The notes beneath the pieces are model-generated. The model searched no databases, was not told the origin of the DNA, and saw only the letters and a program-made list of their open reading frames with translations. This document shows positions 1-64,000 of a stretch of DNA of 64,000 nt, piece after piece. Location of the stretch: positions 744,001 to 808,000 of the forward strand of contig NZ_AP017372.2 in NCBI RefSeq assembly GCF_002356555.2. The letters are read 5' to 3'. The stretch's first letter is position 1. Every line of letters starts with the position of its first letter. Source of the DNA: Halorhodospira halochloris. Its GTDB lineage: Bacteria > Pseudomonadota > Gammaproteobacteria > Nitrococcales > Halorhodospiraceae. The position numbers and the translations under genes were made by a program.

Positions 1-5
1 AAGGT

Positions 6-1343
6 TTACTGCTCGCGCCGATCGATTACCCTCTTAGCCTTGCCTTCGCTGCGGGGCAAGGTCTGCGGCTCGACCAGCCTCACTGTGGCACGAACTCCGA
101 TGATTCGCTCAATGGCTTGGGCAATGCGCTGGTGCAACTCCTCCATGCCGCGTACTGTGTCACTGAGGATATCCTGATTGACCTCTACGGCAACCTCCAG
201 TTGGTCCAGGCCCTGTTCGCGGCTGAGTTCGATCTGATAGTGGGGCATTGTGCCTTCAACTTGCAGCAAAGCCGTCTCGATCTGTGACGGGAAGACATTG
301 ACCCCGCGGATTATGAGCATGTCGTCACTGCGCCGGCCAATCCTCTTGATGCGTCGGACAGTTCTACCGCAAGCGCAAGTAGCTGTGTGAATTGAGGTGA
401 TATCCCTAGTCCGATAGCGGATCATAGGCATAGCCTGCTTGGTTAGGGTGGTCAGCACCAGCTCACCCTCCTCGCCGTCGGCGAGCACTTCGCCGCTCTC
501 TGGGTCGATAACTTCAGGATAGAAATGGTCCTCGAAGATGTGTGGTCCGTCTTGTTCGGTGCACTCGACACCAACCCCGGGGCCAATGATCTCGGAGAGC
601 CCATAGATATCGAAAGCGCGGATGCCGCTTTGCTGTTCGATGCGTTGGCGCATATTATCGGTCCAGGGCTCAGCACCGAAGATGCCTACGCGCAGGGGCA
701 GATTTTGCCAGTCGACCTCCAAATCATCGGCGCGTTCGAGCAGGTGCAGGAAGTAACTCGGGGTACAGCATAAGGCAGTTACGCCAAAATCGCGCATGAC
801 CATGATTTGCCGGTCACTTTGACCGCCAGATATAGGGATAACCGTGGCGCCCAGGGCTTCGGCGCCATAGTGAGCACCGAGGCCACCGGTAAATAGACCG
901 TAGCCATAGGCGTTCTGGACGATATCGCCGGGGTGTACCCCACAGGCTGCGAATGAGCGCTCCATGACGTGAGCCCAGAGCGCGATGTCGGATTCCGTAT
1001 AAGCAACCACTATGGGTTTGCCGGTGGTGCCGCTGGAGGCGTGCAACCGGACAATCTCTTCCATGGGGCTGGCAAAGAGACCGTAGGGGTAGGTTTCGCG
1101 CAGGTCGTTTTTGACCGTAAACGGTAGGTGTCTGATGTCTTCGAGCTGCCGTATGTCATCAGGCTTGATGCCGCGTTCATCGCAACGCTGCCTAAACAGT
1201 GAGACTCGCTCATAAGTGCGCTTGACTATTGCCCGCAGGCGATCAAGCTGGAGGGCCCGGAGTTGGGGCAGGGGGAGGTAGTCGGGTGCGCTGGCTACAT
1301 TGAAAGCCTGTTTGGTGGAGTTATCCATACGTCGCTCAAGCAT
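6..1343 (-). CDS. paaK: Phenylacetate--CoA ligase
   Basis: AMP-forming ligase of the PaaK family (445 aa, close to the usual 430-440) that activates phenylacetate or a related arylacetate with ATP and CoA in the cytoplasm. The adenylation motif [10 protein letters not shown] lies at residues 101-110. YGLSE and YRTRDI, which contact the acyl-adenylate, follow in order, and the C-terminal AMP-binding lid domain is present. The start at 1343 is preceded by a GGGGAG ribosome site; a second ATG five codons in is possible. Downstream of iorA and iorB on the same strand, it would convert the aryl acids linked to indolepyruvate/phenylpyruvate oxidoreductase into CoA esters, or salvage free acids. The substrate is inferred from family and context. 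Confidence 0.93.
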
Positions 1344-1410
1344 GTCTGGCTCCCCGGTTACTGTGGATGTGGGTGTTTTATGTTGGGTAATGAGTAATCT
1401 ATGTCACCCG

Positions 1411-1956
1411 TTAGGCAACACCTTCGGTCGAATTCAGGCCGTTGATTATCTGCTCAATCCTGCGTGCATGGAGGAATACGCGACAGTTCATATCGTGCAG
1501 ATGCGGTGAAAGCGCTGCACGTATTGCCTCCAGCCAGACCTCCTCCTCAATCGGCAAGTGGGCGCTGAGCACCCCGAGCAGGGCGACGTTGATCATGCGG
1601 GCTGCGTAAGCAGCGCTTTTGGGGTCGTCATCCTGGAAGAGAAAGGGGACATCATCAGGGGTTATCATGCGCCCCTTGGGATGCAGGCGGTGGCGGTTGG
1701 GCTCGATCTGGGTGCTCTCGGTGATAACCAAAAAGTCGGCGCTTGCCGCTGGCACCATCGGGCTGTTGACCCGCCTACCGAAGCGGATATCGCTGCATAC
1801 CGACCCGCCGCGCTGGCTCATGCCGTGTATTTCGCTCTTTTTAACATCGTAGCCGGCTTTGAACAGCGCTCCTGAGAGGATGTCTGAACCGGTTACTATG
1901 CCTTGCCCGCCGAGTCCGGCTATAACTATGTTGGTTACCTGATTGGGCACAGTCAT
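1411..1956 (-). CDS. iorB: Indolepyruvate ferredoxin oxidoreductase, beta subunit
   Basis: Small subunit (181 aa) of the thiamine-diphosphate arylpyruvate:ferredoxin oxidoreductase, which decarboxylates indole-, phenyl- or hydroxyphenylpyruvate to the aryl-acetyl-CoA. It is the gamma/beta-type domain of 2-oxoacid oxidoreductases. The N-terminal GLGGQGIVTGSDIL and the EIHGMSQRGGSV stretch are family hallmarks. Its start overlaps the stop of iorA by 4 bp, so the two are translationally coupled. paaK follows on the same strand, making a three-gene aryl-acid module. Confidence 0.92.
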   Translation of the reverse strand: MTVPNQVTNIVIAGLGGQGIVTGSDILSGALFKAGYDVKKSEIHGMSQRGGSVCSDIRFGRRVNSPMVPAASADFLVITESTQIEPNRHRLHPKGRMITPDDVPFLFQDDDPKSAAYAARMINVALLGVLSAHLPIEEEVWLEAIRAALSPHLHDMNCRVFLHARRIEQIINGLNSTEGVA

Positions 1957-3560
1957 TTCTGCTCTGATCCGTCGCTAGGAGAGGCTTGATTGAGCTTGGC
2001 CAGCCCTTTCAGGGCTAGTGGGCATGGCTTACGAGCAACGATGATAGATAACTCTTCTGCCGCGAGTCGATCTTGGAGAAGGCGCTCGAATTCACCGCTG
2101 CCATCGGTTGGATCGACTACGTGGACATTAGTGACTCCCAGTGCCAGGGCAATGGCCTCGTAGTTGAGTTTGTTCGCTGCCGGTAAATGGTTGAGTTGCC
2201 GCCCGGTTCCGGGGTGCTCTTGCTTGCCGGTCATGGCGGTGGTGTCGTTATCGACAATGATAACGACGTGACCGGTCGGCGGGGGGTTGTAGGCCATCTC
2301 CGCAATACCCGGCAGACCGGTGTGTACAAACGTGCTATCGCCGATGACGCTTACCACACGGCGGGCTTGATCCTTGGCTAGTACATGGCGCAGGCCGAGG
2401 CCGATGGTGATCCCTGCCCCCATACAGGCGCAGGTGTCCATGGCCTCGAAGGGTGGCATTACACCGAGGGTATAACAGCCGATATCCCCGGCAACGATGC
2501 ACTCATGCTTGGACAGGATCTGGAAGACTTGGCGGTGTGGGCAGTCATGGCAAAGTCGTGGCGGCTTGGGAGGTGCAGCTGGCTCGGGGTCGGGGGAGTG
2601 GTCGTTAGTGAGTATCTTGGCTACCCGATCGACGGTCAGCTCACCGAAGCGAAATGGTTCGGCCTTGCCTTCAACATCTATACCGGCTGCCCGCAGCGCT
2701 GTGTAGAGCACCGGGTCGCCTTCTTCAACTACTACACAGCGCTTGACCTGGGCAGCAAATTTGCGCATCGCTTCGATCGGTAGCGGATAGGTTAAGCCGG
2801 GCTTGAGAATACGTGCCTCAGGTGCCGCCTCACGTGCATGCACCGCAGCGATGCCGTTGGCGATGATGCCTAGTTCGCTACTCTCACCTTCCTCGACGAG
2901 GAATTGGCCGGGTTGATCTGAATTCGCTAACGCCTTTAAACGCTCGCGCAGGCGGACATGGGCAGGGCGGGCATAGCCGGGGATCATGACTCGGCTGGGT
3001 ATGTCGCGCTCATAGTGAGGCGCTGGCGCTGGCATTAGCTGGTCGCGGGTGCGGACCCGGGTTTTGGAGTGACACACCCGGGTTGTTAGACGCAGTATCA
3101 CCGGGAGTTGGTAGCGACGGGAAACATCTAATGCCGCCAGGGTGTAGTCGTACGCCTCCTGAGAGTCTCCCGGCTCGAGCATGGGGGCGCCGGCTGCCTC
3201 GGCGTAACGGCGCGTATCCTGTTCGTTCTGGCTTGAGTGCATGCCTGGATCGTCGGCAACAGCAATAACCAAACCCTCGGTAACGCCGGTATAGGTGGCG
3301 CTGAACAGTGGATCTGCGGCGACGTTAAGCCCGACGTGCTTCATGGTTACAAGGGCTCGGGCATGGGCGTAGGCGACACCTAGCCCTACTTCCAGGGCTA
3401 CCTTTTCATTAGGGGCCCACTGAGCGCGGCCACCGAGGGCGCCGAAACGCTCAAGGATCTCTGTTGAAGGGGTGCCGGGGTAGCCGGTACCGAGTGCAAC
3501 AGCACCATCTAGTGCTGCCTGCGCTACCGCCTCGTTGCCGGTTAGAAGCTGATCGGGCAT
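1953..3560 (-). CDS. iorA: Indolepyruvate ferredoxin oxidoreductase, alpha subunit, without C-terminal ferredoxin domain
   Basis: Catalytic ThDP subunit. The N-terminal half has the pyrimidine-binding domain (GNEAVAQAALDGAV, then GYPGTPSTEI). The C-terminal half has the pyrophosphate-binding domain with CHDCPHR, GDIGCYTLG and the GDS...DNDTT ThDP motif. The family is usually above 600 aa and ends in a ferredoxin domain with two [4Fe-4S] clusters. This protein is 535 aa and stops after ARKPCPLALKGLAKL, with no CxxCxxC motif, so that domain is absent. There is no internal stop and the iorB overlap is intact, so it looks like a natural short form. Electrons would then leave by a separate carrier (inference). 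Confidence 0.9.
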   Translation of the reverse strand: MPDQLLTGNEAVAQAALDGAVALGTGYPGTPSTEILERFGALGGRAQWAPNEKVALEVGLGVAYAHARALVTMKHVGLNVAADPLFSATYTGVTEGLVIAVADDPGMHSSQNEQDTRRYAEAAGAPMLEPGDSQEAYDYTLAALDVSRRYQLPVILRLTTRVCHSKTRVRTRDQLMPAPAPHYERDIPSRVMIPGYARPAHVRLRERLKALANSDQPGQFLVEEGESSELGIIANGIAAVHAREAAPEARILKPGLTYPLPIEAMRKFAAQVKRCVVVEEGDPVLYTALRAAGIDVEGKAEPFRFGELTVDRVAKILTNDHSPDPEPAAPPKPPRLCHDCPHRQVFQILSKHECIVAGDIGCYTLGVMPPFEAMDTCACMGAGITIGLGLRHVLAKDQARRVVSVIGDSTFVHTGLPGIAEMAYNPPPTGHVVIIVDNDTTAMTGKQEHPGTGRQLNHLPAANKLNYEAIALALGVTNVHVVDPTDGSGEFERLLQDRLAAEELSIIVARKPCPLALKGLAKLNQASPSDGSEQK

Positions 3561-3727
3561 GGGTGGTTATGCTCCTTATGCTGACAGATAGGCCGTCTGC
3601 GATAATTGGTCTGAAATTTGCAGCTCTGCTTACGGCGGGAGTGACGACCGGTTCATAAGCGCCGCGCGCGCGATGAGCATAGTTTAGCAGGGGGTGTTAA
3701 TCAAGGTGAGGGGGCAGCCTCTCTAGT

Positions 3728-3882
3728 AGGCGCCCTTAGGACGTCCCCTGAGCCAATTGGTTGCCCCGGCGTGGAGGACGCCGTGACTCCATCCCTGGAG
3801 GCTTCATGGCGCCATCCCTGGCGCCAAGACCTCCACACTCGGGGCAGCCAATTGGCCTCAGGGGAAGGTTTCAGGGGCTCCT
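3728..3882 (+). repeat. Palindromic core-and-arms element, copy 1
   Basis: Copy of a dispersed element between the divergent iorA and fccA genes. The left arm begins AGGCGCCCTTAGG and ends GTGGAGG. The core of about 52 bp begins ACGCCGTGACTCC and ends GGCGCCAAGA. The right arm starts CCTCCAC and closes with GGCTCCT. The arms share CCAATTGG and the flanking GAG/CTC but are not perfect complements, so this copy looks decayed. The remainder of the 440-bp gap (3561-4000) holds AT-rich sequence that must contain the fcc promoter; I could not place its boxes securely. Confidence 0.85.
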
Positions 3883-4000
3883 TGGTCTATCCCAATTTGG
3901 GTATAAAGATATGCTTTTCCTAGAGTGAATATTAGGCTAAAGTGCTATCAGGGAGTGTTTTAATGATAAATATCAATAATACAGGAGGGGAGTGGCGTTT

Positions 4001-4372
4001 ATGTTTAATAAGTTGCGATTTGGCTTAAGTTTAGGAGCAGCCGGTGGGGCAGCAGTGCTGCTCGCCTGGAGTGCAGTAGGCGCGGCCGAGTCAGGGCAGG
4101 CTGATCAAGGTGGTGAGATTACGCGAGCGCAGATGATCGCCTATAGCTGTTTTTCTTGCCACGATCGCACCGGTGAGGGGATAAAAAGCATGCCTCCGAT
4201 CAGCGGTTTTAGTGAGGAGCAGATGGCCGCCATGCTCAAGGATTTTAAAGACAATGGCGACGGAGTTACGGTCATGGACCGCCATGCGACTGGCTATAGC
4301 GATGAGGACATCCGTGAGGTGGCCGCATATTTAGCGAACATGGAGTGGCCAGGGGAGGTCGATGATGAGTAA
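4001..4372 (+). CDS. fccA: Monoheme cytochrome c, sulfide dehydrogenase cytochrome subunit
   Basis: Small periplasmic class I c-type cytochrome that takes electrons from the flavin subunit encoded next. A signal peptide (FGLSLGAAGGAAVLLAWSAVGAAES) is followed by a single heme site CFSCH and a distal Met region (VMDRHATGY). A GTG at 3992 is in frame, but AGGAGGGG at 3983-3990 sits almost against it, so the ATG at 4001 is the better start. The gene overlaps fccB by 8 bp, implying coupled translation. The typical FccA of Chromatiales may carry one or two hemes; only one CxxCH is visible here. Confidence 0.85.
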   Translation: MFNKLRFGLSLGAAGGAAVLLAWSAVGAAESGQADQGGEITRAQMIAYSCFSCHDRTGEGIKSMPPISGFSEEQMAAMLKDFKDNGDGVTVMDRHATGYSDEDIREVAAYLANMEWPGEVDDE

Positions 4373-5672
4373 TCGTGCGCTTTCCCGCCGTGATTTTATT
4401 AAGCTGGCCGGCGCCGGGGGGATAACGGCTGCTGCGGGCATGGCTGGTTGTGCTGCGCCTAAACCTAGCAGGAGTGGTGACGCCGCGCGCGTTGTAGTTG
4501 TTGGCGGTGGCCCGGGGGGTGCTTCGGCAGCAAAATACCTCAAGCTCTATGAGCCCAACCTGGAGGTTACCCTAATTGAACCGAAGCGGGCCTACTATAC
4601 TTGCTTCGGGGGAAATTGGTATCTGGGCGGTTTCCGTGATCTTGAAACCCTGCGTCACGACTACCGCGCCTTGGAGTACCGCCACGGCGTGCAGGTCATC
4701 CACGATAAGGCAATCGATCTCGATGCCCCTGGGTATCAGGTAAAAACAGAGAACAGCGGCGATATTTCCTACGATAAATTGGTTGTCGCTCCAGGCATTG
4801 ACTTCGATTATGGCGATATTGAAGGCCTTAGTTCTGCTGACGTAGAGGCTATCCCGCACGCCTGGGAAGGCGGTAAGCAGTACGCTGTTTTGCGCTCGCA
4901 GTTACTGGAGATGGAGGATGGCGGGACATTCATTCTATGCGCGCCGCCCGATCCATTCCGTTGCCCTCCCGGTCCCTACGAGCGGGCTAGCCTAGTAGCC
5001 CATTACCTTAAGGAGAACAAACCTAAATCGAAAATCTTGGTCCTTGATGAAAAGGATTCCTTCTCTAAGCAGGGTCTGTTCGAAGAGGCCTGGAAGGAGC
5101 TATATGGCGATATGATCGAATGGGTACCGGCTGAAGAGGGAGGGTCCTTGTCCCGTGTCTCTGTGAGTGAGCGCAAGGTCTTCACTGATGGCGGTGAACA
5201 GGAGCATAAGGGTGATGTAATCAATGTTGTGCCGCCGCAGAAGGCCGGTCGCATAGCTCAGCAGATGGGCCTGACAGATGCAGATGGCTGGTGCCCTATT
5301 GATCAAGTCACCTTTGAGTCGAAGATCCATGACGATGTCTATGTTATAGGTGATGCTTGTGTCGCCGACCCGATGCCTAAGTCCGGCCACGTAGCCAATA
5401 ACCATGCCAAAGTTGTGGCGGTGTCGATTATCAATTCGCTCATGGGTCGTGAACAGATGGAGCCGACGACGGTAAACACCTGTTACAGCCTTGCAGCACC
5501 CGATTGGGGCTTCACTGTGGCCCATGTCTTTGAGCACAGGGATGGCGAGATACATTCTGTGGAAGGGGCTGGCGGACTAAGTCCTGCTGACGAGTCGCGT
5601 GGCTTCCGTGCCCGTGAGGCTGATTTCGCTCCAGCCTGGTATGCGGCTATAACGAAAGATATCTTCCGTTAG
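4365..5672 (+). CDS. fccB: Flavocytochrome c sulfide dehydrogenase, flavoprotein subunit
   Basis: Oxidises sulfide to sulfur or polysulfide in the periplasm. A twin-arginine signal (SRRDFIKLAGAGG) is followed by a lipobox-like Cys region and the FAD dinucleotide fold VVVGGGPGG. The Cys in AYYTCFGGNW is the expected covalent FAD attachment residue. The two redox Cys positions of the family are kept in FRCPPGPYER and NTCYSLAAP. A C-terminal FAD-dependent oxidoreductase domain (VYVIGDAC, GHVANNHAKV) completes the 435 aa. ATG at 4365 is favoured over 4362 by AGGGGAGG at 4351-4358. It is coupled to fccA. A related palindromic element lies just after the stop. Confidence 0.93.
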   Translation: MSNRALSRRDFIKLAGAGGITAAAGMAGCAAPKPSRSGDAARVVVVGGGPGGASAAKYLKLYEPNLEVTLIEPKRAYYTCFGGNWYLGGFRDLETLRHDYRALEYRHGVQVIHDKAIDLDAPGYQVKTENSGDISYDKLVVAPGIDFDYGDIEGLSSADVEAIPHAWEGGKQYAVLRSQLLEMEDGGTFILCAPPDPFRCPPGPYERASLVAHYLKENKPKSKILVLDEKDSFSKQGLFEEAWKELYGDMIEWVPAEEGGSLSRVSVSERKVFTDGGEQEHKGDVINVVPPQKAGRIAQQMGLTDADGWCPIDQVTFESKIHDDVYVIGDACVADPMPKSGHVANNHAKVVAVSIINSLMGREQMEPTTVNTCYSLAAPDWGFTVAHVFEHRDGEIHSVEGAGGLSPADESRGFRAREADFAPAWYAAITKDIFR

Positions 5673-5683
5673 AGGCGCCGCTT

Positions 5684-5840
5684 AGGAGCCTCTGCAATGT
5701 GCTCCCCGCTGGGGGGCTCTGGCTGCCGCGAAGTGGACGGCGCCGTGAATTCAACCCTTGAGGTTTCATGGCGCCGTCCCTGGCGATAAGACCTCCGCAC
5801 CGAGGCGGCTAGGCTTAGTGGGGATCTTCTAGAGGTTCCT
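5684..5840 (+). repeat. Palindromic core-and-arms element, copy 2 (degraded)
   Basis: Divergent copy directly after fccB. The core (GCGCCGTGAATTCAACCC ... GGCGATAAGA) is recognisable with several changes. The right arm (CCTCCGCACCGAGGCGGC, ending AGAGGTTCCT) pairs only partly with the left arm (AGGAGCCTCTG ... TGGCTGCCGCG). It may still fold and could act as a transcript end for fccAB; no T-tract follows. The rest of 5673-5927 shows nothing else I can support. Confidence 0.7.
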
Positions 5841-5927
5841 TATCGTTGCTCTTTCCCGATCTCGTGATTCTTGCTAACTTGATACAGCACTACACGGTGC
5901 AGCCTAAACTGACAACGGGAGAGCCAT

Positions 5928-6140
5928 ATGTTCGTCTTCACCTTGGCCATTATCATCATGGCTGCGCTGGCCCTGCTTAGCGGCATAGCTATTTTGTTTT
6001 ACTCACGCTCGGGCAACTCCACCTCCTCTGGCCGCGAGTTCTCGATGGCGGTTTTCTTTGTTAGCGCGCTTAACTTCGTCTCCAATAGCCTGGTTTTTGG
6101 GGTTGTTCTTGGGGTCAACGCCATGGTTGGCTTTTACTAG
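5928..6140 (+). CDS. Small two-helix membrane protein, unknown
   Basis: A 70-aa protein of two hydrophobic segments (about residues 3-25 and 40-66) separated by a short polar loop (YSRSGNSTSSGREFS). GGGAGAG lies a few bases before the ATG. I do not recognise the family. Its hydrophobic pattern, credible start and position after fccAB argue for a real gene. It is separated from fccB by a palindromic element, so it is probably transcribed on its own. No function is proposed. Confidence 0.6.
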   Translation: MFVFTLAIIIMAALALLSGIAILFYSRSGNSTSSGREFSMAVFFVSALNFVSNSLVFGVVLGVNAMVGFY

Positions 6141-6180
6141 GCAAATATAGAGACCGCATGGCATAGCCAACTTGAGTTGA

Positions 6181-6744
6181 CTAGTAGAGTGGGCCGCCCT
6201 TCTCTGAGTAGGCCTGGAGGAGACGAGCGGCTTCGCTACGCAGCACTTCCCCGCGTACTTCTATGCCTCGAGTCGCTAGGGCTTCTTTCCAGTGATCGGG
6301 CTTGGTGCCTTCGTCGAACCCGATCTCGCGCACATCAGCATCCAGGGCCCCAAAGACGACCCGCGAGACCCCTGACCAGGGGATGGCCCCTAAGCACATG
6401 GCGCATGGCTCGGCAGAGGTCACTAGAGTGTGGTGTGATCTGCCGGCATCGCTTAGGTCGTGGCTGCCGATGCGCTGCTGAGCTAGTGCCAGGGCAATTA
6501 TTTCGGCGTGCAGGATGGAGCAGTGCAGGCTAGTAACCAGGTTCAGTCCCGGCGCCAACAGATTACCCGATGAGTCAAAAACCGCGGCAGCAAACGGGCC
6601 ACCGCTTTCTTGGCGGATGTTCTCTATTGCTAGTGAAATCACAAAGCGCATCTGCGCCTCATCTCCTGGCAGCTGCTGCAGCTCGCCGCTGAGCATTTCA
6701 TGAAGCCAGCCTGGCAGGGTAATGTTGAACTCTGGAATGTACAT
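6181..6744 (-). CDS. Cytidine/deoxycytidylate-type nucleoside deaminase (guanine deaminase or tRNA adenosine deaminase-like)
   Basis: A zinc deaminase of the CDA fold, 187 aa from the ATG at 6744. The metal and proton-shuttle motif HAE is at residues 79-81 and the PCAMC motif at 113-117. The WSGVSRVVFGA stretch after it resembles the guanine deaminase / TadA branch. An upstream in-frame extension to 6987 would run through the cas3 start region and carries no conserved sequence, so the internal start is preferred; AGGA precedes it at short distance. Divergent from cas3, with the shared intergenic region holding promoters for both. The substrate cannot be fixed from sequence; free guanine or a related base is plausible. 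Confidence 0.82.
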   Translation of the reverse strand: MYIPEFNITLPGWLHEMLSGELQQLPGDEAQMRFVISLAIENIRQESGGPFAAAVFDSSGNLLAPGLNLVTSLHCSILHAEIIALALAQQRIGSHDLSDAGRSHHTLVTSAEPCAMCLGAIPWSGVSRVVFGALDADVREIGFDEGTKPDHWKEALATRGIEVRGEVLRSEAARLLQAYSEKGGPLY

Positions 6745-6875
6745 AACAACATCCTGATTGGTTATGGGGATCCCTGATAGGCGATTATAGTGCGGTACTG
6801 GGCGCCTATAAAAACTTCCCGCTATTGTGGGCGTCGCCAGATTATCTAGAAAAAGTGGTCGGTTGAGGAGCAGTG

Positions 6876-9662
6876 ATGGAAAGCTTGCCAGCCTATTTTC
6901 GCTACTGGGCCAAGATCCCGAAAGAGAGGGGCTTTGGCTGGGATGCCTGCCATCTTCTGCCTTATCACGCCCTCGATGTTGCGGCAACAGGTAAGTACCT
7001 GCTGGATTCGGATGAAGAGCTGCTGGAGAGATTCTCCGCCGCAGTTCAAATGGCCCCCGATGTCTTCCGGCGTCTCTTAGTCTTCTCTCTCGCGTTGCAC
7101 GATCTTGGCAAGTTCGCTCGCTCCTTTCAGAGCCTCGCAGCGATTGATGGAGTCGATCTGGTCGAGCCGGACCCGCGTTATGTCTACAGGAGCCGCCATG
7201 ATGCGTTGGCGCTCGCGTACTGGAAACACTATGGGCAGGAATGTCTGCGTAATCCCGAAACCGGAAACGAATGGCTGGATGCTCCCTCTGAACTTACCGG
7301 GCGCCAATCGCTCGCCTTCTGGCTCAGCGTGGCCTTCGGCCACCACGGTAAACCGGTCGACATGGAGAAGGCGGCGCTTGATTTAGCGTTCAGCCCGGAG
7401 GATAAGGCGGCCGCGTGGGGTTTCGTGGAAGATGCTGCCGCATTGCTGGAGCCTTCGTTCCCGCATGCGCAGCTCAGCGACAAGCATTGGCGGGATCATG
7501 TGCTGAAACCTGCAAGCTGGGAGCTGGCGGGTTTCGGGGTCCTGGCGGACTGGTTGGGGTCCGATCAGAGCGTGTTCGGGCACCGCGCCGAGTCGATGCC
7601 GCTGGCAACCTACTGGCATGAGTATGCGCTCCCGGGTGCAGAGCAAGTCGTTGAACGCAGTGGCTTGCGGGGGCATAAGGAGATGGTCGCGTTCCCGGGC
7701 TTTTCGCAGATGTTCGGATTTGAACCGGCTCCACTGCAATCCTGGGCGGAGAGCGTCCCGTTGGCGGATGGACCGCAACTCTTCCTACTGGAAGACATTA
7801 CCGGTGCAGGGAAGACCGAGGCCGCGCTGACGCTCGCCCATCGTCTGCTGGCGGCGGGGCATAGGAATGGCGTCTATTTCGCCTTGCCCACGCAGGCGAC
7901 TTCCAACGCCATGTACACGAGAGTAGGGGCGGTATACCGCGACTTTTATTCCCGCGACAGCCAACCCTCGCTCGTTCTGGCGCATGGCGCGCGGCAGCTT
8001 CGCGACGATTTTACGCGCTCCATTCTTCCGGAAATGGCCCCCGATACGCCCTACACGCCGGATGATGAAGGAGGCCTTGCCCAGTGCAGCCAGTGGTTGG
8101 CGGACAGCCGCAAGAAGGCCCTGCTGGCCGATGTGGGCGTAGGCACCGTGGATCAGGCCCTGCTCGGGGTGCTGCCCCGACGACACCAGTCCCTCAGATT
8201 GCTGGGTCTCGCCCGCAAGGTGCTGGTGGTTGATGAAGTACACGCCTACGACACCTACACGGGAACGCTGCTGGAGCGGTTGCTGGAGGCCCATGCCCGC
8301 CATGGCGGGAGCGCCATCTTGTTGTCGGCCACCATTCCGCAGTCGATGCGAAGGAGGTTTCTGGAAGCCTGGCAGCGAGGGCGAGAAGGCGGACAGGCAC
8401 TGCAACCGGCGTCGGAGGCCTTCCCGCTGGCGACCCACCTGTATTCCGAAGGATTGGACGAGACGCCGGTTGCGGCACGCACCTCCAGCGAACGTGATCT
8501 TCCCGTAGACTTCGTTCACAGCGAGGAGGAGGCTCTGAGCCGGGTGGTCGAAGCGGCGCGCTCGGGACGTTGTGCCTGCTGGATACGCAACACCGTTGAT
8601 GACGCCATCGGGGCCTACCAAGCGCTGCGGGAGTCCCTCCCCGAGCCCGACAAGGCGCTGCTATTTCACGCGCGCTTCACCATGGGTGATCGCCAGCGCA
8701 TCGAGAACGACGCCCTGCGCCTGTTCGGCAAGGAGTCGGGGAATGCGGAGCGGGCCGGTCGTGTGCTCATTGCGACTCAGGTCGTCGAGCAGAGCCTGGA
8801 TCTGGACTTCGATGTCCTGGTGAGTGACCTCGCTCCGGTCGAACTGCTGATCCAGCGTGCCGGGCGCCTTTATCGACATGCGCGGACACCTGATGGTGAC
8901 TTGCTGCTGAGTGGAACAGATCAACGGGAATCCCCTGTCTTCCATGTTCATGCCCCGGAGTGGAATGACGAGCCCGATGCTGAGTGGGTGCGCCGGGCGT
9001 TGATCGGAACGAGCTACGTCTACCCTGATTTCGGCATGCTGTGGCTGACCATGAGGGTTCTGCGTGAGCGCGGGGCCATTCGTCTGCCCGCCGAGGCGCG
9101 CTTGCTGCTGGAGGCGGTCTACGCCCCTGAGGTCGACGTGCCTGAGGGCCTGCAGAGGGCCAGCGATGAGGCCCTTGCCGAACAGTTGAGCCACCGCTCG
9201 ATGGCGGGCTTCAACGTGCTGGATCTGAGCAAAGGGTACTCCGGCAAGAGCGTGGAGGGTGGTTGGAGCGATGACGAGGAGATCGGCACCCGCCTGTCCG
9301 ACGAACCATCGGTTCAGGTCGTGCTGGTCCGGGTGGATGAGAACCAGCGCGTGAAGCCTTGGAACAGCGACACCGCGCATCCGTGGGCCATGAGCACGGT
9401 GCAGCTGCGCAAGAGCCAAGCGGATCGACTGCCCTCACTACCGGAGGAGTTGGGCCACGAGATTGAACTCCTTCGGGAGGAAGTACGTTCATTGAGGTAC
9501 GCACGCTTCTGGCTGCCCGCAGATGAAAGGGCGGCCAATCATGCAGCGTACGATAGCTTGCTGGGCGCAGTGATTCCCCGCAAAGGCGGGGAACAAGAAG
9601 CATCAACCGTTGGCACGGTACCGCACAGCGGTTCATCCTCGAATGAGAACGAGGAACACTAA
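6876..9662 (+). CDS. cas3: CRISPR-associated helicase/nuclease Cas3, type I-E
   Basis: Effector nuclease-helicase recruited by Cascade to unwind and degrade target DNA (928 aa). The N-terminal HD nuclease domain shows a conserved His (LLPYHALDVA), the HD pair in SLALHDLGKFA and FGHHGKP. The SF2 helicase follows: Walker A DITGAGKTEAA, DEVH box (VLVVDEVHAYD), SAT motif (ILLSATIPQSM), motif V (ATQVVEQSLDLDFD) and motif VI QRAGRLYRH, then a C-terminal domain. GAGGAG at 6865-6870 favours the ATG at 6876 over the GTG one codon earlier. It heads the cas operon, but a gap with its own candidate promoter separates it from the Cascade genes. Its 3' end carries a hairpin like the CRISPR repeat stem. Confidence 0.97.
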   Translation: MESLPAYFRYWAKIPKERGFGWDACHLLPYHALDVAATGKYLLDSDEELLERFSAAVQMAPDVFRRLLVFSLALHDLGKFARSFQSLAAIDGVDLVEPDPRYVYRSRHDALALAYWKHYGQECLRNPETGNEWLDAPSELTGRQSLAFWLSVAFGHHGKPVDMEKAALDLAFSPEDKAAAWGFVEDAAALLEPSFPHAQLSDKHWRDHVLKPASWELAGFGVLADWLGSDQSVFGHRAESMPLATYWHEYALPGAEQVVERSGLRGHKEMVAFPGFSQMFGFEPAPLQSWAESVPLADGPQLFLLEDITGAGKTEAALTLAHRLLAAGHRNGVYFALPTQATSNAMYTRVGAVYRDFYSRDSQPSLVLAHGARQLRDDFTRSILPEMAPDTPYTPDDEGGLAQCSQWLADSRKKALLADVGVGTVDQALLGVLPRRHQSLRLLGLARKVLVVDEVHAYDTYTGTLLERLLEAHARHGGSAILLSATIPQSMRRRFLEAWQRGREGGQALQPASEAFPLATHLYSEGLDETPVAARTSSERDLPVDFVHSEEEALSRVVEAARSGRCACWIRNTVDDAIGAYQALRESLPEPDKALLFHARFTMGDRQRIENDALRLFGKESGNAERAGRVLIATQVVEQSLDLDFDVLVSDLAPVELLIQRAGRLYRHARTPDGDLLLSGTDQRESPVFHVHAPEWNDEPDAEWVRRALIGTSYVYPDFGMLWLTMRVLRERGAIRLPAEARLLLEAVYAPEVDVPEGLQRASDEALAEQLSHRSMAGFNVLDLSKGYSGKSVEGGWSDDEEIGTRLSDEPSVQVVLVRVDENQRVKPWNSDTAHPWAMSTVQLRKSQADRLPSLPEELGHEIELLREEVRSLRYARFWLPADERAANHAAYDSLLGAVIPRKGGEQEASTVGTVPHSGSSSNENEEH
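9571..9599. other. CRISPR-repeat-like hairpin inside the cas3 3' end
   Basis: TTCCCCGC (9574-9581), a 4-nt loop and GCGGGGAA (9586-9593) reproduce the stem of the array repeat (TTCCCCGC, 4 nt, GCGGGGA) with the same spacing. Read on the minus strand the match extends to GTTCCCCGC...TGCGGGGA, about 20 of 29 repeat positions by eye; on the plus strand about 17 of 29. It lies in cas3 codons, so part of the identity could be fortuitous. Confidence 0.45.
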
Positions 9663-9720
9663 GGAGCCGTCATTCTATCAAAAATTGAAAGCGCAGTTTT
9701 TTGCACAGTACCACACAGCA

Positions 9721-9749
9721 TTGACTTGTTTCGCTCAAGGTACTACCTT
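9721..9749 (+). promoter_or_regulatory. Candidate sigma-70 promoter of the Cascade operon
   Basis: TTGACT at 9721-9726, a 17-bp spacer and TACCTT at 9744-9749, about 60 bp before the small gene at 9810. A 17-nt segment (GCACAGTACCACACAGC, 9703-9719) abuts the -35 box. It is an imperfect copy (15 of 17) of 9613-9629, so the pair may be an operator. Confidence 0.45.
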
Positions 9750-9809
9750 ACCTCGTAGGCCGGTGCAGTAGTCCGCCGGAAGCAACCCAAAGCTAGTAGG
9801 TTTTAACGC

Positions 9810-9980
9810 ATGAATAGCAGGACTCGAAGTGATTGTACGGTAGAAACGCTGCTCAGGAAGATGGAGCGAGAGAAGGGTTTGCCCAAAGGGTCGGTCAAGG
9901 TAGTCAACCCAAATGGCAGGTCTGCAAGGGCTGACAAGACAATAGGAGCCCTGAGGCGGGACTATGGAGGTCTGGAATGA
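9810..9980 (+). CDS. Unrecognised 56-aa basic protein, translationally coupled to cse1
   Basis: Open frame ATG 9810 to TGA 9978-9980. The stop overlaps the cse1 start as ATGA, and the last codons contain the cse1 ribosome site, an arrangement typical of a real operon gene. The product is rich in Arg and Lys: it begins MNSRTRSDCTVETLLRKM, continues EREKGLPKGSVKVVNPNGR and ends KTIGALRRDYGGLE. I predict an N-terminal helix, a beta segment around SVKVVNP and a C-terminal helix. I do not recognise the family. Position within cas3-cse1 suggests a role in control of Cascade expression or a small defence-linked factor such as an antitoxin; this is only inference. The start has only a weak AGG upstream. 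Confidence 0.6.
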   Translation: MNSRTRSDCTVETLLRKMEREKGLPKGSVKVVNPNGRSARADKTIGALRRDYGGLE

Positions 9981-11617
9981 ATCTGATCGACGAACCGTGG
10001 CTTCCGTTCCGCTTGCGGAGCGGGGCCATCGAATACGGCCCTCCCTGCGAGTTGGCCAGGGAGGATGTAGTGGATTTGGCACCACCTCGAGCCGACTTCC
10101 ACGGGGCGGCATGGCAGTTCCTGATCGGGCTTCTCCAGACCACGTGCCCACCGGATGATCTCGAGGAGTGGCAGGCGTGGTGGGCCGATCCGCCCACTGC
10201 CGAGCAGCTGCAGGAGCATTTCGCCCGGGTGCGGCATGCCTTCAACGCCTTCGGTGATGCCCCCCTGTTTATGCAGGAACTGGATCCCATGGAAGATGCC
10301 CGGTCCGCTTCAGTGGCCAGCCTGCTGATCGAGGCCCCCGGCGATCAGGGGATCAAGTTCAACACGGACCATTTCATCAAGCGTGGTTTTGGTGAAGCGA
10401 TGTGCCCGCGTTGTGCTTCCCTTGCCTTGTTCACCATGCAGGTCAATGCGCCTGCAGGGGGATCCGGCTATCGCACGGGGCTGCGGGGCGGAGGTCCGCT
10501 GACGACCCTCGTGCTGCCGGATGATTCCCAAGCTCCACTTTGGCAGAAGCTCTGGCTGAATGTCCTGAACGCCGACGATCTGGGTGGGGGGGAGCCTGAT
10601 TTTACCGATGGCAGCGTCTTTCCGTGGCTGGCCGCGACGCGGGTGAGCAAGCAGGCCGGCACCGAGATTACCCCGGAAGAGGTCCATCCCCTCCACGCCT
10701 ATTGGGCCATGCCGCGTCGCTTCCGTATGCATAAAGAAGAGGCGGAGTGTCGTTGTCAGGTCTGCGGTGCCGAGACCACGGAGGTGGTCCGGGAGGTGCG
10801 CGCCAAGAACTACGGACACAACTACGGTGGGGCCTGGGTCCACCCCTTGACCCCTTACCGTCAGGATCCCAAGAAGCCTGACGAGCCTCCGCTCTCCACC
10901 AAGGGACAGCAAGGTGGATTGGGTTATCGCCACTGGGAAGCGCTGGTCCTTGAGGATACCCGGAACCATCAGAATCTCCCGGCCCGCGTTGTGCTCGACT
11001 ACCAGGAAAAAGCGGAGGCACTTCGGGACTTCGGTAGCGTGAGCCAACACGCCCGGCTCTGGGTTTTTGGGTACGACATGGACAACATGAAGGCCCGTGG
11101 CTGGTACGCCACCTATATGCCGCTGTTGGCCATCCCGAAAGAGCAGGGGCTGCGTGACCGTTTCCTGGAATGGATCGACGCCATGGTGCAGGCGGCCAGT
11201 GATGCAGCTTGGTTGCTGCGCAGCACGGTCAAATCGGCGTGGTACAGCCGACCCAAGGACGCTTCCGGCGATTTCTCTTTCATCGACCAGCGGTTCTGGG
11301 AAGGTACCGAGTCGGCTTTCTACAGCCACCTCCACCAGCTGGCGGAGCGACTTCCCGAACAGGATGGCGCGTTCATGCCCGAGGACGTGGCACGTCGGTG
11401 GCACATGACTCTCTATGAGACAGCTTTGGAGCTCTTTGATGAGTTGTCATTGGCTGGGGACGCCGAGGCCCTCGACATGAAGCGGATCGTGGCGGCTCGT
11501 AACGAACTGGGGAAGAGGCTTTGGAGGAACAAGACCATGAAGACTCTTCGTACCTGGGCCGGGATGGAGGAAGGCGTGGGCAAGAGTAAGGACAAAGCAG
11601 CGAAGGAGGAGGCATGA
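9977..11617 (+). CDS. casA: Cascade large subunit Cse1 (CasA)
   Basis: Type I-E large subunit (546 aa) that reads the PAM and recruits Cas3. The N-terminus MNLIDEPWLPFRLRSG matches the family opening. A zinc-finger-like set of cysteines (CRCQVCG with the earlier MCPRCASL) and the C-terminal four-helix region follow. GGAGG at 9966-9970 precedes the ATG. The first 4 bp overlap the stop of the small gene upstream, and the last 4 bp overlap cse2. Confidence 0.95.
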   Translation: MNLIDEPWLPFRLRSGAIEYGPPCELAREDVVDLAPPRADFHGAAWQFLIGLLQTTCPPDDLEEWQAWWADPPTAEQLQEHFARVRHAFNAFGDAPLFMQELDPMEDARSASVASLLIEAPGDQGIKFNTDHFIKRGFGEAMCPRCASLALFTMQVNAPAGGSGYRTGLRGGGPLTTLVLPDDSQAPLWQKLWLNVLNADDLGGGEPDFTDGSVFPWLAATRVSKQAGTEITPEEVHPLHAYWAMPRRFRMHKEEAECRCQVCGAETTEVVREVRAKNYGHNYGGAWVHPLTPYRQDPKKPDEPPLSTKGQQGGLGYRHWEALVLEDTRNHQNLPARVVLDYQEKAEALRDFGSVSQHARLWVFGYDMDNMKARGWYATYMPLLAIPKEQGLRDRFLEWIDAMVQAASDAAWLLRSTVKSAWYSRPKDASGDFSFIDQRFWEGTESAFYSHLHQLAERLPEQDGAFMPEDVARRWHMTLYETALELFDELSLAGDAEALDMKRIVAARNELGKRLWRNKTMKTLRTWAGMEEGVGKSKDKAAKEEA

Positions 11618-12222
11618 GCAGATCGAACATCAACTATCAAGTGCTGAGGGAGGCAGAGGCACGATCCTCGGTCTATCAATGGTGGCAGCGGGTTTCACGG
11701 GCCGTTGAGGCGGATGGAGAAGGTGGCCTTCCGGCGTTCTCCACGGCGGTACGCCCGGCCCTGCGCCGTGCCAAGACCCCGGATGACGCGCTGCTGACAG
11801 AGGGGTTCCGTCTGCTCTGGTTTGCGGTGCCGGATAACTTGAAGGCCCCTCGAAACATGCCCGCCTTGGGCTGTGTCGCGGCGGTGCTGGCCGAAGTCCG
11901 GGAGATGGATCAACAGAAGTCCTTTGCTGCCGCCATGGGCTCCCAGGTGGAGAAGACCGGGAAACCTCGTGTCAGCGAATTGCGCTTCCAGCAGCTGCAA
12001 CAGAGCCACGATCTCGAGGAGTTGCAGCGTCGCTTGCGCCGCGCCGTAGCTCTGCTCGGTAAAAAGGTTCACGTTCTCTCCCTGGCGGACAACATCATGC
12101 AATGGCACCGGGAGAAGAGTGGTCATCCCGACTACCGACCCGACAGACGGCTACCGGTTCGCTGGGCCACGGACTATTTCACTGAACTGGCGAGCTACCA
12201 GAAAGCCGCCGCTACGAATTGA
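11614..12222 (+). CDS. casB: Cascade small subunit Cse2 (CasB)
   Basis: Small alpha-helical subunit (202 aa) that forms a dimer along the Cascade belly and stabilises the R-loop. The sequence fits the Cse2 family: SVYQWWQRVSR near the start, LRRAKTPDDALLTEGFRLLWF in the middle, and the FQQLQQSHDLEELQRRLRRAV helix. ATGA overlap with casA. It ends 25 bp before cas7. Confidence 0.93.
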   Translation: MSRSNINYQVLREAEARSSVYQWWQRVSRAVEADGEGGLPAFSTAVRPALRRAKTPDDALLTEGFRLLWFAVPDNLKAPRNMPALGCVAAVLAEVREMDQQKSFAAAMGSQVEKTGKPRVSELRFQQLQQSHDLEELQRRLRRAVALLGKKVHVLSLADNIMQWHREKSGHPDYRPDRRLPVRWATDYFTELASYQKAAATN

Positions 12223-12247
12223 ATGCGCTGATACAAGGAGAAATACC

Positions 12248-13285
12248 ATGAGCACTTTCATCCAGCTGCACTTGCTGACTTCTTATCCCCCGGCCAACCT
12301 GAACCGGGATGATCTCGGCCGTCCGAAGACCGCCCGCATGGGGGGCGTCGATCGCCTGCGAGTCTCTTCCCAGAGCCTCAAACGGACGTGGCGAACATCG
12401 GAGCTGTTCGAGGATGCCTTGGTCGGTCATGTCGGAACGCGAACCAAGCGGCTTGGCACCGAAGTGTACGAGGCACTCACCGGAGCCGGCATCGCGGAGA
12501 AGAAGTCCCTGGAATGGGCGCGGGCCATCGCCAACGTCTTCGGGAAGATCCAGAAGTCTGGCACCGAAATTGAGCAGCTGGCCCACCTCAGCCCCGAAGA
12601 GCGTCAGGGTGTCGATGAACTGGTGGCGACCCTGATCCAGGAGCAGCGCGCACCGACCGAAGATGAGTTGAAGTTGTTGCGCAAGAACCCTCACGCGGCG
12701 GATATCGGCCTGTTTGGCCGCATGTTGGCCGCTCACCCTGCCTTCAATGTCGAAGCCGCTTGTCAGGTGGCCCACGCTATCACCGTCCATCCGGTGGCGG
12801 TGGAGGATGACTATTTCACGGCCGTAGACGACCTGAACTTTGGTGAGGAGGACATGGGCGCGGGGCATATAGGTGAGACCGGTTTCGCTGCGGGGCTTTT
12901 CTACAGCTATGTCTGCATCAACCGCGACCAGCTCATCGACAACCTGAGTGGTGACGTCGAGCTCGCTGATAAGGCCATCGCCGCCTTGACCGAGGCTGCC
13001 GTAAAGGTCTCGCCCAAGGGTAAGCAGAACAGCTTTGGGTCGCGGGCCTACGCCTCATATGTGTTGGTCGAAAAGGGCCGCCAGCAGCCACGCTCGTTGT
13101 CCGTCGCCTTCCTCAAGCCCGTTTACGGCCAGGATCAGGCGGGTACCGCCATCAAGGCGCTGGAAGGGCAAAGGGAGTCGTTCGAGAAGGTCTATGGGCC
13201 GTGTGCCGAGGGGCACTATGTCCTGAATGCGGTGGCGGGCGAAGGCAGCCTGGATGAACTGAAGGCATTCCTGGTGCAGAACTAG
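12248..13285 (+). CDS. cas7: Cascade backbone subunit Cas7e (Cse4, CasC)
   Basis: RAMP backbone protein (345 aa) that polymerises along the crRNA. It opens STFIQLHLLTSYPPANLNRDD and continues with the RMGGVDRLRVSSQSLKR segment characteristic of Cas7e; FGSRAYASYVLV and SLSVAFLKPV follow. A frame open from 12119 would add residues with no resemblance to the family. AAGGAG at 12235-12240 supports the ATG at 12248. Confidence 0.95.
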   Translation: MSTFIQLHLLTSYPPANLNRDDLGRPKTARMGGVDRLRVSSQSLKRTWRTSELFEDALVGHVGTRTKRLGTEVYEALTGAGIAEKKSLEWARAIANVFGKIQKSGTEIEQLAHLSPEERQGVDELVATLIQEQRAPTEDELKLLRKNPHAADIGLFGRMLAAHPAFNVEAACQVAHAITVHPVAVEDDYFTAVDDLNFGEEDMGAGHIGETGFAAGLFYSYVCINRDQLIDNLSGDVELADKAIAALTEAAVKVSPKGKQNSFGSRAYASYVLVEKGRQQPRSLSVAFLKPVYGQDQAGTAIKALEGQRESFEKVYGPCAEGHYVLNAVAGEGSLDELKAFLVQN

Positions 13286-13295
13286 GAGGTTGGCC

Positions 13296-14033
13296 ATGAA
13301 TTATCTGGTTTTCAGGCTTTACGGCCCTCTGGCGAGCTGGGGGGAAGCCGCTGTGGGGCCGACCCGTCCCTCAGCATCCTACCCGGGCCGTTCGGCCATT
13401 CTGGGTCTCCTCGCCGCCGCACTGGGTATCCGGCGAGAGGAAGAGGCGACGTTGGCACAATTGCGTGACAATGTGACGTTGGCGGTCAAGCAGTGCAGTG
13501 CGGGGACGCTCCTTCGTGACTATCACACAGCCCAGGTCCCAAGTCATGACAAAAAGGCGGTCTGGTTGACCCGCCGCGACGAGCTGGGGGTGGCCAAGGA
13601 TAAACTGAACACGATCCTTTCGGCTCGCGAGTACCGCAGCGATGGGTATTGGGTGGTGGCTATTCGGCTGTCCGATGAGGCGCCGTGGACACTGGATGAG
13701 ATGGCCGAGGCCCTGCGCCACCCTCGTTTTATGCTCTATCTCGGCCGCAAATCCTGCCCCTTGGCGGCACCATTGCACCCCCGTGTCGTTAGTGCCGGAG
13801 GCGTGCGTGAAGCGCTCTCGGAAGAATTCCCCGGGTTCACTGGATCCAAGATGGAGGATGACGAGAAGCGTCGGTTGGGAATTGACGCGGAGGTCAGCTT
13901 TGCGTGGGAAGGTGATGCCGGGGATATTCTGCCGCAGGAGACCCGCTATCCCTATGACGAGCCATTGCATCGAGGCCGATGGCAGTTTGCCTCACGCTCG
14001 GAGCATTGGCACCAGACGAGGGAGGAGTCGTGA
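13296..14033 (+). CDS. cas5: Cascade subunit Cas5e (CasD)
   Basis: RAMP protein (245 aa) that caps the crRNA 5' handle. The N-terminus YLVFRLYGPLASWGEAAVG and the R-P-S-YPGRSAILGLLAAALG block are signature Cas5e. AGGAGG at 13284-13289 overlaps the cas7 stop and places the start at ATG 13296, not at the TTG two codons earlier. The stop overlaps the cas6e start (TGATG). Confidence 0.95.
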   Translation: MNYLVFRLYGPLASWGEAAVGPTRPSASYPGRSAILGLLAAALGIRREEEATLAQLRDNVTLAVKQCSAGTLLRDYHTAQVPSHDKKAVWLTRRDELGVAKDKLNTILSAREYRSDGYWVVAIRLSDEAPWTLDEMAEALRHPRFMLYLGRKSCPLAAPLHPRVVSAGGVREALSEEFPGFTGSKMEDDEKRRLGIDAEVSFAWEGDAGDILPQETRYPYDEPLHRGRWQFASRSEHWHQTREES

Positions 14034-14734
14034 TGTTTCTCTCGCGTGTCCATATCAATCCCCAAGCGCTGACACCTAAGAACCTGATGCCGGTGCTGGA
14101 GGGTGACAGTTATCGTAATCATCAATTGCTGTGGCGACTTTTCACTGAAGAAGATGAGCGCCCCTTCCTGTTCCGCCAGGAGTTTGAGCATTCCTTTGAC
14201 TCATCGTCGGGCAAACCGCGAGGTCTGCCGCTTTTCTACGTCCTTTCTCGGGTGGAGCCGCAGGCCGATTCAGAGCTGTTCAGCTGTGAGGTGAAGTCGT
14301 TCGAGCCCAAACTGTCTGCGGGGCAGCAGCTGGCTTTCAAGCTGCGAGCCAATCCGGTGGTGGCGAAACGGGAAGAGGGCCGCAAGAACTCCCGCCACCA
14401 TGACGTGCTGATGGATGCGAAGCGGGCCGCCAAGGATAACGGTGTGACCGACAAGGTGGCCATTCGGTGCTACATGGACGAAGCGGCCCAGAGCTGGCTA
14501 GCCAACAAGGGCAGGTCCGAAAAGGCGGGTTACACACTCCAGAGCGCCCCCGAAGTCAGCGGCTATCAGCAGCATGTCCACCGGCGCAAGGGGCGTGACA
14601 TCCGTTTCAGCAGCGTCGATTTCCAGGGTATACTGACAGTGAACGATCCTGAGCGCTTCGCGCAATCCCTGGCAGAAGGTATTGGCCGTAGTCGCGCCTT
14701 TGGTTGCGGGATGTGGATGGTAAGGCGGGTATGA
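14033..14734 (+). CDS. cas6e: crRNA endonuclease Cas6e (CasE, Cse3)
   Basis: Cuts pre-crRNA at the base of the repeat hairpin and stays bound to the 3' end (233 aa). It starts MFLSRVHINPQ. The catalytic His is probably that in YRNHQLLWRLF near residue 29. The C-terminal Gly-rich motif GIGRSRAFGCGMWMV is typical of RAMP nucleases. The ATG at 14033 overlaps the cas5 stop; GGAGGAG lies directly upstream. The repeat of the adjacent array has the stem this family recognises. Confidence 0.95.
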   Translation: MFLSRVHINPQALTPKNLMPVLEGDSYRNHQLLWRLFTEEDERPFLFRQEFEHSFDSSSGKPRGLPLFYVLSRVEPQADSELFSCEVKSFEPKLSAGQQLAFKLRANPVVAKREEGRKNSRHHDVLMDAKRAAKDNGVTDKVAIRCYMDEAAQSWLANKGRSEKAGYTLQSAPEVSGYQQHVHRRKGRDIRFSSVDFQGILTVNDPERFAQSLAEGIGRSRAFGCGMWMVRRV

Positions 14735-14738
14735 GCCA

Positions 14739-15967
<1,229 letters not shown>

Positions 15968-16081
15968 CATTTTGATTTTTCATGGTTCTTTAAAAATCTG
16001 GCATTTTTGTCGAAGGCTGATTTTCTTGGTGCGAACGAGAGTTTTCGTTTTGGCCTTTTAAATCATCTTGTTATAGGAAGT
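15968..16081 (+). promoter_or_regulatory. CRISPR leader
   Basis: A 114-bp AT-rich stretch (TTTTGATTTTTCATGG, TTTAAAAATC, TTTTCGTTTTGG, TTTTAAATCATC, TTATAG) between cas2 and the first repeat. Position and composition match a type I-E leader: promoter of the pre-crRNA and, probably, the IHF-dependent integration site. The exact boxes were not assigned. Confidence 0.8.
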
Positions 16082-16692
16082 GCGTTCCCCGCGCCTGCGG
16101 GGATGAACCGCAGCGACAATTAACCGGCATTCCTGGCAAAATGCGTTCCCCGCGCCTGCGGGGATGAACCGCTCCGACGCTGCTCTCCTCAGCTTCGGCT
16201 TGGGCGTTCCCCGCGCCTGCGGGGATGAACCGGTAAGTACCCCGACGCGGAGCCGTCGCACTACGCGTTCCCCGCGCCTGCGGGGATGAACCGCGCGCTA
16301 ATGCACTGCTGGATTTGCAAACTGAGCGTTCCCCGCGCCTGCGGGGATGAACCGGAGCTTAGACGATGTGATGCGCGCTAATGCGCGCGTTCCCCGCGCC
16401 TGCGGGGATGAACCGCGCGTCTTTAGCCGCCGCCTCTGCGCCTTCTTGCGTTCCCCGCGCCTGCGGGGATGAACCGTCTCGGCTAACGTTTTCCTCATGC
16501 CTCGATCGGCGTTCCCCGCGCCTGCGGGGATGAACCGAGCGGCACGTTTACCATGCCCGAAGATGAAATGCGTTCCCCGCGCCTGCGGGGATGAACCGCA
16601 ATCTTAGCACTGTCAAGATCGACGGACTGGGCGTTCCCCGCGCCTGCGGGGATGAACCGTTGTGCCGAACCACCCGCCGAAGCGAGGGGCCG
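16082..16692 (+). CRISPR. Type I-E CRISPR array, leader-proximal part (10 repeats)
   Basis: Ten identical 29-bp repeats (GCGTTCCCCGCG...GGGGATGAACCG) at exact 61-bp intervals, first at 16082 and last at 16631, with 32-nt spacers. The tenth spacer occupies 16660-16691 and is followed by an IS3-family element. The repeat contains an inverted TCCCCGC/GCGGGGA stem. Being next to the leader, these are the youngest spacers. Spacers 4 (16294-16325) and 5 (16355-16386) overlap in sequence, and spacer 9 (16599-16630) overlaps spacer 12 of the second part. Confidence 0.99.
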
Positions 16693-16736
16693 TGTTCTGG
16701 TCAAATGATTTCGGACACCAATTTTAGCAGCGTACC

Positions 16737-17528
16737 TCAGCATACTTCCGCCGGGGCCAAGCCCTCCAAGCTGGTATGGCCGCGGCCAGCGTTGTATTCC
16801 CATTCAATAAATTGAGCTATGTCTTTGCTGGCATCATGAAATCCCTGGTAACGACAATGATCGGTCCATTCACTTTTGAGACTGCCGAAGAAACGCTCCA
16901 TAACCGCGTTATCCCAGCAGTTGCCCTTGCGGCTCATAGAGGCAATCATTCCTTCTTGTCGTAACCTATCTTGATAAATGGTGGATGCATATTGACTGCC
17001 GCGATCTGAATGATGCACCAGTCCGGGTTCCGGATTACAGCGTTCTATTGCCATTTCAAGAGCATCTAGAGTTAATTCTACACGCATATTATTGGCTATA
17101 GCCCAGCCGACAATTTGGCGATTGTAAAGGTCCATAACTGCAGCCAAGTATATCCATCCACTAAGGGTCCAAATTGCAGTTATATCAGCAACCCAAACGC
17201 AATTTGGCTCCCTGGTTTCAAACTGTTGCTGCAATAGGTTTGGCGCACATTTATAGCCATGCTTACTATCCGTTGTTACCTTAACTCGTCTTCTTTGGCG
17301 GCACTCTACGCCCGCTTCACGCATTAATCTGCGAGCCTTGTATCGCCCAACTTGGTAGCCGCGTTTGCATAGCTCCTGGGACATCCGCCGACTCCCGAGC
17401 CGCTGACGCTTCTTCTCATGCAAATCTTTGACTAGCTCGATTAGCTCATGGCGGTAAGCGTCAAATTTGTCTTTCTTTAGCCAATCGTAATAACCGCTCC
17501 TCGAAGCTTTTAAAACTCGGCACATCAA
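16737..17528 (-). CDS. IS3-family transposase, OrfB (DDE catalytic part)
   Basis: Integrase-core transposase. Catalytic acidic residues lie in VWVADITAIW, LVHHSDRGSQY and CWDNAVMERFFG, with the rve domain and an N-terminal helix-turn-helix region (SRSGYYDWLKK). The open frame continues upstream without stop into the overlap with orfA. OrfB is therefore probably made as an OrfAB fusion by -1 frameshifting at the A-AAA-AAG run in the orfA 3' end, rather than from its own start. Confidence 0.95.
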   Translation of the reverse strand: MMCRVLKASRSGYYDWLKKDKFDAYRHELIELVKDLHEKKRQRLGSRRMSQELCKRGYQVGRYKARRLMREAGVECRQRRRVKVTTDSKHGYKCAPNLLQQQFETREPNCVWVADITAIWTLSGWIYLAAVMDLYNRQIVGWAIANNMRVELTLDALEMAIERCNPEPGLVHHSDRGSQYASTIYQDRLRQEGMIASMSRKGNCWDNAVMERFFGSLKSEWTDHCRYQGFHDASKDIAQFIEWEYNAGRGHTSLEGLAPAEVC

Positions 17529-17572
17529 GGAAATCGAGTGGTTTGCCTTCTCCGCCTCTATAAACTGATACT

Positions 17573-17887
17573 TCAGTTCTGCTCGTTGGCGAAGAAGGCT
17601 GCCGCCTTTTTTAATATCGCCCTTTCTTCTTGCAGCTTACGGTTTTCTTCCCGCAGCCGACGGTTTTCCTCTTCAAGCTCTGCAGAGGGTTTTCGGGCTT
17701 GCCCGTGGTTTGTTGAGTTATTCTGAAACTCTTCAGGATATAACTCCCTCTCCCATCGATAAATCATGCCGCGAGTAAGATCTAAACGACGAGCTACCTC
17801 TGTCTTGGTATAGCCCTGTTCGCGATGCATGTTAACTGCCATTGTCTTGTACTGCTGGCTATACTTTTTGGGTGACTTGCTTTTCAT
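17573..17887 (-). CDS. IS3-family transposase, OrfA (DNA-binding part)
   Basis: Helix-turn-helix protein (104 aa): TKTEVARRLDLTRGMIYRWE is the DNA-binding part. A leucine-zipper-like coiled coil (SAELEEENRRLREENRKLQEE) follows, ending in ILKKAAAFFA. The ILKKA codons contain A-AAA-AAG, the classic -1 slippery site of IS3 elements. AGGAGG placed 9 nt before the ATG at 17887 decides this start over an upstream extension. Confidence 0.93.
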   Translation of the reverse strand: MKSKSPKKYSQQYKTMAVNMHREQGYTKTEVARRLDLTRGMIYRWERELYPEEFQNNSTNHGQARKPSAELEEENRRLREENRKLQEERAILKKAAAFFANEQN

Positions 17888-17957
17888 CTTTGAACACCTC
17901 CTCTCCAAGATTAGCGTATCTCATTGGAGGTGTCCGTTACCATTGGACCACAACACC

Positions 17958-19796
17958 GCGTTCCCCGCGCCTGCGGGGATGAACCTCGGACTCGACCTCC
18001 TCCATCGAGCCGTAACTCGCGTTCCCCGCGCCTGCGGGGATGAACCGGTATGAGCGACAGCAATCTTAGCACTGTCAAAGCGTTCCCCGCGCCTGCGGGG
18101 ATGAACCGGCACAGACGACTACTGAATCTTACGGTTTCCAGCGTTCCCCGCGCCTGCGGGGATGAACCGATAATGCAAGACATGCTAACCGATGCAAATC
18201 CGCGTTCCTCGCGCCTGCGGGGATGAACCGATATCCTTAACGCCCTCCGAGACTACTAACCAGCGTTCCCCGCGCCTGCGGGGATGAACCGGTCGGGGCT
18301 GTCTTAGTGAGGCCCGACCGGACGCGTTCCCCGCGCCTGCGGGGATGAACCGTACCCTCATCTTCCGATGAGACTAACATATCCGCGTTCCCCGCGCCTG
18401 CGGGGATGAACCGGACGACGAAACCATTCGCGCTAGCGAAGAATAGCGTTCCCCGCGCCTGCGGGGATGAACCGAGTTGGGTGCTGAGCTTGTCCCTGCA
18501 ATGCTTGCGTTCCCCGCGCCTGCGGGGATGAACCGCGTTCAGCTGCTCGCGGACACGCTCTTCGTCAGCGTTCCCCGCGCCTGCGGGGATGAACCGCTGC
18601 CCATGGAATATGAGCCGGATCGCCATTGGCGTTCCCCGCGCCTGCGGGGATGAACCATCCCGCGTCTATACCGACAAGAGTTTGGGCGCGCGTTCCCCGC
18701 GCCTGCGGGGATGAACCGTTTGCCGCGGAACACCCTGAAGCCACGCCAGAGCGTTCCCCGCGCCTGCGGGGATGAACCGATAACCGGCGGCGGTGAGCCG
18801 TCAGATGAGTGGCGTTCCCCGCGCCTGCGGGGATGAACCGAGTTTAGACCCGAGCGAGTACGGACAGCAGGCGCGTTCCCCGCGCCTGCGGGGATGAACC
18901 GGTTGAGTTGCAAACCACCGACCTGCCTACAGAGCGTTCCCCGCGCCTGCGGGGATGAACCGTTCGCCGGTAGAAAGCTGATTTTCAAGCGCGACGCGTT
19001 CCCCGCGCCTGCGGGGATGAACCGTATCACTGGTTGTACGGCGCACCGCTGCTTGCGCGTTCCCCGCGCCTGCGGGGATGAACCGATTACGGCACGGGGC
19101 GATCAGGGAAACGGGTCGCGTTCCCCGCGCCTGCGGGGATGAACCGGCGCAACAGTTCATCACCGTATGACGTGTACGGCGTTCCCCGCGCCTGCGGGGA
19201 TGAACCGCCCTGGCGCCCGGACGATGCCCGTGTCTATCAGCGTTCCCCGCGCCTGCGGGGATGAACCGATGAACCGATCACCAGCCTTGTCCCACGGCAA
19301 GCGTTCCCCGCGCCTGCGGGGATGAACCGTCCTTGAGTCTTTGTGGAGATACACTAATGGAGCGTTCCCCGCGCCTGCGGGGATGAACCGGCGATGGAGC
19401 TGTTTGGCGCGCGCTACTTTAGGCGTTCCCCGCGCCTGCGGGGATGAACCGGGCCGATGGCAAGTGCGGATAGAGGATTTGAGGCGTTCCCCGCGCCTGC
19501 GGGGATGAACCGAAAGGCTGGTTAGGTGGCATCAGAGCCATTAAGCGTTCCCCGCGCCTGCGGGGATGAACCGTCCGGTAGGGGCATAGGACGTAAAGCG
19601 AACCCGCGTTCCCCGCGCCTGCGGGGATGAACCGTGTTCAGCACAGCCTTGTTGCTTGAACTCTCGGCGTTCCCCGCGCCTGCGGGGATGAACCGTCATC
19701 GGTAGTCATTAAATCTGCTACTCGTATGCGTTCCCCGCGCCTGCGGGGATGAACCGATTGATATACAGTAAACCCGCCTGGTTCTCCGGCGTTCCC
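17958..19796 (+). CRISPR. Type I-E CRISPR array, leader-distal part (30 repeats plus a truncated one)
   Basis: Continuation of the same array after the IS. Thirty repeats run from 17958 to 19756, with 32-nt spacers except one of 33 nt (18963-18995). Variants: repeat 11 (17958) ends in T and repeat 22 (18629) in A instead of G, and repeat 15 (18202) has TCCTCGCG. After the last full repeat and a 32-nt spacer (19757-19788), the first 8 bases of another repeat (GCGTTCCC, 19789-19796) appear in phase and then give way to a transposase-like gene. The older end of the array has therefore been cut off. Total for both parts: 40 full repeats and 40 spacers. Confidence 0.99.
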
Positions 19797-20542
19797 TGGA
19801 TTGGCGCGGTGCCAACGGACGGCTCTGCGATGTCAGCTGCCGGGTCGCGATGCTGCGACTGCACGAGCAGGGGAAGATCACCCTACCTCCATCCCGGCTG
19901 CGCAAGCGCCGTCGGCGCGCCACGTTTCCCCCGACGCCGGCAACCGACCCCCAGCCGCTTCTCAATACGCCGGTCAACATGATGCCAAAACCGACCTTTC
20001 ATATCGTCCAGGGCAATGCGGCGCAATCACGGTGCTGGAATGAGTACATAGCCCGCTATCACTACCTAGGCTACACGCCATTAGACGGTCACCAGATCCG
20101 CTATAACGTCTACGCTGGAGAACAACTCGTCGCGCTGCTCGGCTTCGGAGCCAGCGCCTGGAAGCTCGCCGACCGTGAGCGGTTTATCGGCTGGAGCAGC
20201 GAGCAACGCGAGCGCAATCTATCCCTTGTGGTCAACAATACACGCTTTTTGATCCTGCCCTGGGTGCAGGTGCGTGGGCTTGCCTCAAAAATCCTGGGGC
20301 TTGCAGCGCGGCAATTGCCGCTAGATTGGCAGCAGCGTTACGGCTTTCAACCGGTGCTGCTTGAGACCTTTGTCGAATGGCCCCGCCACACCGGGACCTG
20401 CTACAAGGCGGCCAACTGGCAGTGGGTGGGTCGCACAACCGGGCGGGGCAAGAAGAGCACAAGCCACAAGCAAAGGCTGCCGACCAAGGACATCTGGCTC
20501 TACCCGCTCAGGCGTGACTTCGCTAATCGGCTTTGTAGCTGA
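19797..20542 (+). pseudogene. DUF4338 (DruA-like) protein, 5'-truncated
   Basis: The reading frame from DWRGANGRLCDVSCRVAML through FHIVQGNAAQSRCWNEY, YHYLGY, LLGFGASAWKLADRERFIGW and LETFVEWPRHTGTC to YKAANWQWVGRTTGRGK is the DUF4338 family, found in transposase-like genes and in the Druantia defence protein DruA. Family members begin with about 50 more residues. Here the frame enters directly from the CRISPR junction at 19797, and the only ATG (19850) is inside the conserved region. I therefore call it a 5'-truncated remnant. The 3' end looks complete. Confidence 0.7.
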
Positions 20543-20624
20543 GATAGTTACCTGCTCACCGAAACTTTACGAACTCCGGTGACAAGGCCTAGGCAAGCTC
20601 GCCAACCCATTGTACATTGTTCGT

Positions 20625-21014
20625 ATGGACATCGTCGCTGACACTAATATCTTCCTCGCGGTTGCACTGAATGAACCAGACAGAGACCGCATCATCACGC
20701 TGACGGCCGACGCGTCAGCGTTAGCACCTGAAATTTTGCCCTATGAGATCGGCAACGCCCTTTCTGCGATGGTGAAGCGGCGTCAACTTTCGTATTCAGA
20801 GGCTCTGGAGGCCGAGAAGTCAGTCCGACGGATTCCGGTGCGGTTAGTGTCCACGGATATACGTAGCTCGCTGCAGCTTGCTCTGGATCAAGATATTTAC
20901 GCCTATGACGCATATTTCCTGCAATGCGCTCAGGCACTATCGTGCCCGTTATTGACCCTTGATCGTCGTATGAGGCAGGTGGCGAGAGAACTTGGGATCA
21001 GGGTACTGGAGTAA
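20625..21014 (+). CDS. vapC: PIN-domain toxin, VapC type
   Basis: PIN-fold ribonuclease (129 aa). The acidic residues expected for metal binding are D6 (VADTNIF), E41 (LPYEIGNAL), D95 (AYDAYFL) and D113 (LTLDRRM). It probably cleaves tRNA or rRNA when freed from its antitoxin. ATG at 20625 is chosen over an upstream TTG, which would add residues absent from the family. The toxin gene comes before the antitoxin, the less common order. Both lie just before an attC-like site and so probably form an integron cassette. Confidence 0.88.
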   Translation: MDIVADTNIFLAVALNEPDRDRIITLTADASALAPEILPYEIGNALSAMVKRRQLSYSEALEAEKSVRRIPVRLVSTDIRSSLQLALDQDIYAYDAYFLQCAQALSCPLLTLDRRMRQVARELGIRVLE

Positions 21015-21019
21015 ACGTG

Positions 21020-21238
21020 ATGAAGGTATTTACATACTCTGAAGCTCGGCAGAACTTGTCGAAATTGCTGGTCCTGGCCCAGCGCGAAGAGGTAGAAATC
21101 AGGAGAAAGGACGGTAGCACGTTTTCTCTCCGTGCGAAGCCCAGGGAATCGAAGTCGCCGTTTGACGTGCCTGGAGTAAGTACAACCGCCACAACGTCAG
21201 ACATACTTGAGGCAGTCCGGGAATCCCGGGAGAGCTAA
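21020..21238 (+). CDS. Phd/YefM-family antitoxin
   Basis: Antitoxin of 72 aa for the preceding PIN toxin. The N-terminal KVFTYSEARQNLSKLLVLAQ is the Phd/YefM DNA-binding fold. The C-terminal DILEAVRESRES is the likely toxin-binding helix. It starts 5 bp after vapC (a GTG one codon earlier is possible; GGAG at 21008-21011). Its TAA stop is part of the first box of the attC-like site. Confidence 0.85.
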   Translation: MKVFTYSEARQNLSKLLVLAQREEVEIRRKDGSTFSLRAKPRESKSPFDVPGVSTTATTSDILEAVRESRES

Positions 21239-21292
21239 CAAGGCCATTCAGCCGACGCTCGTTCCTCGCGCGGCTGATTTGCGACGTTAGAA
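21233..21292 (+). other. Integron attC-like recombination site A
   Basis: 60-bp imperfect palindrome. Outer boxes AGCTAAC (21233-21239) and GTTAGAA (21286-21292) pair as CTAAC/GTTAG. Inner boxes TCAGCCG (21248-21254) and CGGCTGA (21271-21277) pair perfectly, and an unpaired A (21255) is followed by CGC/GCG. That single extrahelical base is the polarity mark of attC sites, and the sequence runs close to class 1 integron attC sites such as aadA1. The site begins within the antitoxin stop codon, as cassettes usually do. Confidence 0.8.
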
Positions 21293-21299
21293 CGATATG

Positions 21300-21834
21300 G
21301 TAGATAACAATCACCAGAGAGTCGGCGCAGGCCGCGGTCCTCGCAGTGCCGGGCCCAGGCATATACATCGATCAGCCCAAGGGGTGTGCCCTCGGTGCTG
21401 AAGGCCATGGTGTCGTGGACAATCAGCCCCTGCGCCCCGTCGGCTCGGCTGCCGATCGGCCCGAGGCCCTCGGTGATCGTCGGAGCCGAGTAGTTGAGCG
21501 TGGTGGTGTCCTGCACGGCCAGCACGACGTCGTGGTGCCGGCAGCGCCCGGCGCTGGCCTGCGCGTGCGAACGGATCAGCTGCTGCATGCTCGCCCTCGG
21601 ATTCGCCAGAAACCGATAGGCTGCCTTCGTGCGCGCTCGTGTGCCACAGGCCTCGGGTGTATCGGCTTGGCTGTGCGCGGCGAAGTCACGGGCGACGGTG
21701 ATCAGCCGCTCCTGCAGGCGCCGGTCGCCGCAGCGGGCGTGGGCGAACTCGTGACGGGCCCAATCGTCGATGGGCAGCTCGGCTGTTGTTGGCTGCCAAA
21801 ATCCGTACATATTTGGCGGAGGATTCAAGAACAC
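21300..21834 (-). pseudogene. IS4-family transposase, N-terminal fragment
   Basis: About 175 residues of a Tn5/IS50-type transposase: the DNA-binding domain (WARHEFAHARCGDRRLQERL, TKAAYRFLANPRAS) and the start of the DDE domain (VLAVQDTTTLNYS, GLIVHDTMAFSTEG, GLIDVYAWARHCED). The catalytic domain then ends abruptly near the attC-like site, so it is a 3'-truncated, inactive remnant. It separates the toxin-antitoxin cassette from the next cassette. Confidence 0.85.
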
Positions 21835-21905
21835 GCATATCTACTGGGTAGCTAAAAGCTAAGACTAGCTATCACGCACTGTGTGGATTTATGGTCGCTG
21901 CTCAG

Positions 21906-21958
21906 GTGGCAGCTTTCGTCTGGAATCAGTGGCAGGCTTCGTATGTAATGGGTGGCAG
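21906..21958. repeat. Three GTGGCAG boxes, probable IS21-type terminus
   Basis: GTGGCAG occurs at 21906, 21929 and 21952, exactly 23 bp apart, with similar text between (CTTTCGTCTGGAATCA, GCTTCGTATGTAATGG). Multiple short repeats of this kind are found at IS21-family ends. No istA or istB remains, so it would be a solo end. Family assignment is from memory of the pattern. Confidence 0.45.
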
Positions 21959-22050
21959 CGGATAGGTGCCTTAGCCTTACGCAGGACTATGACGACCTCG
22001 TTGACGAACATGAGCGGCTCCGGCGCACCTACCAAAACCTATCCGATTGA
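21952..22050 (+). pseudogene. Possible 3' fragment of a cassette gene
   Basis: A 32-codon frame ending LTQDYDDLVDEHERLRRT then YQNLSD and TGA, polar and helical in character, lies 58 bp before the next attC-like site. It emerges from the IS21-like terminus, so it may be the surviving C-terminus of a cassette gene cut by insertions. Length alone does not make it significant. Confidence 0.25.
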
Positions 22051-22107
22051 GTTGCATATGCGGACTCTTTGGACGAGGCTCGGGACTGTGCACTGTAGCG
22101 CGCTGAC

Positions 22108-22179
22108 CATTAGCTGGAGCTGACCGGGTAACGCCGCCTGGCGGCGCCTTCACCCGGTGGTTCAGCTCAGCCGTTAAGA
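22108..22179 (+). other. Integron attC-like recombination site B (long form)
   Basis: Right box GTTAAG (22173-22178). Inner stem AGCTGA (22118-22123) pairs with TCAGCT (22162-22167), with ACCGGGT (22123-22129) against ACCCGGT (22152-22158) and an asymmetric bulge. An apical hairpin CGCCGCC/GGCGGCG (22132-22146) caps it. The left outer box is poor (ATTAGC). The GGTGGTTCAGCTCAGCCGTT ending resembles longer chromosomal attC sites. It lies 26 bp before the start of the next gene. Confidence 0.6.
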
Positions 22180-22204
22180 GCCCAGATCAAAAAAAGGAGA
22201 CGAG

Positions 22205-23125
22205 ATGCCACGTTATTGGGTGATTGCCCCCATAGATTCTCAGCCGGCTGACTTCTTCGAGAAGGTGTGGCGCTTTGATATCGAAAAGGAGGTCATTTCA
22301 ATTGGCTGGTCTCAGTTCGGTGATGTGTCCGGCATGAGTCGTGACGAGCTGGCAAAAGTCGTGGCCCACCACTACCCTGAGAAGCCACAACAGACCAAAG
22401 GCTTGATCACTAATATGGTGTGGTCATTTTGCCACAAGATAGAGCCTGGCGATGTCGTTATAGCGCGGCGTGGAAGAAAGATACTCGCAGCCGTTGGTAC
22501 AGTCAGAGAAAAAGCATTCTACAAGGCTGGGAAAAATCCTGATGTAGATCACCGTCTTTTCCTTCCTGTGACATGGCACCAAGAACCCAGAGACAAGGAC
22601 TTTGGTGCGGTAGTGTTTCCCATGCCTACCTTGGCAGAAATTGATGAAACGCAATACCAGAGCCTTGTCGAGGGGTCGGGGCTAGAAGTTGCCAAGAGCG
22701 AGGATGGGGAGACTTACGAGAATCAAGCAGAGTTTGTTCTGGAGAAGTACCTCGAGGAATTTATCGTCTCCAACTTCTCCGGAATATTTAAGGGTGAACT
22801 CGAGGTATATGTCGACGAGGACGGTAATACTGGGCAGCAGTACACCACGGACATTGGTTCTATTGATATTCTTGCGGAAGATCGCCGCAATAATTCGCTT
22901 GTCGTTATTGAGCTAAAAAAGGGCCGCCCTTCGGACCAAGTGGTAGGGCAAATCATGCGATACATGGGATGGGTCAAAAAAAACCTTGCGCTAGAAGACC
23001 AGAAGGTACGAGGTCTTGTGATTTGCCGCGGGGAAGATCAGAGGCTCAGCTATGCGCTAGAAATGGTCGATCATGTTGATATCCGGTACTACAAAGTTTC
23101 GTTTTCCCTTACGGAGCGCCCTTAA
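22205..23125 (+). CDS. Putative modification-sensing nuclease: PUA/EVE-like domain plus NucS-like PD-(D/E)XK domain
   Basis: Two-domain protein of 306 aa. Residues 3 to about 145 (YWVIAPIDS, VISIGWSQFG, GDVVIARRGRKILAAVGTV) have the order of strands seen in PUA/EVE/ASCH-like nucleic-acid readers. Residues about 170-306 resemble the C-terminal NucS/DUF91 nuclease: D221 (GSIDILA), E236 and K238 (VVIELKKGRPSDQVVGQI) and Arg/Tyr of MRYMGW form a PD-(D/E)XK site. It is flanked by attC-like sites, and its stop codon lies in the downstream one, so it fits a single-gene integron cassette. AAGGAG precedes the ATG. I infer a restriction- or repair-type role against modified or foreign DNA; no partner methylase is near. 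Confidence 0.75.
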   Translation: MPRYWVIAPIDSQPADFFEKVWRFDIEKEVISIGWSQFGDVSGMSRDELAKVVAHHYPEKPQQTKGLITNMVWSFCHKIEPGDVVIARRGRKILAAVGTVREKAFYKAGKNPDVDHRLFLPVTWHQEPRDKDFGAVVFPMPTLAEIDETQYQSLVEGSGLEVAKSEDGETYENQAEFVLEKYLEEFIVSNFSGIFKGELEVYVDEDGNTGQQYTTDIGSIDILAEDRRNNSLVVIELKKGRPSDQVVGQIMRYMGWVKKNLALEDQKVRGLVICRGEDQRLSYALEMVDHVDIRYYKVSFSLTERP

Positions 23126-23177
23126 CAAAACGCTCAACCGGGCGCTCGTACCTCGCGCCGGTTAGCTCGGCGTAGCT
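23120..23177 (+). other. Integron attC-like recombination site C
   Basis: Left box CCTTAAC (23120-23126) contains the stop codon of the nuclease gene. Inner boxes AACCGG (23136-23141) and CCGGTT (23158-23163) pair perfectly; the unpaired G at 23142 is followed by CGC/GCG, as in site A. The loop CGCTCGTACCTCGCG differs from that of site A by one base, so both sites share recent ancestry. The right box is degenerate (GCGTAGC), as in the last site of an array. Confidence 0.75.
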
Positions 23178-23220
23178 TGCGGGGTAGAAGTCCCTGTCGG
23201 GCAAGGGTTCGCTAGATCAG

Positions 23221-23335
23221 ATCAAGGTGAGTTTGGATACCACGGCGGATGGCGCCTCTCAGGTGGCGGTGGCTAGCGAGGAAGTTGCAAGGCTTGCTTC
23301 GTCTTTGCAAGATCGGGTTCGGAGCTTTCGGGTAT
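23221..23335 (+). pseudogene. Methyl-accepting chemotaxis protein, C-terminal remnant
   Basis: The frame reads IKVSLDTTADGASQVAVAS and then EEVARLASSLQDRVRSFRV, the pattern of the extreme C-terminus of chemotaxis receptors (alternating Ala/Glu helix ending in a Phe-Arg tail). No upstream receptor sequence remains and the frame runs on into unrelated residues. The rest of 23178-23487 shows no other feature I can support. Confidence 0.45.
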
Positions 23336-23487
23336 TGCGGTTTTTGGCAGACGGTTGCGATCTAGGGTATGGTGGAATTGTGCGCCCTCGTCGATGGCGT
23401 AGACCACCGTGGTCTCGCAAACCACGTGCAACACACTCACTGATAATTGATTGACAGAACAATGAGCATAATGACAATCCGGAAATC

Positions 23488-23928
23488 ATGATAAGCGCGT
23501 GGAATATCTGGTTAGCTTCGGCCATTGGCCTGTTGTTAGTGGACCTTCTGCTCTTCGGTGGGGCAAGCGGAGTGCTGCTGGCAATGGCCGGAATGGCTCT
23601 GTTCGGCATGGGCGCGGCCTTGTTAGGTTTGTCATGGGAATTCCAGATCCTTAGTGCCGCCCTTTCAGGCGTTCTGTTGATCCCCCTGGCACTAAAAGCA
23701 TTGAAGAAGCTAACCCCGGGGGAGCTATCTCAAAGCCTTGATGATCCGCGCCTTCGAGGGCAGCAATTCAAAGTTTATACCGACAGTGGTGGCCAGGCGC
23801 GTGTTACTGTTTTCGGCGATGAGTTTATGGCTCGCCCATCAAGCATTGATCAATCATTAAAAGATGGCAGTCTAGTGCGTATTGTTCGTTTTGAAGGCAA
23901 TACGGCAATAGTAACCCCCAATGATTAG
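23488..23928 (+). CDS. NfeD-like membrane protein
   Basis: Short NfeD (146 aa). Transmembrane helices span about residues 5-75 (IWLASAIGLLLVDLLLFG, MAGMALFGMGAALLG, LSAALSGVLLIPLAL). An OB-fold domain (RGQQFKVYTDSGGQARVTV, GSLVRIVRFEGNTAIV) follows in the cytoplasm or periplasm. It starts 18 bp before a stomatin-like gene, the standard nfeD-SPFH pairing that organises membrane microdomains. It is similar to YbbK/YbbJ of E. coli. Confidence 0.88.
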   Translation: MISAWNIWLASAIGLLLVDLLLFGGASGVLLAMAGMALFGMGAALLGLSWEFQILSAALSGVLLIPLALKALKKLTPGELSQSLDDPRLRGQQFKVYTDSGGQARVTVFGDEFMARPSSIDQSLKDGSLVRIVRFEGNTAIVTPND

Positions 23929-23945
23929 GTAGTGAGAATCATTTC

Positions 23946-24938
23946 ATGAACAGTGATGTCCCAATACCCGAGATCACCACGCTGCTGATTGTTCTGTTAG
24001 CAGTCCTGCTTATCATTATAATAATCAAAGGGCTGGTTATAGTGCCTCAGCGACATGCCATGGTGATTGAACGCTTGGGCCGTTATCATCGCACCCTTAA
24101 CGCTGGCTTGAATCTAATCATCCCGATCCTTGACCAACCACGACCGATAACCATCGTCCGCTACCGGGATAACCAGAAGACAATCAACACAGAAAAAAAG
24201 ATCGATCTGCGCGAGGTGGTGCTTGATTTCCCCAAGCAGGAAGTTATCACCAAGGATAATGTCGGTGTACGTATAGACGGCGTGCTCTATTACCAGATAA
24301 TGGACGCCCAAGCGGCTATTTACGGGGCAGAAAATCTAGTTTTAGCTGTACAGACCTTAGCTCAAACATCGCTACGTTCAGAAATCGGCCGCATGGAACT
24401 CGATCAGATATTCGAGTCGCGTCAAGAGATAAATGCTCGTCTGCAGAACACCATGGATGATGCAGGCAACAAATGGGGGGTAAAAGTAAACCGCGTGGAG
24501 ATCCGGGATATCGATATTCCTGACGATATCCGCGAGGCCATGAATAAGCAAATGGCTGCCGAGCGCGCCCGAAGAGCTGAAGTCAGGGAGGCAGAGGGAT
24601 ATAAGCAAGCGGAGATTCTCAAGGCAGAAGGTGATAAGGAGGCGGCGGTACAGCGTGCGGAAGGTGAAAAGCGCGCTATACAACAGATTCTGGAAGCCGC
24701 CGCGGGTACAGAAGGATTAGAGGCGCGTGATGCCATGCGCTATCTTATTGCCCAGGAGTACATGGAGACATTGCCAAAAGTGGCTCAAGAAGGTGAGCGT
24801 GTCTTTATTCCGCTGGAGGCTACCAGCCTCATGGGATCTGTCGGTGGTATTAGAGAGTTGCTTGGCCCCACGACTGGTGCGGCTGCCGCATCGAGTTCTT
24901 CCTCATCGGGAGCAGGCAGTGGGGGGAGTGGTGGATAA
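23946..24938 (+). CDS. qmcA: SPFH/stomatin-family membrane protein (QmcA-like)
   Basis: An N-terminal membrane anchor (TTLLIVLLAVLLIIIIIKGL) is followed by the SPFH domain (VPQRHAMVIERLGRYHR, GLNLIIPILD) and a long coiled coil rich in Ala and Glu (AAERARRAEVREAEGYKQ, AEILKAEGDKEAAVQRAEG). The tail is Ser/Gly rich (330 aa). It forms large membrane oligomers with its NfeD partner encoded just upstream. Its role in quality control of membrane proteins is known for relatives only. Confidence 0.9.
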   Translation: MNSDVPIPEITTLLIVLLAVLLIIIIIKGLVIVPQRHAMVIERLGRYHRTLNAGLNLIIPILDQPRPITIVRYRDNQKTINTEKKIDLREVVLDFPKQEVITKDNVGVRIDGVLYYQIMDAQAAIYGAENLVLAVQTLAQTSLRSEIGRMELDQIFESRQEINARLQNTMDDAGNKWGVKVNRVEIRDIDIPDDIREAMNKQMAAERARRAEVREAEGYKQAEILKAEGDKEAAVQRAEGEKRAIQQILEAAAGTEGLEARDAMRYLIAQEYMETLPKVAQEGERVFIPLEATSLMGSVGGIRELLGPTTGAAAASSSSSSGAGSGGSGG

Positions 24939-25016
24939 GTCTTTAAGTTATCTTCCCAAAACCTTACATCAACTAATAGCCGAGGAAGGAAGGAAGAGCG
25001 GAAGTCGCAGAGCTGA

Positions 25017-25352
25017 TTGGTAAGATTCGGGGCCTTCCATCAATTGCTCAAGCTCAAAGCGGAAGAAGCTGGTGCTTGGGCGGTGGAGGCCCCGACGCGG
25101 CAGATCAAGCCCTCGCAGACCTGCCACGCATGCGGGCAGCAAGAGAAGAAACCGCTCAGTCAACGCTGGCACAGCTGCCCTTGCGGAACGTCCTGTTCAC
25201 GGGACGAGAACGCCGCTCGGGTGCTGTTGGCTTGGCTGGAGCGGAGTTTATCCGGCCGGGAACCGGCCGATGCGTGGAGGGAGGTCAGACCGGGTCATCC
25301 TCTGGATGAATCGGCACTCCCGTCGAAGCGCGAAACTCACGCCGTAGCGTAA
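25017..25352 (+). pseudogene. IS200/IS605 TnpB (OrfB), C-terminal remnant
   Basis: Only the last part of TnpB remains: FGAFHQLLKLKAEEAGAWAV, then the zinc finger (PSQTCHACGQQEKKPLSQRW and CPCGTSCSRDENAARVLL) with the RDENAA stretch of the RuvC site. A stop precedes the fragment in frame, so the nuclease domain is lost. Its 3' flank could still hold the guide-RNA end of the element; no hairpin was confirmed. Sequence between 24939 and 25016 shows nothing else. Confidence 0.8.
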
Positions 25353-25400
25353 GCTTGGCGGGAGTAGTTCATACATAGGCAGCCGACTCATCCCGGTGAA

Positions 25401-25673
25401 ATGCTGGTAGAGGAGTTCCTGCGTCCAATGCAAATTACGCAGCGCGAACTAGCAGATGCCATTCATGTGCCTTATCAGAGGGTTAATGAGCTAGTTAATC
25501 AGAAGCGTGGTATTACGCCCAGCACCGCGCTTCGTTTGGCTCGATTCTTTGGTGTTTCGGCTGATTTCTGGTTGAACCTTCAGGTCAGGTGGGATCTTTA
25601 TAAGACACAACAAGTTGAAAAGGACGAGTTGGCGGAGATTCAAGATGTCACTCATTGGCAAAAGATGGCTTAA
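25401..25673 (+). CDS. higA: HigA-family XRE antitoxin, without visible partner
   Basis: HigA/VapI-type antitoxin (90 aa) with a helix-turn-helix (TQRELADAIHVPYQRVNELV, PSTALRLARFFGVSADFWLN). HPGE, usually inside the N-terminus, is encoded immediately before the ATG (codons from 25389), but an in-frame TAG at 25368-25370 prevents an earlier start. The original N-terminus has thus been lost or altered. No higB toxin lies on either side; a TnpB remnant is upstream. The stop codon begins a TTAAC...GTTATG pair that weakly resembles attC. Confidence 0.8.
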   Translation: MLVEEFLRPMQITQRELADAIHVPYQRVNELVNQKRGITPSTALRLARFFGVSADFWLNLQVRWDLYKTQQVEKDELAEIQDVTHWQKMA

Positions 25674-25786
25674 CAATGCAATGTACGCGACAAACTCGTG
25701 ATAGCGACGTTATGGGGAAAGGCGCCTCTGTCAGTAGCCTGGTTGTCTTGAGTGGTGGGCAAAAGCGACAACTATCATAGCTTGGT

Positions 25787-25815
25787 TTCTTTAAAAGCCC
25801 GCGTGGCGCGGGCTT
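25787..25815 (-). terminator. Terminator of ssrA
   Basis: On the minus strand, AAGCCCGCG, a 3-nt loop, CGCGGGCTT and then TTAAAG form a 9-bp stem with a short T-rich tail about 35 nt after the tmRNA CCA end. Confidence 0.75.
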
Positions 25816-25850
25816 GGGGGGAGTTTGTGGCACATCTTGTCACGTTTATT

Positions 25851-26209
25851 TGGTGGAGGCGGCGGGAATCGAACCCGCGTCCGCAGGAGCTACGCCCTCG
25901 GATCTACATGCTTAGCCGGATCTATTCTGTTTAACTACCGGGTGCCCGACCGGCAGGGCGTCCCGATAGCGAGCCCGTTTGGGGTTCGCACCAGAGGACC
26001 GGACCTATCCCCTGGCACTAGCCTGTGTCTATGACTGCTCGGCGACCGGCACAGGCACCGACCGTGAGCAGCTAGCGGGTGTTACGCCGCTAGAGCGTAG
26101 TTGTCGTCGTTGGCAACTATTTTAAGCTTACAGCCTGTTTTACGAGGTAGACTGTCACCTCGGCATGCACCTCGGGTTTCGCGACCCGCGTCGAAGCCAT
26201 GTCGCCCCC
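25851..26209 (-). ncRNA. ssrA: tmRNA
   Basis: Transfer-messenger RNA that rescues stalled ribosomes with SmpB, encoded close by. The 5' end (GGGGGCGACATGGCTTCG) and the 3' end (TTCGATTCCCGCCGCC then TCCACCA, CCA encoded) form the alanyl-tRNA-like acceptor with G-U pairing. The tag frame at 26082-26114 on the minus strand reads ANDDNYALAA and stop, one residue different from E. coli ANDENYALAA. Upstream at about 26216-26245 are TTGAAG, 17 bp and TATATT as candidate promoter. Length about 359 nt. Confidence 0.96.
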
Positions 26210-26279
26210 TCAGCTAAACTCAAATATATAGACAATTGTTCTTGGCTTCAAGTTCAACTTTAGTGCTCTCTCTCGCCTA

Positions 26280-27059
26280 TTAACGTTCTGCCCCTTTTTC
26301 AACCCATTTGCTAATCGTGTCTATATCGCTCTGCGGCAGCTCAGGTCCACCAAGTGGCATAAGCGGCTCTTCGCTCCCGTCCAGCATAAGCACTAAGAGG
26401 CTTTCTTGTGGCTCTCCCGGTTCTACTACAGCTCCGGAATCCCCGCCCTCCATTAGGGCGTCGTAGGAGCTGAGGTCGAGACCACCGAGATCGTTATGCC
26501 GACTGTGACAGTGTACGCACTGGTTCTGCATGATACGGCTTACCTGGGAGTAGGTTACCGCGTCGGGATCTCGGTCTGGATCTTCATCGGCTGCGGTTTC
26601 TGCATGTGGTGTGGCTGAGGCGTGGATAAGTTCACCGCCGTAGTAACCAAGCAGGACGATATTTACGAAGCCAGCCAGATAGACGATATGGAGCAAGATC
26701 GAGCGGATATTTAGTTTGCTGTGAAGATATACAGCTAAGCCAAGCAGGGGTATGAGGATCAGTGCCAGGGTGATCTTGATTTTAAACAGCGAGCTGAGGT
26801 GGCCGCCAAAGTAGTGCACCCAGTCCATCAGCCCAACCAGCATGGTGGGTACGGCTGAAATGAAGGCGAAAGTCACGCAGTCACGGGCAGTGATAGCGTA
26901 TCTGTTGTACTGGGGTACCAGGGCAATTAATGCAAAGACCATCGCCGCTACAACTAGGCCGATGGTGATATGCACGAATATCGGGTGCACCGGATGGGTG
27001 TAGCCGAAGAAGGCGAGAATATCGTAGAACCATGCTACGAATGCTGATGCGACTTCCAT
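26280..27059 (-). CDS. DUF2231-type membrane protein fused to a c-type cytochrome domain
   Basis: Residues 1 to about 145 contain four or five membrane helices with the DUF2231 motif HPVHPIFVHITIG near the start. After an acidic linker (ETAADEDPDRDPD), one heme c site CVHCH is followed by a planctomycete-type cytochrome pattern (GGLDLSSYDALM, LPQSDIDTISKWVEKGA) with Met residues as possible sixth ligands. The heme domain should face the periplasm. The redox partner is unknown; sulfide or photosynthetic electron transport is a guess from the organism type. Confidence 0.8.
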   Translation of the reverse strand: MEVASAFVAWFYDILAFFGYTHPVHPIFVHITIGLVVAAMVFALIALVPQYNRYAITARDCVTFAFISAVPTMLVGLMDWVHYFGGHLSSLFKIKITLALILIPLLGLAVYLHSKLNIRSILLHIVYLAGFVNIVLLGYYGGELIHASATPHAETAADEDPDRDPDAVTYSQVSRIMQNQCVHCHSRHNDLGGLDLSSYDALMEGGDSGAVVEPGEPQESLLVLMLDGSEEPLMPLGGPELPQSDIDTISKWVEKGAER

Positions 27060-27076
27060 CTAAATTCCCCTAGCAG

Positions 27077-27562
27077 TCAAACCTTATGTTTTAGTAGGCG
27101 CTCGCGCTGTCTTTGCCAGTCTTTTTCCTTCTTATCGGCGCGCTTGTCTTGCTTCTGCTTGCCCTTGGCTAGGCCTATCTCCAGCTTTGCCTTGCCCCGT
27201 TTCCAGTAGAGTTGTAGTGGGACAACTGTGTATCCAGCGCGATCCACAGAACCAGCCAGCCGACTTATTTCACGCCGGTGCAGCAATAACTTGCGAGTGC
27301 GGGTCGGGTCAGGGCGGATATGTGTCGAGGCGGTGCTCAGCGGAGTTATGTTGCACCCGACTAGCCACGCCTCTCCTCGTCGTACTAAAACATAGCTCTC
27401 GGTGAGATTAACGCGCTTCTCGCGCATGGACTTGACTTCCCAGCCCTCAAGAGCGAGGCCAGCCTCTAAGCGCTCTTCGATGAAATAGTCAAATCCCGCC
27501 TTGCGGTTTACGGCTATAACATTCCCGCCGCCTGCCTTGCTTTTTCCTGCTTTCTTACTCAC
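27077..27562 (-). CDS. smpB: SsrA-binding protein SmpB
   Basis: tmRNA chaperone (161 aa): [39 protein letters not shown] and [12 protein letters not shown] are the conserved beta-barrel, and the basic tail ([20 protein letters not shown]) enters the ribosomal mRNA channel. The GTG start gives [11 protein letters not shown]. It lies about 0.9 kb from ssrA on the same strand, with the DUF2231 gene between. Confidence 0.95.
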
Positions 27563-27609
27563 TGCTGTGATTATACTTTTATTGTGGTTTGCCTGGCTAG
27601 CCTAAGTTA

Positions 27610-27641
27610 GAGAAGGCCACCGCGTCTTAGAGAGCGGTGGC
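27610..27641 (-). terminator. Terminator-like hairpin after fur
   Basis: GCCACCGC (27616-27623) pairs with GCGGTGGC (27634-27641); on the minus strand CTTCTCT follows, a weak T-tract. It lies just downstream of the fur stop and before smpB. Confidence 0.55.
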
Positions 27642-27653
27642 TGGATTAACTAC

Positions 27654-28112
27654 TTAGCGTTCGTAGTAGGCTGTATCTGCCGTGGATTCCTCTGTCTCGC
27701 CGTCTTCGCGACACTCAGCGCACAATCCGTAGAGGATTAGCGAGTGTCCGGTCATGCGAAAGTCACACCCATTTGCTGTCTCGCGTTGACGCTTTTCGAT
27801 GGTATCATCAACGAACTCCTCAACCCGGCCACAATTGGTACAGACAATGTGGTCGTGATGGTTGATGTCGTTCAGTTCAAAGACCGAATGGTTCCCTTGG
27901 AAATTATGTCGAACGACGATGCCGACATTTTCAAACTGAGTAAGCACCCTATAAACGGTTGCTAGGCCTATGTCTTCCCCTGCATCCAATAGTGAGCGAT
28001 AGACGTCCTCGGCTGAGACGTGGCGTTGCCTACTTTGCTCGAGGATCTCAAGTATTTTCATCCGCGGCAAAGTTACCTTCAAACCCGCTTTGCGTAATCC
28101 TGATGCGTCCAC
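27654..28112 (-). CDS. fur: Ferric uptake regulator
   Basis: Iron-responsive repressor (152 aa). It has a winged helix (LRKAGLKVTLPRMKIL, GLATVYRVLTQFENVGIV) and a dimerisation domain with metal ligands HDHIVCTNC and CAEC. The GTG at 28112 follows AAAGGGGG at good distance and gives the usual short N-terminus; the GTG at 28130 has no ribosome site. It is divergent from bamE, as in many gammaproteobacteria. Confidence 0.95.
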   Translation of the reverse strand: MDASGLRKAGLKVTLPRMKILEILEQSRQRHVSAEDVYRSLLDAGEDIGLATVYRVLTQFENVGIVVRHNFQGNHSVFELNDINHHDHIVCTNCGRVEEFVDDTIEKRQRETANGCDFRMTGHSLILYGLCAECREDGETEESTADTAYYER

Positions 28113-28167
28113 AGCGCCCCCTTTAATCACTGTCTATACCCAACCTGTATAGGATATCATAGGCACT

Positions 28168-28515
28168 ATGAAAAACATAGCCAAATGCAAATTGTTCTTA
28201 TTATGCTTAGTCGCAGGGGTGTCTCTAGCGGCATGTGGTGGCGGTTTCCCTTTTGCCCAGCCTCTCGAGATAGAGCAGGGCAATATGCTGGAGCGCGAGG
28301 ACATCGACCGAATTGAGACTGGGATGAGTCAAGCCCAGGTTGAGCAGATACTAGGGCGTCCAGTCCTTGAGCATCCTTTCGCTGAGGAGCGGTGGGACTA
28401 CATATACAGGTATAGCGGTGCCGACCGTGAGGATGAGGCAAACAAAAGACTAACTATTTTCTTCGAGCAAGGTCAGGTAGCCGAGATAGAGGATCACTGG
28501 CCCGAGGATGATTGA
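28168..28515 (+). CDS. bamE: Outer-membrane assembly lipoprotein BamE (SmpA/OmlA)
   Basis: Lipoprotein (115 aa) with signal and lipobox LVAGVSLAACGGG. The BamE fold motifs are RIETGMSQAQVEQILGRP and WDYIYRYS. It supports BamA, encoded at 58.6 kb. The 3' end overlaps the end of rnfH, which is convergent. Confidence 0.92.
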   Translation: MKNIAKCKLFLLCLVAGVSLAACGGGFPFAQPLEIEQGNMLEREDIDRIETGMSQAQVEQILGRPVLEHPFAEERWDYIYRYSGADREDEANKRLTIFFEQGQVAEIEDHWPEDD

Positions 28516-28862
28516 CCTGATGCCCGCTGGCGGCGCGCCTCTTTGGGGTCGATAAGCAGAGGGCGGTAGATCTCGACACGATCACCGTCACGCAGGGCAG
28601 TTTGGGGTTTGGTAACTTGACCGTGGACTCCCACCGCTTGTTCGGCTAGATCTATCTGCGGGTGGTGCTCAAGTATCCCGGATGCCTGGATGGCGTCGTT
28701 TACAGTGCTGCCAGTGGGCAGTCTGACGTCTAGCACTGTCTGTTGATGCGGGAGAGCGTAAGCCACCTCGACCTGGATAGTTGGAGCGGTTGTGTCCTTG
28801 TTCTCTCCTGCCCCTTGGTCTAGGTTGGGGAATGATTTACCTGCGCTGCCCTCATTAGCCAT
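28494..28862 (-). CDS. rnfH: RnfH-family ubiquitin-like protein (UPF0125)
   Basis: Beta-grasp protein (122 aa from ATG 28862): IQVEVAYALPHQQTVLDVRL, GSTVNDAIQASGIL and DGDRVEIYRPLLIDPKEARR are family hallmarks. Its start overlaps the last 8 bp of ratA. A longer frame to 28898 would overlap ratA further without conserved residues. The ratA-rnfH pair is standard; the molecular role of RnfH is unclear. Confidence 0.9.
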   Translation of the reverse strand: MANEGSAGKSFPNLDQGAGENKDTTAPTIQVEVAYALPHQQTVLDVRLPTGSTVNDAIQASGILEHHPQIDLAEQAVGVHGQVTKPQTALRDGDRVEIYRPLLIDPKEARRQRASGQSSSGQ

Positions 28863-29298
28863 GCCGCTTTCCGTATATCTCTTGCGCCCTCTGGACAAAG
28901 GCGTCTACAAGCCTGCCGGATAGCTGAGTGAAGAATTTCCCGAAGGCATAGGCGACTAATCTGTTAGAGAACTCGAAATCCATCTCTAGAGTCACTTTGG
29001 AGTTACCATCGCCAAGGTCGTAGAAGCGCCAATGGCCCCTGAGATGCCGAAAAGGGCCATCAACCAGTCTCAGGTCAATGCTCTTACCGCGCTCGTGGGT
29101 GTTTTCGGTTACCAGTGATTTCTCTACGCCGCTCTTAGCAAAGGTCATCCGAGCCCGGGTCGAGTGCTCGCTGGTGGATATGATCTCACAGCGCTTGCAC
29201 CACGGAATGAACTCGGGGTAGCTGGCCACATCGTTGACTAGATCGTAGATCTCTTCGGTAGTGTAGGGCACTACTGCGCTGCGGCTGATTGTCGGCAT
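28855..29298 (-). CDS. ratA: Ribosome association toxin RatA / START-domain protein
   Basis: Polyketide-cyclase/START fold (147 aa): VPYTTEEIYDLVNDVASYPE, FIPWCKRCEI, FEFSNRLVAYAFGKFFTQLS and LVDAFVQRA match RatA/Coq10. In E. coli it binds the 50S subunit; in other bacteria the fold is linked to ubiquinone. Paired with rnfH in an operon after recN and a palindromic element. Confidence 0.9.
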   Translation of the reverse strand: MPTISRSAVVPYTTEEIYDLVNDVASYPEFIPWCKRCEIISTSEHSTRARMTFAKSGVEKSLVTENTHERGKSIDLRLVDGPFRHLRGHWRFYDLGDGNSKVTLEMDFEFSNRLVAYAFGKFFTQLSGRLVDAFVQRAQEIYGKRHG

Positions 29299-29375
29299 AA
29301 AGCTCCTCTTTTGTTAGCTTTCACCTGATATATGCTAACACACCCCTAACTTGAACATCTTCAGCAGCCCCTATC

Positions 29376-29529
29376 AGGCGCCTTTAAGATTTCCCCTGAG
29401 CCAATTGGCGGCCCCAGGGGTGGAGGTCTTGGCGCCAGGGATGGCGCCATGAAGCCTCCAGGGATGGATTCACGGCGTCCTCCACCCCTGGGGCCGCCAA
29501 TTGGCTCAGGGGAAATCTTAAAGGCGCCT
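29376..29529 (-). repeat. Palindromic core-and-arms element, copy 3 (perfect arms)
   Basis: Inverted arms of about 51 bp are exact reverse complements, AGGCGCCTTTAAGATTTCCC at one end to GGGGTGGAGG inside. They surround a 52-bp core that on the minus strand reads ACGCCGTGAATCCATCCC ... GGCGCCAAGA. The core orientation is opposite to the other copies. The element lies between recN and ratA, and its outer bases encode the last codons and stop of recN. Confidence 0.95.
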
Positions 29530-31206
29530 ATCGGTTCCGCGCTGTAGCATTTCCCGTGCTGCTCCCCGCTCATGATCGCTGATTTGCAAGCCGCCAAGCA
29601 TACGAGCCAGTTCTTCGATGCGCCCATCATCATCAAGCTGGGTTACCGAGGCGCTTGTCGCTTGTCCATCCTGGGCCTTTGCGACGTTAAAGTGATGGCT
29701 TGCCTGGGAGGCAACCTGCGGCAGATGAGTTACGCAGAGGACCTGGTAGCGCTGCCCCAGAGTCCGCAGCAGGCGGCCAACAACCTCTGCTACGGCTCCA
29801 CCGATGCCGGTATCAGCCTCATCGAAGATTAGCGTCGGCACAGAGGACGAACCGGAGACTGTGGCCACTTGGAGCGCTAGTCCCAAGCGGGATAGTTCGC
29901 CCCCTGATGCCACCTTGGCCAACGGGCCTGGGGGGTGGCCTGGGTTGGTGCGGACCTTGAGCTCTACATGGTCAAGCCCGTGGGCAGTTGGATATCCTTC
30001 AGGGTTGTGCTCAACCGCCACGATCAATTCAGCCCCAGCCATGCCTAATTCACCGAGTAATTCACCGACTTCTGCAGCGAGGGTCGTGGCGTAATGCTGG
30101 CGCAGCGCTGATAGCTCGGCTGCTGCCTGACGGTAATTCTCAAGCACCTCATCGCGTTGCTGGCGCAGTTCTGCTATACGCTGCTCAGCGTTTTCCAGTT
30201 GGTAGAGGTCGTTTTGGAGTCTGCTGAGTGTCTCGGGCAACTCATCGACTTCGACCCGGTGCTTACGGGCCAAGTCGCGTAGGTCGCTTATCTTTTGATC
30301 AAGTTCAGACAAGCGCTGTGGGTCGGGTTCCAGTGTATCAGTAAAACTGCGCAGAGCCTGGCAGCCTTCCTGCAGGTAGGTCAGGGCTGTTTCGAATAAC
30401 TCACAAGCTTCGTTGAGCGAGGGGTCTATTCCCCGCTGCTCCTCAAGCTCGCGCAGGGCACGACCTATGAGTGCTTGTGCGGATTGCTCATCGTCACCAA
30501 GATTATCCAGCTGGCTGTGGGCTTGGCGTAGCAACTCCTCTGCATGGGCAAGACGTCGATGTTCGTTCTCCACCTCGGCTATGCCTTGCTCGCCGGGAAC
30601 CACACTGTCCAGCTCTTCAACCTGATAGCGCAGGAGTGCCAGGCGATCTTCATAATTCTGTTCGCTGCTGCTTAACTCATCTAGTTCACGATCGATTGCT
30701 TTCAATTGCCGGTATAGCTCAGCGATTTGATCGACCGGCAGCCGCTGATGGGTGTTGGCAAAGCCATCCAGCAGGGCGCGTTGGGCGTTGGCACGCAGAA
30801 GTGACTGGTGGGCATGCTGGCCATGGATGTCGATTAGATGTTCGCCAAGTGAGCGAAGCATCTGCAGGCCCACCGGGACGCCGTTTATATACCCACGCGA
30901 GCGGCCGCTTTTTTGGATTACCCGCCGGATAATGAGTTCGTCTTCGGCTGTTAGCTCTTGTTCGGTAAGCCATGCGCTAAGTCCAGAATCGCTCGGCGGA
31001 TCGAATATGGCTGTGATTTCAGCCTTCTCGCTGCCGGGGCGGATGACGTCTGCCGTCGCCCTGTCACCTAGGCATAGGCCAATAGCGTCGAGGAGTATCG
31101 ATTTCCCTGCCCCTGTCTCGCCGGTGAGGACGTTCATCCCTGCACCGAGTTCAAGATCTAGTTCCTCGACTATTGTAAAGTTACGGATGTGTATTTCTCT
31201 CAGCAT
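29518..31206 (-). CDS. recN: DNA repair protein RecN
   Basis: SMC-like ATPase of double-strand break repair (562 aa). It has Walker A GETGAGKSILLDAIG at residues 26-40, a long coiled coil, the ABC signature VASGGELSRLGLAL and Walker B TLIFDEADTGIGG. The last residues (DRRL) and the TAA are provided by the palindromic element, so the natural C-terminus was altered slightly. nadK is 11 bp upstream on the same strand. Confidence 0.95.
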   Translation of the reverse strand: MLREIHIRNFTIVEELDLELGAGMNVLTGETGAGKSILLDAIGLCLGDRATADVIRPGSEKAEITAIFDPPSDSGLSAWLTEQELTAEDELIIRRVIQKSGRSRGYINGVPVGLQMLRSLGEHLIDIHGQHAHQSLLRANAQRALLDGFANTHQRLPVDQIAELYRQLKAIDRELDELSSSEQNYEDRLALLRYQVEELDSVVPGEQGIAEVENEHRRLAHAEELLRQAHSQLDNLGDDEQSAQALIGRALRELEEQRGIDPSLNEACELFETALTYLQEGCQALRSFTDTLEPDPQRLSELDQKISDLRDLARKHRVEVDELPETLSRLQNDLYQLENAEQRIAELRQQRDEVLENYRQAAAELSALRQHYATTLAAEVGELLGELGMAGAELIVAVEHNPEGYPTAHGLDHVELKVRTNPGHPPGPLAKVASGGELSRLGLALQVATVSGSSSVPTLIFDEADTGIGGAVAEVVGRLLRTLGQRYQVLCVTHLPQVASQASHHFNVAKAQDGQATSASVTQLDDDGRIEELARMLGGLQISDHERGAAREMLQRGTDRRL

Positions 31207-31217
31207 GGCGCCCCTAC

Positions 31218-32138
31218 TTAAGCGCTGGCATGTAGCTCTCGTGGGGGTCCTCCCCAGCCTAGCTTAGCCCTTAACAGGTTGAAGTAACTATATCCGGGGG
31301 GGTGAATCATGCTCAGCGGAGTTGGATGAGCCCTGACTATAATTCTGCTCCCCGGGCTTAAAGCAAGATCCTGCTGGCTATCACAGCTTACCCTGACCCG
31401 ATCGATAAACTCTGCATGGACCTCAATCTCCACTTGACTTCTGCTGTCTATGACCAGCGGCCGATTGCTTAATGAGTGCGGGTTGACCGGCACCATGACC
31501 ATAGCATGCAAATTCGGGTGTACAATCGGACCGCCGCCGGCTAGAGCATAAGCGGTTGAGCCGGTGGGGGTGGAGACAATAAGGCCGTCTGCCCTATGAT
31601 CGCTTAGTGGCTCGCCGTCGACCCAAGTGGAGAGCTCGATCATCCGGGATGTGTTCCAACGGTGAATGGAGACCTCGTTTACGGCTACTGCGCTGTCAGG
31701 TTGGGTGGTTTTGTGCGCCCCGTTATGGTGAACTTGGGCGGTCAGCAGGAAGCGTTCGTCGATCACGTAGTTGCCGGTTAGGACTTGCTCCACCTCTCTG
31801 AGGTTATCTGGGTGGACGTCGACGAGAAAGCCGAGCCTGCCGCGGTTGATACCCATGAGGGCAATGTTGGGTCTGCCAGCAAGGGCGCGGGCGACATGGA
31901 TCAGGGTGCCATCACCGCCGATGGCGATAATCAACTCGCAGCTATCCAGCAGTTCAGCAAAAGGTACTCGCAAATTCTCGCAGTAGCCGTTGTTGGTTAC
32001 CGATGAGGCGTCGATGTATGCCCTACAGCCATGTTCCTTAAGGATTGGCAGTAGCTGTTCGAGTAGCTGGCATACTGCGGGGTCGCCAGGTTTGCCGATG
32101 ATGCCGACGGATTTAAATGTGCAAAAGCTCTCTGTCAT
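31218..32138 (-). CDS. nadK: NAD kinase
   Basis: Phosphorylates NAD to NADP (306 aa). The GGDGTLIHVAR motif is the ATP/NAD site (AIGGDGTL), and VNEVSIHR and GSTAYALAGGGPIVHP are conserved. It precedes recN and diverges from hrcA, the usual gammaproteobacterial arrangement around grpE. Confidence 0.95.
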   Translation of the reverse strand: MTESFCTFKSVGIIGKPGDPAVCQLLEQLLPILKEHGCRAYIDASSVTNNGYCENLRVPFAELLDSCELIIAIGGDGTLIHVARALAGRPNIALMGINRGRLGFLVDVHPDNLREVEQVLTGNYVIDERFLLTAQVHHNGAHKTTQPDSAVAVNEVSIHRWNTSRMIELSTWVDGEPLSDHRADGLIVSTPTGSTAYALAGGGPIVHPNLHAMVMVPVNPHSLSNRPLVIDSRSQVEIEVHAEFIDRVRVSCDSQQDLALSPGSRIIVRAHPTPLSMIHPPGYSYFNLLRAKLGWGGPPRELHASA

Positions 32139-32174
32139 GGCGGGAAGGTTAGCATGGCCTTAGCTGGTGGCCAA

Positions 32175-32203
32175 TTGACGGCTGCATCGGTGGTTGCTAA
32201 ATT
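32175..32203 (+). promoter_or_regulatory. Candidate sigma-70 promoter of hrcA
   Basis: TTGACG (32175-32180), 17 bp, TAAATT (32198-32203), 57 bp before the hrcA start. No CIRCE inverted repeat (TTAGCACTC-N9-GAGTGCTAA) is seen here or before grpE or dnaK. Confidence 0.5.
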
Positions 32204-32260
32204 GCCTGATTCCTTTCGCAGAAAGGTTGCTATGGCCAATCAGCCAGGAAGCATAACCCC

Positions 32261-33316
32261 ATGAGCCCGCCGCATGATCAAGAGCTTAACAAACGTGCGC
32301 GGACTCTCTTGCGAGCCTTGGTGCATCGCTATATCCGCGATGGTAAGCCAGTGGGTTCGCGTATCCTTGCTCGAGAGGCGCAGCTACCTTTAAGCCCCGC
32401 GACAGTGCGGAATGTCATGGCTGATCTTGAGGAGCAGGGTTACATTACGGCTCCTTATACATCGGCGGGACGTATCCCCACAGAGCGCGGGTTGCGGTTC
32501 TACGTTGACTGCCTGCTCCAGATCCAGCCCATGGCTGACGATACTGTTGAAAGGCTGCGCCGTCGCCTGAGCCGGGACCGGCAGGAGGGTAGCGAGGGGT
32601 TGGTCGATTCCGCCTCCAATCTGCTGTCGCGGTTTACCCAGCTGGCCGGGGTGGTAACCTTGCCACGGCGCGAGTGGGCGGTTTTGCGCCATGTCGAGTT
32701 CCTGCCCCTCTCCGGTAAGCGGGTCTTGGCGATCCTGGTGATCAATGAGAGTGAGGTGCAAAACCGGGTAATCAAGGTCGATCGTGAGCATAGTGATTCT
32801 GAGCTGCAGCAGATCGCCAACTTTCTGAATGAGGAGTTTGCCGGCCTGGAAATCGCTGCTATCCGCGAACGCCTGATTGATGAGATGCGCGCCGACCAGT
32901 TCCGCCTCGATGAATTGATGAGCAAGGCTGCGGAGGTAGGAGGCAAGGCCTTTGCTCCAGAGCTGGATGAGGAAGGTTACGTCGTTGCCGGGCAGACCAA
33001 TTTGATGGAGCTTGAGGAGCTCTCGAATGTCGAACGGTTACGACAACTCTTTGACGCGCTTTCCCGCAAGCGGGACATACTTCACCTGTTAGACCGCTGC
33101 GCCTGTGCCGAGGGGGTTCAGATATATATCGGCAATGAAGCTGGCTACGATCTGTTTGATGGCTTGTCTTTGGTGACGACGCGTTATGCCGTGGAAGGCG
33201 AGCCTGCCGGTGTTCTTGGAGTTATTGGGCCTACCCGGATGCCTTACGACAGGGTTGTGCCGATCGTCGATGTTACTGCCAGATTGTTGGGCGCGGCCTT
33301 GAATCCTAGTCGCTGA
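32261..33316 (+). CDS. hrcA: Heat-inducible transcription repressor HrcA
   Basis: Repressor of CIRCE-controlled chaperone genes (351 aa). It has an N-terminal winged helix (RALVHRYIRDGKPVGSRIL, PATVRNVMADLEEQGYI, SAGRIPTERGLRFYVD) and a C-terminal GAF-like domain (YIGNEAGYDLFDGLSLV, GPTRMPYDRVVPIVD). It is the first gene of the hrcA-grpE-dnaK-dnaJ cluster. No matching operator is visible here, so its targets (groESL, for example) may lie elsewhere. Confidence 0.95.
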   Translation: MSPPHDQELNKRARTLLRALVHRYIRDGKPVGSRILAREAQLPLSPATVRNVMADLEEQGYITAPYTSAGRIPTERGLRFYVDCLLQIQPMADDTVERLRRRLSRDRQEGSEGLVDSASNLLSRFTQLAGVVTLPRREWAVLRHVEFLPLSGKRVLAILVINESEVQNRVIKVDREHSDSELQQIANFLNEEFAGLEIAAIRERLIDEMRADQFRLDELMSKAAEVGGKAFAPELDEEGYVVAGQTNLMELEELSNVERLRQLFDALSRKRDILHLLDRCACAEGVQIYIGNEAGYDLFDGLSLVTTRYAVEGEPAGVLGVIGPTRMPYDRVVPIVDVTARLLGAALNPSR

Positions 33317-33436
33317 ACCCCCAAAAAGCAGCCAGAAGGAAGTGCAACCATATAGCTAATGGCCTCGCTGGCTCTGTGCCGGCGAGTTATGCCGTACGAA
33401 TACACCACGCAAGGGCTCAATTCAGCGGAGCATGCT

Positions 33437-34387
33437 ATGAGCGATAAACATCGAGATAGCCCTCATGAGGCGAACAAAGAAGAGCAACAGGTAGCTGGTG
33501 GAAATGATCATCATCGACAGGAGCAGACCGGATCGGCTGATAAGTCTGCGCACGGCTCGCACGGTGGGTCAGATTCGGCCGCCACAGAGAATCAGCGAGA
33601 TGGCAGTGCCGGATCTAGTCCTGATACTGCAATAGAAGGTGATTTTATCGGCGCAGCCGAAGCGCAGGAAAGTAGTGCAGAGGCTAGCGCAGACAGTGCT
33701 GCTTCTGGGGAGGTTGCCGCGGATTCCCCCGAGGTTGATGGCGCGACCACTACACAACAGGGGGGGGTGCAAGGTAGCGAAGATGATCTGGCTGATTCCG
33801 AGCAGCCTGAAGCTGAGCAGCAGGGCGGCAATGCCGAGGAGCAGGACCCTGCCCAGTTGCAAGCGCGTATAGAGCAGCTCGAAGCGGAACTGGCTGAGGC
33901 CCGCCAGCAGGTTGAAACCCACCGTGATCAAGCATTGCGCATCCGCGCTGAGATGGAGAATATGCAGCGCCGGGCGCAGAAAGACGTCGAGCAGGCCAAG
34001 CGTCAGGGGCTGGAAAAGGTTGCCTCCGAGTTGCTGCAGGTTAAAGACAGCTTGGAGATGGGAGTGCAGGCTGCCGAGGATGAGGAGGCTGACCGGGCGA
34101 AGCTCCTTGAGGGATCGCAGCTCACCCTCAAGATGCTTAACCAGGTCTTCGAGCGCTCGCAGATTGAGGAGATTAATCCGCAAGGTGAGCGCTTCAATCC
34201 TGATTATCATGAGGCGATGGCGGCTCAGCCGAGCAATGATCAGGAGCCCAATACTGTGCTTCATGTGGTGCAGAAGGGCTATCGACTAGAGGAGAGACTG
34301 CTGCGCCCGGCTTTGGTGGTTGTCGCCAAGAAGGCTGACGATGCACCTGGAGGGCAAAGTGGTGGTTCGGTCGATGAGAGCGTTTGA
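33437..34387 (+). CDS. grpE: Nucleotide exchange factor GrpE, with long acidic N-terminus
   Basis: Exchange factor of DnaK (316 aa, the usual size is about 190-210). The first 140 residues or so are Asp, Glu, Gln, Gly and Ser rich and should be disordered. The coiled coil (LQARIEQLEAELAEARQQVE, ALRIRAEMENMQRRAQKDVE) and the beta domain (NPQGERFNPDYHEAM, VVQKGYRLEERLLRPALVVV) follow. The ATG at 33437 has GGAG upstream; an in-frame start at 33359 lacks one. The acidic tail fits a halophile. Confidence 0.93.
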   Translation: MSDKHRDSPHEANKEEQQVAGGNDHHRQEQTGSADKSAHGSHGGSDSAATENQRDGSAGSSPDTAIEGDFIGAAEAQESSAEASADSAASGEVAADSPEVDGATTTQQGGVQGSEDDLADSEQPEAEQQGGNAEEQDPAQLQARIEQLEAELAEARQQVETHRDQALRIRAEMENMQRRAQKDVEQAKRQGLEKVASELLQVKDSLEMGVQAAEDEEADRAKLLEGSQLTLKMLNQVFERSQIEEINPQGERFNPDYHEAMAAQPSNDQEPNTVLHVVQKGYRLEERLLRPALVVVAKKADDAPGGQSGGSVDESV

Positions 34388-34431
34388 TGACGGTTAGCCA
34401 TACTGCGCGGTGAAAAAAATTTCCTTTAGGG

Positions 34432-34459
34432 CTTGAAAAGCACAACTTCACCCCGCAAT
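34432..34459 (+). promoter_or_regulatory. Candidate sigma-32 heat-shock promoter of dnaK
   Basis: CTTGAAA (34432-34438), 12 bp, CCCCGCAAT (34451-34459), close to the sigma-32 consensus CTTGAAA-N11-16-CCCCATNT, 57 bp before the dnaK ATG. Confidence 0.7.
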
Positions 34460-34516
34460 TAGGGCTCAGAGAGGATTATAGGCCCGAATTCAACGAACAA
34501 TTAGCAGGAGCCAACT

Positions 34517-36496
34517 ATGGGTAAGATAATCGGCATCGACCTGGGCACGACAAACTCGTGTGTAGCGGTCATGGAAGGTAACAAAACCCGCGTTATTGAG
34601 AACGCGGAAGGTGATCGTACTACCCCTTCGGTGGTTGCCTTCACCGACGATGGTGAGGTTCTAACCGGAGCGCCGGCTAAGCGGCAGTCGGTAACCAACC
34701 CGCAAAACACCATCCATGCAGTCAAGCGCCTTGTCGGTCGGCGTTTCGATGAAGATGTCGTACAGCGCGATATCAAAGAGATGCCGTACAAGATCGTCAA
34801 GGCGGATAACGGCGACGCGTGGGTTGAGGCGCAGGGTAAGAAAATGGCCCCGCCGGAGGTTTCGGCGCGTACCCTGCAAAAGATGAAGAGCACCGCCGAA
34901 GATTATCTCGGTGAGGAGGTTACCGAGGCGGTAATCACTGTGCCGGCCTACTTCAACGATTCGCAGCGTCAGGCCACCAAGGATGCGGGTAAAATCGCCG
35001 GTCTTGAGGTCAAGCGGATAATCAATGAGCCGACCGCCGCATCACTGGCCTATGGCCTGGATAAGGAAGGTGGCGATAAGAAGGTAGCGGTATTCGACCT
35101 GGGTGGCGGTACCTTCGACGTCTCTATCATCGAGCTCGCCGAGGTGGACGGCGAGAAGCAGTTCGAGGTCATGTCCACCTCTGGTGACACGTTCCTCGGC
35201 GGCGAGGACTTCGACAACCGGATCATTCAGTATTTGGTGCAAGAGTTTAAGAAGGATCAAGGAATTGATCTGAGTCAGGATCACCTTGCTCAACAGCGCC
35301 TGCGCGAGGCGGCAGAGAAGGCGAAGATTGAGCTTACCTCAAGCCAGCAGACTGAGATTAACCTGCCGTATATTACCGCTGACCAGAGCGGTCCTAAGCA
35401 CCTGGCTATCAAGCTTACGCGCGCAAAGCTTGAGTCGCTGGTTGAGGACTTGGTTGATCGAACCATCGAACCGTGCAAGACCGCCCTTAAAGATGCCGGT
35501 CTGTCGGCGTCTGATGTCGACGAAGTGATTCTTGTCGGTGGTCAGACGCGGATGCCCAAGGTGCAGGAGAAGGTAAAACAGTTCTTCGGCAGAGAGCCGC
35601 GCAAGGACGTCAATCCGGATGAGGCAGTGGCAGTTGGTGCAGCCATTCAGGCCGGGGTGCTAGGTGGTGACGTCAAAGACGTCCTGTTGCTAGATGTGAC
35701 CCCGCTGTCGCTCGGCATTGAGACCCTTGGTGGGGTGATGACCAAGCTCATAGAGAAGAACACCACCATCCCGACCAAGGCGCAGCAGACCTTCTCAACG
35801 GCCGAGGATAATCAGACTGCCGTTACGGTGCACGTGCTGCAAGGTGAACGTGAGATGGCCAAGGACAACAAGTCACTCGGCCGCTTCGATTTGACTGATA
35901 TACCGCCGTCACCGCGCGGAGTACCGCAGATCGAGGTCACCTTTGATATCGATGCCAATGGTATCCTGCATGTCTCTGCTAAGGATAAGGCCACAGGTCG
36001 GGAGACCGGCATAGAGATTAAAGCCTCTTCGGGACTGAGCGACGATGAGATCGATCGTATGGTCAAAGAGGCTGAACAGTATGCCGAAGAGGATCAACGT
36101 CAGCGTGAGCTTGTAGAGGCCCGCAACCAAGCGGATAGCATGATCCATGCTACTCGCAAATCGCTCTCCGAGCTGGGCGAGCAAGTCAGTGAGAGCGAGA
36201 AACAGGATATTGAATCGGCTATAAGCGATCTCGAAAAGGCCGTGGAGGGCGAAGACAAAGAGGAAATTGAGCAGAAGACCCAGGCCTTGGCGGAAAAATC
36301 GGGCAAGCTTGCTGAGAAGGCCTATCAGCAACAATCGTCAGAGGCTGGTGCTGATGCTGCCGCCAGCGGGGCTGGAGACTTCAGCAGCGCTGGTGAAGGA
36401 GGCGAATCATCCGCTAGGTCACGTGGTGGCAATGAGGATGTAGTCGATGCTGAATTTGAGGAAGTAAAAGACGACGATTCATCCACCAAGAAGTAA
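34517..36496 (+). CDS. dnaK: Chaperone DnaK (Hsp70)
   Basis: Hsp70 (659 aa). The nucleotide-binding domain opens [33 protein letters not shown] and [14 protein letters not shown] are its phosphate and adenosine motifs. The substrate-binding domain ([17 protein letters not shown]) and an acidic lid ending in [12 protein letters not shown] follow. It has a good AGGAG site and lies within the heat-shock cluster, preceded by a sigma-32-type promoter. Confidence 0.98.
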
Positions 36497-36555
36497 GCCT
36501 AGCGGACGGCTCGGGCTGTCGCCCTGCGGTGAATTGCCTCGAGTCGTATGAGCGC

Positions 36556-36590
36556 AGGCGCAGGGCGGATTATCCTCCTGCGCCTTTCTT
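36556..36590 (+). terminator. Hairpin between dnaK and dnaJ
   Basis: AGGCGCAGG (36556-36564) pairs with CCTGCGCCT (36577-36585) and is followed by TTCTTG. It probably acts as a partial terminator, lowering dnaJ relative to dnaK. Confidence 0.6.
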
Positions 36591-36620
36591 GTTGCTGGGT
36601 GTGGAAATGCGGAGCAGCCT

Positions 36621-37763
36621 ATGGCGAAGCGTGATTACTATGAGGCATTAGGGGTTTCCAAGAACGCCTCGGATGCTGAGATTAAAAAGGCCTACCGGCG
36701 CATGGCCCAGAAATACCACCCGGATCGCAACCCGGGTGATGAAGATGCGGCTGAGCGTTTTAAGGAGGCTAAAGAAGCATATGAGGTCTTGTCTGACGCT
36801 CAGAAACGGGCCGCTTACGATCAGTTTGGTCACGCTGGGGTAGATCAATCTGCAGGCGGCGGTTACGGGCCTGGTGGCCCTTCACCGCACGATTTTCAGG
36901 ACATCTTCTCTGATGTGTTTGGCGATATATTCGGTGCCAATGTCAGGGGAGGGGGGCGCAACAGGGCCTACCGAGGCCACGATTTGCGCTATACCCTTGA
37001 GCTGACCTTAGAAGAGTCGGTAAAGGGAACTGAGCAGCAAATACAAATACCCACGCACGTCGAGTGTGATGCTTGTAAGGGCACCGGCTCGCGCGGTGCA
37101 ACTAAGCCGCAGACGTGTCCTACCTGTAATGGTCATGGAGATGTTCGGGTCCAGCAAGGCTTCTTTTCTCTGCAGCAGACATGTCCGCGCTGTAGCGGAA
37201 CGGGCTCATTAATTACCGATCCATGTCCGAAATGTCGCGGTCGAGGCCGGGTAGAGGATCGCAAGACGCTAAATGTACGCATTCCTGCCGGTGTCGATAC
37301 CGGTGACCGGATTCGCCTCGCTGGTGAAGGGGAGCCCGGTGAAAAGGGCGGCCCACCGGGCGATCTCTATGTTCAAGTGGCGGTCAAAGAGCATGAGTTC
37401 TTCGAGCGCGAAGGTGCAGATCTTTTCTGCCAAGTGCCGATTGATATTGTTAGTGCTGCCCTCGGTGGTGAGGTAGAAGTACCAACCCTGGAAGGGCGGG
37501 TAAACCTGCGCATCCCGGCTGGTACGCAGTCAGGACAAACATTCCGCCTGCGGGGCAAGGGGGTAAAGCCGGTGCGCAGTAACCGCCAGGGCGACATGCT
37601 ATGCCGGATCCATGTCGAGACCCCGGTACACCTGACCAAAAAGCAAAAAGAGTTGCTTGAGCAGTTCCGCGAGACCTTGCACGACACCGGCGGCAAGCAT
37701 CAACCGCAGACCTCGTCGTGGCTAGATAGGGCCAAACAGTTCTTTGAGGAGTGGCGCTCATGA
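36621..37763 (+). CDS. dnaJ: Chaperone DnaJ (Hsp40)
   Basis: Co-chaperone (380 aa). It has a J domain with HPD ([10 protein letters not shown]), a G/F-rich linker, and four zinc-finger repeats ([32 protein letters not shown]). The C-terminal peptide-binding domains follow. It overlaps dapB by 4 bp. Confidence 0.97.
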
Positions 37764-38566
37764 GCACGGCTGTCGCGGTTGTAGGTGCCGGCGGGCGGAT
37801 GGGGCGAATGCTCGTCGACACTATACTGCGCGATGAAGAGGCCTATCTTGTAGCTGCGGCCGATCGCGGTGAGCAGCTCCTCGGCCAGGACGCCGGAGAA
37901 CTGGCCGGGATAGGCGCTCTGGGGGTGGAGATTAGCGCGAACCTTGAGGCGGTTGTTGCGGCCGCAGATGTAGTAATAGATTTTTCTTTACCACAGGCAA
38001 CCGTCGAGGTTGCCGCGGCCTGTCGCCAGCATAAATGTCCACTAGTGTTGGGGACAACCGGTCTGGCGGCGGGGCAGAGTGAAGCCGTAGCTGAGCTATC
38101 GCAGCATAATGCGGTGGTGCATGCAGCCAACTACTCTACGGGAATAACACTGCTTACTGCTCTAGTAGAGCAAGCTGCGCAAGCGGTAGGGGCGCAAAGC
38201 GATATTGAGATAATCGAGGCGCATCACCGGCATAAGGTTGATGCTCCATCGGGTACTGCGCTGCGTCTCGGTGAGGCGGTGGCTAAGGAGTTAGGCCGCG
38301 ATCTTGGGCAGTGCGCTGTATATGGGCGTGAGGGCCATACGGGTGAGCGCGATAGTAAGACTATCGGGTTCGAAACAATCCGTGCCGGGGATATCGTTGG
38401 TGAGCATACAGTGATGTTTGCCGGGCAAGGCGAGCGCATTGAGTTGACTCACAAGGCCTCTAGTAGAAGCACTTTTGCCGTCGGTGCGCTGCGCGCTGCG
38501 CACTGGGTCATCGGCCAACCGGCGGGACTTTACGACATGCGTGATGTGCTCGGCCTGTCCTGCTAG
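37760..38566 (+). CDS. dapB: 4-hydroxy-tetrahydrodipicolinate reductase
   Basis: NAD(P)H reductase of the DAP/lysine pathway (268 aa). It has a dinucleotide fold ([12 protein letters not shown]), the ATG/VVH active-site region ([12 protein letters not shown]) and [20 protein letters not shown]. The start is ATGA-coupled to dnaJ. Other DAP genes (dapE, dapD, dapC) lie 5.5-9 kb downstream on the other strand. Confidence 0.96.
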
Positions 38567-38595
38567 GACCAGCCGTGGTTTAATTGTGCTTGGTC

Positions 38596-38775
38596 AGGGT
38601 GATCTCCAAAACTCCCCCGGAGTCACTCAACTGTCACTCAACCGTCCCGGAGGAGGACGCCGTGAATCCATCCTTGGAGGTTTCGAGGTGCCATCCCTGG
38701 CGCCAAGACCTCCACATCGCCACACCGGGGCGGTTGAGTGACAGCTGAGTGATTCCAGGGAGGTTAGAGGCTCCT
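38596..38775 (+). repeat. Palindromic core-and-arms element, copy 4
   Basis: Arms of the CACTCA type. Left: CTCCCCCGGAGTCACTCAAC ... GGAGGAGG. Right: CCTCCACATCGCC ... GGTTGAGTGACAGCTGAGTG ... AGAGGCTCCT. The core has changes (CCATCCTTGGAGGTTTCGAGG). The right arm has a 12-bp addition inside. It ends exactly at the base before the activase stop codon (38776), filling the gap between two convergent genes. Confidence 0.85.
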
Positions 38776-41700
38776 TCAGGCAGCTATATCCTGTTTGCGT
38801 AACAGGTGTTCATATTGCTGCAGAAAATAATCTATGGTCTCGGTGCGGATCTGGATTGATCCCGCTGGGCGGTTTTCGTCTAGGTCCTTAAAGCAGAAGT
38901 AGGGCGTTCCCGAGGACTCGATTATCTCCTCTACTACCCCGTAGACAGGTGCGTCGTGCCCGCATTTGAAGCTGGACAGCTCTACTGCTACCAGGTTTGG
39001 ATGGCGGGAGATAAACTTAGCCGCCCAGAGTTTGCGCGATGTGTGTTCGGAAAAATCATTCTTCCATACGTCCTCAATAGAGAGCGGCGAACTTATTTCG
39101 CCGTTGCGCAGCTGTTCGCCAAAAAGCCTTTCAAGAAGATCGCTGTCGGTGGGTAAGGCATCTTGCCAGAATATGGGGTAGCCCTTGCGTTGTAGCTCAT
39201 CGAGTATGCCGTGGTTGATGCCCGGATCATTGTGATAAGGCCTGCCCAGAACCCCGATTCCTACCCTGCCTTCACGCTCTAGCATATCCAAGGCTTTGCG
39301 CTGCTGAACTTGGAGCCTATACTGATGGTTAGCTAGTGCCTGCAGGCCTTGTTCTACCGCTAGATATGATTCGCGTAGGGTTAAATCGAGTTCGTTGCGC
39401 CAATCATCGTATAGCTGTCTGGCACAGAGCATAGGATCATGGAGATTCAAAAAGGTTTTCTTGAAGTTTATGCCCTGCTCTTGGAATAGGTCACCTTCGC
39501 GGACGAAAGCTGCATGGGTAGATTCAGCGCTTGCTACCACTGTTGGACAGGCCATGGAGTCCATGGTGTTGTCGAGGCCTTGCGGTAAGCTGTGAATCAT
39601 GGGGAAGAATATGTGCGTTAGGGCGCGCCGTTTGTGCTTGGAAAAAATCAGGTTATGCACGTGGGGAATGCCCAGTTTGCTCGGGAAGCACGGGTCTATG
39701 CTGCCGCGTTTAGCGCCCTGGCGGTAAAGATCATTATCGGTGTAAGCGGAAAAGACGATATTGCGTGGCGGTACTCCGAGGGCCGTGAAATAGCCGAGGA
39801 AAAAGGGCGCACAGGCATACATGTTCAATACTCGGGGTATGCCGATCCGCGCCTCGTTGCGTTTCTCCGCAGCATTACGGCGGCGAAAGGCCGTGTGGGG
39901 CTGAATAACCGCCTGTAAAAGTGTGGGATTAGGTTCGGCTACTGAGTCAACCTCAGGTTGCTGGAATATAGTTTGGGCGGCACGGTCGATAAAGTTCGGA
40001 TTACGCTCGACCAGCTGATCGAGATTGGTCTTTATCTTGCGCATCGCAGCGACGTCTTCAACTTCGCCCTTTTCGCAGGTGGCAACTATGACTCGCTTGT
40101 AGCCCTCCGGGATAGGGATTCTGGGCAGCTTGCGAGAACCGCGCTCGCTATCAATATGCTCTACAGGCTGCGGCTCTTCTGGCGGGTCACCATCCCCAGT
40201 GTAAACATCAATGAAGGTGCGTAGACAGAGGTTTTTGCAAAAATAGCAACGGGTCTGCTCATTGCGTACGGTGCGGTGGCGTACCCGGCGAGCCCTGTCT
40301 ATGCCGATAAACTCGCTACTTTGACCGCCCTTGTGAAGGCGGCGGGCTTCGAGGGCAGCGCCTATAGCGCCTGATTCACCACAATGGCGGTGGACCCGGA
40401 TATCGCATTCACTGCCGGTGCGAGCGAAGCGTTGGCGCAGATCATCGACTTGCGCTTTTACTGCGGCCAGGTTGCGCTGCGCACCACCCTGGAGCACAAA
40501 GCGGCTACCCAAGTCGGCAGGATTGGCTATCTGAGCCACATAGAGCCAAACATTTTTGGGTAGTACCGCCGCTAGTCCGGCGAGGATCTCGTTTGGCTGC
40601 CAACCTTTGCGCTGGAAGTCGACGATATCGGATTGCAGGAAAACGGCACAGCCGTGGTTAAAATCGGGCATGGCTTCGGCGCTGAAGGCCAGCTCAGCGT
40701 AGTCTTCGACAGCATAGCCGAAGGCTTGGGCAGTGGCTTGGAGGAAGTAGCCATTGCCAGCCGAACACTGGGTGTTGAGGCGAAAGTCACGAACCCTGCC
40801 ATCCTTGAGGAACATAAGCTTTATGTCTTGCCCACCAACATCAACTATGACGTCTGTACCAGGGTAGAAGTGTTGACAGGCGTGGCTATGGGCTACTGTC
40901 TCGACAAGAGCTGTATCGGCCTTGAGAACGTCGCGGATGATATCCTTGGCATAACCGGTGGTGCCAACGCCGAGCACTTCTAATTGTGCTCCTTGAGCAG
41001 TTACTTGGCCGTGCAGTTCGGCGAGTATAGCGGTCGCGTCTTCAATCGGGTTGCCCTGGGAGAGCCGATAGGCCTTGGCCAACACCTCTCCTTCGGGGCT
41101 AATCAGTACCCCTTTGGTGGAGGTAGAACCGGCATCAATACCAATGAATGCCTTTACCAGCTCGCCGTTGCGGAACTGCGCTGGGTGCCACGGGGGTGGG
41201 CGATAGGTCTCAAGGAAGGCATCCAGCTCGGCCTTGCTTTTGACCAGTGGTTCGGTGTAGCTGGCTGAGCGAGCGTTGCGCCGGCCCTGCTCGATAAACC
41301 AATCCAGCTTGGCAATCCCGGGAAAGCAGGCCAGATCGGGGTTATCTTCCAACTCCTGGCGGCCGAGTTCGGCAGCACCTAAAGCGGCAAAATACTGAGC
41401 GCGCTCGGGTACTATTATGTATTCAGCCGGATCTTTGACTGGCGAGGCTTTAGTCGGCGAGCCATGGGTAGATCCATGGGTAGATCCATGGGTAGGGCGA
41501 TTGACGTTGGCTGGCTCTCCAGCCGGCAATTCTACCCCGCGCTCCTGCCAGATATCTGTTATGTGATGGCGCCAGCACTCCTGAAGGCCGCGTATATAGG
41601 TGTTGGGGCCGCCGAGCAATAAGACATAAGGTCTAAGGGTATGGCCACGGGTCAGTACTGAGATATTCTGCTGAACGATTGATTCGAACAGCGAAGCCAT

Positions 41701-42312
41701 TAACTCATCAGAGCTTACCCCCTGCTTTTGCAGGGAATTGATGTCTGTTTCAGCAAAGACACCACACTTGCCGGCTACTGGATGAATGGTTAGGCCTTTA
41801 TAGCCCATATCGCCGAGCTTGTCCGCAGGAATGCTGAGCTTGGCGCCTATCTTGTCAATGACCGCTCCGGTACCACCGGCGCACTTGTCGTTCATTGAGG
41901 GGATTTTTTTCTTCCCGCGTGTCCCCGTGTCTTTAAATATTATTATCTTGGCGTCTTGGCCGCCGAGTTCGACCACACTGCCAACCTCCGGATATAGCTT
42001 CTCAACGGCCAGTGATACCGCATGGACCTCCTGGACAAAGCGAGCGTTGAGAGACTCGGCGAGGGCACTGCCCCCCGATCCGGTTATGAATACTCTGAGC
42101 TGTTCGGCTGAATAATCCGGGAAGGCGTCTTGAATAGCGCGGAGAAAGTCACGGGCGGTTTCGGCCTGGCGCGTCTCATGGCGGCGATAATCCTGCCAAA
42201 CTACCTGCTCGCTAGCAGGTTCAATGACCACCGCTTTGACTGTAGTAGAGCCAACATCCAGTCCTACTAAAAGATAGTCTTTGCGGTGGTCGCTGTGGTT
42301 CTCCTGAGCCAT
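38776..42312 (-). CDS. Double acyl-CoA dehydratase activase with DUF2229 domain
   Basis: Large fusion (1178 aa). Two ASKHA ATPase domains of the BcrA/BadF/HgdC type come first. Domain 1 has VGLDVGSTTVKAVVIE, the iron-sulfur Cys in NDKCAGGTG and VAGKCGVFAETD. Domain 2 (from about residue 390) has IGIDAGSTSTKGVLIS, NTQCSAGNGYF and NHGCAVFLQSD. A DUF2229/COG3580 region with CYFCKNLC and HgdB-like sequence follows. Such proteins use ATP to push low-potential electrons into a partner reductase or dehydratase, probably the neighbour encoded directly upstream (gap 5 bp). The substrate is unknown. It contains a 12-bp tandem repeat (THGS units). Confidence 0.85.
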   Translation of the reverse strand: MAQENHSDHRKDYLLVGLDVGSTTVKAVVIEPASEQVVWQDYRRHETRQAETARDFLRAIQDAFPDYSAEQLRVFITGSGGSALAESLNARFVQEVHAVSLAVEKLYPEVGSVVELGGQDAKIIIFKDTGTRGKKKIPSMNDKCAGGTGAVIDKIGAKLSIPADKLGDMGYKGLTIHPVAGKCGVFAETDINSLQKQGVSSDELMASLFESIVQQNISVLTRGHTLRPYVLLLGGPNTYIRGLQECWRHHITDIWQERGVELPAGEPANVNRPTHGSTHGSTHGSPTKASPVKDPAEYIIVPERAQYFAALGAAELGRQELEDNPDLACFPGIAKLDWFIEQGRRNARSASYTEPLVKSKAELDAFLETYRPPPWHPAQFRNGELVKAFIGIDAGSTSTKGVLISPEGEVLAKAYRLSQGNPIEDATAILAELHGQVTAQGAQLEVLGVGTTGYAKDIIRDVLKADTALVETVAHSHACQHFYPGTDVIVDVGGQDIKLMFLKDGRVRDFRLNTQCSAGNGYFLQATAQAFGYAVEDYAELAFSAEAMPDFNHGCAVFLQSDIVDFQRKGWQPNEILAGLAAVLPKNVWLYVAQIANPADLGSRFVLQGGAQRNLAAVKAQVDDLRQRFARTGSECDIRVHRHCGESGAIGAALEARRLHKGGQSSEFIGIDRARRVRHRTVRNEQTRCYFCKNLCLRTFIDVYTGDGDPPEEPQPVEHIDSERGSRKLPRIPIPEGYKRVIVATCEKGEVEDVAAMRKIKTNLDQLVERNPNFIDRAAQTIFQQPEVDSVAEPNPTLLQAVIQPHTAFRRRNAAEKRNEARIGIPRVLNMYACAPFFLGYFTALGVPPRNIVFSAYTDNDLYRQGAKRGSIDPCFPSKLGIPHVHNLIFSKHKRRALTHIFFPMIHSLPQGLDNTMDSMACPTVVASAESTHAAFVREGDLFQEQGINFKKTFLNLHDPMLCARQLYDDWRNELDLTLRESYLAVEQGLQALANHQYRLQVQQRKALDMLEREGRVGIGVLGRPYHNDPGINHGILDELQRKGYPIFWQDALPTDSDLLERLFGEQLRNGEISSPLSIEDVWKNDFSEHTSRKLWAAKFISRHPNLVAVELSSFKCGHDAPVYGVVEEIIESSGTPYFCFKDLDENRPAGSIQIRTETIDYFLQQYEHLLRKQDIAA

Positions 42313-42317
42313 TATGC

Positions 42318-44075
42318 TTAACTAGCCTCCGCCTGGTTCTCGGCCTTCGCTGAATTACCGGCTTTTTCTCGCCAGTCCGGGTCATTGGCCATCAGGTCTG
42401 CTACGTGGTGGACAAAGCAGGCTCCACGACTTATTGCCTGGGGGTGGTCGGGGATCGTCTGTAGGGGGTTTGTTAGCCCCGGGTTGTGCGCCACATAGGA
42501 GTTTATTGAATCTGCGCTAAGGCCGCGCTCTGCTAGGGCCTGCTTGAATTCTTCACGGGCCCTAGCTTTAGCTTCGCTGAGAGCCATTTGGGCCCTTGAG
42601 TATGCGTTTATCTCGCCTTCACCAGCGGTTTCCAGGGCCAAGAAATTGATTTGTGGATAGTCGGCTAGCACAGCAGCCTGCGCTCCATCGGATTGAGTTG
42701 AAGGCATGCAGCCGAATGGTTTGAGTGAAATGGTTAGGTGGGCTAGGTTGTATTTATAGGCGTAGATGTTCTTGGCTATCTCAAGATGCCCCTCACCGCC
42801 GGTAACCCGCACGTTGTAGTAGGGCTGGCCGAGTTTCTCAAGGATCTGCTGATCAGCAAGCTGTGGGGTAGGACCGCCAAGGGCACTGCGCAGCCTATTG
42901 TATTCGCGCTTCAGCAGCCACCCGGAAAAGCCGAGCAATAGCCTCTTTATGTTGTGGCTAAGTCGGGCTCGCAGCCACCGACCTGGTTGTATCTTGGGGA
43001 ATCGAGCTGCATCTTCAGCCGATTTGCGCCGGTCCTCAAGCTTCCAGTGCAAGCTATGGCGCATATAATCGATCCATGTGGCCACTGGCTCAACATGGAC
43101 CTCTGCTCCTTCCCCTTCGAGGAAGCTGAACATCCGGAAATTGCCTTCGCCTTCAGTGGTCTGGGCCCAGAATTCACCAGTAATGCGGACCACCGGTTTA
43201 GCGCTTAGCCAGTCGACAGAGATGTTCTCGGCTATTACACGCCGGCACCTATCTAGGGCTTGAGTATAGTCCGGATCTTTTATTTGGGCGAGTATGCGGG
43301 CTACATCCTCGGTCTTCTTGAGCGGGGTCAAGGGATGGATAAGCCTCGCCGCAAGTCCTACGTTAATCTGCTCGTGGTCTTTGTCGCGTAGAGCGTCCTG
43401 GCAGATGGCAATGCACTGTTCAAATGTCTGCTCAAGCGCTTTTATATCACTAGCGTAAGGGCGTATGCGGTAGAAAAAGCCGTTTATTATGTCGCCCAGA
43501 AATATGGTATTAATAAGCGCTAGATAGAGCTTAAGGTCGAACTGTATTCCATCGCCTACGCTGCCGCCTCGGTGGCCGTCTCCGCCGGCCTTTTTGTCGA
43601 AAGCAATAACCCTAAAACCAGGATAGCCGGCCTTTTCAAAGGCTCTCCGATACTCAGCCTCATACATGCCGAAGCGGCACGGACCGCACGAACCTGGAGT
43701 GATGAATATGTATTGGTCGGCAATTTGCTGGCGCGATAAACCTTGGGTGCGCCGAATCTGCTCAAGGTAATTGATTACTGAACCGCTAACGAAGTATAAG
43801 GGGTTGCACTGTCCCGGATTACAGTTCTCCCTGCCGGCGTGGAAATCTTGTTTGTCAGGCATGGGGATACGTTCGGCCTTATACCCCAAGCCATGCAAAG
43901 AGGCCTCAATAAGTCGGTCATGAGCGATGCTCAAGCCGCCGAAGAGGAGGGTTACGTGCTCCTTTTCGGCGCTGGTAAAGGGCCGCTCAGCAGGCCTTTT
44001 GTAATGGTGCTCCGCTCTACCATTTGATACCTGATTACTGCGGCGCCGGCTAACAGTATCTATCTCTTCTGCCAT
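42318..44075 (-). CDS. 2-hydroxyacyl-CoA dehydratase-like protein (COG3581 type)
   Basis: A protein of 585 aa with HgdB-like regions and Cys motifs NCNPGQCNPLYF, PGSCGPCRFGMYE and FGCMPSTQSDGAQ, expected to hold iron-sulfur clusters. It is translated just before the double activase, so both should work as a unit. Relatives include dehydratases, benzoyl-CoA reductase subunits and the double-cubane cluster protein; which reaction this one carries out cannot be read from sequence. The N-terminal 30 residues are polar and not conserved. Confidence 0.75.
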   Translation of the reverse strand: MAEEIDTVSRRRSNQVSNGRAEHHYKRPAERPFTSAEKEHVTLLFGGLSIAHDRLIEASLHGLGYKAERIPMPDKQDFHAGRENCNPGQCNPLYFVSGSVINYLEQIRRTQGLSRQQIADQYIFITPGSCGPCRFGMYEAEYRRAFEKAGYPGFRVIAFDKKAGGDGHRGGSVGDGIQFDLKLYLALINTIFLGDIINGFFYRIRPYASDIKALEQTFEQCIAICQDALRDKDHEQINVGLAARLIHPLTPLKKTEDVARILAQIKDPDYTQALDRCRRVIAENISVDWLSAKPVVRITGEFWAQTTEGEGNFRMFSFLEGEGAEVHVEPVATWIDYMRHSLHWKLEDRRKSAEDAARFPKIQPGRWLRARLSHNIKRLLLGFSGWLLKREYNRLRSALGGPTPQLADQQILEKLGQPYYNVRVTGGEGHLEIAKNIYAYKYNLAHLTISLKPFGCMPSTQSDGAQAAVLADYPQINFLALETAGEGEINAYSRAQMALSEAKARAREEFKQALAERGLSADSINSYVAHNPGLTNPLQTIPDHPQAISRGACFVHHVADLMANDPDWREKAGNSAKAENQAEAS

Positions 44076-44140
44076 GTGATCGTCTTTGGCCCAATTGTCA
44101 TGACTAATCTAACCACCCCAGCGATGCCAGTGTAAACTGC

Positions 44141-45268
44141 TTAGCCGAACAGTCGCGTAAGAGTCTCCTCGTATATATTAGAAAGCTTATCTAAATCTGC
44201 TATAGCAATGTTTTCATTAGTTTTATGAATCGTCTCGTTGAGTAGCCCCAGCTCAATCACCTGGGCCCCAGTCGGTGCAACAAAACGGCCGTCAGAGGTG
44301 CCGCCACTAGTCGACCTAAGCGGCATCTTGCCGGTGAATTGCTCGGTTGCAGCCTCAACAGCCTTGAGCAGCTCGCCTTCGCTGGTTTGAAAGGGCTCTC
44401 CGGAGTGCCGCCAATCGATAGAGAAGTCGAGTTCATGGCGTTTTAGCAGCCGTTCAACAGAGGCAATTATCTCATCCCAAGCAAGCATTGGTGAGTAGCG
44501 GAAATTAAACGAGATTTCCAGCTCGCCCGGGATGACATTATCTGCACCGGTCCCAGCGCGAATGTTAGAGACCTGAAAGCTGGTGGGCGGGAAGTACTGA
44601 TTGCCCTCGTCCCAGTGGGTTTCGATTAGCTCCTTAATTGCAGATACCGCCATGTGTAGCGGATTGCGAGCGTATTGGGGATAGGCAACGTGGCCCTGTT
44701 CACCCTTAATACGCAATTTACCGGTTAACGATCCGCGTCTGCCTACTTTTATCTCGTCAGCTAATTGGTTCTGGCTACTCGGTTCGCCAACTAGGCAGTA
44801 ATCGATTTTCTCGCCGCGTTCCTCCAGGGCAGCAATAACCCTTTTGGTCCCATCGACAGCGTCACCTTCTTCGTCGCTGGTCAGCAGTACTGCTATAGAT
44901 CCTGAATGGTCGGGAGTTTTGTCGATAAAGTTTTCCAGGGCGCTTATAAATGCTGCTACACCGCCTTTCATATCGGCGGCACCGCGACCATAGAGGAGGC
45001 CATCCTCGATGGTCGGTTGAAATGGCGGATAGCCCCATGCTGATTCCGAACCGGCAGGTACCACATCGGTATGGCCGAGGAAACAGAACAGTGGGCTTTC
45101 ATTGCCGCGGCGGGCCCATAGATTGGTGACCTCGCCGTAGGGTTGCCATTCTATAGTAAACCCTAGTGCCTCAAGGTGTTCAGCTATAACAGCCTGGCAA
45201 CCGGCGTCGGCTGGCGTTATAGATGGCCTCTTGATTAGCTCTCGGGCTAGTTCGACTGGCTGGATCAT
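44141..45268 (-). CDS. dapE: Succinyl-diaminopimelate desuccinylase
   Basis: Zinc peptidase-family enzyme (375 aa) of the succinylase DAP pathway. It has metal ligands [11 protein letters not shown] and [14 protein letters not shown], the catalytic Glu pair in [12 protein letters not shown] and the dimer domain ([12 protein letters not shown]). The overlap with dapD (ATGA type) shows co-translation. Confidence 0.95.
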
Positions 45269-46086
45269 GGTCGCAATAGTTCGTTGATTCCCACTTTGGC
45301 GCGGGTTTTCTCGTCGGCGTATTTAATTATGACTGCGCAATAGAGGCTATGGCTGCCGTCCGCAGCCGGTAGATTGCCGGGCACGACGACGGCACCAGGC
45401 GGGACCTGGCCATACATGATTTCGCCACTTGTGCGGTCGTATATCTTGGTGCTTTGGCCAAGGTATACCCCCATCGATATTACGGCTCCACGGCCTACGA
45501 TAACCCCTTCGACAACCTCGGAGCGGGCGCCTATGAAACATTCATCTTCTATTATGGTCGGATTTGCTTGCAGGGGTTCGAGGACCCCGCCAATTCCAAC
45601 TCCGCCAGAGAGGTGGACGTTCTTGCCGATCTGGGCACAGGAGCCGACAGTAGCCCAGGTATCGACCATGGTGCCGCTATCTACGTAGGCACCAATGTTG
45701 ACGTAAGAGGGCATGAGTACTGCCCCTGAACCGATGTAACTACCTCGTCGTGCCATTGCCGGGGGAACTACGCGGACTCCGGAGTCGCGTAGATCCTGAT
45801 CTTGCCAATTGGCAAACTTAAGCGGCACCTTATCAAAGAATCGGGTGACACCACCCTGCATAAGCTGGTTATCAGTCAGGCGAAAAGAGAGGAGGACGGC
45901 CTTTTTTAGCCATTGGTTAACTTGCCAGCCGGAAGATGTAGGTTCGGCTACTCGTTGGCGTCCTGAGTCCAATTCGCTCAGGGCGGTGTCTACGGCGTCC
46001 CGGACCTCCCCGCTGACATTGTCAGGGGTTATTTCGCTGCGTCTTTCGAATGCATCTTCTATGATTTGTTGTATCTCGCCGCTCAT
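45265..46086 (-). CDS. dapD: Tetrahydrodipicolinate N-succinyltransferase
   Basis: Hexapeptide-repeat acyltransferase (273 aa): [37 protein letters not shown] and [20 protein letters not shown]. It forms a trimer of left-handed helices. It lies between dapE and the palindromic element that separates it from dapC. Confidence 0.96.
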
Positions 46087-46135
46087 TTATTAACTCCGCT
46101 ATTCAAGAAATTCTGAGTTTGTTAGGGGTGCCTCT

Positions 46136-46287
46136 AGGCACCTCTAAAGCTCCCCCGGGGCCACTCAACTTCCCCGGTGTGGAGGACGCCGTGAATCCAT
46201 CCCTGGAGGCTTCATGGCGCCATCCCTGGCGCCAAGACCTCCACACCGGGGAAGTTGAGTGGCCCCGGGGGAGCTTTAGAGGTTCCT
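46136..46287 (+). repeat. Palindromic core-and-arms element, copy 5 (perfect arms)
   Basis: A 45-bp inner portion of each arm is an exact reverse complement (left CCTCTAAAGCTCCCCCGGGG ... CCGGTGTGGAGG). The outermost bases AGGCA/TTCCT differ by one position. The 52-bp core is identical to that of copy 3 on the opposite strand, but the arms are of a different sequence type. It lies between dapC and dapD, within a likely operon. Confidence 0.96.
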
Positions 46288-46294
46288 TGCATCT

Positions 46295-47491
46295 CTATAT
46301 GCCGTTATCAACAAAGCGCTTTATTCGTTCTGCAGCGTCAATGCAGGTATCAAAATCGGGCACAAGTGCCATACGTATCCGATTAAGCCCAGGGTTATCC
46401 CCCTCATTAGTGCGCGAGAGAAAGCTCCCCGGCAGTACGGTTACCTGTTCCTGTTCCCAGAGTTTGCGGGTGAACTCTTGATCGTCAATCGGTGTGCGTG
46501 GCCACAGGTAGAAGGTGGCAGAAGGGGTCTGAATGTCATCGAGAACCTCGCTGAGGATTGCTGTTACTGCCTGCAACCTCTCAACATAACGCTGGCGAGT
46601 GGCCCGCACATGGGCCTCATCTTGCCAGGCCAGGCTGCTGGCTTTCTGGACATGCAACGGTAGGGCGCAGCCCTGGTAGGTTCGATAGCGCAGAAAGGCG
46701 TATATCAACCCTGGATCGCCGGCCACAAAACCTGATCTTAGCCCCGGTACGCTCGAGCGCTTGGAGAGGCTGTGAAAGACCATGCACCTTTCAAAATCAT
46801 GTCGTCCGGCATCAATACAGGCACTAAGCAGGCTGATTGGGGGGGCGTCGGCATAGGTATATATCTCGCTGTAACATTCATCCGCGGCAATTATAAAGCC
46901 ATGCCTTTCACTTAATTCCAGAAGACGTTGCAGGTATTGGGCATCAGCTATGGCACCAGTTGGGTTGGCTGGGTTGGTAATGTAGAGCAGCTGGACTCTA
47001 TTCCAAACGCTTTTATCCAGGCTATCCGGATCAGGCAGGCCGATTTGAGGGTCAACTCGCAAATAGCGAGGTTTGGCGCCGCTAAGCAGTGCCGCACCTT
47101 CATATATCTGGTAGAAGGGGTTTGGCAGCGCGACGTAGGGACGGCCCCGGCCAATCACCGTCTGGGCTATGGCAAACAAGGCTTCGCGGGTGCCGGCTAC
47201 GGGGAGGACGTGCTCACCAGCATTGATGGCATGCTGCGGTAGCGCGAAGCGGCTTATTAACCATTCGCTGATACTCTGGCGCAGTTGTTCAGTGCCCCGA
47301 GTAGCCGGGTACTGGCCAATATCCTCGATGTTGCTGCGCAATGCTTGGGTGATGAACTCAGGCACCGGCTCCTGTGGCTCACCGATGCCCAGGTTTATGT
47401 GGGCCGCGCTGCTTTGCGGACGTGCCCCGGCTTTGAGCCGTTCCATACGCTCAAAAGGATATGGTTGGAGGAAAGGTAGTCCGCGATTCAT
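46295..47491 (-). CDS. dapC: Succinyl-diaminopimelate transaminase
   Basis: PLP aminotransferase of fold type I (398 aa): NLGIGEPQEPVPEFI, the ITNPANPTGAI stretch, ADECYSEIY and the PLP Lys in FHSLSKRSSVPGLRSGF. Assignment to the DAP pathway rests on its neighbours dapD and dapE. It overlaps glnD by 4 bp. Confidence 0.9.
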   Translation of the reverse strand: MNRGLPFLQPYPFERMERLKAGARPQSSAAHINLGIGEPQEPVPEFITQALRSNIEDIGQYPATRGTEQLRQSISEWLISRFALPQHAINAGEHVLPVAGTREALFAIAQTVIGRGRPYVALPNPFYQIYEGAALLSGAKPRYLRVDPQIGLPDPDSLDKSVWNRVQLLYITNPANPTGAIADAQYLQRLLELSERHGFIIAADECYSEIYTYADAPPISLLSACIDAGRHDFERCMVFHSLSKRSSVPGLRSGFVAGDPGLIYAFLRYRTYQGCALPLHVQKASSLAWQDEAHVRATRQRYVERLQAVTAILSEVLDDIQTPSATFYLWPRTPIDDQEFTRKLWEQEQVTVLPGSFLSRTNEGDNPGLNRIRMALVPDFDTCIDAAERIKRFVDNGI

Positions 47492-50205
47492 GAATGGCCT
47501 TGCTCCTCATCGACATACTGGCATAGCTTGCTGCGCACACAGCTGAATTGCTCTGCGCTGCGCAAGGGCTCACCTTGGCTGTCGGTGATAAAGAAAATGT
47601 CTTCAGCACGCTCGCCCATAGTAGCAATCTTTGCGTTCTTTACCCTAACGCCACAGCTAGAAAAAGCTACGCCTACCCGGGCAAGGAGTCCCGGGCGATC
47701 GGCGGTAGTAAGCTCAACTATGGTGCGCTGATTCGCCGAATCATCATTGAAATTGATTTGGGTTTGGGTGTGGAAGTGCTTCAGTTGGCGAGGAACTTTG
47801 CGGCTGCTTGGCGCTGGTGGAGCTGCGTTACTCAGGGCAGCAGCACGCATGGCCTGGCAGATTTCCTCGCCGCGTCGGCGGTCGAACGGCCCGCTCGGGT
47901 TGCGCTCAAGCACTAGGTAACTATCGAGAGTATAGCCGTATTCTGTAGTAATTACCCGTGCTTCATAGATATCTAGCCCAAGTTTATCCAGCGCCGATGT
48001 GCAGCGGGCGAATAGATCGGTGCTGTCAAGAGCATAGATAAAGATGCAGATGCCGCCACCGGTCTCTTTTTGCTCGGCTAGCACGAGTGGGATGTCATCC
48101 TCACCGGCGTTAAGCATGGCCTCGGTGTGCCAAGCTATCTCGTCGGCATTATGGCGCAGGAAGTACTCTTCGGGGAGGTGATCGCGCCAGAAAGCACGAA
48201 CGTGGCCGGGCAGAAAACCGCGGTGGCGCAAGATGCGTCGGGCATCGCGCTGGGCATCACGGATAAGTTCGCGTTTGTCGATGGGGTTACTTAGGCCGCG
48301 GCGAATTGCTTTGCGGGTTAATGTGTAGAGTTCCTGGAGTAGGGCGGCGCGCCAAGTATTCCAAAGCGCCGGATTAGTGGCCCTGATATCAGCTATCGTC
48401 AACAGATATAGGCAGTCGAGGTGGGTCTGGTCGCCAACTGTGTGGGCCATCTCAATTATGACAGCGGGGTCGGAGATGTCCCGTCGCTGTGCGGTGGTTG
48501 ATAGTGTTAGGTGGTGTTGCACCAGCCACGCTACTAGTCTGGCATCGTAGGCGCCAATGCCGTGTTTGATGCAGAAGTTATAGGCATCCTTGGCACCCAG
48601 TTCGGAATGATCGCCGCCTCGGCCTTTGGCTATGTCGTGGAATAGGCCGGCGATGTAGAGTAGCTCGGGTTTGGGTACTTGGAGCATCACCTCATGGGCG
48701 TGGGGTAGCTCATTGCGATGCTTCGGAATGGCCATTCGGCGAAGGTTGCGGACGACAAAGAGGGCGTGTGAGTCAACCGTGTAGGCGTGGAACAGGTCAT
48801 ACTGCATGCGCCCGGCGATGCGCGAAAACTCGGGTATATAACGACCAAGCACACCATATCGGTGCATGCGGCGCAGGGCGTGAGTGATGCCTTGCGGCTG
48901 GCGCATTATTTCTAAAAACAGGCTACGACAGCGCAGGTCACGGCGAAATTTATCGTCGATCAGTGTGCGGTGCTGGCGGATTAGCCGGATTGTTGAAGCT
49001 CTAACCCCTTTCAGGTCGGGGTTTTGTTCCAGAATTAGAAAGACCTCTAGCAGCGCAAACGGATAGCGGCTAAATACCTTCGGGTCCGTCACCTCAAGAA
49101 AGCCTAGGCGAGATTGGAAGCGGCTGTTTATGCGTTGTGGATGGGGGTTTTGGTGTCGGTAAATTATCTCCTCTTGGAAGTGTTGGAGGAGCATTTCGTT
49201 CAATCGCGCAACCTTCATGGCGGTGCGAAAGTAGCGCTGCATAAACTTTTCAACGGCTAGGTTGCAATCATCATCTGAGTAGCCAAAGAACTTGGCTAAG
49301 GCGATTTGGTGATCGAAAAGCATACGGTCTTCGCGCCGTCCGGCTATCATGTGGAGGGCGAAGCGGACATCCCAGAGATAGCACTGCGCCGCGTAAAGTG
49401 TCTGGTACTCTGCCTCGGTGAGGAAGCCAACCTCAACAAGATCGTGGAGTTTTTCGCTGCCAAAATGGCGTTTCGCAACCCAGCCGATCATCTGAATATC
49501 GCGCAAACCGCCGGGGCTAGACTTAATGTTAGGTTCGAGGTTGTAGGCGGTATCGTGGAATTTGCCATAGCGTTCTTCTTGTTCGTCCAGTTTGGCTGCA
49601 AAGAAGCGCTCACTCGGCCATATCTTTTGGGAGTCGAGTTCAGCGCGGGCGATGTTGAGTAGCTCGTTATTTCCAGCTATCCAGCGTGACTCAAGGAGGG
49701 TGGTAGCGATTAGTTGATCAGCTGCTGCTGCCTGGAGTGATTCGTCAATGGTTCTTACGCTATGACCGATTTCCAGGCCAAGATCCCACAAGCCGGCAAT
49801 GAACTGCTCGATTAGGGCGTTGGGTATCTCCGCTCGTGATGGATCATGCAGTAACAAAACATCTATGTCTGAACCGGGGTGCAGTTCACCGCGCCCGTAG
49901 CCGCCAACCGCAAGGAGTGAACAGCCGCAGGAGTTGGCCTGCTTGCCCAGGGTACCCTTCCATAGTTTGCTGATTATAGCGTCGACATAACAAGCCCGCT
50001 CTGGCGCTAGGATCGCCGCCGAAGTGCCGGCGCGAAAGCGCGAGATGAGGCCTTCGTCAAATTTTTTGAGGGCATCGCGCAGGGCACCGACCAGTTCGTT
50101 GCCCAGGGGGGCGGCGGTGGTGGCGTCGCCAACCAAGTTTTGGTCAGCTAGATCGCCACCGTCAGAGTGTTTGGGTCTAGCGCCTGGTTCCGCCATGTTG
50201 TCCAT
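47488..50205 (-). CDS. glnD: Bifunctional uridylyltransferase / uridylyl-removing enzyme
   Basis: Nitrogen-status sensor acting on PII (905 aa). It has a nucleotidyltransferase domain (VGGYGRGELHPGSDIDVLLL), an HD domain (YIAGLFHDIAKGRGGDHS) and two ACT domains at the C-terminus (ICIFIYALDSTDLFARC; TIVELTTADRPGLLARVG). Position between map and dapC is typical. Confidence 0.97.
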   Translation of the reverse strand: MDNMAEPGARPKHSDGGDLADQNLVGDATTAAPLGNELVGALRDALKKFDEGLISRFRAGTSAAILAPERACYVDAIISKLWKGTLGKQANSCGCSLLAVGGYGRGELHPGSDIDVLLLHDPSRAEIPNALIEQFIAGLWDLGLEIGHSVRTIDESLQAAAADQLIATTLLESRWIAGNNELLNIARAELDSQKIWPSERFFAAKLDEQEERYGKFHDTAYNLEPNIKSSPGGLRDIQMIGWVAKRHFGSEKLHDLVEVGFLTEAEYQTLYAAQCYLWDVRFALHMIAGRREDRMLFDHQIALAKFFGYSDDDCNLAVEKFMQRYFRTAMKVARLNEMLLQHFQEEIIYRHQNPHPQRINSRFQSRLGFLEVTDPKVFSRYPFALLEVFLILEQNPDLKGVRASTIRLIRQHRTLIDDKFRRDLRCRSLFLEIMRQPQGITHALRRMHRYGVLGRYIPEFSRIAGRMQYDLFHAYTVDSHALFVVRNLRRMAIPKHRNELPHAHEVMLQVPKPELLYIAGLFHDIAKGRGGDHSELGAKDAYNFCIKHGIGAYDARLVAWLVQHHLTLSTTAQRRDISDPAVIIEMAHTVGDQTHLDCLYLLTIADIRATNPALWNTWRAALLQELYTLTRKAIRRGLSNPIDKRELIRDAQRDARRILRHRGFLPGHVRAFWRDHLPEEYFLRHNADEIAWHTEAMLNAGEDDIPLVLAEQKETGGGICIFIYALDSTDLFARCTSALDKLGLDIYEARVITTEYGYTLDSYLVLERNPSGPFDRRRGEEICQAMRAAALSNAAPPAPSSRKVPRQLKHFHTQTQINFNDDSANQRTIVELTTADRPGLLARVGVAFSSCGVRVKNAKIATMGERAEDIFFITDSQGEPLRSAEQFSCVRSKLCQYVDEEQGHS

Positions 50206-50259
50206 AGTCGTGCGTGATAATTCCGCCGATCGGTTATAGCCTAGGGGTCAGTGTGGTAC

Positions 50260-51036
50260 CTATTCAGCTTCGGGTAAGCTTCCTTCGGGCAGGGTAAGCA
50301 CTTCGTAGCCGTTTGCGGTAACTAGGAGTGTGTGTTCCCACTGGGCAGAGAGACTGCGATCCTTGGTCACTACAGTCCAGCCATCACGGAGCAGGCGGGT
50401 CTCTGGGCGCCCGGCGTTTACCATCGGCTCGATAGTAAAAGTCATTCCCTCCTCCAGTACCGTGCCGGTTCCCGGAGTCCCATAGTGGAGCACCTGGGGG
50501 TCTTCGTGAAATCTCTCACCTATTCCATGGCCGCAATACTCGCGAACTACCGAGTAGTTATGGGCCTCGGCATGGCTCTGGACGGCATGTCCGATGTCGC
50601 CCAATTTAGCCCCTGGGCGGACCTGCTCAATGCCCTGCCAGAGGCACTCATAGGCAACGTCGACTAGCCGCCGGGCGCGAATACTGGGCTCCCCGACACA
50701 AAACATGCGGCTGGTATCGCCATGCCAACCGTCTTTTATAACGGTGATATCCACGTTGACGATATCCCCCTTTTTGAGCTTCTTCGGCCCAGGTATGCCA
50801 TGACAAACGACATGGTTAACTGAGGTGCATGTAGCCTTGGGGAAGCCGCGGTAGTTGAGCGGAGCAGGAGTGGCGTTGAGCTGTTCGGTGATGTAGTTAT
50901 GGCATAGCGAGTCAAGATACTCGGTGGTAACGCCTGGCCTTACGTACGGGGTTACCATGTCGAGTACCGCTGCGGCCATTCTGCCTGCTCGGCGCATGCC
51001 GTCTATGTCTTCTGGAGTTTTGATTGGTATGGACAT
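50260..51036 (-). CDS. map: Methionine aminopeptidase, type I
   Basis: Removes initiator Met (258 aa). Metal ligands lie in VNVDITVIKDGWHGDTSRMF, GHGIGERFHEDPQV, TIEPMVNAG and WEHTLLVT. I start at the ATG at 51036 (MSIPIKTPEDIDGMRRAG), the family start; the frame to 51093 adds unrelated residues. It is divergent from rpsB, as in E. coli. Confidence 0.96.
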   Translation of the reverse strand: MSIPIKTPEDIDGMRRAGRMAAAVLDMVTPYVRPGVTTEYLDSLCHNYITEQLNATPAPLNYRGFPKATCTSVNHVVCHGIPGPKKLKKGDIVNVDITVIKDGWHGDTSRMFCVGEPSIRARRLVDVAYECLWQGIEQVRPGAKLGDIGHAVQSHAEAHNYSVVREYCGHGIGERFHEDPQVLHYGTPGTGTVLEEGMTFTIEPMVNAGRPETRLLRDGWTVVTKDRSLSAQWEHTLLVTANGYEVLTLPEGSLPEAE

Positions 51037-51099
51037 GTGGGCGATTTTATCACGATAGCAGCGTGGAGGGGATGGAGTAGGTGGATTATCCACAGCGAG

Positions 51100-51170
51100 A
51101 GGAAGCTCAAAAATTTACCCCCGGAGCCACTCAGTTGCTCGGTGTGGAGGACGCCGTGAATCCATCCCTA
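51100..51170 (+). repeat. Palindromic element, copy 6 (left half only)
   Basis: The left arm (AGGAAGCTCAAAAATTTACC ... CACTCAGTTGCTCGGTGTGG) and about 22 bp of core (ACGCCGTGAATCCATCCCTA) are present; core and right arm then stop. It lies in the map-rpsB gap (51037-51381), about 45 bp before the rpsB promoter. The truncation may reflect a deletion at the promoter region. Confidence 0.85.
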
Positions 51171-51213
51171 GGTGCATAGTTCAATTAAGACTGTTTGGTA
51201 TCTCCGGCACAAC

Positions 51214-51242
51214 TTGTGCCAAACCCCAATCAGTGGTATAAA
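51214..51242 (+). promoter_or_regulatory. Candidate promoter of the rpsB-tsf operon
   Basis: TTGTGC (51214-51219), 17 bp, TATAAA (51237-51242). The transcript would have a leader of about 130 nt, which is GC-rich and potentially structured (CGGGTGCCCGGGG, GCATGCACGGG) and could serve S2 autoregulation. Confidence 0.6.
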
Positions 51243-51381
51243 GCCACGCGCTAACCGACGTTAGCGTCAATCAAAAACTTCACACATACACCGACACATA
51301 CGATCGGGTGCCCGGGGTTGCATGCACGGGTTTTCGTATGAGGGGTGTATGGAGGCGTAACCCGTTACAGGAGAAACACTT

Positions 51382-52128
51382 ATGGCAGACGTTTCCATGC
51401 GCAAGATGCTGGAGGCCGGCGTCCACTTTGGCCACCAGACGCGCTTCTGGCATCCGAAGATGGGTCCCTATATCTTCGGTGAACGAAACAAAATCCACAT
51501 TATTAACCTTGAAAAGACCCTGCCTCTTTACAAAGATGCCCTTAATTTTGCCGGGCAGCTAGCTGCTAAGGGCGGTAAGATACTGTTCGTGGGGACCAAG
51601 CGCTCGGCACGCGAGATTGTTCGCGAGCAAGCAATGCGTTGCGGCCAGCCCTATGTTGATCACCGCTGGTTGGGTGGCATGCTGACCAACTTCCGGACAG
51701 TCAAACACTCAATCTCCCGCCTCAAGGAGCTGGAGACCCAGTCGCAAGACGGCACCTTCGATAAGGTGACCAAGCGCGAGGCACTTTCGCTGCGCCGGGA
51801 GATGGAAAAGCTAAATCGGAGCCTATCGGGCATCAAGAACATGGAGCGCCTTCCTGATGCTATGTTTGTGGTCGATGTTGGCTATGAGCACATCGCTGTA
51901 GCCGAGGCCAGGAAGCTCGGTATCCCGGTGATTGGCGTGGTAGATACAAATTGCTCGCCGCGTGAAATTGACTATGTCATCCCGGGCAACGATGACGCCA
52001 TTCGCGCGATAGATCTTTATGTTTCAGGTATTGCTGATGCAGTGCTCGAGGCTAAGCAGGCTTCTAGCCAGGCTGCGGCCGCGGGCAAAGACGATTTTGT
52101 CGAGGTAAACGACACCGCTGCATCCTGA
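51382..52128 (+). CDS. rpsB: Ribosomal protein S2
   Basis: 30S protein uS2 (248 aa): [55 protein letters not shown] and [19 protein letters not shown]. It has an AGGAG site before the ATG. The acidic/Ala tail ends VEVNDTAAS. Confidence 0.98.
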
Positions 52129-52147
52129 GAGAGAGGGTTAAGGTTAA

Positions 52148-53023
52148 ATGAGTGTATCTGCGAGTTTAGTTAAACAACTGCGGGAGCGTACCGGCTCCGG
52201 CATGATGGAGTGTAAGAACGCATTGGTTGAAGCGGACGGTGATATAGATGCGGCCGCCGAGTTGATGCGTAAGAAGGGTCTGGCTAAAGCAGATAAAAAG
52301 GCTGGTCGGGTCACAGCTGAAGGGCGGATCGTCGCCGCCTGTGCCGCAGATCGGAGTAGCGGTGTGCTGGTGGAGATCAACAGCGAGACCGACTTTGTCG
52401 CTAATGGTGACGAGTTTAGGGAGTTTGCTGAAGCTGTAGCGCAGCGGGCTCTGGAGGATGGGCCTGACGACCTGGATGGATTGCTCGGTTGCCAGATAGA
52501 TGGCAAGCCGGTTGAGACTCTCCGCCAAGAGATGGTGGCACAGCTTGGTGAGAACATTGAGATCCGCCGTTTTGTCCGCTACTCTGGCGCGTCCCAAGTG
52601 GCGCAGTATCTGCATGGGGCACGTATTGGCGTTCTCGTCGAATATGAAGGCGGTGATGAGCAGCTGGGTAAGGATTTGGCCATGCATGTGGCTGCCTCTT
52701 CGCCGATTTGCGTCTCTACAGAAGACGTGCCGCAGCAGCAGCTTGAGTCAGAGCGCGAGATTCTGATGGCCCAGGCGCGTGAGAGCGGTAAGCCTGAGGA
52801 GATTATCCAGAAGATGGTTGAGGGCAGGCTAAACAAGCACCTTAGTGAAATAACTTTGCTGGGGCAGCCTTTTGTGAAAGATCCGGATCAATCTGTGGCA
52901 GACCTACTCAAAGACAAGGGCGCCAAAGTAGTTCGCTTTGCCCGTTTTGAAGTAGGTGAGGGCAAAGAGAAGAAGGAAGAGAACTTCGCCGATGAGGTGA
53001 TGGCCCAGGTTCGCGACTCCTGA
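52148..53023 (+). CDS. tsf: Elongation factor Ts
   Basis: GDP exchange factor of EF-Tu (291 aa): [38 protein letters not shown] and IRRFVRY followed by the coiled coil and C-terminal module. It is cotranscribed with rpsB (19-bp gap). Confidence 0.97.
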
Positions 53024-53048
53024 GCCTGAGCGGCGGATATCACCTAGC

Positions 53049-53072
53049 GGTGCCTGCCTGCTGGCAGGTACC
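53049..53072 (+). other. Stem-loop between tsf and pyrH
   Basis: GGTGCCTGCC and GGCAGGTACC (53049-53072) form a 10-bp stem with a single internal mismatch and no T-tract. It is possibly a processing or attenuation signal. Confidence 0.4.
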
Positions 53073-53102
53073 GTAACCCGCTCACAAAGGAGGCCAGGAG
53101 CA

Positions 53103-53822
53103 ATGACGGTGCCGCACTATCGCCGGATCCTTGTCAAGCTCAGCGGTGAGGCCCTGCTGGGTGAGAGCGACTATGGTATATGCCCCACAACCCTAACGCG
53201 CATAGCCGATGAGCTAGCCGAGGTTAATACCCTTGGTGTGGAAGTTGCGGTAGTAATCGGTGGCGGTAATATATTTCGTGGGGCGGGCCTGGCCGCTGCA
53301 GGAATGGATCGGATTACAGCCGATCACATGGGCATGCTAGCTACGGTTATGAATGCCCTGGCGCTGCAGGATGCACTGGAGCGGCGTGGGGTATTTAGCC
53401 GGGTTATGTCGGCAATCAAGATCAATCAAGTCTGTGAAGATTACATCCGCCGTAGGGCCGTTCGACACCTAGAAAAGGGTAGAGTGGTCATCTTTGCGGC
53501 CGGCACTGGTAACCCTTTCTTTACTACTGATTCGGCAGCTAGTTTGCGGGCCGTTGAGATCGGGGCCGAGCTGTTGCTCAAGGGCACGAAAGTCGACGGC
53601 GTCTATACCTCGGATCCAGTCAACGACCCAAGTGCAAGACGCTATGAGCGATTAACTTACGATGATGTTCTTAGCCAGAAGCTTGAGGTGATGGACGCGA
53701 CTGCAATAGTTTTATGTCGGGATCAGGGTATGCGCATAATGGTGTTTGATATGACCCGGGCCGGTAACGTAGTCCAGGCGGCGCAGGGGGCTTCTGTAGG
53801 TACAGTTGTTGACCCTGGGTAG
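53103..53822 (+). CDS. pyrH: UMP kinase
   Basis: Amino-acid-kinase-fold UMP kinase (239 aa): [59 protein letters not shown] and [26 protein letters not shown] lies 10 bp before the ATG. Confidence 0.97.
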
Positions 53823-53848
53823 AACAAGGGTGCCGAGGAGGAATAGCC

Positions 53849-54406
53849 GTGATTGATGATATCAAAGAAGATGCAGAAAAGCGCATGGCCAAGGCGGTTG
53901 ATAGCCTCAACCACGATTTGGCTAGGTTGCGCACAGGCAGAGCTCATACCAGCCTTCTCGATCAGGTCATGGTCGACTACTATGGCACTCAGGTGCCAGT
54001 TAAGCAGGCCGCTAACGTCAGCGTCGAGGATGCCAGGACTTTGTCCGTGACGCCATGGGAGAAGAGCATGGTGCCGGTCATCGAGAAGGCTATAATGGCT
54101 TCTAATCTAGGTTTGAGTCCGGTTACCTCAGGGCAGACAATCCGGGTGCCGTTGCCATCTTTAACCGAAGAGAGGCGTAAAGAGATGGTGCGGCTGGTCA
54201 AAAACGAAGCTGAACAAGCGCGTGTGGCGATTCGTAATGTTCGGCGGGATGCCAATTCTGATTTGAAAGATCTTGCCAAGAACAAGGATATAACCGAAGA
54301 CGATGAGCGCTCCGGCCAGGAAGCTATCCAGAAGCTTACCGACAAGTACGTTAGCAAAGTAGACAGCGTTCTGGAGGAGAAAGAGCGCGAGCTCATGGAG
54401 ATTTAA
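53849..54406 (+). CDS. frr: Ribosome recycling factor
   Basis: Splits post-termination ribosomes with EF-G (185 aa): the coiled-coil domain (MAKAVDSLNHDLARLRTGRA) and LTEERRKEMVRLVKNEAEQA are conserved. GTG start with GAGGA upstream. Confidence 0.97.
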   Translation: MIDDIKEDAEKRMAKAVDSLNHDLARLRTGRAHTSLLDQVMVDYYGTQVPVKQAANVSVEDARTLSVTPWEKSMVPVIEKAIMASNLGLSPVTSGQTIRVPLPSLTEERRKEMVRLVKNEAEQARVAIRNVRRDANSDLKDLAKNKDITEDDERSGQEAIQKLTDKYVSKVDSVLEEKERELMEI

Positions 54407-54418
54407 GCGAGCCCTGAC

Positions 54419-55204
54419 ATGGATCATGACGAGGTTGATGTAGAGCGGATCGTCCAGCGGCTCGACGGGGTCAGGTTACCCTGCCATGTAGCTGTGGTTA
54501 TGGACGGCAACGGTCGTTGGGCTCAGCAGCGCGGTCAACCTCGCCACTCCGGGCATCGGGCTGGAGTGCGCAGTGTAAGAGGTATAGTTGAAGCATGCGC
54601 TAGGCTGCGTATTAAGGCGCTGACTCTGTACGCCTTCAGTAGTGAGAATTGGCGCCGACCGGTAGGTGAGATAAGGGTCCTCATGGAGCTCTTTCGTAAC
54701 GCCTTGGATCGGGAACTGGATAAACTCACCCAGAACAATATCCGCCTGCGCTTTGTCGGTGAGAGGGAGCGCCTGGAACGCCCATTGCAGAGGCGCCTGG
54801 CAAATGCAGAGGAACTCACCGCCGATAATGATGGCATGCATTTGGTTATAGCGACTAGCTATGGCGGGCGCTGGGAGATAACCGAGGCTGCCAAGCGTTT
54901 AGCTAAAGAATCAGCTAGTGGTGCAATCGACGCCGCTGAGATAGATGAGAACAGCTTGCATAAAGCTCTTGAAGCCCCTGATCTACCTGATCCTGATCTC
55001 TTCATTCGCACTGGTGGCGAGCGCCGCCTGTCGAATTTCCTGCTCTGGCAGTTAGCGTACACAGAGCTTTATTTCACCGATACTTTGTGGCCGGATTTTG
55101 GCCCAGAAGATCTGGCACGCGCTGTGGAGGATTTCGCCGACCGGGAGCGGAGATTCGGCGATGTCCGTGAAGGCGGCGGAGCGGAGCTGAACAAAGATGT
55201 TTAG
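54419..55204 (+). CDS. uppS: Undecaprenyl diphosphate synthase
   Basis: Makes the C55 carrier for cell-wall and LPS synthesis (261 aa). MDGNGRWAQQRG holds the catalytic Asp; SSENWRRP and RTGGERRLSNFLLWQLAYTE are conserved. Overlaps cdsA by 8 bp. Confidence 0.96.
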   Translation: MDHDEVDVERIVQRLDGVRLPCHVAVVMDGNGRWAQQRGQPRHSGHRAGVRSVRGIVEACARLRIKALTLYAFSSENWRRPVGEIRVLMELFRNALDRELDKLTQNNIRLRFVGERERLERPLQRRLANAEELTADNDGMHLVIATSYGGRWEITEAAKRLAKESASGAIDAAEIDENSLHKALEAPDLPDPDLFIRTGGERRLSNFLLWQLAYTELYFTDTLWPDFGPEDLARAVEDFADRERRFGDVREGGGAELNKDV

Positions 55205-56021
55205 GGCTCGCTTGATAACAGCCCTAGTGCTAGGGCCTTTGCTTATTGCTGCTATTTGGCTTTTACCCACCCCTGCTATAGCGGTGCTAGTAGCGGCTGT
55301 ATCAGGTCTTGCGGCGTGGGAATGGACCCACCTGATGGGGGTTGAAGATACCAAGGCGAGAGCCGGACTGGTTGCCGCATTCATGGCTACATTGCCGCCT
55401 GGGTATTTGCTCTTGGACGTCACCTGGGCTGCAGAGTTTATTTTTTATGGAGCGGTCCTGTTGTGGGGATGCGCCCTGCTGTGGCTGCTGATTTTCTCTC
55501 AACGTAATATACCGGCACCGGCGCCAGCAATCGCCGCGGTTATAGGCTGGCTGTTGCTGTGGCCGTGCTGGTTAGCCCTAGTTTATGTCCACGGCCATAC
55601 CAATTGGGGCCCGTTTTGGCATACCTTTTTGCTGGTCTTGGTATGGGTTGCTGATACTGGTGCGTTCTTTGCCGGTAAAGCTTGGGGAAAGCATCGCTTG
55701 GCTCCCTCAATCAGCCCGGGGAAGAGCTGGGAAGGTGCTATTGTTGGCGGGGTTGCTGGGGTGATAGCGGGATTTGGGCTGATCTGGGCTTTACAACCGC
55801 AGATTCCACCGCTGGTGCTCGTGCTCGCATGGAGTGCGGTGATTGTGGCAGTATCCGTCATCGGCGATTTGTTTGAGAGCATGCTGAAGCGCCAGCGTGG
55901 CGTTAAGGATAGCGGGGGTTTACTGCCAGGACATGGTGGAATACTCGACCGCATAGACAGTATTACGGCGGCTGCGCCGTTTTTGGCAGCGGGGTTGGCG
56001 TGGTGGCAGAGCGGAATGTAA
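55197..56021 (+). CDS. cdsA: Phosphatidate cytidylyltransferase
   Basis: Integral membrane enzyme making CDP-diacylglycerol (274 aa). It has about eight hydrophobic segments and the signature SVIGDLFESMLKRQRGVKDS followed by PGHGGILDRIDS. It overlaps both neighbours. Confidence 0.96.
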   Translation: MFRARLITALVLGPLLIAAIWLLPTPAIAVLVAAVSGLAAWEWTHLMGVEDTKARAGLVAAFMATLPPGYLLLDVTWAAEFIFYGAVLLWGCALLWLLIFSQRNIPAPAPAIAAVIGWLLLWPCWLALVYVHGHTNWGPFWHTFLLVLVWVADTGAFFAGKAWGKHRLAPSISPGKSWEGAIVGGVAGVIAGFGLIWALQPQIPPLVLVLAWSAVIVAVSVIGDLFESMLKRQRGVKDSGGLLPGHGGILDRIDSITAAAPFLAAGLAWWQSGM

Positions 56022-57199
56022 TGCAGCTTGCAGTATTGGGAGCTACTGGTTCGATTGGTCAAAGCACCCTGGATGTGGTTGCCCGCCACCCTGAGAGATT
56101 GCGGGTGGTTGCGGTAGCTGCAGGTAGAGATGTAGAGGGTTTGGTCGAGATATGTCGCCAGCATCGGCCGGCTTACGCCGCTCTGGACGATCCACAAGCA
56201 GCCCGGGAGTTTGAGCAGCGCTTACGCCAAGAAGGCTTAGGCGGCATTACCGTTGGTTCGGGTGAGCAGGGGGTTGCCGAGCTAGCGGAGTTGGCTGAAG
56301 TCGATGCTGTAGTAACTGCAGTGGTTGGTGCCGCGGGACTTGCCTCATCAATGGCGGCGTGCCGGGCAGGCAAGAGGATTCTGCTGGCTAACAAGGAAAC
56401 ACTGGTGGTTGCCGGTGAGCTCTTCATGAGCACTGCCGCTGCTAGCGGTGCCGAAATAGTGCCGGTAGATAGCGAGCACAATGCCGTTTTTCAGGCCCTG
56501 CCTGCAGATAAACGCATCGATGGCAATGGGGTGGAGAGGATTGTGCTTACTGCCTCTGGTGGGCCGTTCCGTGATCGGGATCCGGATACGCTAGCAGCAA
56601 TAACCCCTGAGCAGGCTTGTGCACACCCGAATTGGTCGATGGGCCGGAAGATATCTGTTGATTCGGCCACCATGATGAACAAGGGACTTGAAGTAATAGA
56701 GGCCTGTCATCTGTTCGATTTAAGTCCTGGACGGGTGGATGTTGTTATCCACCGGCAGAGCCTGATCCACGCCTTGGTCGGGTACAAAGACGGCTCTTAT
56801 CTAGCCCAAATCGGCTCGCCGGATATGCGCGTGCCCATAGCCTATGCACTCGGATTTCCTCAGCGCGTCGAATCGGGTGTCGAATTGCTCGATCTGGTAG
56901 CTGCCGGCAGGCTTGATCTGGAGGCTGTAAATGAACGCCGCTTCCCCTGTCTAAGTTTGGCATATCAGGCTTTGCGTAGCGGCGGAGGAGCGTGTGCAGT
57001 GCTCAATGCTGCCAATGAGATCGCTGTTGATGCTTTTCTTAACAGTAGATTGCGTTACGATCTCATCGCCCCAGTTATAGAAGAGACTCTGGCTGAGCAG
57101 GGTATAGTGGCAACCCCGACTGACCTTGAATCTGCTCGAGAAGTTGATGCACAAGCACGGCTGACAGCTGAGAGGGCTGTCATCCGCCAAGCAGAATAA
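56021..57199 (+). CDS. dxr: 1-deoxy-D-xylulose 5-phosphate reductoisomerase
   Basis: Second step of the MEP isoprenoid pathway (392 aa). It has the NADPH fold (VLGATGSIGQSTLDVV), ILLANKETLVVAG, PVDSEHNAVFQAL and the GRKISVDSATMMNKGLEVIE metal/substrate region. The start at 56021 overlaps the cdsA stop. Confidence 0.97.
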   Translation: MQLAVLGATGSIGQSTLDVVARHPERLRVVAVAAGRDVEGLVEICRQHRPAYAALDDPQAAREFEQRLRQEGLGGITVGSGEQGVAELAELAEVDAVVTAVVGAAGLASSMAACRAGKRILLANKETLVVAGELFMSTAAASGAEIVPVDSEHNAVFQALPADKRIDGNGVERIVLTASGGPFRDRDPDTLAAITPEQACAHPNWSMGRKISVDSATMMNKGLEVIEACHLFDLSPGRVDVVIHRQSLIHALVGYKDGSYLAQIGSPDMRVPIAYALGFPQRVESGVELLDLVAAGRLDLEAVNERRFPCLSLAYQALRSGGGACAVLNAANEIAVDAFLNSRLRYDLIAPVIEETLAEQGIVATPTDLESAREVDAQARLTAERAVIRQAE

Positions 57200-57218
57200 A
57201 ACTAGAGAGATCCCATTT

Positions 57219-58583
57219 ATGACCCTAATCTGGAGCATACTAGCTTTCTTGGTCGCGATTACCATACTGGTTGGGATCCACGAGGCGGGGCACTTCCTCG
57301 TCGCGCGGCGACTGGGGGTGAAGGTGCGGCGCTTCTCGATTGGCTTCGGTCGCCCATTGTTGCGCTGGCAAGGGCGAGCTCCAGATCACACCGAATATGT
57401 TTTGGCCATGATACCTCTCGGTGGCTATGTCCAAATGTTGGAGGGGCGTGAGCCAGGCCTTTCTGAAGAGGATAAGGCGCGCTCCTTGAATAGCCGCCCG
57501 GTAGGTCAGCGCGCGGCTGTTGTGATTGCAGGACCTGCGGCTAATTTCCTGTTTGCTATCTTGGTCTACTGGGCAGTGGCGGTTATTGGTGACGAGGAGC
57601 ACCGCCCAATCATCGATCAGCCACCAGAAAATACCGTGGCCTACGAGGCAGGCCTTGAACGTGGTCACGAGATAATCAGCATAGATGGCCGTGAGACACC
57701 GACGTGGCAGAGTGCCGTGATGACTCTGCTCGATGTCGGATTTCGCCACGAGGCATTGCCGGTTGTAGCTAAAAGTGAAGAGGGTAGGGAGCAGGAGTAC
57801 TATCTAAACCTAGCGGCAGAGCAGGAGTTGCGGGATACCGTAGATATTCTCGGAACCATCGGTTTGTATGCCTATATGCCGATTCTTGATCCGCAGCTGG
57901 GCCATGTGCAGGAGGATGGCCCGGCGGGCAAGGCCGGCATGAGCGCTGGAGACAAGATAATCAAGGTTGCCGATCAACCTGTCGAAACATGGCGAGAGCT
58001 AACCGAGCGCCTGGAAGGATTGGCCGGGGAAGAGGTTGAGATAGTCTTTGAACGCGAAGGTGTCGAGCAGAGTAGCCTGGTTACCCTGGGGAAAATGGAG
58101 AGAGGCGGGCGTGAGGTTGGCCGCCTAGGAGTAGGTCCACAGATCCCCGAAAGCTACCGGGAGCGAATGGTCCGTGAAGTACAGTATGGGCCGGTTGAGG
58201 GCTTTTTCGTTGGGGTTGAGCGCACTTGGGACACTACCAAGCTAACTGCAAAGATGCTCGGACGGATGATAATCGGCGAGGCTAGCCTGCAGAATATCGG
58301 CGGTCCGGTTACTATTGGTGAGTTTGCCGGCGAGAGTGCGGCCATAGGCATAACGGCATTCCTCTTCTTCCTCGGATTGATTAGCGTAACCCTGGGCATA
58401 GTTAACCTGTTGCCCATCCCCATACTGGATGGTGGCCATTTAATGTATCTAGGCTATGAGGCAGTCACCGGTCGGGCGGTGTCCGATTATGCGATGGCTA
58501 TCGGTCAGCGAATTGGTATTTTGGCCATCATCGCCATAATGACTCTAGCCTTGTACAACGACTTTACCCGGATATTTGGATGA
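57219..58583 (+). CDS. rseP: Site-2 protease RseP
   Basis: Intramembrane zinc metalloprotease acting on the anti-sigma-E factor (454 aa). HEAGH lies at residues 21-25 in the first membrane helix. Two PDZ domains follow (one around AGLERGHEIISIDGRETPTW, the other PAGKAGMSAGDKIIKVADQP), then the second catalytic motif NLLPIPILDGGHL. Confidence 0.96.
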   Translation: MTLIWSILAFLVAITILVGIHEAGHFLVARRLGVKVRRFSIGFGRPLLRWQGRAPDHTEYVLAMIPLGGYVQMLEGREPGLSEEDKARSLNSRPVGQRAAVVIAGPAANFLFAILVYWAVAVIGDEEHRPIIDQPPENTVAYEAGLERGHEIISIDGRETPTWQSAVMTLLDVGFRHEALPVVAKSEEGREQEYYLNLAAEQELRDTVDILGTIGLYAYMPILDPQLGHVQEDGPAGKAGMSAGDKIIKVADQPVETWRELTERLEGLAGEEVEIVFEREGVEQSSLVTLGKMERGGREVGRLGVGPQIPESYRERMVREVQYGPVEGFFVGVERTWDTTKLTAKMLGRMIIGEASLQNIGGPVTIGEFAGESAAIGITAFLFFLGLISVTLGIVNLLPIPILDGGHLMYLGYEAVTGRAVSDYAMAIGQRIGILAIIAIMTLALYNDFTRIFG

Positions 58584-58605
58584 GTTTGGGGCTGATTGAT
58601 TCTTT

Positions 58606-61101
58606 ATGGTTTATGCGTATGGTTATGGACAGGGAGCAGGTAAGTCCACCGCGGGATGGGTCGCCTTGAGACATAGATGCGCAGTGCCGCGGAACTCATG
58701 GAGTCACGCCTTAGTCTCTCGACTTCTCTGGCGCCATGGCAGAATCCGTCATATAGCCCCTCGCTCTGTCATGCTGAGCCTGGCGACGCTGCTGCTCGTT
58801 GCCGTTAGCACAGGGGCTAGTGCCAATCAGTTCGTGGTTGATGATATACGGGTGGAGGGCAATGAACGGGTAGCCGAAGGGGCAGTGTTCAACTATCTGC
58901 CCATAGAGCCGGGTGATGAGATAAGCTCAGCCGATGTGGCGAGTGCGATAAGGGAACTATACCGTTCTGGTTTTTTCCGTGACGTTGAGCTGCTGCGTGA
59001 TAACGACACATTGATAGTCCAAGTCCAGGAGCGGCCTTCCATTGCCCGTTTGGAGATCGAAGGGAATGAGCAGATACGCGACGATGATCTGCTTGATGCT
59101 CTGCGTGCAGCTGGTCTAGCTGAGGGTCAGGTCTTCAATCGCGCTCAGCTCGCCGAAATAGAGCGAGAGCTCGTGCAGCAGTATTTTGCCCAGGGCAAGT
59201 ACGATGTCTCGGTAGAGAGCACTGTCTCGCCATTGGAGCGGAATAGAGTTGCAGTACGCATTGATATCGACGAAGGCCCAGTAGCTGAGATTCGTAGTAT
59301 TAATTTTGTCGGTAACAGCGCCTTTACTGACCAGCAGTTGCGTTCAGTCTTTGAGCTTAGACCGCGGCGGTGGTGGGCACCTTGGTCACAGCGCCATCGT
59401 TATGCTAGAGGTATGTTGGCTAACGATTTGGAGTCGCTGCGCAGGTACTATCAGGACCGCGGTTACATCCAATACTCCATAACATCTACTCAGGTCTCGA
59501 TTAGTACTGATCGACGGGACGTATTCATCACCATCAACATGGATGAGGGTGAGCAATTTGAGGTCGGTGATGTGCAGGTGCGTGGCCACTTGGTGGTCCC
59601 CCCTGAAGAACTCTATGAAAGGCTTGCTATATCCGCTGGTGATATTTATTCGCGTAGTAAAGTCGATGAGGGTGTTCAAGGCATTCGGGAACGGCTTGCT
59701 AAAGATGGCTACGCCTTCTCTGAGGTTAATGTCAGACCGGTCATAGATGAGGAGGAGAGGACGGTAGATCTGGTCTACTTCGTTGATCCGGGTGCCAGGG
59801 TCTATGTCCGCAATATTAATATTACCGGCAACCAAAGGACTCAGGATGAGGTTATCCGGCGTGAGATGCGTCAACTCGAAGGGGGTCCCTTGTCCAGTGA
59901 GGCCCTCGATAGGTCGCGGACCCGCCTGAACAGGCTCGGCTTCTTTAGCTTTGTGAATATGGATACGCCACGGGTGCCGGGGACCGACGATCGCGTCGAT
60001 GTCGACGTTACTGTTGAGGAGAGGATGACCGGCCAGCTTCAGGCAGGGATTGGCTACGGCGATATCCAGGGCTTGCTAGTTAACTTCTCTGTCTCTCAGG
60101 ATAACTTCGCCGGCACGGGAGACCGGATGAGCGTAACCGTCAATAGCTCCGAGGTCTCTAATGTCTATGATCTAACATATACAGACCGATTCCACACCGT
60201 TGAAGGCGTATCGCGGACCCTTTCGGCGGGTTACCGGGAAACGCGGGCGAGACGTGCCGATTTGGCTGACTACGATTTGACCTCAGGGCACAGCTCGGTT
60301 GAGTACGGCTTGCCGGTCAGCGAGGTGGACAGGCTATCGGCTAGGCTGCGTTATGAGCATATCGGCATAGATGTTCGTGGTGACACCCCTGATTGGATAA
60401 CGGAGTATCTCGACGATGAGGGTGATCGTTTCGATATGATCAAGCCGCGCCTATCCTGGCAGCGTGATACCCGCGATCGTGGTGTCTTCCCGACTAGCGG
60501 TGGGCGGCAGCGGTTGTCGTTAGAGGGGACAGTGCCGGGAGCCGATCAGGAGTTCTACAAGCTCAATTACGAGCACCGGCGCTATTGGCCGATGCCGTGG
60601 GCAGGTGATGAGGTGACATTCTCTGTCGAGGGCCGCGCCTCTTACGGCGATGGTTATGGCGATTCCGATAGGTTGCCCTTCTTTGAGCACTACTATGCCG
60701 GGGGTGTCAGGACCGTACGCGGCTACCGGGGCAACTATCTAGGTCCGCGCAAGGCTGATAATGGTGAGCCGATAGGTGGTAATGCGAGGATTCTTACCAA
60801 GGCCCAGGTTATCTTTCCGCCTACTGCGGAGGCGCAGTCTGTGCGTATGGCAGCGTTTGTTGATGCCGGCCAGGTCTTCAATACCCGGCTCGATAGATAC
60901 TCAGATTTAGAGGATTCTGATAAGGTTAAACCCGAAGGCCTGGATAGTGTAGATCTTGGTGAGCTGCGGGCTGCGGCAGGTATTTCACTGATCTGGATGT
61001 CGCCGGTTGGGCCACTTACATTCAGCCTTTCCGAACCTCTCAATCCAAGTGATGAAGATCGTACCGAGACCTTCCAGTTCTCATTGGGTACCGAGTTTTA
61101 A
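58606..61101 (+). CDS. bamA: Outer-membrane protein assembly factor BamA
   Basis: Core of the BAM complex (831 aa). Five POTRA domains (from FVVDDIRVEGNERVAEGAVF) precede the beta-barrel with the VRGYRGNYLGPR loop-6 motif; the last residues are TFQFSLGTEF, the terminal strand ending in Phe. The predicted signal peptide is LSLATLLLVAVSTGASA, cut before NQF. About 50 residues precede it, more than usual, and the first ATG has no clear ribosome site. The true start may lie inside (TTG or GTG about 20-27 codons in). With bamE it forms part of the same machine. Confidence 0.95.
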   Translation: MVYAYGYGQGAGKSTAGWVALRHRCAVPRNSWSHALVSRLLWRHGRIRHIAPRSVMLSLATLLLVAVSTGASANQFVVDDIRVEGNERVAEGAVFNYLPIEPGDEISSADVASAIRELYRSGFFRDVELLRDNDTLIVQVQERPSIARLEIEGNEQIRDDDLLDALRAAGLAEGQVFNRAQLAEIERELVQQYFAQGKYDVSVESTVSPLERNRVAVRIDIDEGPVAEIRSINFVGNSAFTDQQLRSVFELRPRRWWAPWSQRHRYARGMLANDLESLRRYYQDRGYIQYSITSTQVSISTDRRDVFITINMDEGEQFEVGDVQVRGHLVVPPEELYERLAISAGDIYSRSKVDEGVQGIRERLAKDGYAFSEVNVRPVIDEEERTVDLVYFVDPGARVYVRNINITGNQRTQDEVIRREMRQLEGGPLSSEALDRSRTRLNRLGFFSFVNMDTPRVPGTDDRVDVDVTVEERMTGQLQAGIGYGDIQGLLVNFSVSQDNFAGTGDRMSVTVNSSEVSNVYDLTYTDRFHTVEGVSRTLSAGYRETRARRADLADYDLTSGHSSVEYGLPVSEVDRLSARLRYEHIGIDVRGDTPDWITEYLDDEGDRFDMIKPRLSWQRDTRDRGVFPTSGGRQRLSLEGTVPGADQEFYKLNYEHRRYWPMPWAGDEVTFSVEGRASYGDGYGDSDRLPFFEHYYAGGVRTVRGYRGNYLGPRKADNGEPIGGNARILTKAQVIFPPTAEAQSVRMAAFVDAGQVFNTRLDRYSDLEDSDKVKPEGLDSVDLGELRAAAGISLIWMSPVGPLTFSLSEPLNPSDEDRTETFQFSLGTEF

Positions 61102-61173
61102 CGCGAGATCATATGTTAGGCTAACGGCTTAGTTTAAATCGGATTAGGATTGGCAGCAGAAGGAGGGTTATAA

Positions 61174-61635
61174 GTGAGCAGAGATGCAGATCAGGGAGGT
61201 ACCAATATAGATGGGATCATGAACCTTCTTCCCCATCGCTATCCGATGCTGCTAATCGACAGGGTGCTTGAGTGTACGCCTTATGAGCATTTAGCAAGCA
61301 TTAAAAACGTTACTATTAACGAGCCTTTTTTCGTTGGCCATTTTCCCCAGAAACCGGTAATGCCTGGCGTGCTCATCCTCGAGTCACTTGCTCAGGCATG
61401 TGGCATGCTCGCCTTCAGAAGCGTTCAGGATACCCTAAGCCCTAACGATGTGATATACCTGGTCGGCATCGATAAGGCGCGCTTCAAGCGCCCCGTGGAG
61501 CCGGGGGATCAGTTCAAACATGAGGTGACAGTGCGGCGAGTGACTAGGGGTATATGGATTTTTGAGGCCAAGGGAAGTGTTGATGGCCAACTCGCTGCAG
61601 AGTGTGAAGTACGCTGCACGGTGCGTTCAGTTTGA
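61174..61635 (+). CDS. fabZ: 3-hydroxyacyl-ACP dehydratase FabZ
   Basis: Hot-dog dehydratase of fatty acid synthesis (153 aa): [16 protein letters not shown], the catalytic [20 protein letters not shown]. The GTG start has AAGGAGGG before it. The stop overlaps the lpxA start. Confidence 0.96.
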
Positions 61636-62408
61636 CAAAAGTTCATCCACAAGCGTTGGTAGATCCTAAGGCCTCTTTGGCAGAAGACGTCGAGGTGGGG
61701 CCGTTTACTGTTATCGGTCCCGGCGTTGAGATCGACTCAGGGACTTGGGTTGGTCCACATGCTGTGCTTCGTGGTCCTCTACAGATAGGCCGAGATAACA
61801 GAATCTACCAGTTTGCCGCGCTTGGTGAGGCGCCTCAGCATAAAGGGTACAAGGACGAGCCTACGCTACTGAAAATAGGCCATGGCAACACTATACGTGA
61901 ATTCGTTACTTGTCACCGCGGTACTGCGCAGGGGCGCGGCGAGACGCGCATTGGCGATAACAACTGGTTAATGGCCTATTGCCATATAGCCCACGATTGC
62001 TCGTTGGGTGATAACCTCCTGTTCGCCAACTCAGCCTCTCTAGCTGGACACGTTGATGTTGGTGATAATGCAACCCTAGGCGGTTTTGCCCTTGTTCACC
62101 AATTCTGCCGCGTAGGCTCGTATGCCTTTTGTGGCTTTGGTAGTGGCATCAACCGTGATGTGCCGCCGTTCGTTACTGTCTCTGGGCAAATGGCAGTACC
62201 GCGGGGAGTCAATTCTGTGGGTTTGCGTCGGCACGGTTTCTCTGCCGAGCGGATTACTGCGATTAAGCGGGCCTATAAGATCCTCTATCGGCGGGGTTTG
62301 CGTCTTGAAGACGCAAGAGATGCCCTATCCGATCAACTGTCTGATTCAGCTGATGTGCGGCAGATGGTTGATTTCCTCGATTCGAGCAAACGCGGTTTGC
62401 TGCGCTGA
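61632..62408 (+). CDS. lpxA: UDP-N-acetylglucosamine acyltransferase
   Basis: First enzyme of lipid A synthesis (258 aa), a hexapeptide-repeat beta-helix: VHPQALVDPKASLAEDVEVG, with the catalytic His in MAYCHIAHDCSLGDN and QFCRVGSYAFCGFGSG. The TTG start overlaps the fabZ stop (TTGA). Confidence 0.96.
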   Translation: MTKVHPQALVDPKASLAEDVEVGPFTVIGPGVEIDSGTWVGPHAVLRGPLQIGRDNRIYQFAALGEAPQHKGYKDEPTLLKIGHGNTIREFVTCHRGTAQGRGETRIGDNNWLMAYCHIAHDCSLGDNLLFANSASLAGHVDVGDNATLGGFALVHQFCRVGSYAFCGFGSGINRDVPPFVTVSGQMAVPRGVNSVGLRRHGFSAERITAIKRAYKILYRRGLRLEDARDALSDQLSDSADVRQMVDFLDSSKRGLLR

Positions 62409-62428
62409 GTTATCTATAAGGTGGTCTA

Positions 62429-63568
62429 ATGGCCGGACCGAGGATTGCTTTGTTAGCAGGAGAGCTATCAGGAGATGTCCTTGGTGCAGGCTTGATGCGT
62501 GCTCTTGCTGAATATGTACCTGGAGCTGAATATGAAGGAGTGGGCGGGCCAGCCATGGAGGCTGCTGGTCTGCAGCGCCTCGCTCCCATGGAAGGCCTTG
62601 CTCTCATGGGGCTGACTGAAGTGGTGGGCCATTTGCCGCGATTGCTTGGCCTACGGCGACAATTAGTCAATCATTGGATAGAAAACCCGCCCGACATATT
62701 CATCGGCATTGATTTGCCTGATTTTAACCTCTCTGTGGAGAAACGCTTGCGCTCCGCAGGAATAACAACAGTTCACTATGTGAGCCCCTCAGTCTGGGCG
62801 TGGCGACGGGGGAGGATAAAAACCATCCGCCGGGCAGTGGACCGGATGCTGACCCTCTACCCTTTCGAGCAGAGTTTTTATGATCAGAGCGGTGTCGATG
62901 CGGTTTGTGTAGGGCATCCAGCCGCAGATCGTTTCCCGTTGCAAGTCGATCGAGTAGTAGCACGTCAGAGCCTCGAACTATCACTGAGTAGTACCGTAGT
63001 AGCTATACTCCCGGGGAGTCGGGGTAGCGAAGTGTCGCGGTTGATAAGCGAATTTGCCGCAGCTGCAGCCATTTTGGCTGAAGGGTACGACGACACTCGA
63101 TTTGTAGTTCCGGTGGCGTCTGAGCATTTACGCGAAGAAATAAGCGCTGAGTTTGAGCGGCATGGACTCGGCGAGCGGTTAACTCTTGTAGCTGGCGATG
63201 CGGCGAGAGTAGCAACCTCAGCGGATGTGGCTATAGTTGCTTCGGGTACCGCTACACTGGAGGTTATGCTGGCTAAGTGTCCAATGGTTGTGGCATACAG
63301 GGTCTCTTGGCTGACCTACTACTTAGTCAAGGCCATGATTAAGGTGCAGTGGGTCTCCCAGCCCAACCTCTTAGCTCAGGAGTCACTGGTAGTGGAACTC
63401 TTTCAGGGGCAAGCATGCGCCAGCAATTTGGCAGCTGAGGCTGGGTACTGGTTAGATAAACCGCATGCTGCTCAGCAGTTGCGTCAGCGCTTTACTACTA
63501 TCCATGCCGACTTGGCTCGCAATGCTGACCAAAGAGCAGCGCAGGCGGTACTGGAGAAGCTGCAGTGA
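62429..63568 (+). CDS. lpxB: Lipid-A-disaccharide synthase
   Basis: GT19 glycosyltransferase (379 aa): [39 protein letters not shown] and [13 protein letters not shown] followed by [20 protein letters not shown]. It is the last complete gene of the window and overlaps rnhB by 4 bp. Confidence 0.97.
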
Positions 63569-64000
63569 GCGAGGTACCATTGTCCGCCCCCGTTGCTGGT
63601 GTCGATGAGGCGGGTAGAGGCCCTTGGGCGGGGCCGGTAGTTGCTGCAGCGGTTATCCTTGAACATCCGGTTCCCGGTGTGACTGATTCCAAGAGGTTAA
63701 CAGCTAAGGTGCGCGAACATTTGGCGGGAGTGATTCGTGATAGTGCCTTGGCTTGGGCTCTGGGCCGTGCGGAAGTAGCGGAAGTAGACCAACTAAATGT
63801 TCGTCAAGCTACCCTGCTAGCTATGCGCCGGGCTTTGCAAGCCCTGAACCTCTCCCCGGGCGGAGTGTTGATTGATGGTAAAGACTTGCCCGCGGAGCTG
63901 AAATGGCCAGCTCGAGCTGTGGTCGGCGGCGATTCCAGCGAGCCAGCTATAGCGGCAGCTTCGATTCTTGCCAAAACGGCGCGTGATCGTGAGATGGTGG
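63565..64000 (+). CDS. rnhB: Ribonuclease HII (5' part, runs off the window)
   Basis: A GTG at 63565 overlaps the lpxB stop. The frame reads [31 protein letters not shown] and [11 protein letters not shown], then [20 protein letters not shown], the RNase HII acidic active-site and C-terminal motifs. No stop occurs before 64000, so the 3' end is missing. Confidence 0.95.

Follow-up and report, generated by a model that had tools for sequence, protein, structure and literature searches.

We describe here a candidate single-protein, modification-dependent (type-IV-like) restriction endonuclease of Halorhodospira halochloris that is carried as an integron gene cassette, a reading to which we give a probability of roughly 70%. 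Its gene, P0001, lies in the 64,000-nucleotide stretch of DNA that was analyzed as a whole (hereafter the window; positions 744001-808000 of a single-contig genome of 2.83 Mb), and this genome holds one match to it. In line with the original prediction, which had proposed a modification-dependent restriction enzyme or a similar anti-phage protein, support comes from fold, homology and context: two predicted folds, a catalytic set that is conserved, a reader domain with homologs in McrB-like and Mrr-type proteins, a cassette shared with a distant genome, and a sister clade frequently set in type I restriction-modification (R-M) loci. From these we infer a DNA target, base flipping, dimerization, modification dependence and phage protection.

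The open reading frame was confirmed as real, intact and conserved, and an AGGAG motif directly precedes it (Table 1). An AlphaFold model of the 306-aa protein contains two domains (mean pLDDT 85.1, pTM 0.53), each of which appears usable, while the packing between them is left open by the pTM. The model was compared to the PDB with Foldseek, and the matches were then re-ranked by VIA-align, which is not an independent search. At E ≤ 0.001, Foldseek gave three matches, all NucS/EndoMS, followed by YTH domains starting at 1.3e-3; the EVE and VcaM4I matches come from the VIA re-ranking. A PUA/EVE-like reader joined to a NucS-like PD-(D/E)XK domain had been predicted, with structure prediction as the proposed check and a fold lacking a nuclease site as the outcome that would speak against it; both domains are present in the model, and so is the site.

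Table 1. Features of the reader-nuclease gene and its surroundings (window coordinates)
Feature	Coordinates	Strand	Basis
Reader-nuclease gene P0001, 306 aa, ATG start	22205..23125	+	Open ORF; PADLOC PDC-S02 1.8e-54
PUA-superfamily (EVE/YTH-like) reader domain, residues 1-158	22205..22678	+	Structure match; homology to McrB-like / Mrr_cat proteins
NucS/EndoMS-type PD-(D/E)XK nuclease domain, residues 175-300	22727..23104	+	Pfam NucS_C, structure, conservation
Integron gene cassette (after G of GTTAAG to end of attC-like site)	22174..23172	+	Sole block shared with Thioalkalivibrio halophilus (L018)
attC-like site of the nuclease cassette	23121..23178	+	Left core box overlaps stop codon; right core box altered relative to GTTAGC in L018
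attC-like hairpin of the preceding cassette, ends GTTAAG, left core box not clear	22106..22178	+	Bottom-strand fold
attC of the PIN/Phd toxin-antitoxin cassette	21234..21291	+	Three attC scanners, intact; fold
PIN toxin (20610-21014) and Phd/YefM antitoxin (21017-21238), neighboring cassette	20610..21238	+	Pfam PIN 6.9e-11; PhdYeFM 3.3e-5

The C-terminal half is the more readily recognized. It scores 36.6 bits with Pfam NucS_C (PF01939; cut-off 24) and 30.4 bits with YhcG_C, the latter under its cut-off of 32.5. Structurally, it aligns with EndoMS (5gke; VIA Z 13.1 over 112 residues, rmsd 2.8) and with NucS (2vld; VIA Z 12.9). In a full-length alignment of the window protein and 74 relatives, from which truncated relatives had been dropped beforehand, all 75 sequences share E180, D221, E236, K238, Q249, R252 and Y253 without exception; D221, E236 and K238 are the residues that the original prediction had singled out. 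Both the fold and this invariance thus provide what is expected of a type IV enzyme on its cutting side, a nuclease domain with complete catalytic residues.

The modified-base sensor domain expected on the other side is supported by fold and homology. By VIA, the N-terminal domain aligns with the EVE protein PH1033 (2hd9; Z 10.7, 112 residues, rmsd 2.3), YTHDF2 (4rdo; Z 9.8) and VcaM4I (6yex; Z 9.6, 118 residues, rmsd 3.3), which bears out the predicted reader. Residue 35 is tryptophan and position 106 aromatic in 14/14 sequences of the close clade, the window included. At the sequence level, Pfam gave no EVE (PF01878) match and no convincing match of any family for residues 1-158, and hhalign of the reader profile against an EVE alignment of 10 sequences returned a probability of 0.7% over a 27-column fragment only. 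We therefore regard the reader as having a predicted EVE/YTH fold without being a canonical (Pfam) EVE domain in sequence.

When used alone as a query, the N-terminal domain found nine plasmid records at E ≤ 0.01, four of them strains of Leptolyngbya boryana. Five are labeled AAA family ATPase or ATPase (the four L. boryana included), two DUF3578 protein, one restriction endonuclease, and one is unannotated. Four of these loci were examined. The proteins of Leptolyngbya (pLBX, L008) and Hymenobacter (L117) are McrB-like, with AAA_5 matches of 80.6 and 87.2 bits and a McrC-family gene adjoining in both. In Paracoccus (L119), the stretch matched by the reader is fused to Mrr_cat. The Microvirga protein (L118) carries, in order, MrcB_N, a Pfam EVE domain (residues 197-332), the reader-matched stretch (about 350-489) and an AAA_5 match just under threshold (21.8 of 22 bits); since EVE and the matched stretch adjoin and do not overlap, they are distinct domains. 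This McrB-like protein (2454-4196 of its locus), with MrcB_N, EVE and the present reader in tandem, suggests that several readers can sit on one protein. An hhalign comparison of the 14 close N-terminal domains to the Leptolyngbya segment (E 4e-15, probability 98.5%) lined up the motifs RYW, IGW, NxxWxF and RG; identity to this segment is 29% over 162 columns. By sequence comparison, McrB-like proteins and a Mrr-type endonuclease thus contain homologs of the reader, a domain of predicted EVE/YTH fold that is found with three kinds of restriction engine.

The gene had also been placed in a mobile cassette, and here our comparison makes the term specific: the cassette is an integron gene cassette, a unit shared with an otherwise distant genome. 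Between window positions 19001-26000 and a 20.9-kb stretch of Thioalkalivibrio halophilus (L018), there is a single shared block (22172-23177 and 9968-10974, respectively; 1007 bp, 90.7% identical), which begins at GTTAAG and finishes inside the attC right core box, so that a single ORF between core sites has moved as one unit. The RecN proteins of the two organisms are 48% identical and the nucleases 91%; therefore, the cassette moved horizontally. In T. halophilus, an attC with both core boxes and a stem stands at the 3′ end of the ORF (10917-10973), further attC sites lie before and after the gene, and the next cassette encodes a BrnT/CopG-like toxin-antitoxin pair, both members scoring under their Pfam cut-offs.

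This identification leans mainly on the shared block and less on attC scanning. Fold energy is not exceptional for the T. halophilus attC (z -1.30, 27/200 shuffles as good) and, alone, not significant for the 3′ site in the window (z -0.68, 40/200); it is more distinctive for the toxin-antitoxin attC (z -2.12, 4/200) and for the hairpin of the preceding cassette (z -4.85, 0/200). The 3′ site and this hairpin were missed by all four scanners used, and the first scanner overlooked all three sites around the gene. A second was too strict, finding 0 or 1 of the 16 close relatives. The third (R ≥ 4, L ≥ 8), written after the strict one had failed, found sites in 7/16 close relatives against 0.3 expected from shuffles, one of them (L025) doubtful in that its start is not at the stop codon, and in 4/61 distant relatives against 1.6 expected. 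At two stricter settings, it found 4 and 5 of the 16 close relatives (0.0 and 0.1 expected) and 3 of the 61 distant ones each time (1.4 and 0.7 expected). The frameshifted gene of L029, with its searched stretch set by hand, gave no hit. The fourth scanner gave four plus-strand hits in T. halophilus against 0.3 expected, one of which is within the gene and probably false, and nothing at the gene in L019, L020 and L022-L024. Independent of the scanners, the stop codon lies in TAAC, the left core box, in 11/16 close versus 4/63 distant loci (p 5e-7), and GTTARR occurs within 70 bp upstream in 7/15 versus 8/63 (p 0.007), by Fisher tests that ignore relatedness.

An integron integrase was sought with TIGR02249, and nothing in the H. 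halochloris genome exceeded the cut-off (best 83.7 of 265 bits); clusters of attC sites without an integrase are a known kind. Five of the 16 genomes of close relatives have such an integrase over the cut-off. At L022, a decayed integrase (8852-9754) ends 246 bp 5′ of the nuclease gene, with TIGR02249 fragments at 28571-29471 of contig C71, which we take as the contig of L022 because its N6_Mtase match coincides with the HsdM match of that locus and the integrase C-terminus is readable there. A further ORF of L022 (8394-8867), picked by eye as a piece of integrase, had no NCBIfam match and was dropped. Integrons are said, by Kieffer et al. and Darracq et al., to carry defense genes.

The surroundings are those originally described, a toxin-antitoxin pair and CRISPR. 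The antitoxin match amounts to 24 bits, under its cut-off of 29.8. Genes for cas proteins (about 6873-15665), which gene order and repeat suggest by eye to be of type I-E, are followed by a CRISPR array (about 16080-19700) with a 29-nt repeat, a 61-nt period and 37 copies in the family. The array is broken at about 16630-17955 by an insertion, IS3-like by eye, and two spacers (starting near 16599 and 18048) have about 18 nt in common. Because the cassette moves on its own, its proximity to CRISPR says little and is probably incidental. Between the array and the toxin-antitoxin cassette lies a 230-aa DruA-like ORF (19850-20542; Pfam DruA 134.9 bits over a partial profile, Mom sub-threshold), and between the two cassettes, on the minus strand, an apparently truncated transposase DNA-binding region (21235-21834; Tnp_DNA_bind 1.7e-18, 199-aa ORF). 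Farther along, a tmRNA (25851-26209, minus strand; Rfam 221.9 bits) is found downstream of nfeD/band-7 genes and near an ORF (27077-27562) that looks smpB-like by eye.

To place the gene within its family, we sampled the loci of the best 80 of 365 relatives. Sixteen of these (L018-L033, 48-91% identical) are referred to here as close, four of them partial or broken (L029, L031, L032 and L033), and 63 (L035-L097) as distant, 61 of which entered the third attC scan (all except L055 and L086); L034 belongs to neither group. In a FastTree phylogeny, a branch with support 100 splits 14 free-standing members, the window clade, from 61 others; the tree is midpoint-rooted and does not give the order of the two lifestyles. 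Members of the window clade are often cassette-borne and, by record labels, come from eight phyla (Pseudomonadota, Planctomycetota, Thermodesulfobacteriota, Myxococcota, Acidobacteriota, Chloroflexota, Hydrogenedentota and Kryptoniota). Relatives 50-63% identical occur in seven phyla besides Pseudomonadota, mostly in metagenome-assembled genomes in which binning errors are possible, and attC features are frequent among them.

The sister clade lives differently. Genes for HsdM or HsdR are found nearby on the same strand in 37/63 of its loci versus 1/16 in the close group; one close locus, L022, has a HsdM match of 26% identity about 4.8 kb off. On the same strand and within 5 kb downstream, hsdR is present in 25 of the 49 distant loci with enough sequence versus 0 of 12 close ones, often only a few hundred bp away; hsdM is upstream in 29/48 versus 0/9. 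For these counts, the genes of a single Acinetobacter plasmid served as tblastn queries, a search that can miss divergent genes. The recurrent order in the sister clade is hsdM, (hsdS), the NucS-type gene, hsdR and a SprT-like metallopeptidase gene; this last, YgjP/SprT-like and 3′ of hsdR, accompanies the R-M genes in 26/63 loci. On an Acinetobacter pittii plasmid (L002, 6972-7907), a second candidate of the embedded sort, an Abi_2 gene, stands beside the NucS-type gene in a type I R-M operon. Overall, the gene is rare: 2 of the 59 genomes in the relatives search match, namely that of the window and one with a partial C-domain match (residues 219-287), leaving no full-length match in the other 58, and class-wide 9 of 369 genomes match at 1e-10, that of the window included. 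Viral contigs, searched for close relatives only, and phage records contained no relative.

Type IV enzymes work without a cognate methylase, and the cassette, as originally claimed, contains no methylase ORF. In the H. halochloris genome, we found no match to PF00145 (E ≤ 1e-15) or to PF02086 or PF01555 (E ≤ 1e-3), and one to PF02384, at 920351 and outside the cassette. A genome so poor in methylases would permit a modification-dependent nuclease. Among the 16 genomes of close relatives, 9 carry a PF00145 (5mC-type) and 12 a PF02384 (adenine-type) methylase. Because such methylases are frequent there, the mark is unlikely to be generic 5mC or 6mA; a hypermodified base of phage type, or a narrow sequence context, would fit better.

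Several other explanations deserve consideration. PrrC is a guard in type IC operons, and the present protein might likewise guard other defense systems, killing the cell or cutting DNA once a phage disables restriction rather than on reading a modified base. The many sister-clade members in hsd loci, often with hsdR shortly downstream, would suit such a role; yet the window clade retains both domains without a downstream hsdR (none in 12 loci), and the reader has homologs among the domains of McrB-like and Mrr-type proteins, making a guard improbable. An abortive-infection nuclease acting on RNA, in which the EVE/YTH-like domain would read RNA or tRNA and the C-terminal domain cut RNA, seems to us less probable again. 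EVE, YTH and PUA domains do bind RNA too, and the structural matches include YTH domains bound to m6A RNA. Against this, the nuclease domain is closest to the DNA-cutting NucS/EndoMS, a protein of plasmid pTK7 with only this C-domain in common adjoins a DNA methylase, and relatives of the reader are found in McrB-like and Mrr_cat proteins.

That same methylase neighbor on pTK7 could point to an orphan type II endonuclease, which lost its methylase and cuts unmodified sites. This we consider very unlikely, as such cutting should kill a host with the methylase complement described above, there is no methylase in the cassette, and the reader has the fold of modification sensors. Just as little probability attaches to a part in DNA mismatch repair, as an endonuclease of the NucS/EndoMS pathway. 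Pfam NucS_C and the best fold match of the nuclease domain both name this family, but the NucS equivalog models are far from satisfied (NF003270, 40.6 of 216 bits; NF002876, 23.4 of 252), the fold match of the N-domain differs, and the distribution is patchy. On the equivalog score and the N-domain, we rejected a role in NucS-type repair.

A modification-dependent restriction enzyme thus remains our preferred explanation, and it lends itself to a concrete mechanism. The EVE/YTH-like domain would recognize phage or plasmid DNA entering the cell by flipping a modified base into an aromatic pocket, for which W35 and Y106 are candidates on grounds of conservation and of EVE/YTH motifs. Reading of the base may position or release the NucS-like PD-(D/E)XK domain, which is probably dimeric and would make a metal-dependent cut in DNA through D221, E236 and K238. 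Since the host is proposed to lack the recognized mark, it would need no methylase.

Enzymes of this kind have been anticipated. Fusions of EVE to PD(D/E)XK and to McrB were predicted to be type IV enzymes, and standalone EVE proteins were linked to type I R-M systems (PMC7641849). Our protein appears to have the logic of these fusions in common, a modified-base reader plus a nuclease; it differs in that Pfam does not detect its reader as EVE and its nuclease is of NucS type, and the accessible text of that paper contains no mention of "NucS", "DUF91", "integron" or "cassette". VcaM4I, an EVE-HNH enzyme cutting 5mC/5hmC DNA with a pocket of P24, W82 and Y130 (PMC7897488), is alike in the fold and N-terminal position of its reader and in its length of about 300 residues, but has HNH in place of PD-(D/E)XK. 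NucS/EndoMS resembles the C-terminal domain and differs in N-domain, context and NCBIfam score, while in the McrBC system of Leptolyngbya a reader like ours is coupled to an AAA+ motor and the McrC-family gene is separate. CMoRE (GIY-YIG) is described as a single-gene modification-dependent enzyme with another nuclease (PMC12923530). The immigration control region of E. coli is a precedent for a type I system that has type IV enzymes next to it (PMC12707154).

The closest cataloged entry is PDC-S02 of PADLOC-DB v2, a single-gene phage defense candidate, the profile of which is matched by 14/14 members of the window clade. The best profile covers residues 46-303 of our protein (47-306 of 308 profile positions) and omits the first 45 residues, where the window clade has a motif of its own, ISIGW. 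In PMC10855318, where embedding within known defense systems is what the candidate list rests on, 39 of 100 P. aeruginosa strains were predicted to carry PDC-S02, 59% of those resistant; our gene, in contrast, is a stand-alone cassette. As far as the accessible text goes, both this paper and PMC11719660 merely list PDC-S02. A literature search on PDC-S02, on NucS with type I restriction and defense, and on NucS with the EVE domain (best 20 of 257 matches; bioRxiv and most subscription papers outside its scope) yielded no experimental study among the matches listed.

While the kind of enzyme had been predicted, new findings are the clade on integron cassettes, the passage of its cassette between distant genomes, and the divide between this clade and a sister clade often in R-M loci. 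It is conceivable, if on the doubtful side, that this is an uncharacterized, integron-dispersed one-gene branch of restriction enzymes in which a NucS-type nuclease is paired with a new reader of the PUA superfamily, that type I R-M operons either released this branch or captured it, and that the DNA modification it recognizes is read by none of the known restriction enzymes.

In conclusion, the PDC-S02 candidate family gains a concrete proposed mechanism and named residues to mutate, and emerges as a family with two lifestyles, one in type I restriction loci and one as a single-gene integron cassette across phyla. In type I loci, the nuclease could act on phages that evade type I cutting by means of modified DNA. 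As a compact candidate restriction enzyme travelling by integron, it is directly testable, and a new modified-base reader could serve as a reagent for DNA modification.
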